DNA of 64,000 bases, taken from assembly GCA_947568835.1 (NCBI GenBank), contig OX387612.1, positions 5,456,001 to 5,520,000 on the forward strand, given 5' to 3'. The notes under the pieces were generated by a model, which worked only from the letters and a program-made list of their open reading frames with translations, was not told the origin of the DNA and did no database searches. The DNA comes from Protonemura montana (lineage: Eukaryota > Arthropoda > Insecta > Plecoptera > Nemouridae). The position numbers and the translations under genes are program-made. This document shows, one piece after another, positions 1-64,000 of this stretch; within the stretch, counting starts at the first letter, position 1; the number at the start of each line of letters is the position of its first letter.

Positions 1-254
1 CTCGACAGCATGGATTTATGGAGGAATCCTGCTGTTTGAGTTGAACCGTCCTTCGGAAGGGACGTGAAGCCGGTGGTCCCCTTGGTGCTCTTCGACAGGA
101 GTAGGCTACGTGCCGGCACCAGATTTACCCACCTCCCTTCTAGGCTAGGTTAGGTTCATCATCATCCTCATCATCATCCACTCATTCACCGACGCAATTA
201 GACCAGTGCCGCAGGGCCAGTTGTCAAAACAGTGCGTCGTTAAACACCACAAAT
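1..254 (+). mobile_element. 5S-rRNA-derived SINE, body and 3' tail (copy 1, 5' cut by window edge)
   Basis: The copy begins inside the body of the SINE family described at 10790-11232, at the block containing CTCGACAGCATGGATT. It continues through the conserved CCTTCGGAAGGGACG segment to the tail AAACACCACAAATAA. The 5S-like head is missing because the window starts within the element. It carries no coding capacity. Confidence 0.85.
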
Positions 255-1020
255 AAATTCTTTAACAGCACAATAATAATAAAGTACCAAAAAGGCAGAC
301 TATTAGCAAAACCCACATACCTACATTTGGGGGAAAAGTTGTTATGCCATGGTAACAACCCCTGAAAATCTGGAAAATCAGTCTGTGATTGGATGATTGA
401 ATTTATCACTCCTTTGTGAATCCAGCCTCTGATTTTCTCTGATATATAACGAAATTCTGACCCAACTGAGCAGAGCAAAACATAAAACATGGATGAAAGT
501 AAAAAAAAATCTGAGCGTAGAAAACATTTTAATAAATCGCATGTGTTTTGGCCAAAACTGCTTTACGATAATCAATATTTTCTTGTAGCTGAGCTTGTCC
601 GAGTTAGGTTTGTCAACTTCATCTAGTCGATAATTTGTCTCACTTTTTATCGACTTCAAAATCGTCGATTCCTGTAAATTAGGCAACAAAGGCTACATAT
701 CAAATGCGCAGAGCTGCCTAACTTTCAGTAGTTCTCTGATTTGATAAAACGATGAATGGCGGTCTATCGCGTTTCGGATGACTCTCCAGACGATCTGAAT
801 GATTGGCACATTCTGTTTGCTTAAACTTTGCTGATATATATTGAACTGTATGTGAGACATCAATTATTTCATATTAATCAGGTCACTCTTATCACCCTAT
901 ATACTCAAGGCAGCTGCGAGCGTAGCCGATGCATTACTTTGTTATGTAATCGTTGAGATTGAACATGGAAATTGAATCTAAGCCTTAAAGCTAAAAAAGG
1001 GGATATAAATAATTTACTGT
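255..1020. other. AT-rich stretch without a recognisable gene
   Basis: Only short open frames occur here and none looks like a known protein. The piece around 330-400 has a weak reverse-complement resemblance to 43260-43330, with the shared core CCATGGT(A/G)A and a nearby GATTGG, so it may be an old dispersed repeat. Nothing else is supported. Confidence 0.4.
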
Positions 1021-1023
1021 TAT

Positions 1024-1178
1024 AATGTGTTTTTCGGATTTGCTTTGTGTTGAAGATGTTTGCGGCCCTAGAAAGGGTTTTACGTCTCCACGTCGACGAG
1101 GCACGGCTCGTCATCTTCAGGAGACCCTTTCTAGGACCGCACACCTCTTCAACGCCGAGCAAATCCGAAAAACACATC
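1024..1178. repeat. Long imperfect hairpin
   Basis: A left arm of about 51 bp starts with ATGTGTTTTTCGGATTTGCT. It is the reverse complement of a right arm ending at about 1177, with roughly seven mismatches, around a loop of about 50 bp. The two strands therefore encode similar short peptides, which explains overlapping open frames here. It is probably a small fold-back or MITE remnant; a small-RNA precursor is possible but untested. Confidence 0.6.
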
Positions 1179-1339
1179 ATTACATCAAACCATGGCTCTG
1201 CAAACAAGCACTCAACCAAATAATTTACTGCAGAGATGCTCAGGATACTATATTTTTTGGGTACTGGAAAGGTAAGGTAAGTTTTGTATTACAGCCGATA
1301 TCTAAACACCTATTCAAGTTTCAGACTTGCAGTTTTCAG

Positions 1340-2190
1340 GATTAGAAAAAAAATAAAAACTTAGTCGGAAACATTCTCAAAATTTTAGAAAAATCCTATC
1401 AGATTTTTGAAAACGCTTACTACATATATATTTTTATAAACGACTCTAACAAAAATGCATGTCTTTAAAAACGATAGAATTTTTTAAAATTTATATTGAC
1501 TGCTGCAAAATTCAATTTTTGGCACTTTACAGGTCACGAGAAAAAATCCACCGTTCATCCAAGCGTAAAAAAAAGCAAGGTTTTTGCTCAATACCGAGAG
1601 TTTAGAAGTTCATAACTATAAAACATGTTCTATCAACTTGCTGTAACTTTCAGGAAAAGTTGTTCTTGAATATATCTAGGCTGGTGCTAACTTTTATGTT
1701 TCGCACTTATTAAGTTTTCGAGAAAAGAATGCACCGTCCGCCAATGCGTTAATATGCACAGTTTTTTAGGGACACTTGACTCTTTGCAGGCGTACAAATA
1801 CGTTACAACTACAAACTATCAGGAAAAGTTTTTCTCAATTGTATAAATGCTAGTGCATAATGTTATCTTTTTTTCTGGCACGTTTTTGAGAACAAAAAAT
1901 GTCTTTCGCCTATGTGTTAAAATTGTATGGTTTTTACGCACTATGGACTCGATTCATGCGTATTTACTATGCTATATATTCTAATAACGAGCTAAAACTT
2001 GAAAATGTTCACAAAAATATTTTAGCTTGTGAACAATTTTACATTTTGCACTCTTAAATTAATAAAAAAGGTGGATTTTTTTTTCTCAAAACCTTTAAAA
2101 AGCCAAAAAAAAAAACATTTTTGCATCAGCAATAATGTATAAAATGACAAAATTTCCTGAAAGTTTGAACTTATAATATGGAGCTTAGTT
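1340..2190. repeat. Degenerate tandem repeat, about 170-185 bp period, 4 units
   Basis: Blocks resembling GCACTT...CGAGAAAA...CACCGT...CCAA(T/G)CG(T) recur near 1520, 1706, 1875 and 2043. They are followed by related segments such as TCAGGAAAAGTT (1652, 1819). Divergence between units is high, so this looks like an old tandem duplication. No protein is encoded. Confidence 0.5.
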
Positions 2191-2424
2191 AAGCGCTTAC
2201 AAATTGTCAACAAGTTGCTCGACTCCCAGTCAGGTTGCTATTTTGACAGCTCTCAGCTCAAGTCTCTATGGAATCTAATCATCAAACTTGATAAAATTGA
2301 TTTAAAAAATGGCTATAACATTTGCATTTAAGCAATGCATTTCTCAGCAATGTCCACTTGCGCAGGAACGTTGAAATCTTTAGAAGTACTACTGAGAATT
2401 AAAAAAAATAATTTGATCACTAAC

Positions 2425-2500
2425 GGTAATCGAACGAGTAATCTACTGGTTGTAAATTGGACAGCATAACCATTCGGCCACGAGAACGACTAGCCAAATA
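2425..2500 (-). mobile_element. tRNA-like SINE head
   Basis: On the minus strand the segment shows an A-box-like TGGCCGAATGG and a B-box-like CGTTCGATTACC, about 40 bases apart. It lacks a convincing cloverleaf, so it is read as the promoter head of an old tRNA-derived SINE rather than a tRNA gene. Confidence 0.45.
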
Positions 2501-3349
2501 ATTGATTTCTAATGGATACTTCTTGCATATAAACTACCTGTACCAAACGGGTTACCGACCGATGGCCGTGATTTATCGACATTTTAATTGATCAAGTACA
2601 TTTGATATCCAACAGACTGCGTTTGCGATCACTGTGTGCTTTAACTCGACTGCTGGTTCGGTGATACTTGTTTGGTATGGTTGACGAGAGGACCTCTATC
2701 GAGCACCGGGGTTCGACTGGCGTTCCTCCAGTCGGGCTCTAAGGCTTGCATTTTCGCGTTAGATCGTGGCAACTGGTGAAAGCCCAACATTTTTTGGAGT
2801 GGCCGAGTGCCCCAGCACTGCTTGGTGTTGGGGTCAGGTCCGGCGTTTACACACAGTGTAGAGGCGAAACCTTCATTCTCTCTATAAGCCCGTACTTAAT
2901 GTATTGATGATTGTTACTGTTCTCTATCGTATATATGTCGCATGTATGTACTGTATGTTTTCTGTGTAGTTACGGACATATATCTGTCTGTATGTGTACT
3001 TGTGTCTTATTAATAACCAATTACTGACATTTAGTTGCTTATTAATTATTTTTTGTATCTTACACTGCGTGATCCAATGAAATTTAACTTTACCACAAAT
3101 ATTTTCAAATATGTCTCTCACCCTTTTATTCAGACTGCCTTCATAATGTTACGTACTTTGTAAAAAAAAAAGTTGCGATGGATGGTTGCGAATGCAGCGC
3201 CTTCTATTTTGACCACTTGACCAGAACAATGGCGATGACATATGCTCGTTTGGTAAGAAATTTAAATCACTGATTTACAGCAAAAAGAGCATATGTATTA
3301 CTTACGGTGTATCGTTCAGCATTTACCTTGCTTTATTTCAGGTTCTATT

Positions 3350-3510
3350 CATCTGTCCAGCGTAGCTCTGTGGTTAAAGTGCTTGCTTCTCAACGAGGAG
3401 GCAATGCGTTCTAATCCCGGCCGAGTTGCTTTTTGGCAGCTCCGAGCGCAAGTCGCTATGGTATCGAATAATCGAACGTTGTCAATATCAAAAATTGTAT
3501 AAGTCCAGAG
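3350..3510 (+). mobile_element. tRNA-like SINE
   Basis: The segment starts with a tRNA-like head (GTAGCTCTGTGGTTAAAGTG, then TTCTAATCCCGGCC). It continues into a tail block, GGCAGCTC(C)GAGCGCAAGTC, that is also present in diverged form at about 2240-2300. The shared tail marks it as a dispersed tRNA-derived element. Confidence 0.5.
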
Positions 3511-3734
3511 TGTAGTACCAGATTTTGCCAACAGGTGGCGCTGAGGAGCTTATCACTCATGTCTGTTCACTTATACTTGGTGCTAGACTTAGGAGCTGCA
3601 CACGGGGTATAGGTGGGGTTTGGGGTCGTGGGAACGTCCCGCAAAATTGACGAGTGCGACTGGCGTGGAGCGCCAGGAGCGCTCGGCAATTTTGCTACTG
3701 TCTAATATACGCCCAAAAAACAAAAAAAAAACTT

Positions 3735-3995
3735 CAGCAACCACTGGACAGTCAGGATTCGAACCAAGAAACTCATTATAGCCAAGCTATGTAAGCCAAT
3801 TTCGTCGGAGTCTCTTACCGCACGACCACGCGGACATCTATTTTGTCGGCTCTAGTACTCGTATCTTTTGACTTCGGCTTCCAGACAATAAAAATCTGCT
3901 GCCAGCTAGCTGGTTCGAACCGAGTAGCGAAGAAAGTCAACGCTGCCGAAGTGGCAACCGTACCATTGTGCCACGCAGACAATCGTTCTTGCATT
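3735..3995 (-). mobile_element. Two adjacent tRNA-like SINE heads
   Basis: Read on the minus strand, 3895-3995 contains TGGCACAATGGTACGG and GGTTCGAACC. The segment 3735-3845 contains GTGGTCGTGCGGTAAGAG and GGTTCGAATCC. Both are good A-box/B-box pairs, with a long variable region in the second. They are probably heads of tRNA-derived SINEs in tandem; functional tRNAs are not supported. Confidence 0.5.
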
Positions 3996-4454
3996 GGTGA
4001 TTTGAACATATTTGAATTTCATTTCTGAAAAACAGGTGTGATTCTCTGTCTCATGAAAGCGATCTAACTGTTGTCCGGAATTTGCATTTACACTTTAGTC
4101 AACCATCTCTAAAATATTTTACGGAATTGCAAGCGAAGTCGCTCCTGTCACAAGCAATTGATTGGCGTCAGCTCCAAGACACAGCAGTGCACGACACTCA
4201 GTCACTCTTATGCTTGCGCTATCACCGGTTGCCGTGGTGATCCGAAGACGATGGAGCCCGATCGGAGGAACACCAAACAGATCCCGATGATCGATCATGG
4301 GCTTCCTGGTTCTCTTATTCGTCTGATTTGGACGAACACGCAGTCGCGTTAAAAAACTCCAGCGCACTCTGTTGGATATCAAATGTACTTGAACAATTAG
4401 TACTGAACATCGGTCAGTAACTTAGATGTTGATACGTCTGAAGCTAACAAAAAT

Positions 4455-4540
4455 ATATGTACGACATTCCATGGACGGGATTCGATCGTGGACCCTCCAC
4501 CACTTGGATAGGACAGCCTCACCGCTCGACCACGACGACT
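4455..4540 (-). mobile_element. tRNA-like SINE head
   Basis: The minus strand reads GTCGTGGTCGAGCGGTGAGG, followed after about 40 bases by CGATCGAATCCCGTCC. This A-box and B-box arrangement resembles a Ser/Leu-type tRNA head. The flanks do not close an acceptor stem, so it is called a SINE remnant. Confidence 0.45.
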
Positions 4541-5151
4541 GTTGTAAATTTCGGGGTTTTGAAAAACTGAATAGTTAAATTTAATTCACTACTTCCGGCG
4601 CAGAATCCTAATCAGAAGAATCAAAGATATTGTCAGGGTTGCCAACCTCTTGGCAAACATAAACATACCATGTACGGTGACGATGATTCGGAGTAGATTA
4701 GGTAGACATGAGTCTAAAAACCATTATTGTTGAACTATTTTAAATGTGCGGTATATGAGTCATTCTGTGGGGTATTTTGAGAGGATTTTCAATGATTTTA
4801 GAGTCAAAACTTTCCTCACAGGCTTTATTTCTTAATCACTCCTTTTCGCGGGGTGCTCTGGTTGAGTTCAAAGTTGATTCTTGTTAGTTGATTCTAGAAA
4901 GCAAATTTAAAACTGTTCTCAAATGCTGAATCTTACCTGCAATAACTCAACAGAAAATAACTAGACATTGGAATATCATATTTCATTTTAACTGGCATTT
5001 CTAAGCGAAGTTTCTTCCTTTGACCTCATTAAAGCTCCTCTTTGATGAGGCAAAGAGCCGCACAAAAAAAACAAGACGATTTTTTTCTGAATTTCAATTT
5101 CCTTTGTATAATTTAACGATATAACTTGTTTGATACATAATTTGATAAATT

Positions 5152-5391
5152 ATCTTATTATTATGAACACTATAACCGTCTCAAAAATCAATGACCAAAC
5201 GGTGACACGAATCCCGATCTCCACCTATCGCGGGTGTTGCTCTGAACCATTGAGCTACTTGGACACCGGCTTTTGGAGACGATTCTAGTGTATTTGATGA
5301 GAATGACAGCATCAATTTTTGAGACGGTTATAGTGTTGTTAATAATAAAATACCCCGCGCATTGCAAGCGTTTGCAATTTAAATAAGATGT
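5152..5391. mobile_element. Fold-back element with tRNA-like core (copy 1)
   Basis: The ends are inverted repeats: AACACTATAACCGTCTCAAA on the left and TTTGAGACGGTTATAGTGTT on the right. They surround a minus-strand tRNA-like core with the A-box region GTAGCTCAATGGTTCAGAGC. A conserved tail follows: ACCCCGCGCATTGCAAGCG, then TTTGCAATTTAAATAAGAT. The same unit recurs at 8322, 37838, 38098 and 57690. Confidence 0.75.
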
Positions 5392-5646
5392 CATTCTGAT
5401 AAATAATATTTTCAGAAAAGCATTCCATCAGAACAAGGGTACAAATGGAATGAAACAAATAACTCTGTGATTTACAAAATAATTTAGTATAAGAAGTCAG
5501 ATTCACAATCTTAGGTTCATATTATTTAACCACCAAAGATGGCCGTGCAGTAATAGAGATATCAAGAAATAATCAGATAAAGAAATAGAGAAGGAATACC
5601 ACTGAACTTTCTAATAACTAATAACTTTTAAGTAATAACTTTCTTT

Positions 5647-6156
5647 TTACGGTTCTGGTAATGGTTGAGGTTGAGGACTTGGATATCCTCTATAATCAGG
5701 ATACGCCCCATAAGGATTGTAAGAAGATTGGGTTGTGTGTGTGCCAGGATAAGAGGTAGTTGGGTAAGCAGTCGGCGATTGGGGATACTCTGGATAGGCC
5801 GGTTGGTAGGCAGGATCGGCAGTCGGCGATTGGGGATACCCTGCATAGGCCGGTTGGTAGGCAGTTGGGTAAGCAGTCGGCGATTGGGGATATCCTGGAT
5901 AGACCGGTTGGTAGGCAGGGTATGGATTGTATGCTGGATACCCTGGGTAAGGATTATATCCTGGCCATGCAGGGTTGGCTTGAGTCGCAGTAGACGGATA
6001 CTGTGGATACTGCGGGTAACTATGTGGCGATCCGTATGCTTGGGGAACGTTTCTTGGCAACGCCGACGCGCATTGCAGTGGTGTTCCTTGGAGTTTGGTG
6101 CAGATCAGACCTTTCAAGTCGTTATTTGCCAGTTGTTCTTCATTGACGTTGTAGAT
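5647..6156 (-). CDS. GILT: GILT exon 5: C-terminal helix plus Pro/Tyr-rich repeat tail and stop
   Basis: The acceptor is TTTTAACAG before ATCTACAACGTCAATG. The first 30 or so residues (IYNVNEEQLANNDLKGLIC and following) match the end of the GILT fold. From about residue 215 of the protein the sequence is an imperfect repeat of YPxYPQSPTA and YQPAY type units. At DNA level it is an internal repeat of about 60-90 bp between 5750 and 5940. The TAA stop is at 5647-5649. Confidence 0.88.
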   Translation of the reverse strand: MYNVNEEQLANNDLKGLICTKLQGTPLQCASALPRNVPQAYGSPHSYPQYPQYPSTATQANPAWPGYNPYPGYPAYNPYPAYQPVYPGYPQSPTAYPTAYQPAYAGYPQSPTADPAYQPAYPEYPQSPTAYPTTSYPGTHTTQSSYNPYGAYPDYRGYPSPQPQPLPEP

Positions 6157-9100
6157 CTGTTAAAATGTTGAAAATATATTATTATTTATTAAAGTTTTTA
6201 AGCTTTAATAAGCTAAGATAAGCCTAATGTGCTAAAGTAAGCTTAGGGCTACCATACAACTAATCGGCCAAACCACTTGTCCGATCGCGACGAAACAAAA
6301 ACTAGGTGACTCATCAAACTATTGGCAACAGATTGACATTGCTAAAAATCAAAAAGATAATTCTTCCTTAAATTAACACGCATTGTGAAAGAAATCGTTA
6401 AAGTATATTTCCTGTATTTTTTTCAGGAAAAAAAATCTTGCCAGCTGTGAATCCCAAATTTGTATCTACAAGCTGTTAACACTAACAAACTACACAAAAA
6501 AAAAACACAAGTCAACCATGTTGAAAAATCTCCCTGATTAGTTGTATAAGATGTAATAATTATTACAATTAAAAAATTGATTAATTGTAATAATAATAAT
6601 TTATTTTTGTTATTTTAATGCGTTTTTATTAAATAATATTTATTATTATAAATATTTTATAACTAATTAATGAATGATTATTAATTATTTATAATCCTTG
6701 TTTGTATTACTTTATTATTATTAATTAATTAACCTTCAGAATAAAGAACGTTAAAATGAAAATTAATTAATGAAAATTTAGAACTTTTCATATTAGACTT
6801 TCGTTAAGACGTTAAGTGCAATTAGTTGAATAAAAAAGGCCGCGTTTTCTCACCCCATTGATTTCCACTCGCGGCACGTGTCCCATGTTCGGCACCAGCG
6901 ACATTTTGGGCACAAGGGTGTGGGTTCGATCCCCGTGTCGTGCTAGAAGCATGTTTCCTTCAGCGCCGTCGTTGCATTGTCTGATCTTGGCTTTGATGGC
7001 CGTCGGGACGCTGGCAAAGCACTGTCGGTGAATCTGCATCGTCCAAACAGAGACAGCAAATACATACAACAATTTCTAATATTCATCTTTGATGTCATGA
7101 ATGTCAAACTGAAAGGATCAGATATTAAATTTATCATTTGGAGCTCATCTGTTTATTTTTTCTTAATTATTTAGCTAAATGAAGATTGTTTAGATGATAT
7201 TGTTTTGCTTGACTCGCTTTTCCTGCTTTATCAACAATATATTGTATGTTTAATCTAGAAACGATTATGAAGAACAATGACCCAGCTTTTCTTGGAGCAG
7301 ATTTTAAACCAGAGAACTTCAGTACGAGTTCCTTCATTGATATTATTTATTAAATGTGTTTATAAGAGTTTAACAAAAGCTTGGGCTGAACTGTCTACAG
7401 CTGAGCATTGCAATTATATTTTATTTTATTTGTAACCACTCTTATCTGCGCATTTTAGTGGAAATCATGTGAATGTTTGCAGAAAAGACATTTCGGTTCG
7501 TTCTACCAAAAGGGGTTGTTTGTGTTGCCAGAATCAAAAAAAGAGATTTTCTCTGGGAATATCCGAAAGCAAGTTCATATTATAAAACATAAATTTGTCA
7601 TTTTAACTGGCGGAACTTTTGACTTTGGCAGCAATTTAAAGAGCAGACCATCAACGACCAGCATCGGTTTTGTTACTTTAACTGAAACCAGCAAATTGGC
7701 GTGAGTTTCCGTCAAGCTTTCCCGCTCACGTCACCTATCCAAGCTAATTCAAAGGTATCAGCGGCGATTTGCCACCCAGACCGTTGCCTCTTTGGGGATT
7801 CACTCTGACTGACAGTGGTTGGGGTACGTGTCGACGCCAGGGGTCGCGTCTGTCCCTTGTCGAATCAAGTTCATTATCGAACTCATCGTGGTCTGCTTCG
7901 TGGTTGAAACATTGGGCTCAGTCCAGAGGCGATGCGCAAAATCTACCAGTGATGTGGTCACAATACAATATTTTGGCCAGAAAGTTTCTAGTTTACTATG
8001 AAAAAAGGAATGCAAAATGTACAACGTTGAACTTTTGAGCGATCTGCTACGACAATGATGTAGGTTTACATCAAGTCCATTGTACATTCTTGTCCATTGT
8101 CTCATAAAGTTAATTCTTTTGAAAACATAGCAGATCCCGACCAGATTTCAGATGGAGAAACTATGTTTAAAAGTTAAGAATATCCATGTTTATTAATAAT
8201 TAGTTATGTTATTAATATTATATCACAATTTACTCTAGTAGAACTACAATAAAGCTGCCAGATCCTTACCCATGTCCGGGTGATTATTTTTGAGCTAATA
8301 GACAATGCTTGGTGCATTTTATTATTAACAACACTATAACCATCTCAAAAATTGATGCCCAAAAATTAATGCCTACTCCCTAGAGAACTGTCATTCTCAT
8401 AAAATTCACTAAAATCATCTCCAGAACCCATTGTCCAAATAGCTCAATGGTTTAGAGCAACACCCGCGATAGGTGGGGATCAGGGTTCGAGTCCCCGTTT
8501 GGGCATCTATTTTTGAGACGGTTAAAGTTTTGTTAATAATTAAATACCCCGCGCATTGCAAGCGTTTGCAATTTAAATAAGATTTCACCCTAATTTATTC
8601 ACACTGTTTTCTTTATGTCTTGTGTTTGTATGTCCTTACGTCAGCTGCGCCGCTCGGAGAGTTCATGCCGCAGGCAACGAAGTTGACAATCGCCCCTGGA
8701 TTTCCTGCAAGCGCTGCGATCGCGCAGGCGTGCATCTTATTTCCTAAGTACTCCGGGTGGCCGTGTTGGTTTCTAAACACCATGCCATTCGCGTTGGTGG
8801 AGTGCTGTTGGCAAGTTAAGCAACATTGCGTCAATTCAGGTATTGGAATGGTAAGCGACGTGGATTGTAATAATTTGTATCGATGAGATTTTGTGAGGTT
8901 GATGTACTGATCTCAAATATAACCAGGATCCAGCCAGCTGATCTCAAATAACCTGGATAGACCATAGGATCCAGCTTGCTGATCTCAAATAACCTTGATA
9001 GAGCATAGGATCCAGCCAGCTGATCTCAAATAACCTGGATAGAGCATAGGATCCAGCCAGCTGATCTCAAATAACCTGGATAGAACATAGGATCCAGCCA

Positions 9101-12100
9101 GCTGATCTCAAATAACCTGGATAGAGCATAGGATCCAGCCAGCTGATCTCAAATAACCTGGATAGAGCATGGGATCCAGCCAGCTGATCTAAAATAAGCT
9201 GGATAGAGAATAGGATCCAGCCAGCTGATCTCAAATAACCTGGATAGACCATAGGATCTAGCCAGCTGATCTCAAATAACCTGGATAGAGCATAGGATCC
9301 AGCCAGCTGATCTCAAATAACCTGGATAGAGAATAGGATCAAGCCAGCTGATCTCAAATAACCTGGATAGAGCATAGGATCCAGCCAGCTGATCTCAAAT
9401 AACCTGGATAGAGCATAGGATCCAGCCAGCTGATCTCAAATAACCTGGATAGAACATAGGATCCAGCCAGCTGATCTCAAATAACCTGGATAGAGCATAG
9501 GATCCAGCCAGCTGATCTCAAATAACCTGGATAGACCATAGGATCTAGCCAGCTGATCTCAAATAACCTGGATAGAGCATAGGATCCAGCCAGCTGATCT
9601 CAAATAACCAGGATAGAACATAGGATCCAGCTTGCTGATCTCAAATAACCTGGATAGAGCATAGGATCCAGCCAGCTGATCTCAAATAACCTGGATAGAG
9701 AATAGGATCAAGCCAGCTGATCTCAAATAACCTGGATAGAGCATAGGATCCAGCCAGCTGATCTCAAATAACCTGGATAGAGCATATGATCCAGCCAGCT
9801 GATCTCAAATAACCTGGATAGAGCATAGGATCCAGCTAGCTGATCTCAAATAACCTGGATAGAGCATAGGAGCTAACTACTAAAATTGAAGTCAGGCAAT
9901 CCATTGTTGGCAACATGTTGAACTCTCTCAATCCGAGGTGTTCTAGGAGTTTTTGGAACAATTTTTTCAAACAATTTCGAACATTAAAGTGGTAAAAATA
10001 ACGAAAAGAACTAAAAACTACTGATTGAAACACTTGAAATAACACAGACTCAAGATGGCGGCTTTGGCTTCAGAGTTTCTTTATGGCAAATGCTCTCCAG
10101 GCTACTTGAGCTCAGTTGGTTGAAGTTTAATAGACAAACGCTTTGCTACCACGGTCACCTTGAAGGATGCTCGCACGGGCATGCCAACACTTCACTGATT
10201 TTGTATCAACGTGGCCGAGTAAAATTGTCTAAAATCGAGTACTTATTAAATTGGCTGTATTAAAATAAATGTTAACTTAAAATTAAAATGAAGTGTAAAA
10301 AGTCGAGGATCTGCAATTTTCTATAATTATCAATCTGGTTAAACTTTGATCAAGCTTGCAAATTTTGAAAAGACATTTAAAAATGTGGTAGAATCGTTAA
10401 AAAACTGTTTTCGAGAAGTTTGAAGATATTTCAATTGCTTCCTACAAATAGTAGAAGGCAACAAAAATTAACACAAAACTAAACAGAAAAAAGACAACAA
10501 AAAAGAAAACTAATTTTGAAATTTCAATCTTATCAATGAAATCTGTTTTTGTGAAAATCATCCTCACGGATCCTTTGCCATAAGGCACAAAGTCGACGGT
10601 CATGCGCGTCGGGCCGAGAGCGTCGAAAGTAGGCTTGAGTTGATCTGCCACGAATGTGACGCTGTCAGGACAGAGCGTCTCGTAGTATACCGTGACCTTG
10701 ACGGGCTCCTTAAACAAACAAAAGGTTTAAACTAGACAATTGTTTTTAATAAAACACCTCTACCTACTCTCTCTCTCGTTTGTCCTCTCTAACCGAACGG
10801 TTTGACGTGCTGGAAACACCGGTTCTCGTTAGATCACCGAAGTTAAGCAACACTGCGCTGGGTCAGGTATTGTATGGGTGACCATCATACACATGACCAG
10901 TTCTGTTCGGTAGAGAGGTTGGAGGGATGAAAGTTAGTACAGCAACTTCACTCTCCTTGCTTATCAACCTCTCGACAGCATGGATTTGTGGAGGAATCCT
11001 GTTGTTCGCGTTGTACCGCCCTTCGGAAGGGACGTTAAGCCGGTGGTCCACTTGGTGCTCTTCGACAGGAGAAGCTACGTGCCGGCACCGGGTTTCCCCT
11101 CCTCAGCAAGTGTTAGGCTAGGTTATGCTAGGTTAGGTTCATCATCATTATCCACTCATTCACCGACGCCATTAGACCAGTGCCGCATGGCCAGATGTCA
11201 AGACAGTGCGTCAAAAACACCACAAACAAATATTATCCTCTCTAGCAAGTGTTTTATAGTAATTATTTAATAAATAGCAAGTGTTTTAATATACATAAAA
11301 AACTGAAACAGGGTTTTGAATAGCAAGTAAAATAACTTCAAGTACCGATCTTTATTTATTGGAGAAACTTAACAATTGCCATCAACTTAAGCTTTTTCAT
11401 TTCATTCCCTTTTATTTTTTCCCTTCAAAATAATACGCACTGTCAAATTTTGAAAATGCCAAAGTAAAAACTTCAGATTGCAATATCTTGGGCATCCCTG
11501 AGTAAATTATGATGTTTTTGCTGTCGTTGGATTGGCTATGTAGTGAACGACAACATTTTCGCTACAACTTTGTTAATATTTACCCTAGATTATAAAATAA
11601 CAGTGTTTTTATGAAAAACTACCCCTGAATTAGGGTAAAAAACAATGATGTCGAGGTTAATTTTCAAAAAATTGTGTGCCAATGTTCAGGGAGGAGACCT
11701 GAAGATCTCCTGCAAAATTCAGCTGGTTACTTTTTTTATCTAACTTTGTTCTAAAAAATAGCTAATTCTCCTGGACTAAAAGCCAAATTTTGCTAATTAA
11801 AAAAATTGAAAAACAAAAATTCGAAAAAAAAAAACACTGCAACAACCGTATATATTTTGAGATAACCAGGATTCGAGGAATAGTGACAGACCATTCTGTC
11901 CTGTGGCCATTGATAAACTCGTTCATACGAGTCACCTCGGCTTCTTCCCCCTTCAGGGAATCCCTTATCCCACCCATCATATATCCCATCTTATCCTATA
12001 TCCCAAGCTGGAATATGTGTGTCCGGATAGCTCAGTTAGAAGAGCACCCGACCGGCAATTGGAAGGTCCCAGGTTCGTATCCTGGTTCGGTTGCACATTT

Positions 12101-12230
12101 TTCCAGTCTAGCTTCCTTTCCAGAAATATAACAGTTTAATAAACAATTCAATAAACAAATATAATTCAGTTACCTGAGCGAAGATGCACGTTGAGACAAA
12201 TAAGAATACAAGAAGATTGTGGTACCACAT
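5647..12230 (-). CDS. GILT: GILT-like thiol reductase family gene, five exons, with Pro/Tyr-rich tail
   Basis: Gamma-interferon-inducible lysosomal thiol reductases (GILT) normally reduce disulfides in the endolysosome. Five minus-strand exons (12230-12174, 10708-10568, 8804-8640, 7033-6854, 6156-5647) join in phase 0 throughout, with GT/AG borders, giving 350 aa. Residues 1-19 form a signal peptide. The thioredoxin-like strand VYYETLCPDS (residues 26-35) holds the active-site position, but as C-x-x-S instead of C-x-x-C. The family signature CQHGx2ECx2Nx4C is present as N78-QHG-x2-E-Y85-x2-N-x4-C93, so two of its three cysteines are lost. The GLIC segment near residue 195 matches the family's C-terminal region. 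A tail of about 135 residues rich in Pro, Tyr, Gln and Ala follows, which typical GILTs lack. Catalytic activity is doubtful; a divergent secreted or lysosomal role is an inference. Confidence 0.9.
6157..6853 (-). other. GILT intron 4
   Basis: This AT-rich intron (TAAT/ATTA-rich between 6540 and 6790) contains no gene or repeat that I recognise. Its borders are GTGAGA (donor, 6853) and TTAACAG (acceptor, 6157). Confidence 0.7.
6854..7033 (-). CDS. GILT: GILT exon 4
   Basis: The exon has 180 bp in phase 0, acceptor GGACGATGCAG and donor GTGAGA. It encodes 60 residues including RQCNDGAEGNMLLARHGDRT and ending VPRVEING. These correspond to the family segment before and through the cis-Pro 'VPW(V/I)xxNG' region. 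Here the usual VPW tryptophan is replaced (VPR). Its first 110 bp are duplicated at 61615-61724. Confidence 0.9.
6924..7994. repeat. Parent copy of a 1,071-bp inverted duplication
   Basis: The segment covers the first 110 bp of GILT exon 4 and most of intron 3. It is repeated in reverse orientation at 60654-61724 with only scattered differences and the same overall length. Because exon 4 continues uninterrupted past 6924 here, this copy is taken as the source. Confidence 0.88.
7819..7960 (+). other. Exon-like segment with one hydrophobic stretch, MARVEL-like at best
   Basis: On the plus strand an acceptor-like TGACTGACAG precedes an open frame. The frame contains GYVSTPGVASVPCRIKFI followed by a hydrophobic run of about 15 residues. 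The pattern Y-x-x-T-P-x-x-x-(5)-K/R-x-x-x-E-L resembles the first segment of MARVEL-domain proteins. No further transmembrane exons or start codon are visible, and the segment also lies in the 60.65-61.72 kb copy. It may be a captured exon fragment; function is not claimed. Confidence 0.2.
8322..8590 (+). mobile_element. Fold-back element with tRNA-like core (copy 2)
   Basis: The left end CAACACTATAACCATCTC and the right end GAGACGGTTAAAG are inverted. Between them lies a tRNA-like core: the acceptor-like arms GTCCAAA and TTTGGGC, the A box TAGCTCAATGGTTTAGAGC and the B box GGGTTCGAGTCCC. The tail CCGCGCATTGCAAGCG is identical to the other copies. It sits in GILT intron 3. Confidence 0.8.
8640..8804 (-). 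CDS. GILT: GILT exon 3: degenerate GILT signature
   Basis: The exon has 165 bp in phase 0, acceptor CTTGCCAACAG and donor GTAAGG. It encodes residues 67-121. The family signature is recognisable as NQHGHPEYLGNKMHAC, but the first Cys of the motif is Asn and the second is Tyr. The later N-F-V-x-C segment keeps one cysteine of the usual C-M-M region. Confidence 0.9.
8907..9871. repeat. 41-bp minisatellite array, about 23 copies
   Basis: The unit CTGATCTCAAATAACCTGG plus ATAGAGCATAGGATCCAGCCAG is repeated with point variants across 965 bp of GILT intron 2. Most units carry a GGATCC site. The same unit forms arrays at 39739-40030 (reverse) and 45810-46086. The sequence right of this array (CAATCCATTGTTGGC) also follows the 45.8-kb array, so the arrays probably belong to a larger dispersed element. 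Confidence 0.95.
9872..10567 (-). other. Remainder of GILT intron 2
   Basis: Besides the element flank near 9890-9960, nothing recognisable is present. The short frames here do not resemble proteins. Confidence 0.5.
10568..10708 (-). CDS. GILT: GILT exon 2: thioredoxin-like active-site strand
   Basis: The exon has 141 bp in phase 0, acceptor TTTGTTTAAG and donor GTGAGG. It encodes residues 20-66, from EPVKVTVYYETLCPDS to DFVPYGKGS. The VYYETLCP strand and the FVPYG(K/R) element are characteristic of GILT proteins. The active-site pair is C32 and S35, so the resolving cysteine is missing. Confidence 0.92.
10790..11232 (+). mobile_element. 5S-rRNA-derived SINE, full length (copy 2)
   Basis: The head reads CCGGTTCTCGTTAGATCACC, then GAAGTTAAGCAACACTGCGC, then GGTCAGGTATTG and GGGTGACC. 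This follows the order of the 5S rRNA internal control region (compare GATCACCGAAxTTAAGCA in animal 5S genes). A body of about 330 bp (CAGCATGGATTTGTGGAGG, CCTTCGGAAGGGACG, ATTAGACCAGTGCCGC) and a short tail (AAACACCACAAACAAAT) follow. The body is not 5S-related. Transcription from a 5S-type internal pol III promoter is inferred from the head. This copy lies in GILT intron 1. Confidence 0.9.
11885..12120 (+). mobile_element. tRNA-derived SINE (family with TCAGTTAG head), copy 1
   Basis: The core GATAGCTCAGTTAGAAGAGC and the B box AGGTTCGTATCCTGG are tRNA-like. Upstream CTTCCCCCTTCAGGGAATCC and downstream CTAGCTTCC match copies near 54995 and 56508. Its position right beside GILT exon 1 places it in intron 1. 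Confidence 0.7.
12174..12230 (-). CDS. GILT: GILT exon 1: start codon and signal peptide
   Basis: The ATG at 12228-12230 opens MWYHNLLVFLFVSTCIFAQ, a short hydrophobic signal peptide. It ends at the donor CTCAG|GTAACT in phase 0, which joins directly to EPVKVTVYYE. The start was chosen because it is the only ATG in frame with the hydrophobic core and gives a normal signal-peptide length. Confidence 0.88.
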
Positions 12231-13126
12231 CTTGAGATGGTTTCACTCTCAATGTTGGTTGACGATCTGCGCCGGTTTGAAAGAGATTTCGGGGTCAAGT
12301 AAAATCATGTCATGGCACTTTGCAAGCTTCGCTGACCTGTCGATTAAATGGTTCATTTTATCTAGATAACATTTGCTGTGATTCTGAAATACTCTGCATC
12401 GTCATCAGCGAATCGAGTTCAATGAAACTATGATGTTAGTTGTAAGCGATTATTGCTCTCTCGTTTCTTCATTTTTATTCAGTTATAACTTTACGCCAAA
12501 CGGGTTTAAAAATATGATTGTTAACCAAATTCTCGTTAAAAAAGCTTTGATTCTAAACTAAAGCTATCAAAAAGTAAGCCTACTTAAACATTTTTGATTT
12601 AAACAATTCTGAGCTATTTTAGTTAGTTATTTTTGAAATATGTTTAACGTTTTTTTAGCCTTACGTTGGAGCTTTGAACACCGTGTTCTGATATCGGTAA
12701 ATTGATCAAGTAAAAGTGCAGGCTGACATTTTTTATCCAAGCTTTCAATAATCAGATGGAGCTTATCAGATGCACTTATTTATTTTTTTAATTCGTGAAG
12801 AAAGCTGTAGCGCTGTGTTGTATTGTTCTGTTCACAAGTAAATTGGTATGCAAAGTTTCCTATTGCTCGATATTTTAAAAAGGTTGCAAACTGCTTCCAG
12901 CGATTAAACTAGTACAAATAAGTTTTTTTAATTCGGCAAGTAATTTTAAAGATTTGCTAAATAAATAAACATATTGGCATGGAAACAAAAATCGCTGAAT
13001 TTTACCCAACAATGTGTCTGTATTCGCTTCCCCGTTTGGAGTGGGTGGACATTTTTAGAAATCTTGATTCGATAGAAATCTTTTGATTGATTTTTCTGAA
13101 AAATGCAAAAAAATTGAGAAGGTGAA
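12231..13126. other. Upstream of GILT, no gene seen
   Basis: This stretch should contain the GILT promoter and 5' UTR, but no clear TATA box or initiator can be defended. No open frame resembles a protein. Confidence 0.4.
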
Positions 13127-13562
13127 GACAAACCGAACGGTTTGGCGAGTTGGAAACACCGGTCCTCGTAGGTCATCGAAGTTAAGCAACACTGCGCTGG
13201 GTCAGGTATTGGTTTGGTGACCATCATTCACATAACCAGTCCTGTTCGGGAGAGAGGTTGGAGAGATGAAAGTTTGTACAGCAACTTCATTCGCCTTGCT
13301 TATCAACCTCTCGACAGCATGGATTTGTGGAGGAATCCTGTTGTTCGCGTTGTACCGTCCTTCGGAAGGGAGGTTACGCCGGTGGTCCGCTTGGTGCTCT
13401 TCGACAGGAGTTGACTAAGTGCAGACACCGGGTTTCCCCTCCTTCTTTCTATACTAGGCTAGGATTATCATCAGCCTCATCATCACCCACTCATTAAACG
13501 ACTACATATGACCAGTGGCTCAGGGAAATTTGTCAAAACCGAGCGTTGTTAAACACAAAAAA
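13127..13562 (+). mobile_element. 5S-rRNA-derived SINE (copy 3)
   Basis: Head, body and tail follow the same order as at 10790, starting AACCGAACGGTTTGGCGAG and ending near AAACACAAAAAAAGG. The head keeps AAGTTAAGCAACACTGCGC and GGTGACCATC. Confidence 0.9.
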
Positions 13563-14085
13563 AGGTGAACAGGAATGTATATTCTCTTGTAAAGACTTAT
13601 GCATTTCTTACTTCCATTTCATAAAAATGATCTATCATAATTTCTGCCCTTAAAATTGGTTATTACACATTAAAATTTGCATGGTACAGTTTTGGCAGTT
13701 GAACTTGGCTTTTAAATAATAAGTTTGTCTATCTGGTATTTACATTTTTTTAACACCTGGTTTAACAGACAATATATCTGCGCATATGCTATTGGCAGAT
13801 TCATTTCTCAAGTCTTTGGCTTAAGACCTTTAACGATGGCATGAATTAGTTACTATCGTGAGCATTTGATAAGTTCTTGTATTTTATTTGGTTTCTTGAT
13901 GACTTGTTTCAATTTTCCAAAATTGTTTAACAAATAAACCGGAAAGAAATAAAGTCTTGATAGAAAATTATGATATTGGCCAGGAAAAAAAAACTGAGAC
14001 AAGAAGTGAATTATACAATAATGGTACAGGATTAACAAAGACGAGGTCAAGTTAAGTTAAAAGATGATCAACTAATCACAGATGG
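13563..14085. other. AT-rich intergenic stretch
   Basis: No gene, array or recognised element is visible here. Confidence 0.5.
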
Positions 14086-14335
14086 TTTTAACAAAATTTA
14101 TTTGAACTGGGTTTTGAATGCTAAGTGAAGAACAACAAAATTTCCCAACATTTCATAACTTGTACCTGTTACTTTATCAAGGGTAAAAGCAGTCCTTGAT
14201 AAAGTAACAGGTACAATTAACGAAACGTTGGGAGATTTAGTTGTTCTTCACTTAGCATTCAAAACCCATTTTAAAAAGTTTTTGTCAAAACTAGTGCAAA
14301 GGCTAGATAAAGTAGACATGAGTCTAAAAACCATA
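14086..14335. mobile_element. Palindromic MITE-like element (copy 1)
   Basis: The left half (GGGTTTTGAATGCTAAGTGA, then CTTGTACCTGTTACTTTATC) is inverted in the right half (GATAAAGTAACAGGTAC, then TTCACTTAGCATTCAAAACC). Beyond the right arm comes GACATGAGTCTAAAAACCAT, the outer end shared with copies at 23240, 35577 and 56108. It is a non-coding fold-back element. Confidence 0.8.
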
Positions 14336-14897
14336 ATAAGCACAGATGGTGTTGACAGATTTTCAGTGGTTGTTATCATAGTGGTAACGACTTTAATTAA
14401 AAATTCATACGGCTAGGCTTAAACTTTGTTTTGCAGATGCGGCTTGGATTGTTAAAAAAAAAGGCGTTTTTACACATTTAGCCTGTTAAATATTGCATTA
14501 CCATTTAGTAAAGCCTTATTTCGTTTATAATAATCCATAAAAGTAATGATGCATCTTTGATTTCTGGGCAATCTGTCAATTTTTAAATAGTTTGCACACA
14601 TGTATGTATGAACCGTATGACCAAATATCAAATTACCAAAATGTAGCTTTTCAACTTAAGTAACAAGTACACTTTCCGCAATCGTTTTTGCTAAAAAAAA
14701 AATAATTCTAGAAAGAGTGAACAACAATTTTCTTTATTTGGAACCTATCCTTTCGTTTCTATATCAAAATTGGATCACTTGCAACAGGTTTTGAGCACTG
14801 TAATTTTTCATTGAGGAATAATATCCACAATTACTTTAAACTACATTTTAAACCTTCACCTAAGTATTATCTCAAAAACAATAGTGCATCGATTTTT

Positions 14898-15410
14898 AAG
14901 CCATACACATGACCAGTTCTGTTCGAGAGAGAGAGGTTGGAGGGATGCAAGTTAAGCAACACTGCGCTGAGTTAGGTATTAAGTGGGTGACCATCATACA
15001 CATGACCAGTTCTGTTCGGGAGAGAGGTTGGAGGGATGGAAGTTAAGCAACACTGCGCTGAGTCAGGTATTGGATGGGTGACCATCATACATATGACGAG
15101 TTCTGTTCGGGAGCGAGGTTACAGGGATGGAAGTTAGTACAGCAACTTCATTCGCCTTGCTTATCAACCTCTCGACAGCATGGATTTGTGGAGGAATCCT
15201 GCTGTTCGCGTTGTACCGTCCTTCGGAAGGGACTTTAAGCCGGTGGTCCTCTTGGCCCCCTTCAATAGGAGTAAGTGCCAACACCGGGATTGCACTACAT
15301 CCCTCCTAGGCTTCTCAAAGTAAATCTTTCTCTCAATCAACGACACCATTAAACCAGTGCCTAAGAGCTAGTTGTCAACAAAGTGCGTTGCTGAACACAA
15401 CAAACCAATA
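14898..15410 (+). mobile_element. 5S-rRNA-derived SINE with three tandem head segments (copy 4)
   Basis: The block running from GACCAGTTCTGTTCG through AGTTAAGCAACACTGCGC to GGTGACCATCATAC is repeated in tandem before a single body and tail. This resembles the multi-head copies at 52262 and 60102. The body keeps CAGCATGGATTTGTGGAGG and ends near GCTGAACACAACAAACC. Confidence 0.88.
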
Positions 15411-16290
15411 TTCAACGCCAAACATTGGCCGTAAAACTCTCTAGAGCTTGAATTATAAATTTAACATTCTAAAGAAGTAACCATTTCTAAAAGTTTAATA
15501 ATTTTTCATTGTTTACTTACATTTTTAAATAATTTACACACAATTTGAATACCTATTTGTATTTCCCTTACATCACCTAATCGTAATTTTAGATGTTTCA
15601 ACGCTGCCCGTAAGAGTGGTAGTATTGGGTATGATTTAATCATAGTCCCAGCTCTAAAGTTAAGCGAACTGAGCTAGCGAGCCGGAAAAACATGGTTTTA
15701 GAACCTACCATTTGATGGCGCTAGTGACCGTTGCTTTAAAAATTTTAAATCAAAGAAGCTCGACTTAAAATAACAGTAAATGTGAAACAATAATCGTAGT
15801 TGGTATACATTAAACTTTTTGAACGTAAACCAGTCTCAAATGCAAGTCATCTGTGTGAAATATAAAAAATATAACGGCTTCTTAACCAAGAAGTAAATAA
15901 TTTTTGTAGGCTGAGTAGTTGACCAAGTTTCTCGCAAAGCCAGTTTAACTCTGGTGCTGGGATTCTGACTATACCTTTACACCCAATGGTAATACCACTC
16001 GTTAGTTATTTATTTACCCTAATTGCAAGACTAGCAAGCCGTTAGGTACATTACCTACAATTTGCACCTGTAGAAAAACGACTTATACCAAGTCATAACG
16101 AGAATATATACTGTAAACTTTATTCAACTATGGTACTTTCCTATTTCTCATTTTTACCTAATTTGTTTATCATCGTTCACAACAATAGTCAGAGCAAAAT
16201 AACTTATCAAGTAATCAATTCCCAGCAGATTGATAGCAAATATCGCCTTTCACAAAATAGTTCCACCACTTTTACATTTTTCAACTGCTT
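15411..16290. other. Intergenic, one short dispersed repeat
   Basis: At 15640-15725 the text GAGCCGG...ACC(A/T)TTTGATGGCG resembles 22880-22980. It is a dispersed repeat that also carries (G/C)AGTCCCAGC(G/T)CTAA. No gene is seen. Confidence 0.4.
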
Positions 16291-16744
16291 TGAAACTTGC
16301 TCGATGACGTCATGCTCTCCACCGAGTTTGCACCAGCTCCGAGAGAGAGCGCTTTCACCCGAACACGTGACCACTAGCTGTCAGTGCATTTATTTGTTTT
16401 TCCAATTGCACCGTCGAAATTCTCGGACCAAGAAAAATGAACCAGGAGTAACCCGAGAGCGAGCTACTCTGCCAGTCGAACACGTGAAAGTTGCACTGGG
16501 ACAGAGTCACATGCCCAGTCGAACGCGTGAAAGTTGCACTGGGACAGAGTCACATACCCAGTCGAACACGTGAAAGTTGCACTGGGGCAGAGTCACACGC
16601 CCAGTTGAACACGTGAAAGTTGCACTGGAGCAGAGTCACATACCCAGTCGAACACGTGAAAGTTGCACTGGGACAGAGTCACATGCCCAGTCGAACACGC
16701 AGATCGCACCCAGAGCACACCCTTGGCGCACCGGGGCAGCCAGG
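16291..16744 (+). mobile_element. Dispersed element with internal 43-bp minisatellite (copy I)
   Basis: The left flank (GAAACTTGCTCGATGACGTC, then TTTGCACCAGCTCCGAG) and the right flank (GCGCACCGGGGCAGCCAG) are shared with the copy at 47966. Between them lie about five units of GTTGCACTGGGACAGAGTCA plus CATGCCCAGTCGAACACGTG and AAA. Each unit carries CACGTG. The 147-aa frame across it is a by-product of the repeat. Confidence 0.85.
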
Positions 16745-17030
16745 TTTTCACTATGTTTGGTAGAAGAAAATACTCTTAACATGTCACTTTGACATTTTAG
16801 TTCTTTCAAAGCATCATCATTTGGTGCAGCAAATGTCCATATAAATTTAACTACGTAAAAAGTGCGTTTCGTCCGAAGAAATAATAAGTTTCGCTCCCCG
16901 CAATGTCACATGGGTGTAATCGGTTCGTACAAATATACTGTTTTATCATTTTTCGGGTTTCTTGGCGGAACATTAAGGTGTTGATGCTATCGTGGTACAC
17001 AAACAATAGAAATTTTAGCACCATAGGTTG

Positions 17031-17545
17031 GACTTGCTCGATAACCTCGTGCTCTCCACCGGGTTTGCACCAGCTCCGAGTGAGAGCGCTCCCACCCGAA
17101 CACATGATCACTAGCTGTTAGTGCATTCATTGTTTTACAATGGCACTGTAAAAATTGTCATGAAATTTGCACTGAGGCAGAGTCACATGCCCAGTCGCAC
17201 ACGTGAAAGTTGCACTGGGACAGAGTCACATGCCCAGTCGAACACGTGAAAGTTGCACTGGGACAGAGTCACATGCCCAGTCGAACACGTGAAAGTTGCA
17301 CTGGGGCAGAGTCACATGTCCAGTCGAACACGTGAAAGTTGCACTGGGACAGAGTCACATGCCCAGTCGAACAAGTGAAAGTTGCACTGGGGCAGAGTCA
17401 CATGCCCATTCAAACACGTGAAAGTTACACTGGGATAGAGTCACATGCCCAGTTGAACACGTGAAAGTTGTACTGGGACAGAGTCACATGCCCAGTCGAA
17501 CACGTGAAAGTTGCACTGGGACAGAGTCACATGCCCAGTCGAACA
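17031..17545 (+). mobile_element. Dispersed element with internal 43-bp minisatellite (copy II, 3' truncated)
   Basis: The left flank is the same as at 16291, including GCTCTCCACCGGGTTTGC. About nine units of the 43-bp repeat follow, and then the copy breaks off before the GGGGCAGCCAG right flank. It lies just downstream of the last receptor exon. Confidence 0.85.
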
Positions 17546-17746
17546 AACCAGTAGTATTTCTAAAAGATCTCCTAATTTTGGCGTCCCGACTCAAAATTTT
17601 AAAAGGAATCAATTTTGGATTCCTTTATACACATCACTGACGAGTGGATATTTGTTCTGCGTAAGTACAAAGAGGTTTCCATGGACCGACTTTGATTGAT
17701 GTCTGCCAGTAGATCAGGACACACTGTAGAGTCGAAGGGGGTACAC

Positions 17747-17836
17747 TTATGAGTCACAATCGTCGTAGGGGTCGTCGTGGATGACGTCGACGGGGACCTC
17801 GTGGAAGTGATGATGTAGGTGAGATGGAAGATCGTG
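17747..17836 (-). CDS. Receptor exon 13: candidate last exon, C-terminal tail
   Basis: A strong acceptor (TTCTATTCTCGCCAG) precedes 29 codons in phase 0: [14 protein letters not shown] and onward, ending DDPYDDCDS and TAA. Codons are GC-rich at third positions like the other receptor exons. It joins in frame to the GGGCAG|GTAGGG donor of exon 12. The alternative is that exon 12 reads through to its own stop at 18532, making this segment non-coding. Confidence 0.55.
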   Translation of the reverse strand, partial: HDLPSHLHHHFHEVPVDVIHDDPYDDCDS

Positions 17837-20800
17837 CTGGCGAGAATAGAAGACGTTGGGATTAGAAGGTGGATTACAAATGTGTGCTTCATTTTCAAAC
17901 ATTGTTTTGCAAACTAGTGCTTTACAAAAGCAAATTGAATTGTACAGTAGTGGAGCTGATTTTAAAGTTTATTTGTCCTTACTGTCCTAAGAAGACACAA
18001 TGCTTTTGGTACATTCAGGTAAGAGAGGCTCTTTCAAATTCGTAATGTCAAAATTTTGACAAGGACACTATATCTGCAAATTTCAACCTTACAATGTACC
18101 CGGATATTTTGATGAAAATTTCTAACTTAATAATAAAAATATTGAGACCAATAAAATTTAGCTGAATGTATAAAATAACGAAGTTGTAAAGGATGTCCTA
18201 AACATTTCTTCTAAATCAGTCCAACCATTTGACAAGCAAAAAGAAAAAAAAACATGCAGTTTTTTCTTCTAATATTTTCAGTACTATTGGTGGTGATTTC
18301 ACGGGATCAGCTCTAAGTGAAAGGGTGGGCAGGAACTGCACACCCTTTCTAAAAGAAACTGAATGTAGGGAAAACAAGCACTTTCAATGACAGTACACCC
18401 TTGAAACAAGAGCAGAAACCTTCAAATCACAAGAAAATTTGTATTTTTTTTTTCAAGTATTCAAATTGAGTCTGCTTCGCTCACTCCGCTCATCCAATTA
18501 ACTTTGAGGCCATATGAACTTATTTTCCCGACTACCCCAACCCTTCCCCTACCTGCCCGTGACGACTGCACTGCTCCGGAGGGTGCGGCAGCTCCAGTGA
18601 CGATGACACGTACGTTGCCCCCGGCGCGCAGCGAGAACAGTGACGGCGCAGCGCGGGTCGTTGCTGCGAGCCTGCGCAGTGCATAGCGAAGCAAAGCTCC
18701 TCGGCCATCTCGGCGCACAGCGATTGGTGGGGCCGTGATGGACCTCGCTGCAAGACAGCAAAGAACGTTCTTGTGAGTTACTGTAGTTTTAAATTGCAAA
18801 TGGACAGAGTGACACACTGTGTTGGCTGCTCCTGTCCAACAGCACCAAGGACCGGCCACCGCTTAGCCTTGTCCCTTTGACACACTGTGTTGGCTGCTCC
18901 TCTCCAACAGCACCAAGGACCGGTCACCGCATAGCCTTGTCCTTTTGACACACTGTGTTAGCTGCTCCTGTCCAACAGCACCAAGGACCGGTCACCGCTT
19001 AGCCTCGTCCCTTTGACACACTGTGTTGGCTGCTCCTGTCCAACAGCACCAAGGACCGGCCACCGCTTAGCCTTGTCCCTTTGACACACTGTTTTGGCTG
19101 CTCCTGTCCAACAGCACCAAGGACCGGCCACCGCTTAGCCTTGTCCCTTTGACACACTGTGTTGGCTGCTCCTGTCCAACAGCACCAAGGACCGGCCACC
19201 GCTTAGCCTTGTCCCTTTGACACACTGTGTTGGCTGCTCCTGTCCAACAGCACCAAGGACCGGCCACCGCTTAGCCTTGTCACTTTGACACACTGTGTTG
19301 GCTGCTCCTGTCCAACAGCACCAAAGACCGGTCAACATCCTCATCATCACCCACTTATTCACCGATGCCGTTAAACCAGTTCTACAGAGCCCGTTGTCAA
19401 AACAGTGCGTCGTTAAAAATCACAACTAAATAAAACAATTTAATTTTCTCGGCTTACCATATCATCGTCCGTTCGCCTCCTTGAGATGTAGCAAAACTCG
19501 CAGATTGCGATGAGCACAGCGACGATTAAGCCACACAACAACACCACGAAAACGCCCCCTATGTTGTCGACCCCGAGGGCGTTAGCCTTGGACTCCTTGC
19601 CCTTCTCGGTGCGCACGCACGTATCGCCCGGATTTTTCCACCACTTGTTGTATAAAAGCTGGATCTCACCCTTTTCTTGGAGCTCGAGGATCACGAGCGA
19701 GAACTTGTCTCTCCACGGAGATCCTGCAAGAAATGATTTTAGAAGGATTTAGAAGGATAATGATATGAAGCTTTAAATGATGAGCGTATGGGCGTATGAT
19801 CTTTTTACAGTTTGTCAAATAAGTAATTTAAATGCATAGTACGCTCACGCAATAGCAAAATTGTTTTGGAATCGATTTTATTTTTGTTTAGTTTAGCAGT
19901 AATAAATCAACAAAATATAAATTTGACAATCTGTCGGGTTTTGAAAAATCACTACAGAATGACATATGTCTCTGATTTGCGAAGTTATGCGCTATATAAC
20001 CGCCATTTTAATTTTGCTCCAAAGCTTTTGTTGTGACAAGATATTTTGTTTTTCGAGCTGTCAAAATAATTTTTCTACAAATTATAACAATTATTTTAAT
20101 CACTTTGCGGATTTAACATGTATTTTGAAATGCTGACACTGCAATTATAACTGGAATTTAATTCACGAGTTAGTAAAAATGCGGCAGTCTTTGGGCTTGT
20201 GTTTAATCCTGTTGGCTAGACTGAGTATAGATTCTTTGGCAAAAATTCCAAATTTAGTAAAATTTAGCAAAATAAGAGTAAAAAAACTGTAAACAAAAAT
20301 TGTGCACGCACCAGTTGAGTTCTTTGATCAATAGTTAAAAAGATCTTAACTCAAAATAAAAAAATTTATCTTTTCTGGCTTGTCCATTTGAGCTTTGCTT
20401 AAACTTTGCTTTGCTTTGCTTAACTTACCCATTGGCGTGGCTATGCCGTATCCCTTCGAGTCCAAAAGACCGCCAATCTGCGTTAGATTACAGTCCCTCT
20501 GGACGTTGTAGTCCAACATGGTGGACTCCATCAGGAACGCGTAGTTCCCTTCCAGCACCCTCTTGATGCCGTCTTCGTAGCTGGAGACAAACACCGACGG
20601 CTTCTTGTTTTCCATAAACCGCCACATCTTTTTGTAAGTCTCGATCATTGAGTCCTAGAGAAGAATTTTAATATTATAATTGTAAAACTCATGTCTGGTT
20701 TATCTTGCCGAACGGTTTAGCGTTATGGAAACACTGGTTTTTGTGGGAACACACAAGTGTAGCAACACTGCGCTGAGTCAGGTATTGGATGGGTGACCAC

Positions 20801-23800
20801 CTAACAGTTTGGCATGTAGGAAACATCGGTGGAAACATGTGGTTCTTTTATTATTGGAAAATTGTCAGGACTGCTCTAACCTTTAAAGAAGTAACTAGTA
20901 CATGTTACGAAACGTCGGGAAATTTTGTTGTCCTTAACTTAGCATTCAAAACCCATTTCAAATAGTTTTTCTGGAAACATTGGTCCTCGTGAGATCACCG
21001 AAGTCAAGCAGCACTGGGCCAGGTATTGGATGGGTGACAACCGAACGATCTGGCCAGTTGGAAACACCAGCTCGCATAAGATAGATGGATGACCATCATA
21101 TTTATGACCAGTTATGTTCAGAAAAGAGGTTAAAGAAGATTACCTTAGTACAAAAAATTCACTTTTCTGGCATTTTTAGCCTGCCCATATCTTTTTATCC
21201 AGACGTTGACCTAAAAAAAATATTTTCTTCATTTTTCGCCCAAGAAAACCAACTTACCCTGAAAAACGTCATCGTAGATCCACTATCAAGAGTCCCGTAC
21301 GAAATCTCAGTCTGTCCCGCCAAATCCTCGGCGTTCTCGATGGGCGTTATCATTCGTTCGACTGTCAGGAACGCCGCCAGGTTCGCAGTGTACGACGAGA
21401 TGATGATCAAAGTGAAGAACCACCAGATGCCGCCGACGATGCGCGTGGACGTGGCCTGGCGGTTACGGGTTCGGTTATTGGGTTTAAAAGGTTAGGTATA
21501 TGGTTAAGACTAGCCACTAGTTTTAGTTCCCGCAACACAGAGGGGCGTGCGCAAGGGTGAACGCTCTATTGTTTGAACGCTCTACTCATAAGCTCGAAAT
21601 AAAAGGTCTTAAAAATCAATTTTCAAAAATGTAATATTTTTGTAATATATTTTTTTTTGTGAAAGAACTTTTTTTTTTCTGGTGGGGCAAAGGTCATCTT
21701 AACCCCCCGATCTTTCTCTCCTGCTGTGAGGCCTCACGCCATCCTGATCCTTAAGGAGATTTTCAAAAATTTGTAAATATTACCTCTCTACTAAAAAGAC
21801 CCCGTTCCTGTTATAGGGCCAGATGCACTGTCAAATACATTCGGCAATTTAGGCAGGTTTGGTTAGGTTAACTTGGTTAGGGAACTACGTCACTAAGGTT
21901 AAATGGCAGACATCAGCGGAGATGATTTTTAGTGTATTTAAAAATGACAGTTGGCTCAAATACCAGCCCAAAACCACAGTTGGCGCCTCCGTCGGAAAGG
22001 TTCGGTAGGTCGCTAGACGTTGTTTAGGAGGGCGTAAAACGGGTATTGTGGATTAAGAGAAGGGTATTTTGAAATGTAAATTTATTGGAAAAAAACTAGC
22101 CGAGTGTGAAATTATGCGGAACAAATTTGGTATCACAACTTTTAACACCGGAAATTCACGGTCGCTAACGACGAAATATTTTATGAGGACTATTTTACTA
22201 CCAAAAGTAGCTCTGACCTAAAATAAGCACCAACTAAAGATTAAAAGCTTTTATCATAACAAAGTGGAAAATTGATCAGACATTGTTTGAAGCTAAAGTA
22301 CAAAAGCTCGTGCGGTTTTAAAAGGCAGTGGCATTAGACGAAAGTTCCTGGAAAGACAGAGGTGCTTATTTTAGGTGAGAGAGGAGATAAACATCAACAG
22401 AAACATGCAGACATGGTACATAAAGATGGAGAAAAGTCCTATTAAAATGTACTGGAAAGATAAACGCAGGAAAAGAGTATGATGGGAGGAAGATGGCATT
22501 TGAATGGAAAAAGATAAAGTTATCTAACAGAACTAGCCATGCTAGAAGTTGAAGAGATTGTGCAAAAAGAAATCTCAAGAAAAAAAAACTGTGATTTTTA
22601 AGATTATATCTACTTTTTGGTAATTCACCGTTATATTTGGTGCTTATTTTAAGAATGTTTGAAGAAGGGTTTATTTTGAAAATCAAATGAGTGTACGACA
22701 TCGCTTATTTTCAAAAGCAACCGTCAACTCAAGAACATAAAGAGTAATTATTGTAGCACCACTGTCGATAGTACGAATCAAAGTGTACTTTTTGTAGCTA
22801 CAACCATTGGGTTCACATATTTAGTCAGAGTCCCAGCGCTAATGATAAACGTCCTGCCATTGGCTTTACAGGTTTGGTCAGAGTCACAGCGCTAATGTTT
22901 AAGCTACTAAGCAAACGAGCCGGTGACGTTTGGTAACGGTAACTGCCACCCGATGGCGTTTACGGCCGCCTTTTTCAAGACATGTCAACATTTGACATGA
23001 AATGAACGTCAATAATTTTTTTTATATTAAAAAATTTACGATCTTAATGCGAGCTATCTGAGATAAGTAATTTAATTATTATTATTATTTTTATTTTCTA
23101 AAAAAAAATAGCGATTTCACCAAGTAGCAACTTCCATATCATGTCAATTGTAGTTGGTCGTTTGATATTTACTTCGTTTACTATTAGCGCCGAGGCTCTG
23201 ATTAAAGATATAATATGAAAAAAATCATCCCAATTTCAGTTTTTAGACTCATGTCTACTTCTTCTAGCCTTAGCACTAGTTTTAACAAAAACTATTTAAA
23301 CTGGGGTTTGAATGCTAAGTCAAGAACAACTAAATTTCCCAACGTTTCGCAACTTGTACCTGTTACTTTATCAAGGGTTAAATCAGTCCAGACAATTTTC
23401 CAATAACAAAAGCCATTGGAAAAAAGTTATCGGAAAATTTTCAGGACTGCTTTTACCCTTGATAAAGTAACAGGTACAAGTTACGAAACGTTAGGAAATT
23501 CAGTTGTTCTTCACTTAGGATTCCAAACCCAATTTAAAAAGTTTTTGTCAAACCCCTATTACAGTTTCAACGTTCTGATCTCAACATTGGTGCCAAATAA
23601 AACCCTTCTCCCAGCTACCTTTGGATTCAAATCCGAGCCTTGCTGCATGAGCGTCCCAATGGCAAACCAGAAACTGTTTGCCAACGAGAACTGGTTTTCG
23701 CTCATCTGGTTGTCGATCTCGCACGGGTGTGGATTGTGCCACTCGTAAGGCGAGAACCGGGCGACAACGAACATCGTAATCGAGACGAGGAAGTAGGCGG

Positions 23801-26800
23801 CGAACACAGAAAGCCAGATCTCCACGGATAACGGGTTCATGAAGGAGAATAGACGAGTAGGCGCACTGGTAGGCACCTTTTTTGGGGCAAGTTAAAAAGA
23901 ATTCGGTGGGATTAGCTGGTGTTACTTTTGTTTATGTTTTAATGATGAACTGTGGTAATGTTGACCGATCAACTGGCGAGGAAAAATATGAAGTACCGAC
24001 CGAAGGCTTACATTTTTACAAAAACTAAATACCATAGAAAATACCATAGAAAGACCATAGAATGTGGGTAGATCTTGTCGGTTGCCTTGTCCATTTGCTT
24101 GAAATTCTGTACTGCAAAGAAGCGGACACATCACTGTCGTTCTTGTACCACTTGGGCTTCACAAATGCAATTTGAGTTTTGTTTTAGATGAGGATGCTTT
24201 CTATTATCCTTTATTTCTTTATTTTTCTTCGGAAAAAGGTATCCCCAAAGTGTTTTTTAATACTTTCAGTTACAAAAAGGGCTCTTTACAATGAGAACTG
24301 TAAGCATTATTCCTTGGAAACTATACCTGCGAATCGGAACTTAACTTTTTTTTTGTTGTTGTTATAAATCTTGATTTAAAACAAACCCGTAAAACTGATT
24401 AATTATTGAGCAAATTATGTTGTTATGCTTAATAAAATAACTCCCTGAAACCAATTACAAAAAAGTCTTTGCATTTTGAGAATGTGGTCGCTTCTTTGCA
24501 GACGAAAATAAGCAAAAAGTCGAGGTTTTTTTCACTCCCGGCACCTGTGGATTGACGCCCGTCCCTTGCTTGAGCAGCGTCCCTGTGATGAACCAGACGC
24601 TATCAGACACCGACATGTTAAGGTCGTCGTCTTGAAAACGACGCCGACGTCGACGTCGACGCTCATAAGGTGAGATGAGTGCTAGGAGGTAGAGCATGCT
24701 GCCGGCGCCGACAAAGGCGGCGACAACCAGAAGACGCAGGTCGAAGCCGAGAGGGTCGAGGAAGGTGAAGAAGGTAGACATTTTGTCTGTGGGTACCTGT
24801 TTGGTAATATTTTGTTGTAAATTCAAATATAAATAGAGATAATTCATATTATCTTTGCACATTACACAATTTCGCATGTGGTAAAATAAAGTGTGTAACG
24901 AACGGTTTAGCGTTTTGGAAACACCGGTACTCTGAAGTTAAGCAACACTGCGCTGGGTCAGGTATTGGATGGATGACCGCCATACACATGACCAGTTCTG
25001 TTTGGGAGAGAGGCTGGAGAGATGAAAGTTAGTACAGCGGCAACCTTCTGAAAAATGTGCGACGGAGACCTATTGAGTTGTACCGTCCTTCGGAAGGGTT
25101 GTTAAGCCGTTATGTCTTTTGGTGCTCTCCGGCAGGAGTACGCTACGTGACGACACCACGGGTTTCCTATTTTTCGTCAATGGGTAGGTTTAGTTCATCA
25201 ATATCACCATAATCACTCACTCATTCACTGAGGCCATTAAACCAGTACAACCAGCTGTAAAAACAATGCGTCGCTAAACACAACAAACCATTATTAACAT
25301 CGTTGGTGACTGCATTTACGACGCTAATAGTTCGGTAGCTAAAAATAAGTGCGATTTTTTCATATTAATACCAAAAAAAAATTATTTTGGCAGATACATA
25401 TTGAAAATAGCACGTTCAAAATATATATATTGTATATTAATTACAAAGTTATGCTCCTTAATTGCCGTTTTATAAACTGACGATCGACACAGATGATCAT
25501 TTGTACGCAACAATATCGATTTTCTCCTATAATGATGGAACGTAACATAATATGCTCAGATATTTCTCGAATGCACACATATTCGCGTTCCTCGTTAATT
25601 AAACTGCTTGTAAAGCGTGATCGTATTTAATATCAAGAAGTTGGTAAGTTATGGAGTATCTTGGAAGAGAAATAGGAAATGATTAATCCTGCACAGAGAT
25701 TAAAGCATCCTTAATGAACAGCTATAGCGATCAAGTTTAGCACCCCTCTCACCGTTAACCTCGATCGTGATGAGGTTATAATTTGATAATAACTTGTTGG
25801 ATTCAGCTCCAGTCAGAGTCAATTTGCCAATCAGATATGTGTTTTTTTTGTCTCCGGTCATGGGTCACGTGGAAAATCTTAGTGGCAGTGCAATTTTAAA
25901 AGTCCTTGGAGTTCCGTCTAATGACAGAGTAAGTCATCAAGGAAAAGTTCCAGAAAATGATCATAAAATAGATGAATTTTAATTTAGTTCTGTGGCGAAC
26001 GACATTATGAAACAATGGAACAATCCAGGCTCTCAACCAAGTAAGTGTAACTAGTTATAGTTATTTCTACAAGTGAATTCACAGCTCTTGTCATAGGACA
26101 TAATCACAAGCGTAGGTATTTTTCGGAAAATAACTAGCAGTCATCGAACTTCTGAAGTAAGTCTGTCATACCTTATAATCCTTAGCCCTTGAGCTTATGT
26201 GTCTCAAAACGTTATCTTATATTCCCTTCATGTCACCTAGACATAAGGTAGGCACTTTAATTCATTTTACAGTTATCCTAAAATCGTGAAAACAAGCTGA
26301 TTCATATTAAAGGAAACATACTTGTGATCTTCATATCGGTTTCGCAGAGAGACAAAAATAAGAAAATCCATAAAAAATGCATACCATGTTCCAATTTTTC
26401 GCAGGCGGAAACCGCATGAACCCATGGCATACTCAACTAATGCCACCACCCATTCAAGGAGCACCCTCCGGGTACCACTGTTCCTGTCCACAGTTACGGC
26501 CAAACATGAACGGTAACAAGATAAAGGGACCTCTAGTTTATTGGACTATTTTTTTAAAAGTTCAAAGCAGGATTGCTCAATAAAAATCGATAAAAATAAC
26601 TATTGTCTACCATTTTTAGCAGAGCTTTTTTTTTAAGTGCACGTGTTCATTTAGCGTGTGGTTTTCTTTCCAGTTTATTTGCAGGATCAAAGAAGAGTAT
26701 CAATGCCAACCCATCCTGGGATCCAGTCCCATGTGCATCATCAACAAAATATCAGGATGACGATGACGCACCAGCAAAGACTGTACCAGCAACCGCTCGA

Positions 26801-29800
26801 GCATGGCCAGTCGGTCTATCAGCAAGGACGTATCGGACATGGTAATTAAAAACAATAAATCGTATTTTTATGAGATACAATTAATGAATTGGTGAGCTGA
26901 AAAAGTTATTAAGGTGGTTTTATAATGCATTTTTATGGATTATTAGATACGTTTGACTCCGATTATATATTCTATTCACATCTAAGAAAACTTTTTTCTT
27001 TCTAGGATCATAGTACTTTTTGTCGCCAAGCCCTGCTATGTAAACAAAAAAATATTTCCAAACTGTTTTTCAGAATGCAGAAATGTCCACTACTCAACAC
27101 ATCCGCCTACACCTCAATACTCAATGCCACCCCCCTACCACCAGCACCAGCACCAATACCCGATGGGACAACAAGGAATGATGCTACCTCTTCAACCACA
27201 ATTCCACCAGCCACCAGCTAACATATACTCCTTGCCGATTCAGCCCCCATCGTTCCATTGTCAGGCAGGTGGTTTCTCCCGACACCCTCCAATACACCAT
27301 TCGATGGTAACACCGAACTGTTACAGCACATTTTCTGGAACGTACAGTCAGCGTAGAGGACCTCAACAACCACAAGTTTCCAGCACAGCAGAGGAACACC
27401 ATTTTCGTCATGCTCTCAGTGTGAACCATGGGAAAAACATGGTGAAATCGCCATCGGCAAAGGTACAGAATGTCAGACACGTAAGTGATATGAAGCAAAG
27501 CCGGGGTTTGGGAGTGGACAATGCGGGTGATTCGGTGTCGAAGGGATTTTCTTCGGCCAAGAAGAATTCAAGGACAGTGAAAGAGGCTGGGTTGTCATGT
27601 AGTAGTGCGGTGGTAAGCACGTCAACGGATGAATCTGCAAAAGTGACCGACTTGTGTCAGAGTGAGGTTGTGATTGGTGACGAGAGTGGTGCGAATTGTG
27701 TGGCGAATTTGGAGGCTGGTTTTGTGGTTGATGGCAGTTCTGGTGGAGCAAGAGAGGCTTTGACAAAGTCTAGCGTGACCGGGAAGGTGGTCGAGATTAC
27801 GGAAGTATGTGGAATTGGTGATGAAAGTCGAGTGAAGAAAGAAAAAAGATTGTCTGCGGATGATGACGAAGATGCATGTGACAGTGTCGTTTTCAATTTA
27901 GATCACAAAAAGAAGAAGTCGGAAAAAAGGGCAATCGTCGATGATTTTAGCACAAAACAGAACCCTTTTCTGAAAGCTAGCTGCCAGAAGAGTCTGGGAG
28001 TGATTTTTGAGACTGAAACTGACAGAGAAGTCGATATGCTTGGTACAGGAAGCGAAACAAGTTCAGAGAAAAGCTCTTCGCAGCTGGGAAAATTAAAGGT
28101 GATGTCGATTCTCGAAAAAGTGGCTGAAGAATTGAAAATCAACGACGACATTCTCAACTACAGACGCGTCGAGATTACCGCGGAGAAGACGCGAGTGTCT
28201 CGGGCAGTAAGTCGTGAGCCTCGTCTCAAAGAGATCCGAAACAAGTGGAACATTGCCGACAAATTCGGTAATCGTAAGTCGCGGGGAAACTCAAGACGAA
28301 ATTCGCACAGACGTGCAGCCAGCGACGATTCGGAAACAATTCCTCCACTCACTTTGATACCTTCGCAATGTCTTACAGGTAAGTGTAAGGCTGAATTAGT
28401 CTTGGGAAATGGGACTTCTTCCAAAACAGTGGCAGTAGCCGAGAGGAGACCATCTACAGAAAGAGGCTACGAGTATGACATCAACATTGACGACATGGTC
28501 AACAACATTTGCCACAGTTCCACGCCGTCTTTCACATCAAGTGACGATGGTCACTCCCCGGAAAAAGTCGACCAAGAGGTCTTGGAGTGCGGAAACGAAC
28601 ATTTTTTGATAAAAGCATTCGAAGAAGATGAACATTACTCGACGATTAAGGGTTACAGTGACGATGTGCGTAGCGGGTTTCTTGTAAAAGAGCACTCATG
28701 TTCATCGAGCGAGTTTGCGGTGACTGGTGGTGATGGATATGATGTTGGTGTTGAGAGCATTCGAGTGGCGTTTAAAAATCTGAGTGCAAGCATCACGGCC
28801 ATCAAGGAAAGACTCGAAGGAGATGGTAGTGAACCTCAGAAGCTAATCATGGAGACAGAAGCAAGCTTTCTTAAGTTTCAGAAAAGTTATTTGAAGGCAA
28901 AGACTGCTTTTCAGGAAGATATTTTTAAATATCCTTCCGATATTCATTATGATGAATTAACATGTGATAATGTGAGTAGCTTTTTCGGTCACCTTGTACA
29001 CGGAGACTATGAGATTATTATCGATTATAAAAACGGTCTTAGGCAAGATACTAAAACGCATCAAAAAAATACAGGATACAATTTTACATCAAATAGTTTC
29101 GAAGAATTCACCGACACTTCACTTACTCATGAATCAAATTTGAATATTGATGGAATATCTTACGATCAAGATTCTTTGTTGAACTACAATTATTTTGGTC
29201 AATTTAACATAAACAATCTAACGTCTCGTTTTGAGAGTCGGTCGCTTTTTGGGGTCACTCTAGGAACAATGCAGTATTTAAACAACAACGAGCAAAGATT
29301 TTCGGCGAATCAAATACCACACGAGAACAACAACCAGTTTCATCCACATCAACAATTCAGCAGTCACCCTTCAGTAGCTTCTGAAAAAAATCTCCAAGAC
29401 TTACTCGAAGACATCGATCCGAACACGATAGACTTCAACACTAGCGACATGAGAGACGACACGATATCAGCAAGTTCTTGTGAGAGTGCGATTAGGGTTA
29501 GAACTGAAGTTAAACAATCAAAAAAACTGTTGAAAGGGAACACTTTAAAACCAGCAAAAGTTATTCCATGCAATGAAGACGAGGAAAATGAGAATGTACC
29601 TAGGAATTATTTGAGACCAGGAGTTTATCCTGGAACGCCTGAGTTGATATCAGAATCTTTTGACGAACCTAAAGAAGATGCTCAAGGCACGCTTGGTCGC
29701 TTAGAGACTAGCAAAGCTGGTTTTAAAGAGAAATGCACAGTAAAAAAGAAACCTTTTGATAGAGGGAGCTATTTACAACCTGGGATCAAACAAAAATCTC

Positions 29801-32800
29801 TTGTTGAAATCATGAAAAACTCTGGAGGCGTCGACAAAAGCGTCCCGTTTAGCATAAAACAGCTGGAGATACGACATTTGGAAGCTTCTCGAACCAAGAA
29901 CGAAGATGAAAGTATTAAAACGACAGAAAAGTCTTCCAAAAAGTGTGAAAATTGGTTATCTGAGAGTTTGAAACCAGCAAACGAACGAAAACGAATTCCG
30001 TCGTTATTTGAAGTCAAGGTCAGCGGAGTGTTCAATACGAAATCAAAGGCAGACAAAAGAAAGCAAAGCAATAGCTCGTACGGATCAGGTGATGCTCCTT
30101 GTCTTCTGAGAAGGAACGTTTCCACCAGCAGGAATGGGTCGCGTCCTGGAAGCAAGAAGCTTACGAGGCGGCACAAGGCAGCGTCAAGGGGACAGACGCG
30201 ACGAAAAGAAGATAGTGCTAAGGAAGTGGTGAAGGAGCAGGTAGTATCGCCTGGCCAACAATGGTGGGCAATCGCCCCTGGTATGTATAGAAACGTCAAC
30301 ACGGAGAAATTAGAGAGTGTGGGGCTAGGTAGTGACGTTTTGGATTCTGTCAATGAAGTTGAAGAAGGCATGAGGGTTATTAATCGCCACAAAGAGACTC
30401 CTCCACCTTTGAGTAAGATTTTAGCAATTGCTCGTAAGAGTAATGAAGGGAATATTGTTTAAATGTTCTAGTTTCACGTTTAGAGAAACTGTTTTAATCG
30501 TATGGTTATGGAATAAATTAATTCAAATATGGTACGACCTGGAAATGTGGCCAGGGTTATGCTATCAATTGCAACTCTGATTATTGATTATAGTTTGTTG
30601 AAATTTAAATGATGTAATAATGTTTATGTCACTTTTCAATTCAATAAATTATTAGTTGTGAATTTCAATTATATGTTTTAGTCATGTGGTTGTTAAACTA
30701 CATTTTATTGTCCGAAAATAATAATATATACACACATTGAATAGTGGCAATGATAAAAACTGTAAAAAGGTGAATAAATATCTCAATTTAATTTCGCCAA
30801 AGCACAAGCACAATTGCTTGCTAATCAATCAATGTCATTTTATTCGGAATGGACGAACTGAATCAACGTGAAATTGAGCGAAGAGCGGTCTGATATCCTA
30901 ATCAAATATGTCTCAACAATAACGTTAACATTTATCATCCTGCCAGTTGGTATAAATTGGTTGGGTAACATTGATGTTTCTATCGTACAGGTAAAGGTCA
31001 GAGATCTTTATTCAAGTTATCAAACCCTTGAGGTGAGACGTAACAGCGCAGTCTGGCAAATTTCCTGTTTCATATCAATTATGGATATATACAGTGTTGC
31101 ACAACCGTGGTTGTGGGTGCTGTTACCGATCGGCTTAGCACCTTTCAAAATTAAGGGGCGAATAGGGTCGAGAGAAATAAAACGGTCAAAATTTGGAATG
31201 TTATGTAGCATTGTTCTGATTATTTTCTTCGTCTATCTTGGAATTGAAGAAACAAAAGCATATACGCTTCGCAGCCCGGATATTGTCCTATACGTGTATT
31301 ATTTTCAAACTGCGGTCAATATTTTGCGAGTGACCTTTTTTGCGTGTTCTAATTTTCGTGTTGGATTGAATTTTCTGAATATTTTGAAAGTTTTACAAGC
31401 GATGGACTCTACGTTTCAAAACGAAGGGATCAAAATTCGTTACGTACGAACTAGGAAACTTTCTTTGATTCAAATTTCTATTTGCTTCTTAATGACTTTG
31501 TACAGAATTTCATTGACTGCCTTCCGAATTCTTGTCACCTACAAAGGGAAGTTTATACATTCCTTAATCATATCTTACATTATATCACTTTATCATCACG
31601 TGGTATCAGCAATCATTTTATTTCTTTATTGTGGCTGGTTGTCTTTAATGCAACAAAGATTTAAAATTATAAACACACATATCGAAGGGGTTTTAACAGC
31701 AAATGCAGGCAAAATTGTTGAAAATGGCAAAGTCATAAGACGGATAAAATTAGTTGGCCCACGGCGTTTTCTAACAATAAGAAAATTAGCAGAATTTCAT
31801 GACTCATTAAACGACATGTCGAATCATGTGAACGACATGTTTGGTACTCAAATGCTTCTGTTTTTTGCTTCTACTATCACTATAGTAATCTCGACGATTT
31901 CTTACTATTTCGTGACGGGGAGTGGTATAGTCGGACACAAGGCAATGGAAACTTTTGTTGGACTTTCTGTGTTGCTGGAGCTCACGATTCAACTGATTGG
32001 CGTTGTGTTTGTATCCGTTTCAACTTCACACGAGGTAAGTTTAGCTATAAATTCAGAAAAAAAAAAACATTGAAAGAAGTAAAATTATTCAGTTTTTACC
32101 TAGTTGATAAATTGTTAAAAATTGGTAAAAAATTGTAAAAAAAATCCGTCCAAAATGTAAAAACGATGTAACTATGCGTAGTAAAACATTTAACTTTATG
32201 TAATCAAACCCACAAATGAGCCTTTAAGTATTTGTGGAAAAAAAAAAACATAAAAAATGTGATCCTTATTTACCGAAAAAAAATATATAGAAATATACAA
32301 GATTTTAGCCGGTGCTTACGACATCCCCAACAAAGTGAAAATAGCGTAAAAATTTGCTCAAAACCTGACACATTGCTGTGCTGCGTTTTCTGAACGATCA
32401 ACGAATATCATGTAAAATGAATGTTTTCCAAGCAGTCCAATGTACTAGGTGCTAGAGGTTGAAAAACGTCTCTGTGTTATTCTTATGGGCCATGTTTTTC
32501 CAAGCAGTCCAATGTACTAGGTGCTAGTGGTTGAAAAATGTCTCTGTGTTATTCTTATGGGCCATGTTTTTCCAAGCAGTCCAATGTACTAGGTGCTAGT
32601 GGTTGAATAATGTCTCTGTGTTATTCTTAAGGGCCATGTTTTTCCAAGAAGTCCAAAGTACTAGGTGCTAGGGGTTGAAAAATGTCTCTGTGTTATTCTT
32701 ATGGGCCATGTTTTTCCAAGAAGTCCAATGTACTAGGTGCTAGTGGTTGAAAAATGTCTCTGTGTTATTCTTATTGGCCATGTTTTTCCAAGCAGTCCAA

Positions 32801-35800
32801 TGTACTAGGTGCTAGTGGTTGAAAAATGTCTCTGTGTTATTCTTAAGGGCCATGTTTTTCCAAGCAGTCCAATGTACTAGGTGCTAGTGATTGAAAAATG
32901 TCTCTGTGTTATTCTTATGGGCCATGTTTTTCCAAGAAGTCCAATGTACTAGGTGCTAGTGGTTGAAAAATGTCTCTGTGTTATTCTTATTGGCCATGTT
33001 TTTCCAAGCAGTCCAATGTTCTAGGTGCTAGGGGTTGAAAAATGTCTGTCTTTTCTTATGGGCCATGTTTTTTCTCAGCACTAAAGCTATAAAAAGATCA
33101 ATTTTCATCGTTCTTGCTAGTAACTGTGGCAACACAGACATTTTTTAATTAATCACTAAATTTCTAGCTCAGAAACATTAATGAGGGATGAATTTTAATT
33201 GTCATAGGTTAATTCTTGTTTAATGTAGAAGTGGAAAAATAACTTTAATGATAACTGAATTATTTTACTGAAAATCCTAATATTTATCAGTAACAATTAA
33301 TAGAATGTATAAGATTAGTTTGCTTTGGCAAAAGACAGTTTTCGATTGTGCGGTTATGTAGGATTGTGTGGGTTAAATTATGTAACAGTTAACTTTTAGA
33401 AAGTAAATTTTTATAATTCAATCCCCCGGTCATATCGCAAGTAACCATCAAACAATTAAGCACCGCATTTATCTGTCAGTTCGTAACAGAAACACAATAC
33501 CAATTGCTAAACTATTCGGTAAATAACCAATCGATTGTACCAAATTCGGCTGAAGCAATTAATATTTACTGAGGTAGAAAGCGACATGTCTGGAATAATG
33601 GAATTTATATTCGATTGAGGTTTCCATTAAGAAACTTGCTAATTTATAGATATTATTTCTTTGTTATGGCTTACACTGCTAGCCGGGGGTTTTTCATAGC
33701 ATCAACCTTGACTGAGATATTTAAGCGGTCAGTCTTTCAAATCTCCGTTCCATTTCACTATGGACATATACAGTGTAGCACAGCCGTGGTTACGGGTACT
33801 TCGACCTATTGGTTTAGCGCCTTTCAAAATTAAAGGGTCCGTAGGGTCAAGAGAAGTAAAATGGTCAAAATTCGGAGTCTTTTCTTGTATTACTTTCTTA
33901 AGCTTATTGTTATATTTAGAATTTGAAGAAGCAAAATCGTACGATTTTAACAATTTCGATGTCGTCAGACAAGTTCATGTTTTTCAAACTGCACTTAATG
34001 TTTTTCGATTGGCTCAGTTTGCATTTTGTAACTTGTATAATGGGAAAGAATGTCTTAATATTTTAAAGTTATTGCATAAAATGGATACTTCATTTCATAG
34101 TAATGGTAAACTAATTAACTACTTTCGTGCGAGGAACTATTCTTTGGTTCAAATTTTTGTGTGTTTTCTAGCGTTAACTTTTAGAACTTTGCTGACAACT
34201 TATCGAATTTTTGTTACCTTCAAGGAAAGAAGTATTACACATTCCTTTGTAATATCGTATTCCCTTACAATTGTGTACCATGCTTTATCTCCGATTATAA
34301 TTCTCCACTACATTGGCTGGCTTTCATTGATGCAACAGAGATTTAAACTGATTAACGTTTGTATAATGGATTTCATCCCCGACTTAACGGGAACTGAAAA
34401 TAGAAAAACTGTTCAAAAAAACAAAAACTTCATCTGTAAGCGAGGTTTACTGAAAATCAGAAAACTGGCAGAGTTTCACGATATCTTACGTGACTTGTCA
34501 AGATTTGTAAATGACATCTTCGGAAAGCATTTGATTTTGTTTTCTGTTTCGACTATCACTATTGCTTTGTCTACAATATCGTATTATTTTGTGAGTACCA
34601 ATAGAAATTTTGGCGACATGAAGGTTCTGGAGACTTTTGTCGGAATCTGGGTGTTGTTCGAAGTCTTGTTGCAAATGACTGGCGCTGTTTATATCTCAGT
34701 TTCCACTTCTCAAGAGGTAAGTTTTTCTGTAATTTTGTTGATATATTAGGGCAGTGTTACCCTAACCTTCAACATCTCTGTACCCCTTCTATAATTTTCA
34801 TGACACAAAATAACCCTCGCCAAAAAAACGCAGATAGGTCGTTTTATGACGAAAAAATGTAAACCTTAAAAATTGTAAGCAAATAAACTGAGTACGTCTA
34901 GAACGAAAAAACTAATTTTTTAGGTTTTGTATCGCACTGTTCGTGTGCAGCAGAAGACTAAACATGAACCATTGGAAGGCTGAGAAAATTTGGTTAGTTT
35001 TAGGTGAAAAAAAATGCATGATATTCAATTCATGTGGTTGCCCATGCTTAAAATTAAAAAAAAATATATATTTTTGAAATGTGTCCAGTAGTTTTGTAAA
35101 GCTCTCCAGAAAAGTGCATGGGGATACTCGTACCATAATTTGGGAAACACTGCATTAAAGAGATGAGCTGAGGGAACAAAATGCACTCCTGAGTTTTTTA
35201 ATATATTAATAAAAATGTATGAAATTGTCATCGAAAAACTGCACAATTCAGATTGCAGGTGGTAAGGCACTATTGAAAGAATAAACAATTTTAAATTTTA
35301 GTCTAACCGTCGCCATTAGACCAGTGCCACACTGCCCGTCGTGAATACAGTGCGTCGTTGAACCGCAGTAGTCAAGCAATTATTCTTAAAAGGGAGACGT
35401 TAAACGTTACAAAATTACAGGCTTAAGAATGAATCATCAACTATGAAGTCTTTATTGACTGACACTTGACAGCAATAATTTAAATGTTAACTAAGTTGAT
35501 GGTCAGTCAGTGTCACAACTTTACAATTACATCAAATCCTAATCGTCAAATCATCAATACATCAAATCGCTGACAAAAACTATTTCAACTGGGTTTTGAA
35601 TGCTGAGAGAAGAACAACTAAATTTCCCAACGTTTCGTAACTTGTACCTGTTACTTTATCAGAGGTAATAGGTACAAGGTAACGAAACGTTGTGAAATTT
35701 AGTTTTTCTTCACTTTGCATTAAAAACCCAGTTGAAATAGTTTTTGTCAAAACTAGTGCCAAGATTAGATAAAGTGGACATGAGTCTAAAAACATCAAAC

Positions 35801-38800
35801 CGTTCGACACAATCTTCAAAACAAACATTAACCCTAACTGACAATAAGCTGACTTAACGGGCAACGGCAATCTTTTCAAAAGATGCGACATATCAAAACT
35901 GTCAAGATCCTTGATCATCTTATACTACTCTAAATTTACAAGCTCAACAAAACTAAGAAATAGCCGGATACAAAACATGCACATAATGGCATTTCTAAGA
36001 ACAATCTAAAAAAACAGCCTTCACCGAAAATCACCCTTGCTCAAGCCGTGTGAACCTCTAGGTATTTACTTCCAAATTCTAGAACACTTCCATCCACGAA
36101 ACAAAAAATATATCTGCCTGACTCGTCCATTAGTTCATGTAACTTCAGTCCACCTTTACTGTACCTAAGTGCTGAACATCAATTTTAATAAATCATCAAC
36201 TTTGACACTTTCTATTCTTAATTCACGAGCGTTGCCTCAGAGATTCCACTCCCTTCGAAAAGCGCTACCAAAATTTAATTTTATAAATCCAAACTCATAA
36301 TTTGGTTGGTCAGCGTTAGCCTAAATATTATGACATTATTTACTCCATTAGAGAATGGTGGGCAGTTTAACGTTAATCTATTCCTCCTACCTAAAAACCA
36401 ATAATTGCATTCATCTGCGCTAAATAATTCAATTGTGAGTAACCAATTGTGTTAAGGGCAATTTCACACACATTCGTGAGGCAAATTTGAATTATCAATA
36501 CTAAATCATCTTCAATTTAGATTATTCTTTGAGATAAAACTCATATAAGTGTCTTAAAATACAAACAGTAGTTTCGTGAACGTCGACAAGACAGTTAGCT
36601 GTTTGAAAACCGTTCGTGCTCGAATTTTAGCGCCGAATTCCAAGAAAAAGTGAATTATAAATTTAAATAAAAATGGATTTCTACTCGCCGATAGCACCTT
36701 TGCTGTTTATTTCAATTCCTATCGGCTTAGCACCGTTTAAACTGAGAGGCCCAGTCGGTAATCGAAGTCTGCAGCTATCGAATATTGGCAAAACGTTTAA
36801 TATTCTCGCGCTAATCGGAATTAGTTCACTATACATTTATTTAAATGTTATTTGGGGGGATGACGTTAAAAATGTGACCAATTTTGTATCGAAATTTCAA
36901 ATTTCGATTGACGTAGCATTTTCAATGTCAAGTGTCATCATCAGTTGGAGCAGTGGAAGAAAAATTATTTTAATAATGCAAAATTTAGAGAGAATCGATT
37001 TGGTTTTCGTATTAAAAGGCGTTCATTTGGATTACAAAACGACAAGGAACCGCATTGTGACACGAATTTTTGTGCATTTTTTAATAATTTTAGGCTATAT
37101 TTCTTTACTGATGATCAGAATTTCACAGAGGTTATCTTCAACGATCTTTGGATACAAAGAAAATGCACGTTTTGCGGCAGGCTGGGCTAATTATATGGTG
37201 CATCAGCTTAACGTAAGCGTTCTTGTCTTACACATAATAGTCTTTGTTGATTTATTAAAACAAAGATTCATTTTGATTAACGAACATGGAGTCAAACAAC
37301 TGATTCGAGATTCTGTCCAGGATAAAGTTTCCACAAATGAGTTGCACCGATTGTCAATCTGCCACGATAAACTATGCGATTGCGCGAAAGACTTGAACGT
37401 CATGTTTTCATTGCCTATTCTATTGTTTACCCTCTCAGCGTTTTTAAACATTTTAAGTGAAGCTACTTACTGTATTGCCTGGTTGTCATCCGAACCAAAA
37501 TATGAGGACTTATTAGTTGGTCTTTTGCTAGCTTCTGTAATTGTAGCACAATTAGTATTAATCGTGAATTCGTGTGTAGAAACTTCAGCAGAGGTAAGAA
37601 ATATGGTTGGTCCAAGACATTTAGATGCTCAGAAATACCTTGAAAAGGTCTGTAAGTTTATACAAGTTTGTCATTGTTTTAGGCAAACTACACGGGAGTT
37701 CTATTGCATAAAATGCTGCTTACGAAATCAGCTAGCGTTAATCCGCGACTAAAGAAACAGGTGAATACAAGATTAAAAATATAATGGTTTTGCATTAAAT
37801 GGCTTACCTCGTCACGATCGATCATTTATTGATTATTATCAACACTATAACCGTTTCAAAAATTGATGCCCAAACGCGGACTCGAACCCCGTTTGGGCAT
37901 CGATTTTGGGACAGTTATAGTGTTGCTAATAATAAAATATCCCGCGCATTGCAAGCGTTTGCAATTTAAATAAGATTTTATGCTAATACAGCAACGCATC
38001 CGACGTCAAATTGGAGTTATTCGAGTTTGACAGGTTGTGATGTGATACAGCGCCACTAGAATCAGAGTGACTGTGAGTATTTACAGCCTTGTAGTTCTAC
38101 TCCTTGGAGAACTGTCATTCTCATCAAATACACTAAAATCGTCTCAAAAAGTCAGTGTGCAAGTAGCTCAATGGTTCAGAGCAACACGCGCGATAGGTGG
38201 AGATCGGGGTACGAGTCCGCGTTTGAGCATCAATTTTTGAGACGGTTATAGTGTTGTTAATAATAAAATACCCCGCGCATTGCAAGCGTTTGCAATTTCA
38301 ACAAGATTTCATCCTGATCATTAATTGACTCTAGCTACACTTTGTTACAGATTCAATTGTTTTCATTGCAACTTCTGCACAGGAAGTTGGAGTTCACAGC
38401 TTGCGGCTTCTTCCCTTTGGATGCAACTCTTCTATGTTCGGTAAGTTTTTACATGTAGTAGACACACAGGGAGATTTTAAAACATTTCTAAAGTCATGAT
38501 GTGCGTTTTCAATATGGGACTATAATGATTTATATTTTTTAAGAAAAAAAAAACCATTCCAAAAAATGCCGGATGAAGTTTAAATGATTGCCATTAGTAA
38601 AAGCTTGTCATACTTAAGGTATGACCGAAACAGAATGAGCAAGAACTTTATTGTGTTAGGTTTAGAAAGTGGTTGGAGGATTTGATCTTGATTACTTGTG
38701 TTTTGTAGTTAATATGTTCTTGAAAGACACAAAGACGTTATCTCAGATTAAAGGATAAGACTTTGACAACTTCCATGCAGCCCCAAACAAACAACAAAGG

Positions 38801-41800
38801 TGAGACAACGCAACTGTTAAGACTGTAGACTTCCATTTCAAGTGTTTGTAGAAACACCTCGCGCTTAACTCTCGCTTGAGCTAGAAATTGTGAAAGTAAA
38901 ACAACCAAACTGTGTTTCGAACTCTCTTTAAAAACAAATATATGTCCTCAGTCACAGTGTTTGTCATTTCGTAAAATTTTATAAATAATAATCATCTTCA
39001 ATTTTTTCAATGCAATTTTTTCTGTCTATCTTCTCCTGTAAAATACATTCAATATTGGAAAAACTATCTTTATTCTAGTTTAAAATTAAATTTAATATCA
39101 ATTATCGATTTTTGTAATATTACTGAAACAAATGGAAATAGAATGTTCTAATGATACTGAATCTTGAATTAAAGATTCTTTGGCATGCTTTTTTTGTAAA
39201 TTATTTAAAAATAACAGCTCTCTTTTCAACAGCTCTGTTTTTTTAAATACCCTAGCTCATATACTTAACGCTGCCCGCTCATTTAAATATCTTCTTTTTT
39301 AAACTCTAAATTTTTTCTTAATCTTTGCTGATTTTAACGAAGATAGTCCATTGTTCTAGATGGTCGCTGGTATCACTACTTACATGGTTGTCCTCATCCA
39401 GTTTCAACTACTTGCTGTGACTTCTGACTAGAGACACAACACTGCTAAGCTGTCGCCATTTTGTTCAGTGGAGAGAACGGTAAGCAAAGTTTGCATTTAA
39501 TATTAAACCGTCAACTCCAATCAACATACTCGATCACTGATCTCAAATAACATGAACATTTTATTATAAGAAACACTTCTTTCTTCTTAAAAATACTAAT
39601 ACAAAAAAATCCCGCGAATTACAAGCGTTTGCAATTTAAATCAGATTTCACGAAAAATGGATATTGGTTGCAATGGCGAAACTTTGAAGGCCAGACCACC
39701 ATTTTGGGAATACCCGTGTTTGAGCTTTCTCAGAGGGATCAGCTGGCTGGATCCTATGCTCTATCCAGGTTATTTGAGATCAGCTGGCTGGATCCTATGC
39801 TCTATCCAGGCTATTTGAGATCAGCTGGCTGGATCCTATGCTCTATCCAGGTTATTTGAGATCAGCTGGCTGGATCCTATGCTCTATCCAGGTTATTTGA
39901 GATCAGCTGGCTGGATGCTATGCTCTATCCAGGTTATTTGATATCAGTAGGCTGGATCCTATGCTCTATCCAGGTTAATTGAGATCAGCTGGCTGGATCC
40001 TATGCTCTATCCAGGTTAATTGAGATTATTTGATTATTATGAGGTAATTTGGATTGGATGTCCTTCTTCGATAAAATATATAATGTGATGTGGTATTATA
40101 ATTTTTTTGTATTTTCCGAGCTATTATGGCTATATCTTTTTTGTAGTGAAGGAACCAATTAAGTTTTGCGGGCTGCATTCAGGGAAAATATTTAAAAAAA
40201 TTTTTAACTTATTTTAACTAGGAGAATAAATAAGAAGAATATCATTTGTAATGAGCTTTAAGAATGAGTGTTTTCTAAAGATGTTGACGAACTATCGTTA
40301 ATTTAGTGGAGGTGCCTAGTTTGCTCTGCGGGCTGCGTCCAGGAGATAGTCTGTAAGGCTTAGCTAAAATAAAAATAAATCAATTTACAAGAAATAAATC
40401 AGGAAAAATATTTCAAATAATTAACCAGACATTTTCTGAAATTTTTAAAGGAGTTAAGTTGATCTTTAATGAAAAAGACCCTCTACATCATAAAAAATTA
40501 CCTTAAGACCGGTTTTTCAGCGGTACGCCAAAAAAAAAGTATGTTAATTTTGTTATTTGCTTATCATTAGCCATTCTAATCGCTTTTATTCGTTAACAGT
40601 CTGTTAGGTTTTAACGTGCCATTGAAAATCGGCACTTAGTGAGAGAAGGTAGTCTTTGGAGCAAAGGAACTCAACGAGGTAAATTGAGTAAATTCTTTCC
40701 TAAATTGAGTAAATGATTAAAAACCTATTTGATACAGAGCGAACTAATGTCGAATTAATACCAGTTTAAAAGAAATCGGCAGTTTTTTTGGTAAATATGA
40801 TAAATCCTTTAGTGGTCTCATCATCTGTAGCCATTTTAATGACCATTCATTCGCCAATATTTTATAATCTTCACTGATAGATCTCTAATAAATGCATATT
40901 TTATATTTCGTGACATTTAATATCTTTGTTGTTGGCTTACCTTGAACAGAATACTGATGCCGAGGTTCATGAAGGGCTTGGTGAAGTCGATGACGCTTTC
41001 CCGCGCGTAGTTGATGGTCATCGACCCCACGGCTAGGTCCGCTTTCTGTTGAGAGAAACACGAACTTTTTAAAGCTTGCTAGTGACACAAGTTACCGTTA
41101 GATGTCGCCTCGGCGAGTTAAAAATAGTCGGGTAATATTTAAATGTATTCGTAACGGAATCTTTGAATAAGTACATGCGATTGAATTATTTGTCTAAATT
41201 ATTCAGGAACTTAAAACATAACATTAAAACTTAGAAACTTACAACAATTAAGTATATCACCATTTAAGCAATCTGTAATTCAATTTTATATTTCACGAAA
41301 TTAAAAAAATTCCGTACTAGATTTTGAAATACGGAAATGTTGCTAACTGCAAAAAACACTGTAAAAAGCATAATTGATACTAAAGATATTATAGTTAATT
41401 CTAGCAATAAACAAAACAAGTATTTATCATAAACAATCAATCGTATCAATAACCATCTCAGCGGAAACGGCGAGTGTCTATCATTTGCGTGGAGCGAAAC
41501 AAGCACCCTGTCACGGAATGTCCAGCACAGAGGCGACGGCGAATGTCCAGCACAGAGGCGACGGCGAATATCCGCTTCTTTTGCGTGGAGCGAAACAAGC
41601 ACCCTGTCACGGAATGTACAGAACAGAGGCGACGGCGAGTGTCCGCTCCTTTGCGTGGAGCGAAACAAGCACCCTGTCACGGAATGACCAGCACAGAGGC
41701 GACGGCGAGTGTCCACTCCTTTGCGTGGAGCGAAACAAGCACCCTGTCACGGAATGTCCAGCACAGAGGTGACGGCGAGTGTCCGCTCCTTTGCGTGGAG

Positions 41801-44800
41801 CGAAACAAGCACCCTGTCACGGAATGTCCAGCACAGAGGCGACGGCGAGTGTCCGCTCCTTTGCGTGGAGCGAAACAAGCACCCTGTCACGGAATGCCTA
41901 GCACAGAGGCGACGGCGAGTGTCCGCTCCTTTGCGTGGAGCGAAACAAGTACCCTGTCACGGAATGTCCAGCACAGAGGCGACGGCGAGTGTCCGCTCCT
42001 TTGCGTGGAGTGAAACAAGCACCCTGTCACGGAATGTCCAGCACAGAGGCGACGGCGAGTGTCCGCTCCTTTGCGTGGAGTGAAACAAGCACCCTGTCAC
42101 GGAATGTCCAGCACAGAGGCGACATCGAGTTTCACTCCTGTTTTCTTAAACTAAATCATGTGGTACTTACAAATTAAACATAGGGATATAAAATTGTATG
42201 ATTTTTTTTACCTTATCGATGAGCTGTCTTACGATTCCGTTCCATTCGCCGGTCTCCGGGTCGAGGACTCCGTACTTTCCGTCAGGTACCAGCTCTATTC
42301 GGTAGTCGAAGCCGACAATCTCTGAGATACGTCTTAAGAGGTCGATGCAGAATCCTTCGTACCTTTCGTTGCCGGTGGCATTGGCCATGTTGCGCATCAT
42401 CACGTAGGGAAACTCCTTGAGGAAGGGAGCAAAGCAGGGTGTTCTGTACATGGCTTGGGGTCTTGTTACGTTTCAGTGAACGCAGGTTTAAGTGCTTTGT
42501 TATATGTCTTTAGACATATCTAAAAAGTAAAATGTTTTAAATTGTTTATCGAAATATTTTAAAGTAATAATCGGTTTCTGAAATATTTGTTAACATTTCG
42601 TTTACAATTTTTTATCTTTTAAATATTAGAATTCATATAATTAATGTATTTTTATAATAATTATATTTCATTACCTTTTTTTATTTTATTGACATCTGAA
42701 TTCACCAATGTCAAGGTAAAGACAGATACCAAATTCATTTTGACTGTTTAATATCGATATTTTGTTAGGTTTAAGAGAAAATATTCACGATTTCTAAAAT
42801 ATTTTGAACTTCCCAGTGTTGGTAAACCCGAGTGATAAAAATTTGAATGGAAAATTACAATAATAAATAACATTATCGTTGAAACTTTGCCAGTTGATTC
42901 AGTGCACTCGGCGTGAAAATATTGTATCATTTAATTATTTTTAGTAATTGCTAACGATTATTGCTAAGCATTTTTACGTTAAAGTATTTTTTTTTGTGGT
43001 GGAGGAGCCAAGTTTACATTGCATTGAGGGTTGCGTCCAGGAGCAAAACCAGATTTAAGTACAAACCGTCAACTCTTCACAAATAAAAATGCACGAATAC
43101 AAATTTCGACACTTTCAAGGTACTTTTAAGTCAAAATAGTATTAATAATTTGCTAATGCAAGTTAAATTTTTCTGTTACTAACTAATTTTTTTTTTGTGA
43201 ACATTCCCCGTTTTTGTTCAAATATTTGAATCGGATCTGAAAGAAACGTTTTTTGATTGAGCTACGGAATGTATTAATGATCAGCCAATCACAGACGCTG
43301 TGGTTGTCACCATGGTGATACAAACTTAACGCCCACAATAGAAGGGTTATGTTTTAATTCTGCAAGCCTGTACATTCTTGCTTGCTGGACTCTAGCTTGG
43401 ACTCCTAGTTGAAATTCGCGATTTTATGTTAAAACTTTCTTTGCGTTTTATTATCCCTAGCCTTGGGTTGTCTGTCAACTTACATAGCCTACTCATAACA
43501 GCTGGTAGTCAATTTATTATCAGGATCAACCAGGATCAAACCAGGATCAACAACAAACAACAAGAAACAACAAGAAACCCTGTGGAGAAATACCAGTCAT
43601 CTTCAGGATGACAATATTTAAACTTATTCTAAAGTTTCTGTCATCCTTGTCAATGTTTTAGATAAAAAAGTGTCTGTATTATGAAGTTAATAACAAAATA
43701 TTCACTTGATATTCAAACACAAAACAGTTTAAAAAACAAATATAGGACAATCTAAGGTCAAGGTCACTCATATAACAACAAATACAAACATTTTGTAAAG
43801 TCCAGTATTACAATGTTTTTCAACTCTCATTCCTAACTCTTATAGACGGCTGAATTTCACTGCCTATATTTGGTTGTTGCCATGACAATTGACTTAACTC
43901 TCACTTTAACTATGAGTTAAGAAAATTGTAATGCTGGAGCTAAACAACACTAATAGTGAATGACAGTGCTGTTCACTTTGCTTATATTATTGCTGGATTG
44001 ACGATAGGAGATATTTTAGCAGAAAACTCTATAATACCAAGCTGTTACCGAAAAACCAAAATAACATTCAAACCTTGATATTCTTATTACAAAACTAACC
44101 ATTTTAACCACAAAAATCAGGTGAAATGTCAGTTAAAAAAAAAATGTAAGAGTTGGTAATTAAAAAAAGTGCTATGTGACAAGATAAAAATCGATGCTAC
44201 GACGGATATGGGGCATGTTAATACTAAAATTAGGTTAAGTGATACTCCTACCTTGAAAAAAACGAAGAGCGTGATTTGGTTTATATATATATTTTTAAAT
44301 AGATTGCAAGAAAAAGCTGTCGTGGCAGTCAGACCAAGATGCTAGGAGGGGAGAAAAAAAATTTGATAACCTGAATTGAGACGTTTCAGGTGATTCTCAT
44401 AATGAGGAAACTTGCTGATATAAAAAATATATTATAATCATATTCGAATTGACTAAGGTGGCACAAGAACGGACAAAAACGAAGTAAAATTACAGAAAAA
44501 AAAATCAAACATGGCTTTTGATGAAAAATGAAATCCGGATCCTAAACATGGTTGTGGAATGATTGAAAGTAGGTGGGTTGAAAAATGTATTGGATCCGAA
44601 CAGTTCAGAGCGTGAGAGAAGATACCAGCACAAGGACTGTCTCCAGCATTGCTACAGTCTAGCCCGTGAGAGAAGATACCAGCACAAGAACTGTCCCCTG
44701 CATTGCTACAGTCTAGCCCGTGAGAGAAGATACCAGCACAAGGACTGTCCCCTGCATTGCTACAGTCTAGCCCGTGAGAGAAGATACCAACACAAGGACT

Positions 44801-47800
44801 GTCCCCTGCATTGCTACAGTCCAGCCCGTGAGAGTAGATACCAGCACAAGGACTGTCCCCTGCATTGCTACAGTCTAGCCCGTGAGAGAAGATACCAGCA
44901 CAAGGACTGTCCCCTGCATTGCTACAGTCTAGCCCGTGAGAGTAGATACCAGCACAAGGACTGTCCCCTGCATTGCTACAGTCTAGCCCGTGAGAGAAGA
45001 TACCAACACAAGGACTGTCCCCTGCATTGCTACAGTCCAGCCCGTGAGAGTAGATACCAGCACAAGGACTGTCCCCTGCATTGCTACAGTCTAGCCCGTG
45101 AGAGAAGATACCAGCACAAGGACTGTCCCCTGCATTGCTACAGTCTAGCCCGTGAGAGTAGATACCAGCACAAGGACTGTCCCCTGCATTGCTACAGTCT
45201 AGCCCGTGAGAGAAGATACCAACACAAGGACTGTCCCCTGCATTGCTACAGTCCAGCCCGTGAGAGTAGATACCAGCACAAGGACTGTCCCCTGCATTGC
45301 TACAGTCTAGCCCGTGAGAGAAGATACCAGCACAAGGACTGTCCCCTGCATTGCTACAGTCTAGCCCGTGAGAGAAGATACCAGCACAAGGACTGTCCCC
45401 TGCATTGCTACAGTCTAGCCCGTGAGAGAAGATACCAGTGCAAAGACTGATTACTGGTATACTGATCAACGCATAATTGGAATCTATGTATATATTTTTT
45501 TAGTGGCGAGATTTTGAAATACTTATTTTGTTTGCAAAATAATTCTCAAGATAGTAATAATTGCCAAGATGCCAAAAGGAACCCATTAAAAACTAGTTTT
45601 TTACCAAATTTCAAGACAACGTATGTGACCTAGTAGCTACAATTTCGGAAAAAAATACAGCTTTGTGCCGGACCAAATCTTTTGTCTGCAAAACTTTTGC
45701 TTCTTATTATTTTTACCTGATAAATATAGCCATTATATCTCTGAAATGTTCGGTATGTTTTCCGACATGTTTACTCTCATTTTGAGACTTATGTTACTGA
45801 GAATCTCAAAAAATCTGGATAGAGCATAGGATCCAGCCAGCTGATCTCAAATAACCAGGATAGAGCATATGATCCAGCCAGCTGATCTCAAATAACCTGG
45901 ATAAAGCATAGGATCCAGCCAGCTGATCTCAAATAACCTGTATAGAGCATAGGATCCAGCTAGCTGATCTCAAATAACCTGGGTAGAGCATAGGATCCAG
46001 CCAGCTGATCTCAAATAACCTGGATAAAACATAGGATCCAGCCAGCTGATCTCAAATAATCTGGATAAAACATAGGATCCAGCCTGATGGCAAAAACTTA
46101 AGTCAGACAATCCATTGTTGGCCTTGGGCTGTAAAAAATACGAGTGAAATCAACATAAAAAAAGCGGATACTTTCTTTTAAATGGGGAACAGGGAAAAGG
46201 TGCCTGTCAACCACATACATGCGTTAAGAGTTGTGAAACCATCCCGTTCCACTCTCCCGTGTCAGGGTCTGCCGCTCCGTACTTCATGTCGGGTACCAGC
46301 ACCAAAATGTAGTCGAAGCCCAGTTTTTGGGACAGACGCTCGAGGGCGTCCACACAGAACCCGTAGAAACGTGCGTTTCCGGTGTAATTATTGCTGTTGT
46401 GCATCATAACGTATGGCACTTCCTGCGCATGCATTAGCTAGCGTCAGCACTGGCACATGCCTGGTTAGGGCTTCAGATCGGCAAGCAGTGGGTAAGGGAC
46501 GTTAAGTCTATATCGTTTGAATTTTTGGTTTAGTCAGAGTTCCAGTGTTTATGGTAAATTTTCTGCCATTGGGTTTATAGATTAAGTCCGAGTCCTAAGG
46601 CTATGTTTAAAAATCCTGCAATTGGGTGTATATAGGTCAAATCTGAGTCCATGCCCTTATTTTAAACATCCTTTTTTAGATTTTAAGGTTAAGTCAGAGT
46701 CACAGTGCCAATTTTCAACTTTAAGTCATTGAGTTTTTTGTTTTAGTCAAAGTCCCAGCGCTAATACTAAACGTCCTGCTTTTGCTTTAAAAGGTTAAGT
46801 CACATCATCGCTTAATTTTAACGTAGTACTTTAAATGGTAAACGCCTTTGAGAAATTTTTTAACTTTTTAACTTTATTTCTATGAGAAGTAATAAACAAA
46901 AGTCGAAATGGGGAATGGATCTGAAGCCCTAAATGAAAATGAATAGGCTGACTAAATTATCCTTATTATAGCTTCAGGTACAAATTATTTTTGCATGCCT
47001 AACAAGACTTTTCATGAAAATGTTATAAAGCGTAAAGCTGCAAGTCTGTTTCAAAATTAACAATGATAAGTAAAGAAGTGATGAGTTTTTATACATGCAA
47101 AGTGGTTATCAATAAATACTTTGGTCGGATGCTGGCTATTGGATGTTTATCAGGAGTTTTTGCTGTTGTAAGTTGACTAAATAAACTAACAGACAATTAC
47201 ACGAAAATTAGAACTGTCCTTTTTGGGACAGATCTAAAAAATATAGTTTCTTTTAATTAAGTTGTCTCAGGTTCAATCCTTGTGGACGGCTAGCCTGATA
47301 GTAAGAGCGTCATGCATGCCTCGCATTTGGGAGGTCCCAGGTTCGATAACGGTGACCGGTTTTCTTGGTAATATTTGTATCACGTCTAGCTTGCATTTTC
47401 AAGATTTCAGGTTTGATCCTGGGAACCGACCTCAATAAACTGATAAACTTTGCAATTTCGACTGTCGGTCCTAAGTTTCATTTTTGACCAAGAAGTTTTT
47501 AGTTTAAATTTTTACTTGACTTTTCTCACAGTTCACTCTTTTTATGATCAAAGAGTTGCATGATTACCAATTGAAAGGCAACAAAATTGTTTCTTTAAGA
47601 ATAACTTATTTGTAAGAGTCTCGACAATAGGCTTACCAGTATGGTGACCACGACTAGGGTGACATTCAGCGATCCCGTATCGAAGAAGGCCCCTCGGTCA
47701 GTGACGTTTACCCCTCCTCCAGGTGACCACTCCCCAACTTTGACTAGTGCGTGTTGCTTCAGTTTCAGCAGGTCCAGTTTGAACCGGATTCGACGACCTT

Positions 47801-50800
47801 CCTTGAACTCGATCGGCCCGCTAAGACCTTTGTACTCAACCTGAAAAGAAGAATTGGAGGCATTTTGGCAAAATTCAAAGAAAGATACAGTAGCTCGACC
47901 GAATGCAATGCCTTGTAATGACCTCAAATGGCGTTTTTGACTGTCCTGCACCAAAAGGGGTTTATGAAACTTGCTCGATTACGTCATGCTCTCCAAGGGT
48001 TTGCACTAGCTCCGAGCGAGAGCGCTCCCACCCGAACACGTGATCACTAGCTGTCAGTGCATTAATTTGTTTTACAATTACACTGTCGAAATCCTCAGAG
48101 CAAGAAAAGTGCACCGGGAGTGACCCGAGAGCGATCAACTCGGCGAGTCAAACACGTGAAAGTTGCACTGGGGCAGAGTCACATGCCCAGTCAAACACGT
48201 GAAAGTTGCACTGGAGCAGAGTCACATGCCCAGTCGAACACGTGAAAGTTGCACTGGGGCAGAGTCACATGCCCAGTCGAACACGTGAAAGTTGCACTGG
48301 GACAGAGTCACATGCCCAGTCGAACATGTGAAAGTTGCACTGGGGCAGAGTCACATGCCCAGTCGAACACGTGAAAGTTGCACTGGGACAGAGTCACATG
48401 CCCAGTCAAACACATGAAAGTTGCACTGGGGCAGAGTCACATGCCCAGTTGAACAAGTGAAAATTGCACTGGGGCAGTGTCACATGCCCAGTCAAACACG
48501 TGAAAGTTGCACTGGGACAAAGTCACATGCCCAGTCGAACACGTGAAAGTTGCACTGGGGCAGAGTCACATGCCCAGTCGAACACGTGAAAGTTGCACTG
48601 GGACAGAATCACATGCCCAGTTGAACACGTGAAAGTTGCACTGGGACAGAGTCACATTCCCAGTCGAACACGAAAATCGCCCCCAATGCACAACCGGTGC
48701 GCACCGGGGCAGCCAGTCGAATACGTCATAAGGCTAGAGTAGCATTAAGTAACATTTTGTAAAAGTGTAACAACGGTAACATTTTTACAATCCCCTGATG
48801 GCAGTAACGAACATTTAAACTTAATTTCTTGATAAAATATCTAAAATAATCTTCTCAATTACTGGCAGCTTTGTTCTGAAATATGCAACCTTAATTTTAA
48901 ATAAAAAAAAATAAACTCTAATAATTCCTAGTTTATAAAAAATATGGTTCTAGTTGCCACCTCACAAGACTAAGGCGCAATCTTTGACCAAAATACCGTT
49001 GAAAAATGTAAAAAAAAAAGTTCCAAAAAATAATTGTATTAAAGTTTGTAATAGTCAATGGTTATACCTAAAATAAACGCTATTGGTTATCTCATAAATT
49101 CCAAAACATGCACATTATCTTCCACTCGATCAAAATTAAAACTTCACTGTAAAATGGTAATATAATTTGTTTGTTAATTTGTTTCCTGGCGTTGATTAAT
49201 CCCTAAAGAGGACTTCATTATGACTGAAAAAACGCTGACACGAACTTGTTGATATAATTGAAACTAAATCATGATCACTAGGTACCGCGTTTCGTTGATA
49301 AATGAGTATAACGCACCCAGTTTTTCTCCGAAAGAAACACATTCATTTTAAGAAATATCCATCCACTGAAGCGTCCATTTTTGATTAGTTGATCGAGGAA
49401 ATTCATCAAGTTAAAGAAAAATCCTTTAATTAATGGCTTCCCGAGCAAGAATATTAATTTCGAGCAATTTCAACGCAAGATGTATTGAAGCCAAAGGAAT
49501 TTAGGCGTCGTTGCCTGGTATTCGGCGTCGGAATCAGACGTCGAGCGTCGGGACGCCGAGTGAAGCTGATTGATCGAGACGTCGATTTTGTTCAACCGGC
49601 GTCGGCGTCGTCGGTGATCAAAACCATCGCCCGGCACGTCATTTTGCATCACCGGTAGAAGCAGGTAATGTTTTATTTTTGCTTGAAAATCCCACCGCTG
49701 ACCACCAATGTAGGGACATTATGAGTTTTAAAAAATAGTTTTTTTCCATGAAGTATTATTTTAAATTGCACATACTTGCAACGGTCAAAGCATTATATTC
49801 ATATGAACACTAACAGCCAATTTTTAAACGATTATTAGAAAGCTTGCGCTCGTTTTTATTTAAAAAAATCTACAATTAAATAATAACGATTTTAAAAATC
49901 AATAAATGTGTACATATCGTTGAGGTTAGCTACAAAAAAAATAGTCGTTAGTAAACCAGTTTTTAAACTGCAAGAAATAACGAGATTTTATTTCTTATCA
50001 CTCGCTACGACGGTGTCTCCACCTAGTTGCATCCTTCATTTTTGTCACGGTAAAGTAGCCATTTGGCGGCCATTTTCCGCAGTGGCAGTTTAACATTAGC
50101 ACTATTGTTGTAAGATTAAACTGCAAAATTAGTATTGAAAATCAATTTCGCTCACACTAACTTCCCAAAGAGCTTTCATAAAAATATTCGTCGACAAGAA
50201 AAAAATCATTCTCAAACCTTTCATTAAAAAAATCACAAAAATATATCGACTTAAACGGCAAATAAAATCAATATTATAAGAAAAGCTGCATGAATTCAAG
50301 CGAGGACATGAATACACAAGAGAACACCTATGGCGTCAAGAATGAGCTCCACTTGTGCCAAAGTGTCCTGGGTCAAAATCAACCCCCAATACCCAGGATC
50401 CCCGCCACCACCTCCACCACCCACCTTCACTGTCAGAACCCACCCACACTGCCAGCACCCTATGACCGATGAATAGAAAAGCAGCGGACACAAAAGCAGG
50501 CCACGTCAGAACCAGCCAGCTGCTCGCTAACACAAGACGACAGATTGACAAGACTTCTTTTTTTTTACATTTTTATTTCGCCATCTCAAGAGTCGACTCA
50601 AAAGATGACTCGTGTGGTGATAGACTGCACAATTGGTATCGAAATATCGAACTAGAAGGATTCGCAGAAAATATATTTCACCTCGTGCTGGGAGCTTTTT
50701 CTTGAGCCGTGTGAATGGTTTATAATATCGTTTATTTTACGCTGGGGTATTTTTATTTATCATATTGTTACGCACCTTTGCACTTCTTGAGAACGCATCG

Positions 50801-53800
50801 TTTCGCTTTGATTGATTTTTGGAGTTTAAAGGCGCACTTTCTTGACATCTGGTCATGTGGAACCTAACCTGGTCTAACTGGTTTAACTCGGTACTGGCAC
50901 GTAGCCTACTCCTGTCGAAGAGCACCGAAAAGGCCCACTAGTTTAACGTCCCTTATGAAGGACAGTACAACGCGTCTCACTGTATATATGTGTTGCATGG
51001 ATTTACTCACCGCGTTGATGTAGTTGATGAGCGAAAGGCCACCGTCCCAAGGTTGCTCCGCTTCGCAGGAGACGTTGGAGAGTCGCAGGGCGTGGCTTTG
51101 CTCCAAGGTTTGCAGCCCGATGGCGAACACGTGCACGGAGTCGAACATCAGAGCGGGCTCGGCCTACGGTACAAGGTCACGGTTCACGGTCACGGCTCAA
51201 GGTTGCGGTTCAAGGTCGCCGTTCAAGGTCATTGGCCATTGGGTTAGCGAAGAATTAAACAGAGATCGGGGTTCGATTGCCATCCAAAGAGATGACGGGT
51301 TTTACGGTTGTGCTCTGAATAGAAGAGGTTTGCGGGCCTAAACAGAGCCTAAAGACTCGATGTTTTGGCGAGGTTTGCCATCTACAGAAGATTTTGGTGA
51401 ATCATGCCTCGCCAAAAAGTCGAGTCTTTAGGGCCTTTTTACGGTCGCAAATCTGACCACGGTTTTGAAAACCATCATGCATTCCGCAAAAATTATTTTT
51501 TGTTTCTTTTGTTTTGGTCTAAAGGCTGTAGTAACGGTTGGTGAAATTGTATGGTTATTTTGGAATAAAATGTCTTATCAATTTTGTTTGGTTTTCAGCG
51601 TTTTTAGACGCCAAGGCAATACAAATCAGTTTACCAATGTTTCGGTTAAAAAGATAACACAGTTAAACGTTACCATGTACACAGCCAATCAGAAACTTCT
51701 ATTTTATCTTAACCTGCAGTTTTTTCACCGTCTGATAAATGTTAAATTGGCCCTGAGTCGATTTTGCAGCTCTTTCAATTGGAATATTGAATAGAATTCT
51801 AAAAAACTATTTAAAGATCTCGGGTAATTAAGCAAAGACAAATTTGATAAAGAGTTTGCACTTCACTCAATTTCCTTTCCACTGACGAGAGAGCTTTTCA
51901 ATTTTGACACGAGAAAAAATCCAGTCCTGCTGAAAATTAGTTTTCTTCCCTCAACCAGTCGTCGATGAAAAATTAGATTAAAAAAAAAACTATGCGAGAT
52001 AAAAAAATGCAACACTGAAAAAAAAGGAGGCATTTTCCCTAGAGTTTAATTGAATTTTGTCAGAGATTGGATGGTTGGGATTTTTTAATAACTCTTCCAA
52101 AAGAAATTTGCGCAGATGCAGACAGAAAATCACTCTCTGTCACTGTGTAAGTCGCGTTTCATCAAAAACTTTTCCAAGTTAAATAACTAGAAATCACACA
52201 AAGAAATTCACGATATCACAAAACTATTAAAATATGGATGACGGCTTCTTGATTAATTAGTTTGTTTGTGTTTAACGACGCAATGTTTTAATAACGGTTC
52301 TTGTAGTATTTTGGCCTCGTTAAATAAGTGGGTGATGATGAGGATTTTCATGGTGCAACTAACCTAGCATTAAAAGGAAGAGGACTATCCCGGTGCCGGC
52401 ACGTAGCCTACTCCTGTCGAAGAGCACCAAGGGGACCACCGGCTTCACGTCCCTTCCGAAGGACGGTACAGTGCGAACAACAGGATTCCTCCACAAATCC
52501 ATGCTGTCGAGAGGTTGATAAGCAAGGCGAGTGAAGTTGCTGTACTAACTTTCATTCCTCCAACCTCTCTCCCGAACAGAACTGCGTCATGTGTATGATG
52601 GTCATCCATCAAATACCTGACCCAGCGCAGTGTTGCTTAACTTTCATCCCTCCAACCTCTCTCCCGAACAGAACTGGTCATGTGTATGATGGTCACCCAT
52701 CCAATACCTGACCCAGCGCAGTGTTGCTTAACTTTCATCCCTCCAACCTCTCTCCCGAACAGAACTGGTCATGTGTATGATGGTCATCCATCCAATACCT
52801 GACTCAGCGCAGTGTTGCTTAACTTTAGTTGAAAGAACCGGTGTTTCCAACACGCTAAGGAACTCGGTAAAAAAATTTGATTGCTTGCTTGTTTGAAGTG
52901 TTATGCATGCAAATAAGTGAATTGATTGCCTACAGCTTTAGATTTTGAGGAAACGTTCTGATTGATAGTGATTGATTTAGTTTGTGCTTTGTATATGACT
53001 TAAAGCCAGTGATTGATTAGGTGATAATGATGATGCTGATGAAGATGTTTGAGATTTAGGGTTGCTAAACCAGAGACTGAATATTTTAGACATGGCCAGT
53101 TCTAGTGTATTGAGGTCGTAGTAAAAGAAGCTTTATGACCACAGGCTAAAAACCTCAATCTACTAACCTAACTTACTGTAATAATTATATTTGTCAATTT
53201 TGATTAAAACAAATTATTGAATGAATGATTAGTGAGGGTTTACTGACTATTTTGTGCCCGAATAAAATCTTTTGCTTGTGTAATTGTTCACAAAATTATA
53301 TATATATATTTTTTTTTATAACTTATCACTGGATGAAAAAAAATCATATAAGTAAATATAAGAAAATAAAAGTGATAGCTTTTGCGGAACAGATATTTTA
53401 GATCATTTAAACAATTGGATATTATTTCACAGTTGGTACTTTTTTAAGTTTTCAAGTATCTTAATACGTTGTACAAATAAAAAAAATAAAAAAATGTTTG
53501 ACCAATGTTAAAACAATTAGTTTAAAAGTATGTAAAGGATCTCCAGTAAAAAGTGTAAAATTGTAAAAATTTTTTTAAAATAATTTGTTTTCTTTTACTT
53601 TTTGTAATTACAGATACAAAAAAAAACACAATCAGAAACATTTTCTTTCAAAGTTATTCTAAACAATTGAAAGTCGTTACTGAACCAGTATTATAAAAGA
53701 AGACTTGTCTCACCAACCTGAATAATGGTCGTCTTGTTCAGGATGTTCTGCCCAACAGGTTGATAACGCTCCATATCCTTCAGGACAACGCGAACCCGCG

Positions 53801-56800
53801 CGTCATCCGAGTCGACAATCCTGAACGCGGTCATGTTGACAAAGTTGTACTTAAAATCTTCAAGGTCGAACGTCTCGATGTCAAACGTAGTAAACAGGTA
53901 ATGATATTTGTAGTCGTTCATTTGAAGCTGAAGAATCTAGAAACACAAAAACACAAATCTTAAAGATTAATTGATTATTAGGGTTTAACGACTCACTGCG
54001 GTTTCTGGGAATAAGTGGATGGATGGTGATGAATCTAACTTAGCCTACTCCTGTTGAAGAGCATCAAAAGGGAACACCAGCTGAATGTCCCTTCCGAAGG
54101 ACGGTGCAACGCGAACAACAGGATTCCTCCACAAATCTATGCTGTCAAGAGAATGGTAATTAATGCGAATGAAGTTTTACTAATTTTCATCCCTCCAAGC
54201 TTTCTTCCGAACAGAACAGGTCATGTGTATGATGATCACCCATCCAATACCTGACCCAGCGCAGTGTTGCTTAACTTTAATCCCTCCAAGCTTTCTTCCG
54301 AACAGAACTGGTCATGTAAATGATGATCACCCTTCCAACACCTGACCCAGCGCAGTTTTGCTTAACTACGGTGATCTCTTCAGAACCGGTGTTTCCAACA
54401 CGTAAAACCAGTGTTAAGCAGTGTTACTCTAGATTCCAACAGAATTTTAATTGGCTCAATTTCTTCGTTACCGTCTTCAGAAAGTGGTGCATATTGGCTG
54501 CCTGAGTGTCTACCACGACATTGTACAACTCCTTGGACTTGATCTCGGAGAGTACGGCCCGGTAAGAGTCCGGGTCAGCCTGTCGAACGTAGACCTCAAC
54601 CCCTCGGTTGGCACGGACGATTTCTCGTAGCTTCATCAGACCTGAAACAACCCCGGGCTGGTTAAGAACTTTATTAAGTAGACTTTATTCTAAAAAATGA
54701 GTTATTATTAAGTTAATGGTATTTTCAACTGGCCTGTACCAGGGTGGATTTGAAACTTATTCGATGGCGTCATGCTCACCACCGGGTTTGCACCAGCTCA
54801 AAGCGAGAGCGTTCCAACAATCACTAGCAGTCAGTGCATTTTGAATTTTACTGTTCAAATTATTAGAGTTCACTGGAAGTGACCCGATTGCAAGCAGCCT
54901 TGTCGAAGCCGGGGCAGCCAGGCGAATATGCAATAAGAGGGCAACTCTTTGAATGGAAGGTAAACAAATTATTTTCAGCAAAAATTTCAGCAGTTTCAGC
55001 AAGGTTTCGTCATTACGAGTCGCCTTAGCCTCTTTCCCCTTAAGGGAATCCCTTATCCCACCCGGCGAAAACCGGAATGTGTGCCCGTAACACATATTGG
55101 TAAGACCGGCAATTGGGAGGTCCCGGGTTCGTATCCCCGGGCTAGTATCTATCGCTTGCTGGTTTCAGCTTCCTAGTGGAACCACCAGAAAAACAAAAAA
55201 AAAAACATGCAAAAATCAAATGATTGACAAATGATTTTTTTCTAACATTTCCATAAAGCACATTTTTGTTTTAAAACATTTCTTTTATAGTAAAAAATAT
55301 TCAATATAATTTGTAAAAGTGTATTTTTTATTTGGTATATTTCTGTCATCACCCGTATAGTAAGAAAGTTTCTTGAAAAATCAAAAGATCTTTTCCCCTT
55401 TTCCTGATCGCTGCAGGACACGGCGTGGGCTCAACCCACCTGAATACCGTGACATGACCACGACACGCTGCCAAGATTTCCAACTTCAAGTCACGCGCTT
55501 TGAAGAGCACGTCGAACGCAATGCGTGCAGCGTTTCCTTGTTAGTTCTAAGCTTTGATGTCTTTAGTTCTATTACACGGGTTAGGTTTAACCAAACGGTT
55601 CCCGTAAGCACGTGTTTGGCTTGGAATGGCACAGAGAGTTTTGTCAGGGAAACATTTTGAAACTTTTTGGTCGAGCAATAAACGAATTGCTGTTTGTAAA
55701 AGAATTTTGGGAAGAATTTCACATGAAAGTAAAAACGAATTAAAATGCCAACAACAGTTTAGTATACTTGCTAATTGTGTTCCTGAAATATTGTTTGTGA
55801 TTTTCTTCATGTCTATAATAGTTGCTCGATTTTTAATTCTTATTAAATATTTCCGATCCTACTTCCAGTCCATTTTATCACAGTATAAAAAGTTGTAAAA
55901 TGTAGACTTGTCATTATTGCATATATTTCAAAAATACATTTTACTGTTCATATACATATTTTTTTAAATAAAATATTAGTTTCACTTGTCATACTGTAAT
56001 TCTATTGTGAACCGGGAAATTTTTCAACGATTGATAAACACGTATCGATATTTGGAGTCGCAATCGTTTAATTTTAGAGATTTGTTACAAAAAACGGTAA
56101 CAAATTATGGTTTTTAGACTCATGTCTACTTGATTTATCCTTAGCACTAGTTGAAAAAAAAACTATTTGAACTGGGTTTTGAATGCTAAGTAAAGGACAA
56201 CTAAATTTCCCGACGTTTCGCAACATGTACTAGTTACTTCTTCAGAGGTTTGAGCAGTCCTGACAATTTTCCGCTAACAAAAGAACCACATAAAATTATT
56301 ACAATTATAAGGCTTGTATTCGTCACACTTTTGTCATTGTAATTCTTGTAATCATGTTTAAAAAGCTAAACGTCGAGAAATCGCGTGGCACCTACCGTTA
56401 CCACGTGTTGCCGGCCTCGTTTGCTCAGCAGAAATCTTATCATTTACGCGGGTCCTCTGACTGTACGTATAAACTCAATGATATGACCATTCCATGTTCC
56501 AAATCGGCAACCAAACCGGAATGTGTGCCCGTAACACATATTGGGAACACCGGCAATTGGGAGGTCCCGGGTTCGTATCCCCGGGCTAGTATCTATCGCT
56601 TGCTGGTTTCAGCTTCCTAGTGGAACCACCAGAAAAACAAAAAAAAAACATGCAAAATCGGCTAATTATTTGTGATAAATCTTAGATATTCGTTCCAAGA
56701 AACTATTCTTACCAAACTCTAACAGAAATACCCAAAGAATGATTGTAGATTTACGTCATATAGATTTATAGAAATACGGATTTGAACGGGAATAAAAGGC

Positions 56801-59800
56801 TTACAATAGACATCCTTTTCCCCATTTTTTTTTCTTGCATTTTTTTTTTCCTACAGACAAAGTCCGATGCGAAAGAGAAATATGAGAAACGTTTTTTTGG
56901 TTGGCTGAGACTTGCTTAAGAAAGATGAAGAGTGACTTGAAGAGGAGGTGGAGGGATAGGTGGGGCAGTGTTTGAAATTATGATCGAGCGTCTTTTCTTT
57001 AAGAATACCGCAAGATGACCGCCATGAATAGCAATTGAAAGGGCTTTGCGTGAAACATATCGCCTGTCAGTTTCCGAGCCTTGTGAATCACACGTATGCC
57101 ACGAGAAAATGAGATAAAATTATTATGAGATAAATATATTGAGTCGGATTTTTATTTAAATACCATTGTGTGCTTTTGACAATTTTGCCGATTCAGTTAT
57201 TTCGTGTTGTGAAAAAACACTAGGACTTTGTGAATGCAATTTGAGTTCAATTTTAAGATGAGTTTAGCGATTTTGTAGCAAAACAGCCAAAATTGATCAA
57301 ATTATGCCTGAAATGTTTTAATACAATAGAAAGAAGACCCGAACACTCCGTAGCACTTAATTGTGATGTTTTTCACATCTTTTCAAAGTTTGAAGAGCAA
57401 GTATCAAACATGTTCGGTGGTAAAAACCTAAAACGGTTGTAAAAAATCTGAACATTTTTGTATATTATGAATAGTTTCAAAAGTATACAACCGATTTTGT
57501 TGAAAGAGCTAAATTGAGAACACAACAATGTGCGCTGCAAATTTCGTTCAGTTAAGATGCTGGCGTTTGGCCGTCAGAGCACAAACAAAAACAAACAGAC
57601 AAACAAACAAAGTAAAATTTTTGGACGCAACGCTCAACTATTAAACAAAAAAGTATACCAGACTAGACTAAGAAAGTTTCAAAATTTATTTTATTATTAA
57701 AAACACTATAACCGTCTCAAAAATTGATGCCCAAACGGGGACTCGAACCCTGATCTCCACCTATCGCGGGTGTTGCTCTGAACCATTGAGCTATTTAGAC
57801 ACTGATGATCGGCGTCGGTGGAGATCGGGGTTCGAGTCCGCGTTTGGGCATCAATTTTTGAGACGGTTATGGTGTTGTTAATAATAAAATACCCCGCGCA
57901 TTGCAAGCGTTTGCAATTTAAATCAGATTTCATCCTAATTTAAAAATTTATCTTTGCCGGTTCCAATCCTACTGTTTCGATTGTTTGTTTCACAATAATT
58001 CTAAAAATAGCGCAATTGGGCGACAGTCAAAAACAAATTCACAGTCAAACGATAAACAATGAACTTTAAACAACAATAAAAAAAAAAAAAAAAAAATGTC
58101 AGATGCAAGTCAACACAATTTACCGATATCAGAACTTATACATCAATTCGATCCGTCCAATTCAATTCTTTCCCAGCACCAATCCCACCGCCATCTCTCT
58201 CTTATCACATCTTTATCTCACTCCTCTCCTCTGTTCAGCTTCTTTTGACAATTACTTCCGGCTCGGACGTGGACTCATCTTGTCCGAAACCGGAAGAACG
58301 GAGTCGTGCCTATGACTTCCGACTCGATTACGAGCTGGTATCGACAGCCAATTGTTTCGATACAGCATCACGTCGTCGCCGTGGTCCTGATCCTGGTTAT
58401 ATTGACTGGAAATCTCATCCTGAAACTCTTTCTGCTTCGCCGACTCGGTCCTAATCTAATAACATGGTCACCCGTTGATGGAGAACGCAGAGATAGAACC
58501 GTACTCACATGGCGCTAATGTTGAACTGTCTTTGAGAAAAATGGCCGCCAAATGACAGCTTTACAGCGAAAAAAATGGAGGATGCTGCTAGATGGAGACA
58601 TCGTCGATTTAAGTGTAACAAATTTGATTTCGTTATTTCTCGCAGATTACTCGCATTTAAAAATTGGTTTACGCTACACATCTGTATTAAAGCTAACCTT
58701 AACGGTTTTTTACATACAATATAATAATAATAATTATTATTATTTGTGGTGTTTAACGATGCACTGTTTTGACATCTTGCCATGCGACACTGGTCTATGG
58801 CGTCGGTATTGTGGATGATGATGAGGACGATGATGAACCTAACCTAGCCTACAAGAGAGGAGGGGAAACCCGGCGCCGGCACGTAGCCTACTCCTGTCGA
58901 AGAGCACCAAGAGGACCACTAGCGTAATGTCCCTTCCGAAGGACGGTACAACTCGAACAACAGGATTCTTCCACAAATCCATGCTGTCGAGAGGTTGATA
59001 AGCAAGGCGAGTGAAGTTGCTGTACTAACTTTCATCCCTTCAACCTCTCTCCCGAACAGAACTGGTCATGTGTATAATGGTCACCCATCCAATACCTGAC
59101 TCAGCGCAGTGTTGCTTAACTTCGGTGATCTAACGAAAACCGGTGTTTCCAACACGCCAAACCGTTCGGTCTACATACAATAGAAATATTTTTTAATTAG
59201 CAATATTTTTGTTATTTTTTTATTTCATTTTAGAAGTATGTTGTGAATAATAATAATGGTTTTTTATTGCGTTGATTACATCGTAATATTGCAATCGTCC
59301 TTAACTAAAATAATGCATATTCCAGTCTGGTAAAAGTGTCAAAGAAAAAAAAGGTAAAAGTTAGAAATGCTGTTACCTTACACATTGTCTTGGACCATTA
59401 ACTAATTACAAAATTCTTTAATGTCATAAAAGCATTTATCAATCAAGTATTGCTTGAGGTCCGCTTTAAAAGAGCTACCTTCCTTTACTTTAATTGCCAT
59501 GGGCAGGGCGTTAAATAGTTTTGATCCAGCGTAAATGGGGTTCTTCTTGAAGACTTCCCTGTTGTGTTTCTGAAGGCAGGGCTCGTTTCTCAGCCACATG
59601 CGTTTTCTAGTGGCTTTTATCGAAGTTTTTATCAAGTTTTCATGAAGCTTTCATTGAAGTCTGTCAAATATTTAACATCAGCCCTGTGACTCTTAACCAT
59701 AGAACAAGCTCAAGAACTTACCATGGTTTTCTTCATATATAACGGCAACCCTCGTCCAGTTGAGAAAGGTCATCACATCTTGAATGGCGTCGTTTAGCAG

Positions 59801-59973
59801 GCTTTGCGTGGGATGAAGGTTGATGGAGAACTCCTTTCGTCGGGAGTCCAAGTCGAGTCTTGCCTCCAGGTGTGGTATGTCGAGGGCGTCACAGACAGAG
59901 TGCACGTGGGTGCAGAGGATTGGTGCAGATGGGCCGAAGATTGCGGTAACACCGGAGCGGACTTGTCCACATA
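17747..59973 (-). CDS. Kainate-type ionotropic glutamate receptor subunit, 13 exon positions, two with alternative exons; 5' end not found
   Basis: This is a ligand-gated cation channel of the AMPA/kainate class, expected in neuronal or muscle membranes. The visible product is about 845 aa. The amino-terminal domain occupies residues 1-310, S1 320-435, M1 and the pore loop 436-521, M3 with the [15 protein letters not shown] gate 522-587, S2 588-690, and M4 near 715-740. The cytoplasmic tail follows. Agonist contacts are in place: KYG in S1, the Arg of [13 protein letters not shown], the GST of DSGSTMTFF and the Glu of FLMESTM. The AVGSMTI spelling is typical of insect kainate-like subunits. 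All exon joins agree in phase. Two positions have duplicated exons (S1: 42212 and 46219; pore: 23619 and 24545), each pair equal in phase, so mutually exclusive splicing is inferred. The signal peptide and about the first 60-100 residues are missing. Introns host two loci on the opposite strand. Confidence 0.95.
18553..18747 (-). CDS. Receptor exon 12: cytoplasmic tail
   Basis: Acceptor TTTGCTGTCTTGCAG, phase 0. The exon encodes [18 protein letters not shown], then [14 protein letters not shown] and [13 protein letters not shown]. The C-A-E-M-A-E-E-L-x-F-A-x-x-C-x-GS-x-QRP pattern looks like the conserved tail of insect kainate-like subunits (from memory of the family). The donor CAG|GTAGGG is at 18552; read-through instead gives six more residues and a TAG at 18532-18534. 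Confidence 0.8.
18808..19333. repeat. 68-bp tandem array, about 7.7 copies
   Basis: The unit starts TGACACACTGTGTTGGCTGC, continues TCCTGTCCAACAGCACCAAG and ends at CTTAGCCTTGTCCCTT. Copies are nearly identical, which keeps frames open on the minus strand without implying a gene. It fills most of the intron between receptor exons 12 and 11. Confidence 0.95.
19334..19432 (+). mobile_element. 5S-rRNA-derived SINE, tail fragment (copy 5)
   Basis: CATCCTCATCATCACCCACT, then GTTAAACCAG and AACAGTGCGTCGTTAAA, match the 3' part of the SINE family. Head and body are absent. It directly abuts the 68-bp array. Confidence 0.75.
19458..19723 (-). CDS. Receptor exon 11: end of S2 and M4
   Basis: Acceptor ATTTCTTGCAG, entered in phase 1 (the split Gly codon joins GIATPMG to [18 protein letters not shown]). 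It encodes the S2 end ([16 protein letters not shown]) and the M4 helix ([19 protein letters not shown]). It closes at the donor GATATG|GTAAGC in phase 0. Confidence 0.95.
19724..20428 (-). other. Receptor intron 10
   Basis: The sequence is AT-rich and holds no gene or recognised repeat. Confidence 0.6.
20429..20654 (-). CDS. Receptor exon 10: S2 ligand-binding lobe
   Basis: Acceptor AATTCTTCTCTAG, phase 0 in and phase 1 out. It encodes [18 protein letters not shown], then [17 protein letters not shown] and GYGIATPMG. The Glu of MEST corresponds to the agonist-binding glutamate (E705 in GluA2 numbering). Confidence 0.95.
20706..21137 (+). mobile_element. 5S-SINE head fragments interrupted by a MITE fragment (copy 6)
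   Basis: The head at 20706-20815 (CCGAACGGTTTAGCGTTATG, then GTGTAGCAACACTGCG) and a second one at 20968-21050 (CCTCGTGAGATCACCGAAGT) flank a half-copy of the palindromic MITE at 20855-20967. A third degraded head ends near 21130. The body region is missing. Confidence 0.7.
20855..20967 (+). mobile_element. Palindromic MITE-like element, right half
   Basis: GAAAATTGTCAGGACTGCTC, then ACATGTTACGAAACGTCGGG and TTAGCATTCAAAACCC, match the right arm of the element at 23240. Confidence 0.75.
21258..21455 (-). CDS. Receptor exon 9: M3 gate helix and start of S2
   Basis: Acceptor CCGTAACCGCCAG, phase 0 in and out (donor CAGG|GTAAGT). It encodes [14 protein letters not shown], the gate [15 protein letters not shown], and S2 up to [10 protein letters not shown]. 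The GST is the expected agonist-contact Ser-Thr. Confidence 0.95.
21456..23239 (-). other. Receptor intron 8, mostly featureless
   Basis: The intron holds a dispersed repeat at 22790-22990 (GAGTC(A/C)CAGCGCTAATG, shared with 46505-46830 and 15640). A further short repeat at 21905-21990 recurs near 61935-62010 (CAGCGGA, then AAAAATGACA). Frames in 22366-22701 do not resemble proteins. Confidence 0.45.
23240..23553. mobile_element. Palindromic MITE-like element, full length (copy 2)
   Basis: The outer end is TTTTTAGACTCATGTCTACT. The inverted arms of about 110-150 bp contain CTTGTACCTGTTACTTTATC on the left and GATAAAGTAACAGGTACAAG on the right. The element ends about 65 bp from receptor exon 8a, on the donor side of that exon. 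Confidence 0.85.
23619..23876 (-). CDS. Receptor exon 8a: M1 and pore loop, Gln at the Q/R site
   Basis: The exon is 258 bp, phase 0 at both ends (acceptor ...CCCCAAAAAAG, donor CCAAAG|GTAGCT). It encodes [21 protein letters not shown]1 ([19 protein letters not shown]) and the pore loop [19 protein letters not shown]. The residue at the Q/R site is Gln (codon 23643-23645) and the +4 position is Asp, as in Ca-permeable AMPA/kainate channels. Confidence 0.95.
23877..24544 (-). other. Intron between pore exons 8b and 8a
   Basis: At 668 bp this is a long enough separation for mutually exclusive choice. No coding segment or recognised repeat is seen inside it. Confidence 0.5.
24545..24796 (-). 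CDS. Receptor exon 8b: alternative M1 and pore loop, Lys at the Q/R site
   Basis: The exon is 252 bp and phase 0 at both ends, with the same start residues (VPT) and the same N-P before the donor (CCACAG|GTGCCG) as exon 8a. It encodes M1 ([19 protein letters not shown]), then SPYE, a run of eight Arg and FQDDD, then [19 protein letters not shown]. The Q/R site is Lys (AAG, 24569-24571) and the +4 site is Gly. The Arg run comes from a CGTCGA-type repeat. It is uninterrupted, so it looks like a functional alternative exon. Confidence 0.88.
24897..25292 (+). mobile_element. 5S-rRNA-derived SINE (copy 7)
   Basis: The head is shortened (CGGTACTCTGAAGTTAAGCA). The body is diverged but keeps CCGTCCTTCGGAAGGG, and the tail AAACACAACAAACC is present. 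It lies about 100 bp upstream of exon 8b in transcript direction. Confidence 0.88.
25293..26006. other. Upstream of nested gene, no coding sequence seen
   Basis: The stretch probably contains the promoter and 5' UTR of the nested plus-strand gene. A frame at 25794-25982 is closed by a TAA at 25980-25982 just before the first exon and has no family resemblance. Confidence 0.4.
26007..26040 (+). CDS. Nested gene exon 1 (start)
   Basis: The ATG at 26007 opens [11 protein letters not shown] and the exon ends CAACCAA|GTAAGT in phase 1. An in-frame TAA at 25980-25982 with no ATG in between supports this start. An upstream non-coding exon cannot be excluded. Confidence 0.75.
26007..30462 (+). CDS. 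Nested gene for an unrecognised, mostly disordered protein (about 1,232 aa)
   Basis: Four exons (26007-26040, 26405-26512, 26674-26841, 27074-30462) join in phase 1 throughout, with clean GT/AG borders. I do not recognise the protein. Residues 1-210 are rich in Pro, Gln, His, Met and Tyr ([30 protein letters not shown]), like a prion-like low-complexity region. A Lys cluster (HKKKKSEKR) near residue 380 and an Arg/Ser segment ([14 protein letters not shown]) near 500 could be nuclear localisation or RNA-binding patches. Residues 660-720 look helical. A second basic region lies at 1095-1155, before a conserved-looking [13 protein letters not shown] near 1167. No membrane segment or signal peptide is seen. 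It lies inside a receptor intron on the opposite strand, upstream of the gustatory receptor locus. A long single open exon of over 3.3 kb makes a pseudogene unlikely. Confidence 0.87.
26405..26512 (+). CDS. Nested gene exon 2
   Basis: Acceptor AATTTTTCGCAG, donor GAACG|GTAACA. It encodes [16 protein letters not shown] and [15 protein letters not shown], in phase with both neighbours. Confidence 0.85.
26674..26841 (+). CDS. Nested gene exon 3
   Basis: Acceptor GTTTTCTTTCCAG, donor GACATG|GTAATT. It encodes [16 protein letters not shown] and a Gln/His-rich stretch ([15 protein letters not shown]). Confidence 0.85.
27074..30462 (+). CDS. Nested gene exon 4 (main coding exon and stop)
   Basis: Acceptor AACTGTTTTTCAG. 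The open frame runs 1,129 codons to TAA at 30460-30462. A perfect donor-like ACAG|GTAAGT sits in frame at 28376-28385, so an optional internal intron is possible, but the frame stays open through it. Confidence 0.88.
30512..30648 (+). terminator. Polyadenylation signals of the nested gene
   Basis: AATAAA occurs at 30512-30517, 50 bp past the stop, and again at 30643-30648. Either could set the 3' end before the gustatory receptor locus. Confidence 0.55.
31081..32034 (+). CDS. Gustatory receptor first exon A (318 aa)
   Basis: It begins [20 protein letters not shown] and ends VSVSTSHE before GTAAGT. About six hydrophobic segments are visible, with [10 protein letters not shown](I/L)IN in the conserved intracellular loop and FHD...(L/M)N(D)MFG before TM5/6. 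The frame stays open upstream of the ATG to about 30868. However, the match to exon B starts at this Met, so the ATG at 31081 was chosen. Confidence 0.9.
31081..39431 (+). CDS. Gustatory receptor locus: three alternative first exons sharing three 3' exons
   Basis: Insect gustatory receptors are seven-transmembrane ligand-gated channels of chemosensory neurons. Three long exons (A 31081-32034, B 33760-34716, C 36673-37593) each begin with a Met and an N-terminal PIGLAPFK(I/L) motif. Each ends in phase 0 at GAG|GTAAG after a (V/E)(S/T)(S/T)x(E) stretch. Only one set of downstream exons exists (37683-37760, 38351-38440, 39360-39431). It encodes HKMLL, then [14 protein letters not shown], and the family signature TYMVVLIQF before the stop. 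Joining gives 397, 398 and 386 aa, normal for the family. No C-terminal exons were found after A or B, so alternative splicing onto the shared exons is inferred, as known for fly loci such as Gr39a. A and B also share sequence just upstream of the ATG, so they are recent duplicates. Confidence 0.9.
32420..33075. repeat. 72-bp tandem array, about 9 copies
   Basis: The unit reads CCAAGCAGTCCAATGTACTA, GGTGCTAGTGGTTGAAAAAT, GTCTCTGTGTTATTCTTATG, GGCCATGTTTTT. It lies between first exons A and B of the gustatory receptor locus and is not coding. Confidence 0.95.
33076..33759 (+). other. Upstream of first exon B
   Basis: The last 35 bp (CAGTCTTTCAAATCTCCG and onward) resemble the sequence just before exon A. 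This suggests that the 5' UTR and perhaps the promoter were duplicated with the exon. No shared 3' exon for A is visible here. Confidence 0.5.
33760..34716 (+). CDS. Gustatory receptor first exon B (319 aa)
   Basis: It begins [20 protein letters not shown], closely similar to A, and ends SVSTSQE before GTAAGT in phase 0. It keeps [15 protein letters not shown] and the FVNDIFG segment. No stop or frameshift is present. Confidence 0.9.
35300..35362 (+). mobile_element. 5S-rRNA-derived SINE, tail fragment (copy 8)
   Basis: CGCCATTAGACCAGTGCCAC followed by CAGTGCGTCGTTGAAC matches the family tail only. Confidence 0.6.
35577..35800. mobile_element. Palindromic MITE-like element (copy 3)
   Basis: GGGTTTTGAATGCTGAGAGA and CTTGTACCTGTTACTTTATC are mirrored by GGTAACGAAACGTTGTG and CAGTTGAAATAGTTTTTGTC. 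The outer end GACATGAGTCTAAAAAC is present on the right. The centre is shortened compared with the copy at 23240. Confidence 0.8.
36673..37593 (+). CDS. Gustatory receptor first exon C (307 aa)
   Basis: It begins [20 protein letters not shown] and ends CVETSAE before GTAAGA in phase 0. It is more diverged than A and B and lies only 89 bp from the first shared exon. It keeps [10 protein letters not shown], the counterpart of the QQRFK(I/L)IN loop. Confidence 0.92.
37683..37760 (+). CDS. Gustatory receptor shared exon 2
   Basis: Acceptor TCATTGTTTTAG, donor CAG|GTGAAT, 26 codons: [13 protein letters not shown] and onward to LKKQ. It corresponds to the intracellular stretch before TM7 in insect gustatory receptors. 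Confidence 0.9.
37838..37985. mobile_element. Fold-back element with tRNA-like core (copy 3, short)
   Basis: AACACTATAACCGTTTCAAA and its inverted partner (GGGACAGTTATAGTGTT) nearly touch, around a short tRNA remnant. The tail CCCGCGCATTGCAAGCG follows. It lies in the gustatory receptor intron between shared exons 2 and 3. Confidence 0.75.
38098..38310 (+). mobile_element. Fold-back element with tRNA-like core (copy 4)
   Basis: The tRNA-like core AGTAGCTCAATGGTTCAGAG and the right inverted end TTTGAGACGGTTATAGTG with its tail are clear. The left inverted end is missing, and the left part (GAACTGTCATTCTCATCAAA) is shared with the copies at 5152 and 8322. Confidence 0.75.
38351..38440 (+). CDS. 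Gustatory receptor shared exon 3
   Basis: Acceptor CACTTTGTTACAG, donor TTCG|GTAAGT, 30 codons: [20 protein letters not shown], then [10 protein letters not shown]. It matches the QL...F(T)A(C)GFF.LD...L pattern at the start of TM7. Confidence 0.93.
38441..39359 (+). other. Last intron of the gustatory receptor locus
   Basis: The intron is 919 bp and AT-rich, without a recognised repeat or gene. Confidence 0.6.
39360..39431 (+). CDS. Gustatory receptor shared exon 4, TM7 end and stop
   Basis: Acceptor CCATTGTTCTAG, phase 0. It encodes [18 protein letters not shown] and six more residues before [12 protein letters not shown] is the family's C-terminal TYhhhhhQF signature. Confidence 0.95.
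   Translation: MVAGITTYMVVLIQFQLLAVTSD
39598..39648 (+). mobile_element. Fold-back element, tail fragment
   Basis: CCCGCGAATTACAAGCG and TTTGCAATTTAAATCAGA match the tail of the tRNA fold-back family. Confidence 0.6.
39739..40030 (-). repeat. 41-bp minisatellite array, about 7 copies (reverse orientation)
   Basis: The units are the reverse complement of the 8907 array, for example CTGGCTGGATCCTATGCTCT and ATCCAGG. Confidence 0.95.
40031..40940 (-). other. Receptor intron 7, 3' genomic end
   Basis: AT-rich sequence. Two related blocks, GGCTGCATTCAGGGA (40171) and GGCTGCGTCCAGGAG (40329), recur as GGTTGCGTCCAGGAG at 43026 and mark an unrecognised dispersed repeat. No gene is seen. Confidence 0.45.
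40941..41045 (-). CDS. Receptor exon 7: S1 with agonist-binding arginine
   Basis: Acceptor TTTCTCTCAACAG, donor TTCAAG|GTAAGC, phase 0. It encodes [20 protein letters not shown] and [15 protein letters not shown]. The Arg of YARE is the invariant agonist alpha-carboxyl contact. The common PLT is SMT, as in kainate-like insect subunits. Confidence 0.96.
41470..42130. repeat. 70-bp tandem array, about 9.4 copies
   Basis: The unit is GTGTCCGCTCCTTTGCGTGG, AGCGAAACAAGCACCCTGTC, ACGGAATGTCCAGCACAGAG, GCGACGGCGA. Because 70 is not a multiple of three and the unit has no stops, several frames stay open. These are not genes. The array fills the intron between receptor exons 6a and 7. Confidence 0.95.
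42212..42415 (-). CDS. Receptor exon 6a: S1 ligand-binding segment
   Basis: The exon is 204 bp, acceptor CCCTTCCTCAAG, donor GATAAG|GTAAAA, phase 0. It encodes [20 protein letters not shown] and [20 protein letters not shown], then [20 protein letters not shown]. The KYG tyrosine is the expected ligand contact. It joins to VVTIL of exon 5 and KADLAV of exon 7. Confidence 0.95.
42416..44606 (-). other. Intron between exons 6b and 6a, unannotated part
   Basis: AT-rich, with a dispersed-repeat trace at 43010-43050. A short run of CAGGATCAA and ACAACAAGAAAC repeats lies at 43520-43580. No gene is supported. Confidence 0.45.
44607..45447. repeat. 54-bp tandem array, about 15.6 copies, with higher-order pattern
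   Basis: The unit GCCCGTGAGAGAAGATACCA, GCACAAGGACTGTCCCCTGC, ATTGCTACAGTCTA is a multiple of three and stop-free. It therefore creates long frames on both strands (18-residue repeats such as [18 protein letters not shown]). Variants (AGAAGAT/AGTAGAT, CAGCAC/CAACAC, GTCTA/GTCCA) recur every four units, which indicates a 216-bp higher-order repeat. It is intronic and not regarded as a gene. Confidence 0.93.
45810..46086 (+). repeat. 41-bp minisatellite array, about 7 copies
   Basis: Same unit and orientation as 8907-9871, followed by the same flank (CAATCCATTGTTGGC). It ends about 130 bp from receptor exon 6b. Confidence 0.95.
46219..46422 (-). CDS. Receptor exon 6b: alternative S1 ligand-binding segment
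   Basis: The exon is 204 bp, identical in length and phase to exon 6a. Acceptor GCATGCGCAG, donor ACGCAT|GTATGT. It encodes [20 protein letters not shown], then [20 protein letters not shown], then [20 protein letters not shown]. The ligand tyrosine (KYG) is kept, while the surrounding lobe surface differs from 6a. Including both exons would duplicate part of S1, so mutually exclusive use is inferred. Confidence 0.9.
46505..46830. repeat. Degenerate dispersed/tandem repeat with AGTC(A/C)GAGTC motif
   Basis: Blocks of about 65-80 bp carry variants of TTTAGTCAGAGTTCCAGTG and CTGCCATTGGGTTTA. They repeat about four times. Related text occurs at 22790-22990 and 15640. Confidence 0.5.
46831..47636 (-). 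other. Receptor intron 5, remaining part
   Basis: A tRNA-like block occurs at 47278-47430 on the plus strand (GGCTAGCCTGATAGTAAGAG, then CCCAGGTTCGATAACGG). It shares GGGAGGTCCCAGGTTCG with the element family at 11885. Otherwise nothing is recognised. Confidence 0.5.
47637..47840 (-). CDS. Receptor exon 5: end of amino-terminal domain, start of S1
   Basis: Acceptor TTCTTCTTTTCAG, donor ATACTG|GTAAGC, phase 0, 68 codons. It encodes [20 protein letters not shown], then [14 protein letters not shown] and [11 protein letters not shown], the usual linker into S1. Confidence 0.95.
47966..48735 (+). mobile_element. Dispersed element with internal 43-bp minisatellite (copy III)
   Basis: Both flanks are present: GAAACTTGCTCGATTACGTC on the left, GCGCACCGGGGCAGCCAG and GAATACGTCATAAGG on the right. 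They enclose about 12 units of the CACGTG-bearing 43-bp repeat. It is the longest of four copies. Confidence 0.88.
50330..50476 (+). CDS. Small proline-rich open frame (48 aa), doubtful
   Basis: A plus-strand ATG frame encodes [19 protein letters not shown], then seven Pro and a short tail ending PMTDE. Base composition is GC-rich compared with its surroundings. The opposite and alternative frames are also open, so it could be a retrocopy fragment, a simple-sequence by-product or a tiny gene. No family was recognised. Confidence 0.2.
   Translation: MASRMSSTCAKVSWVKINPQYPGSPPPPPPPTFTVRTHPHCQHPMTDE
50828..50980 (-). mobile_element. 5S-rRNA-derived SINE, body fragment (copy 9)
   Basis: GCACGTAGCCTACTCCTGTC and GTTTAACGTCCCTTATGAAGG match the reverse complement of the SINE body. 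The head is missing. It ends about 30 bp before receptor exon 4. Confidence 0.75.
51011..51163 (-). CDS. Receptor exon 4: amino-terminal domain
   Basis: Acceptor TTGTACCGTAG, donor AACGCG|GTGAGT, phase 0, 51 codons. It encodes [20 protein letters not shown], then [19 protein letters not shown]. The ALMFDSV and W-x-x-G patterns are typical of AMPA/kainate amino-terminal domains. Confidence 0.95.
51325..51455. repeat. Long imperfect hairpin
   Basis: The left arm contains CCTAAAGACTCGATGTTTTG and GCGAGG. Its inverted partner is CCTCGCCAAAAAGTCGAGTC and TTTAGG at 51407-51432. Pairing continues outward through GTTTGCGGGCCT and its partner. Arms are about 45 bp and the loop about 35 bp. Confidence 0.65.
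51456..52261 (-). other. Receptor intron 3, part without features
   Basis: No gene or repeat recognised. The plus-strand frame at 51465-51794 has no family resemblance. Confidence 0.45.
52262..52862 (-). mobile_element. 5S-rRNA-derived SINE with three tandem head segments (copy 10)
   Basis: Read on the minus strand, a head is followed by three near-identical units of about 90 bp (AGTTAAGCAACACTGCGC, GGGTGACCATCATACACAT, GACCAGTTCTGTTCGGGAGA). A full body and tail (GTTTAACGACGCA in plus sense) follow. Confidence 0.9.
52863..53717 (-). other. Receptor intron 3, featureless AT-rich part
   Basis: Long A/T runs between 53280 and 53640, with no recognised element. Confidence 0.5.
53718..53936 (-). 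CDS. Receptor exon 3: amino-terminal domain
   Basis: Acceptor TTTTGTGTTTCTAG, donor ATTCAG|GTTGGT, phase 0, 73 codons. It encodes [20 protein letters not shown] and [20 protein letters not shown]. The [11 protein letters not shown] and N(V/M)TAFRIVD motifs are typical of kainate-type amino-terminal domains. Confidence 0.95.
53981..54412 (-). mobile_element. 5S-rRNA-derived SINE (copy 11)
   Basis: Tail (GTTTAACGACTCACTG in plus sense), body and two head segments are present. They end in AACCGGTGTTTCCAACACG. It fills most of the intron between receptor exons 2 and 3. Confidence 0.88.
54472..54641 (-). CDS. Receptor exon 2: amino-terminal domain
   Basis: Acceptor CCGGGGTTGTTTCAG, phase 1 in (the split Gly of ENHG-LMKL) and phase 0 out (donor AAGACG|GTAACG). 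It encodes [20 protein letters not shown], then [17 protein letters not shown] and MHHFLKT. Confidence 0.95.
54751..54940 (+). mobile_element. Array-less copy of the 43-bp-minisatellite element (copy IV)
   Basis: The left flank (GAAACTTATTCGATGGCGTC, then GGGTTTGCACCAGCTC) runs straight into GAAGTGACCCGATTGCAAG and the right flank CCGGGGCAGCCAGGCGAATA. There are no 43-bp repeats between them. It shows that the flanks form the mobile unit and the array is an internal expansion. Confidence 0.8.
54995..55195 (+). mobile_element. tRNA-derived SINE (copy 2)
   Basis: TTCCCCTTAAGGGAATCCC, then GGCAATTGGGAGGTCCCGGG and TTCGTATCCCCGG, match the families at 11885 and 56508. It ends CAGCTTCCTAGTGGAACCAC before an A-run. 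Confidence 0.75.
55196..56107 (-). other. Receptor intron 1, unassigned part
   Basis: A moderately GC-rich block at 55410-55660 has open frames on both strands without recognisable similarity. The remainder is AT-rich. Nothing is assigned. Confidence 0.35.
56108..56290. mobile_element. Palindromic MITE-like element, left half
   Basis: TTTTTAGACTCATGTCTACT, then GGGTTTTGAATGCTAAGTAA and CCGACGTTTCGCAACATG, match the left arm of the 23240 copy. The right arm is absent. Confidence 0.75.
56385..56652 (+). mobile_element. tRNA-derived SINE (copy 3) with attached dispersed block
   Basis: 56508-56652 is nearly identical to 55065-55205, including CCGGAATGTGTGCCCGTAAC and GAACCACCAGAAAAAC. The preceding block, with ACCACGTGTTGCCGGCTCG-like text at 56400, recurs in diverged form at 63270-63360. 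Confidence 0.7.
56653..57689 (-). other. Receptor intron 1, featureless
   Basis: No gene, array or recognised element is visible. Confidence 0.5.
57690..57935. mobile_element. Fold-back element with two opposed tRNA-like cores (copy 5)
   Basis: The left half carries a minus-strand tRNA-like core (GGACTCGAACCCTGATCTCC, GTTGCTCTGAACCATTGAGC). The right half carries a plus-strand B-box region (GGAGATCGGGGTTCGAGTCC). Ends are inverted (ACACTATAACCGTCTC and GAGACGGTTATGGTGTT), and the common tail follows. This copy shows the inverted-dimer architecture best. Confidence 0.8.
58312..58518 (+). CDS. Small open frame with one membrane segment (68 aa), doubtful
   Basis: A plus-strand ATG frame begins [20 protein letters not shown] and has a clear hydrophobic helix ([17 protein letters not shown]). 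A basic stop-transfer LRRLG follows. The surrounding 250 bp are GC-richer than the intron. A polypyrimidine acceptor (TCTCCTCTGTTCAG at 58241) lies upstream, but the frame is closed between it and the ATG. It could be a nested microprotein gene or exon, or chance; no family was recognised. Confidence 0.25.
   Translation: MTSDSITSWYRQPIVSIQHHVVAVVLILVILTGNLILKLFLLRRLGPNLITWSPVDGERRDRTVLTWR
58744..59175 (-). mobile_element. 5S-rRNA-derived SINE, full length (copy 12)
   Basis: Complete from tail (GTTTAACGATGCACTG in plus sense) to head (GGTGATCTAACGAAAACCGG, CGCCAAACCGTTCGG), with a well-preserved body. Confidence 0.92.
59402..59640 (-). mobile_element. LINE-type reverse transcriptase 3' end, decayed
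   Basis: A minus-strand frame of 77 codons contains [37 protein letters not shown] and KEF. The pattern (x-Y-x-G-x-K-x-(F/Y)-N-x-L-P ... F-K-x-x-L-K-x-(W/Y)-L-(I/L)-(D/E)-K-x-(F/Y)-Y) is the usual C-terminal tail of arthropod non-LTR retrotransposon ORF2. Upstream catalytic domains are absent, so it is a 5'-truncated relic. Confidence 0.6.
59722..59973 (-). CDS. Receptor exon 1 of the visible part: amino-terminal domain
   Basis: Acceptor TCTCCATTTTTTCCAG, entered in phase 1; donor CCATG|GTAAGT, phase 1 out. It encodes [17 protein letters not shown], then [17 protein letters not shown] and [13 protein letters not shown]. The G-V-x-A-I-F-G-P and IPHL(E) motifs are typical of kainate-receptor amino-terminal domains. 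The preceding exon, with the signal peptide, was not found up to 64000. Confidence 0.95.
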
Positions 59974-60101
59974 CTGGAAAAAATGGAGAAGGAAATTACT
60001 GAGAGAGACAAATAGTTTCAATTTTAATAGCTTTGGTAATACAAAAATGTTGTGTTATTCTTTTGTTTACAAGTTTTCAATTAAATTATTGGTGGTTGAT
60101 T

Positions 60102-60600
60102 AGTGAGGCTTAACGACGCACTATTTTGGTGACAGACTATATGGCATTGGTAAAATGGAGTCGCTGAATGTTTAGATGATGATAAAGATTTAAAGAAACC
60201 TAGCCTAGAAGAAAGAAGAAAAAACCTGGTGCCGTCAAGTAGCCTACAGCTGTCGAAGAGCACCAAGGGGACCACTGGCTTAACGTCCCGTCCGAAGGAC
60301 GGTACAACGCGAACAACAGGATTCCTCCACAAATCCATGCTGTCGAGAGGTTGATAAGCAAGGCGAATGAAGTTGCTGTACTAACTTTCATTCCTCCAAC
60401 CTCTCTCCCGAACAGAACTGGTCATGTGTATGATGGTCACCCATCCAATACCTGAGTCAGCGTAGTGTTGCTTAACTTACATCCCTCTAACCTCTCTCCC
60501 GAACAGAACTGGTCATGTATATGATGGTCACCCATCCAATACCCGATGCAGCGCAGTGTTGCTTAACGTCGGTGTTTTTACGAGAACCGGTGTTTTGTTT
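60102..60600 (-). mobile_element. 5S-rRNA-derived SINE with two head segments (copy 13)
   Basis: Read on the minus strand, two tandem AGTTAAGCAACACT(A/G)CGC-type segments precede a full body and the tail (GCTTAACGACGCACTATTTT in plus sense). It abuts the inverted GILT duplication at 60654. Confidence 0.9.
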
Positions 60601-60653
60601 CTAGCAAGCCGCTCAGAACAAAAATTATAAAATTGTTTAAATATTTTGTATCT

Positions 60654-61724
60654 TAAACTAGAAACTTTCTGGCCAAAATATTTTACTGAGACCACTTCAC
60701 CGGTAGATTTTGCGCATCGCCTCTGGCCTGAGCCCAATGTTTCGACCACGAAGCAGACCACGGTGAGTTCGATAATGAACTTGATTCGACAAGGGACAGA
60801 CGCGACCCCTGGCGTCGACACGTACCCCAACCACTGTCAGTCAGAGTGAATCCCCAAAGAGGCAACGGTCTGGGTGGCAAATCGCCGCTGATACCTTTGA
60901 ATTAGCTTGGATAGGTGACGTGAGCGGGAAAGCTTGACGGAAACTCACGCCAATTTGCTGGTTTCAGTTAAAGTAACAAAACCGATGCTGGTCGTTGATG
61001 GTCTGCTCTTTAAATTGCTACCAAAGTCAAAAGTTCTGCCAGTTAGAATGACAATTTTATGTTTTATAATATGAACTTGCTTTTGAATATTCCCAGAGAA
61101 AATCTCTTTTTCTGATTCTGGCAACACAAACAACCCCTTTTGGTAGAACGAACCGGAATGTATTTTCAGCAAACATTCACATGATTTCCACTAAAATGCG
61201 CAGATAAGAGTGGTTACAAATAAAATAAAATATAATTGCAATGCTCAGCTGTAGACAGTTCAGCCCAAGCTTTTGTTAAACTCTTATAAACACATTTAAT
61301 AAATAATATCAATGAAGGAACTCGTACTGAAGTTCTCTGGTTTAAAATCTGTTCCAAGAAAAGCTGGGTCATTGTTCTTCATAATCGTTTCTAGATTAAA
61401 CATGCAATATATTGTTGATAAAGCAGGAAAAGCGAGTCAAGCAAAACAATATCATCTAAACAATCTTCATTTAGCTAAATAATTAAGAAAAAATAAACAG
61501 ATGAGCTCCAAATGATAAATTTATATTTGATCCTTTCAGTTTGACATTCATGACATCAAAGATGTATATTAGAAATTTTTGTATGTATTTTTTGTGTCTG
61601 TTTGGACGATGCAGATTCACCGACAGTGCTTTGCCAGCGTCCCGACGGCCATCAAAGCCAAGATCAGACAATGCAACGACGGCGCTGAAGGAAACATGCT
61701 TCTAGCAAGACACGGGGTTCGAAC
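60654..61724. repeat. Inverted 1,071-bp duplicate of GILT intron 3 and part of exon 4
   Basis: It is the reverse complement of 6924-7994 along its whole length, with scattered substitutions. Equal length suggests few indels and a fairly recent origin. It lies upstream of the first visible receptor exon, about 53 kb from its source. Confidence 0.88.
61615..61724 (+). pseudogene. Partial GILT exon 4 copy
   Basis: After the same acceptor (GGACGATGCAG) the frame reads IHRQCFASVPTAIKAKIRQC, then NDGAEGNMLLARHG. It then leaves the homology at 61724 and continues into unrelated sequence. No other GILT exon is nearby, so it is a truncated pseudo-exon. Confidence 0.85.
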
Positions 61725-64000
61725 GCTAAGAAAGTTTTTCAGCGCAAAGACTGCCATCCCTTACAGCTCGTTATCGAAAATTAATTAATAATTTTAGTGG
61801 CAGTATCTAAAGATAATTTTTTACCAGCAAAATAAATCCCAAAATTCTTATAATTGCTAAAAAAAAATTTAATACCTTAAAAAACTAAATATTTTGACAA
61901 AAAAAAAGTTTGAGAGATAAAAGTTAATAACAGAAATCAGCGGAAATTTATTATAGTGTTATTAAAAATGACAATTGGCCCAGATTTCACCCAAAAAATG
62001 TCTGCCGGAAAAGTATATTTTGCCTCGGTCACTTTTCTCTAAACGTCCTTTAACAAAAAAAGCAATCACATATTCAAACTATAGCTCCTCGAATCTGAAT
62101 AAAAAAAAATAGAACTGGCAAAACCTCTCACCTTACGTGTCCCGTTGTTCTCTTTTGATTCTAGAACAACACCATATGAAACTTTGATTTATTTTTTCAG
62201 AAAACACAACCACACCCGATCAAACCTGGACGACAGCGAATAAATAGCTGAAGCAATCGATTTAGTACCGACACATCACTTGAGGTCTACGTATGTTGTT
62301 TGCCTATCTGATATATTTCACTGGTTTTGGCTCCCGGATATTATTGCTTTGATATCGGGAAATCGTAGGACGCCTTCGCAGTGGTAACTGGATTTCCGTT
62401 GCTCCAGCTCCGATTCATTTGTAGAGTTGGCGACAAAACGTTTGCCGATGAAAGTCTCGAGGGGCAAGAAAAGAAAATGTTTGACGAATCGGTGCAGGCT
62501 TGGATTGGACGAGAAAAAATGAATTGCTGGTTTTTGTTTCTGTTCTGTCATAACATCGAATGAGTTTCTGGAAGAAAACATTTTGGATATACTTAAGAAA
62601 ATTCTGTTACAAGCAGCGACCGGTAACTCTATTATCTTAAAGTTCCATTTGAAATATAATAAAAAAACCGTTAATTTTTTAAATCATTCTTTGCATCAAG
62701 ACAATTGGAATTATTAACTATGAATGTCAAGTATCAAATCAAAAAATTCAAACAAGTGCAACATTTTCTGTTCATTGACCTATTGATAGAATGGATGCTT
62801 GTAATAATAATAATGCTACTATACTAATTTAAAATAGTAATTTGTAAACTCATAATTTATATTGCAATTTCTGCAAAAAACTATATAAATTTAAGAAAAT
62901 TTCATTGGAAAAACAGAAAAAATACCAAGTGTAAGTGGTATTTTTTTTTCAACAGAACAAGTAAGATTAAAAAAAAAAGTTTTAAATTTGTTCAAAGAGC
63001 AGTAGCAACATTATCCTGAAACAAAGAACTCTAAAACTAACCCATAACACTACCAAAGAGCTAATGTTAATTACTAATGTAAGCATCGCGAAAAATGGCT
63101 GCCAAATGGATTTGCTACCGCAACAAAAATGTAAGATGCTTCTAGGAGGAATATTGGATGCTCCTTAAAAAAATATTTTGTTATTTCTTACATTTGAAAC
63201 TGATTTTTGCTCAATGAATCTTTATTTAGGCCAACCAAAACAATCACTGTACTCGTATTGATTTTTGATCTACCGATACCACGTGTTCAGCTCGTTTTCT
63301 CAGCACAAATTTTAACATTAACGCAGGCCCTCGGACTAGACTTACAAACTCAATGGAGCTACCAAACTCCCATAAATTCATCAGAGAGTCATTCTCCTTC
63401 TAAAACGTACGCACGGGCCTTTCATTTCGGCTTACGATGACGTAGAAAAGCTAACGCACCCATAGCATTCGGCAACACGTTACAATGGCGCCCAGCGGTG
63501 GGGTTTAAAAGCCATTAGCTGCGAAATCGCACTCGCAGCGCTCAAAGACAGGAACTAAAATTCGGGTAGAAAAGAAACCGGAAAGAGGGAGGACAAGATA
63601 AGAGAGAGAGTGTATAGTGAGTTTCCGGTACCGTGCAAGCTCTCAATAGTAATGGAAATAGATTACTTCCGGGTAAGGAATGCATAGATTCTGCGTTTTC
63701 TGACCGTTTCTGGTTTATTTGAGACTCACGGGGGCTGATGATGGATATTTAATTGGTAATGATAAAAATCAGAAAGCACCAAGTCAGTTCTTATGAAAAT
63801 TGCGTCAATTTTAATAAAAATTTGATGAAAAAAGCTTACAGTTGTCAAAATCACCTGTTTATTTTGTGATGGAATTTATACCCACTATATAATTAAATGA
63901 TGAACTCAAATGGCTGCCTAGGTGGCTTAGAACCGAAATTAATGTCGACTTTTAACCATTTACCATTGGATCAAATAAATGACCATCCTACTGACCGTCT
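61725..64000. other. No gene identified
   Basis: A search by eye for the missing receptor signal-peptide exon gave nothing convincing. At 63270-63360 there is a diverged copy of the block at 56400 (ACCACGTGTTCAGCTCG). At 63085-63160 there is text similar to 58535-58610 (AAAATGGC(C/T)GCCAAATG). A TTTAAAA followed by GC-richer sequence at 63510-63550 could be a promoter, but this is not supported further. Confidence 0.4.

Follow-up and report, generated by a model that had tools for sequence, protein, structure and literature searches.

RNA recoding has its textbook case in the Q/R site of the glutamate receptor pore, and the locus described here raises the question of whether one receptor gene can supply both forms of the pore directly from the genome by a choice between two exons. 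The window, by which we mean the whole stretch of 64 000 nucleotides that was analysed (G000:C15:5456001–5520000), was examined together with searches of its genome (258 Mb in 34 contigs). We put at roughly 0.6 the probability that mutually exclusive exons in this window switch the receptor between a Ca-permeable pore and one whose low Ca permeability is hard-coded.

The minus strand of the window carries a kainate-type glutamate receptor gene. For the amino-terminal domain one 3′ exon was modelled (open frame 47978–47598). It is followed on the same strand by two copies of the S1 ligand-binding exon, 6A (46219..46422) and the canonical 6B (42212..42415), which agree in length and phase, and by exon 7 (40941..41045, phase 0), which ends S1 with the residues ...GISILFK and joins to either of two pore exons. 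These are 8b (24545..24796), which spans the pre-M1 segment, M1, the M1–M2 loop and the pore loop, and the canonical 8a (23619..23876). Exon 9 (21258..21455, phase 0) contains M3 with the gating motif SYTANLAAF and the start of S2, exon 10 (20429..20654) continues S2, and exon 11 (19473..19723, 3′ end approximate) supplies the end of S2 and M4; exons 6B, 7, 9, 10 and 11 together provide S1, the gating motif, S2 and M4. The assignment to the kainate rather than the AMPA class comes from 8a, for which the best PDB match is GluK2 (111.3 bits) and the best AMPA subunit scores 82.3 bits. With the kainate class defined as closer to kainate than to AMPA subunits, 8a shows membership and 8b alone does not show it: the best 60 of the 149 PDB matches to 8b bear AMPA and not kainate subunit names, so this exon by itself no longer carries a kainate signature.

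The intron between exons 7 and 8b holds open frames on the plus strand (30862–32073, 33712–34749 and 36667–37752). The first and the last match the chemosensory receptor family 7tm_7 in Pfam, and by eye the middle one is similar to the first. The same intron contains a plus-strand open frame of 1158 codons (26986–30462), for which a Pfam search gave no match.

Exon 8b (24796–24545, minus strand) is intact, translating from VPTDKM through 84 codons without a stop, and is flanked by aaacag before and gtgccg after the exon, giving AG/GT ends. It measures 252 nt compared with 258 nt (86 codons) for 8a; both exons are in phase 0 at both ends, as are exons 7 and 9, so that either is compatible with its neighbours. 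The Q/R-site codon of 8b is AAG (Lys; 24569–24571, minus strand) and its +4 codon is GGC (Gly; 24557–24559, minus strand), whereas 8a has CAG (Gln; 23643–23645) and GAT (Asp; 23631–23633) at these positions. The initial annotation had described a second pore exon with the phase, the ends and nearly the length of 8a, a genomic Lys at the Q/R site and Gly in place of the +4 Asp, and all of these observations hold. The likeness needs one qualification: the ends and lengths match, yet the sequences have diverged strongly and 8b has a run of arginines, two features that the initial annotation of this exon leaves out and that give room for a non-conducting subunit. The two exons are identical at 27 of 84 residues (tblastn E 3e-12); Pfam Lig_chan recognizes 8b alone with 34.5 bits (cut-off 30.8), and its PDB matches are glutamate receptors (best E 1e-9). 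The run consists of eight consecutive Arg codons (CGT/CGA/CGG; 24661–24638, minus strand) in the M1–M2 loop, which the topology of the family places at the mouth of the pore on the cytoplasmic side. With eight basic and four acidic residues this loop has a net charge of +4, compared with −4, −4 and −6 in the other three pore exons (8a and the paralogous pair described below), and the hydropathy of M1 is maintained (mean 1.98, versus 1.62 to 1.82 in the others). The extra positive charge might impede cations still more, draw anions in or cause ER retention of the subunit.

The features listed in PMC3228551 for mutually exclusive exons are a length within 20 amino acids, compatibility of splice sites and frame, and homology. 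The window exons have 84 and 86 codons and the paralogous pair 86 and 92, splice sites and phases are compatible in all four, and the alignment of 8b with 8a given above establishes their homology. According to the same source, of 16 180 exons on the Drosophila X chromosome that are annotated as non-exclusive, 90 have such features, so that the prior for mutual exclusion is good. Both exons are multiples of three, so the reading frame does not enforce exclusion. The exon anatomy, the paralogous pair and the constraint on 8b are results of the analysis; that 8b is used in RNA, that one exon excludes the other and that permeation is affected, we infer.

Two candidate signals of regulated splicing were considered and set aside. 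The predicted pairing of the 5′ splice sites to U1 is weak in 8b and 8a (−6.8 and −6.2 kcal/mol, respectively) relative to exons 7, 9 and 10 (−9.5 to −10.0 kcal/mol), which fits regulation but is no proof of it, as the constitutive exons 6 and 7 of the paralog are equally weak (−6.4 and −6.6 kcal/mol). An inverted repeat in the 8b–8a intron (arms 24112–24131 and 24482–24501; 20 nt, 90% complementary) has an 11-nt core that is present in only two copies in the window, one per strand. It was not retained as an exclusion device because one of its arms fits a 70-bp minisatellite at 41.6–42.1 kb.

The minisatellite forms an array at about 41480–42140 of the window and recurs in the paralog upstream of the Arg exon (L018, about 9010–9620). 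A separate tandem array at about 8900–9850 of the window has many copies of a unit with TATTTGAGATCAGCTGGCTGGATCC. Elsewhere in the genome, exact (TCAGG)4 was found 92 times forward and 89 times in reverse, compared with 0 and 1 for the reversed control; many of the listed occurrences are near contig ends, and telomeres of TCAGG point to a beetle-like genome.

A genome search with 8b gave nine matches at E up to 1, of which the best non-self match (C15:5767712–5767969) lies on the same contig, on the opposite strand and about 287 kb away. It belongs to a paralogous gene with an S1 exon (L018:2244–2447, phase 0), an exon 7 (L018:8765–8869, phase 0), two pore exons (L018:9713–9970, 86 codons, and L019:4456–4731, 92 codons; both phase 0) and an exon 9 (L019:8849–9046). 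The first pore exon, the paralogous 8b, reads WFITGTFLRQGSGLNPK, with Arg (CGG) at the Q/R site and Gly (GGG) at +4; the second, the paralogous 8a, has Gln (CAA) and Asp (GAT). All four pore exons of the two genes have AG/GT ends and phase 0 on both sides, and the genes share the order, the frame and the chemistry of the pair, with the basic/Gly exon upstream and the Gln/Asp exon downstream. Judged from its sequence, the Arg exon looks sound in every respect, and its Pfam score (66.8 bits) is like those of the Gln exons (68.8 and 66.7 bits). The residues before the Q/R site are WFITGT in both basic exons and WFAIGT in both Gln exons. Over their full length, the paralogous 8b is identical to the window 8b at 33 of 84 residues and to the window 8a at 60 of 86; within the pore segment the figures are close (13/20 and 14/20, respectively). 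With this second pair (Arg/Gly and Gln/Asp) and the rejection of neutrality reported below, the earlier proposal that 8b is a genuine alternative exon is now better supported.

The consequences for permeation proposed in the initial annotation, low Ca permeability and little polyamine block with splicing doing the work of editing, are predictions that draw on published physiology. PMC6307864 states that Ca permeability and polyamine block are determined by the Q/R site and by the acidic +4 residue; PMC12580572 and PMC8257547 report that Arg at the Q/R site abolishes the Ca permeability of kainate and AMPA receptors, and PMC12226733 that an Asn-to-Lys change at the equivalent site of NMDA2A severely diminishes Ca permeation. 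We propose that 8b and 8a are tandem-duplicated alternative exons for the segment from M1 to the pore loop, most likely mutually exclusive. Splicing of 7–8a–9 would give a subunit of the standard kind, in which Gln occupies the Q/R site and Asp the +4 position, expected to be Ca-permeable and polyamine-blocked; splicing of 7–8b–9 would give one in which the genome fixes a basic residue at the Q/R site and the +4 residue is a neutral Gly. By analogy with the receptors cited, the latter, if it conducts, should pass little Ca and show little polyamine block, and Ca permeability, conductance and polyamine block should be lowered whether it acts alone or is mixed into tetramers.

The chief rival accepts the splicing and disputes the conduction. 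Having lost the conserved loop (PYEW...) and gained eight arginines, the 8b subunit might conduct poorly and instead adjust the number of receptors, either through its retention in the ER or through a dominant-negative effect. In some receptors ER retention is promoted by Arg-rich motifs and by Arg at the Q/R site, and the reversed charge of the 8b loop (+4 versus −4, −4 and −6) and the strong divergence of the exon would suit such a role. We nevertheless think it rather unlikely: M1 has kept its hydropathy, purifying selection on 8b is indicated (see below), and the basic exon of the paralog has an ordinary loop. Because that loop is ordinary, the property common to the basic exons is the pair of pore residues, and a conducting low-Ca pore is the reading that we prefer.

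The ancestry of the pair was addressed with FastTree on nine sequences and with a pore-segment tree on twelve. The two 8b exons are joined in both (SH-like support 0.914 and 0.991, respectively), as are the two 8a exons (0.742 and 0.664), and the branch of the window 8b is long (1.51 substitutions per site, versus about 0 for the paralogous 8b). Among six topologies compared by likelihood, the best pairs 8b with 8b and 8a with 8a. The worst is the strict within-gene topology (delta lnL 7.1; KH 0.0375, SH 0.0475, AU 0.0105), which bears directly on the alternative of convergence, with a separate duplication in each gene and an independent change to Lys in one basic exon and to Arg in the other. 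The AU values carry a program warning of too few replicates. In favour of convergence, the changes from CAG to AAG and from CAG to CGG each take one base, the paralogous 8b is closest overall to the window 8a (60/86), and two topologies with the window 8b outside the other three exons survive the tests (AU 0.224 and 0.185). For the other two topologies AU is 0.048 and SH 0.086. Set against this are the poor fit of the within-gene topology and the ITGT motif and Gly common to both basic exons, and we regard convergence as doubtful. A single old duplication fits best and separate within-gene duplications fit worse, so far as these alignments go, and the basic/Gly exon, with either Arg or Lys, probably predates the split of the window gene and its paralog on C15. 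The greater nearness of the paralogous 8b to the window 8a is attributed to rapid change of the window 8b; exchange between exons might also explain it.

The long branch raises the further possibility that an alternative exon which remains functional in the paralog alone is decaying in the window gene, with 8b as its relic, and the weak 5′ splice site, the low Pfam score (34.5 bits) and the repeat-like look of the Arg run would agree with this. The exon has, however, neither stop nor frameshift, its splice sites are intact and it has kept the basic residue and the Gly. Between the two 8b exons, 40, 23 and 55 of 84 codons differ at positions 1, 2 and 3, respectively, with the fewest differences at position 2, and GC3 of 8b is high (0.64, versus GC of 0.35 to 0.37 in the surrounding introns). 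A codon model with a branch-specific omega on 8b rejected omega = 1 (LRT 10.04), and a second implementation did so on each of the four topologies tested of the six (LRT 9.93, 5.49, 5.32 and 4.58; 5% point 3.84). The fitted omega of the branch (0.024 to 0.043) is not a usable rate and is meaningless in itself, because synonymous sites are saturated and the length of one branch reached its bound. In simulations of neutral decay to the divergence seen in 8b (three starting exons and two base compositions, 3000 runs each), 1.7, 6.1, 1.3, 5.2, 0.9 and 4.0% of the runs remained free of stops. Purifying selection on 8b is indicated by these tests, which give no date for the last constraint, and decay appears unlikely; as an account of the locus, a relic is less probable than either of the alternatives above. 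A chance open frame or pseudoexon is likewise unlikely, and is graded no lower because synonymous sites are saturated. That 8b is an assembly artefact or part of another gene is very improbable, for although the adjacent large intron contains opposite-strand genes, 8b sits on the same strand as exons 7 and 8a and between them, its phases match theirs, it differs from 8a far more than a haplotype copy would, and the exon order is identical in the paralog.

The pair is one of several duplications in these receptors. A genome search with 8a gave at least 15 matches at E up to 0.01, read at the level of exons, and two further kainate-class genes, on contig C2, were found to have duplicated exons that cover M2 alone. 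In one of them (L023:5769–5906 and 5951–6088, plus strand) both exons are 138 nt long and have Gln at the Q/R site; in the other (L024:4676–4539 and 3280–3143, minus strand) the first has Gly (GGT) and the second Gln. The exon boundaries on C2 differ from those on C15, and for this reason the C2 duplication was probably a separate one. The two M2 exons of L023 are only 44 nt apart, and as an intron of that length may be too short to splice, exclusion may be enforced there. A fifth kainate-class gene (L022, C2:6836345) has a single pore exon, so that paired pore exons were found in four of the five kainate-class genes examined, and three of the four pairs differ at the Q/R site.

Within the window gene, the S1 exon is duplicated too. 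Copies 6A and 6B are 204 nt each, in phase 0 and 62% identical over 66 residues; both are recognized by Pfam Lig_chan-Glu_bd (76.9 and 86.2 bits, cut-off 30), and they differ at 20, 16 and 37 of 68 codons at positions 1, 2 and 3, respectively. When the paralog was searched for a second S1 exon (tblastn of 6B over L018–L020, about 29.5 kb), a threshold of E up to 0.1 gave one S1 exon; widening it to E up to 1 added a single weak hit (E 0.93, 23 residues, other strand), which was taken as chance. On sequence grounds the duplicated S1 exon is a possible second splicing switch in the window gene. More broadly, exon choice may have replaced or joined RNA editing as the pore switch in these receptors: two separate duplications (of the M1–M2 exon on C15 and of the M2 exon on C2), each common to two paralogs, would account for four kainate-class genes with three pairs that differ at the Q/R site (Lys/Gln, Arg/Gln and Gly/Gln), and in the window gene the S1 and pore switches could let splicing tune the response to agonist and the permeation separately. 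We advance this generalization tentatively, at somewhat less than even odds.

Mutually exclusive exons are well known, and so is the Q/R site; the combination seen here is a kainate gene, and a paralog of it, in which a pore exon with a genomic basic residue accompanies one with Gln. A literature search at the level of titles and the starts of abstracts, covering few subscription journals, found no account of this combination, nor of any alternative pore exons in the kainate receptors of insects, which is weak evidence that none has been published. If our reading is true, a gene that reaches both pore states through exon choice would let the reason for using editing at all be tested in nature, and would reveal which of two properties, the charge at the Q/R site or that at +4, selection keeps as the remaining sequence of the exon drifts. 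Isoforms that differ in Ca permeability may also be missing from those models of insect glutamate receptors that contain one pore exon.

A close functional parallel is Q/R editing of vertebrate GluA2, GluK1 and GluK2, in which, as described in PMC8257547 and PMC12580572, A-to-I editing at the same pore position replaces Gln by a basic residue in a fraction of the subunits and lowers Ca permeability. Here, by contrast, the genome itself supplies the basic codon (AAG in the window gene and CGG in its paralog), which belongs to an exon of its own within the gene and is accompanied by Gly at +4 and by other changes. A close parallel in gene structure is the AMPA flip/flop pair, which PMC8257547 presents, like the window pair, as tandem homologous exons with one chosen per transcript. 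Flip/flop lies in late S2 and affects gating rather than the pore, and its skipping or doubling breaks the frame, unlike that of the window exons. The insect nAChR alpha6 gene, according to PMC1919356, is likewise a ligand-gated channel gene with duplicated alternative exons, and it has editing sites that are genomic G in other species; it belongs to an unrelated channel family and other positions are involved. Genomic residues other than Gln at the Q/R site are also on record among other iGluRs: PMC6307864 reports Gln in only about one third of 122 iGluRs from newly described groups, and PMC12226733 a Ser in a placozoan epsilon receptor. In those receptors the residue is fixed for each gene, whereas the window gene holds both forms in two exons.
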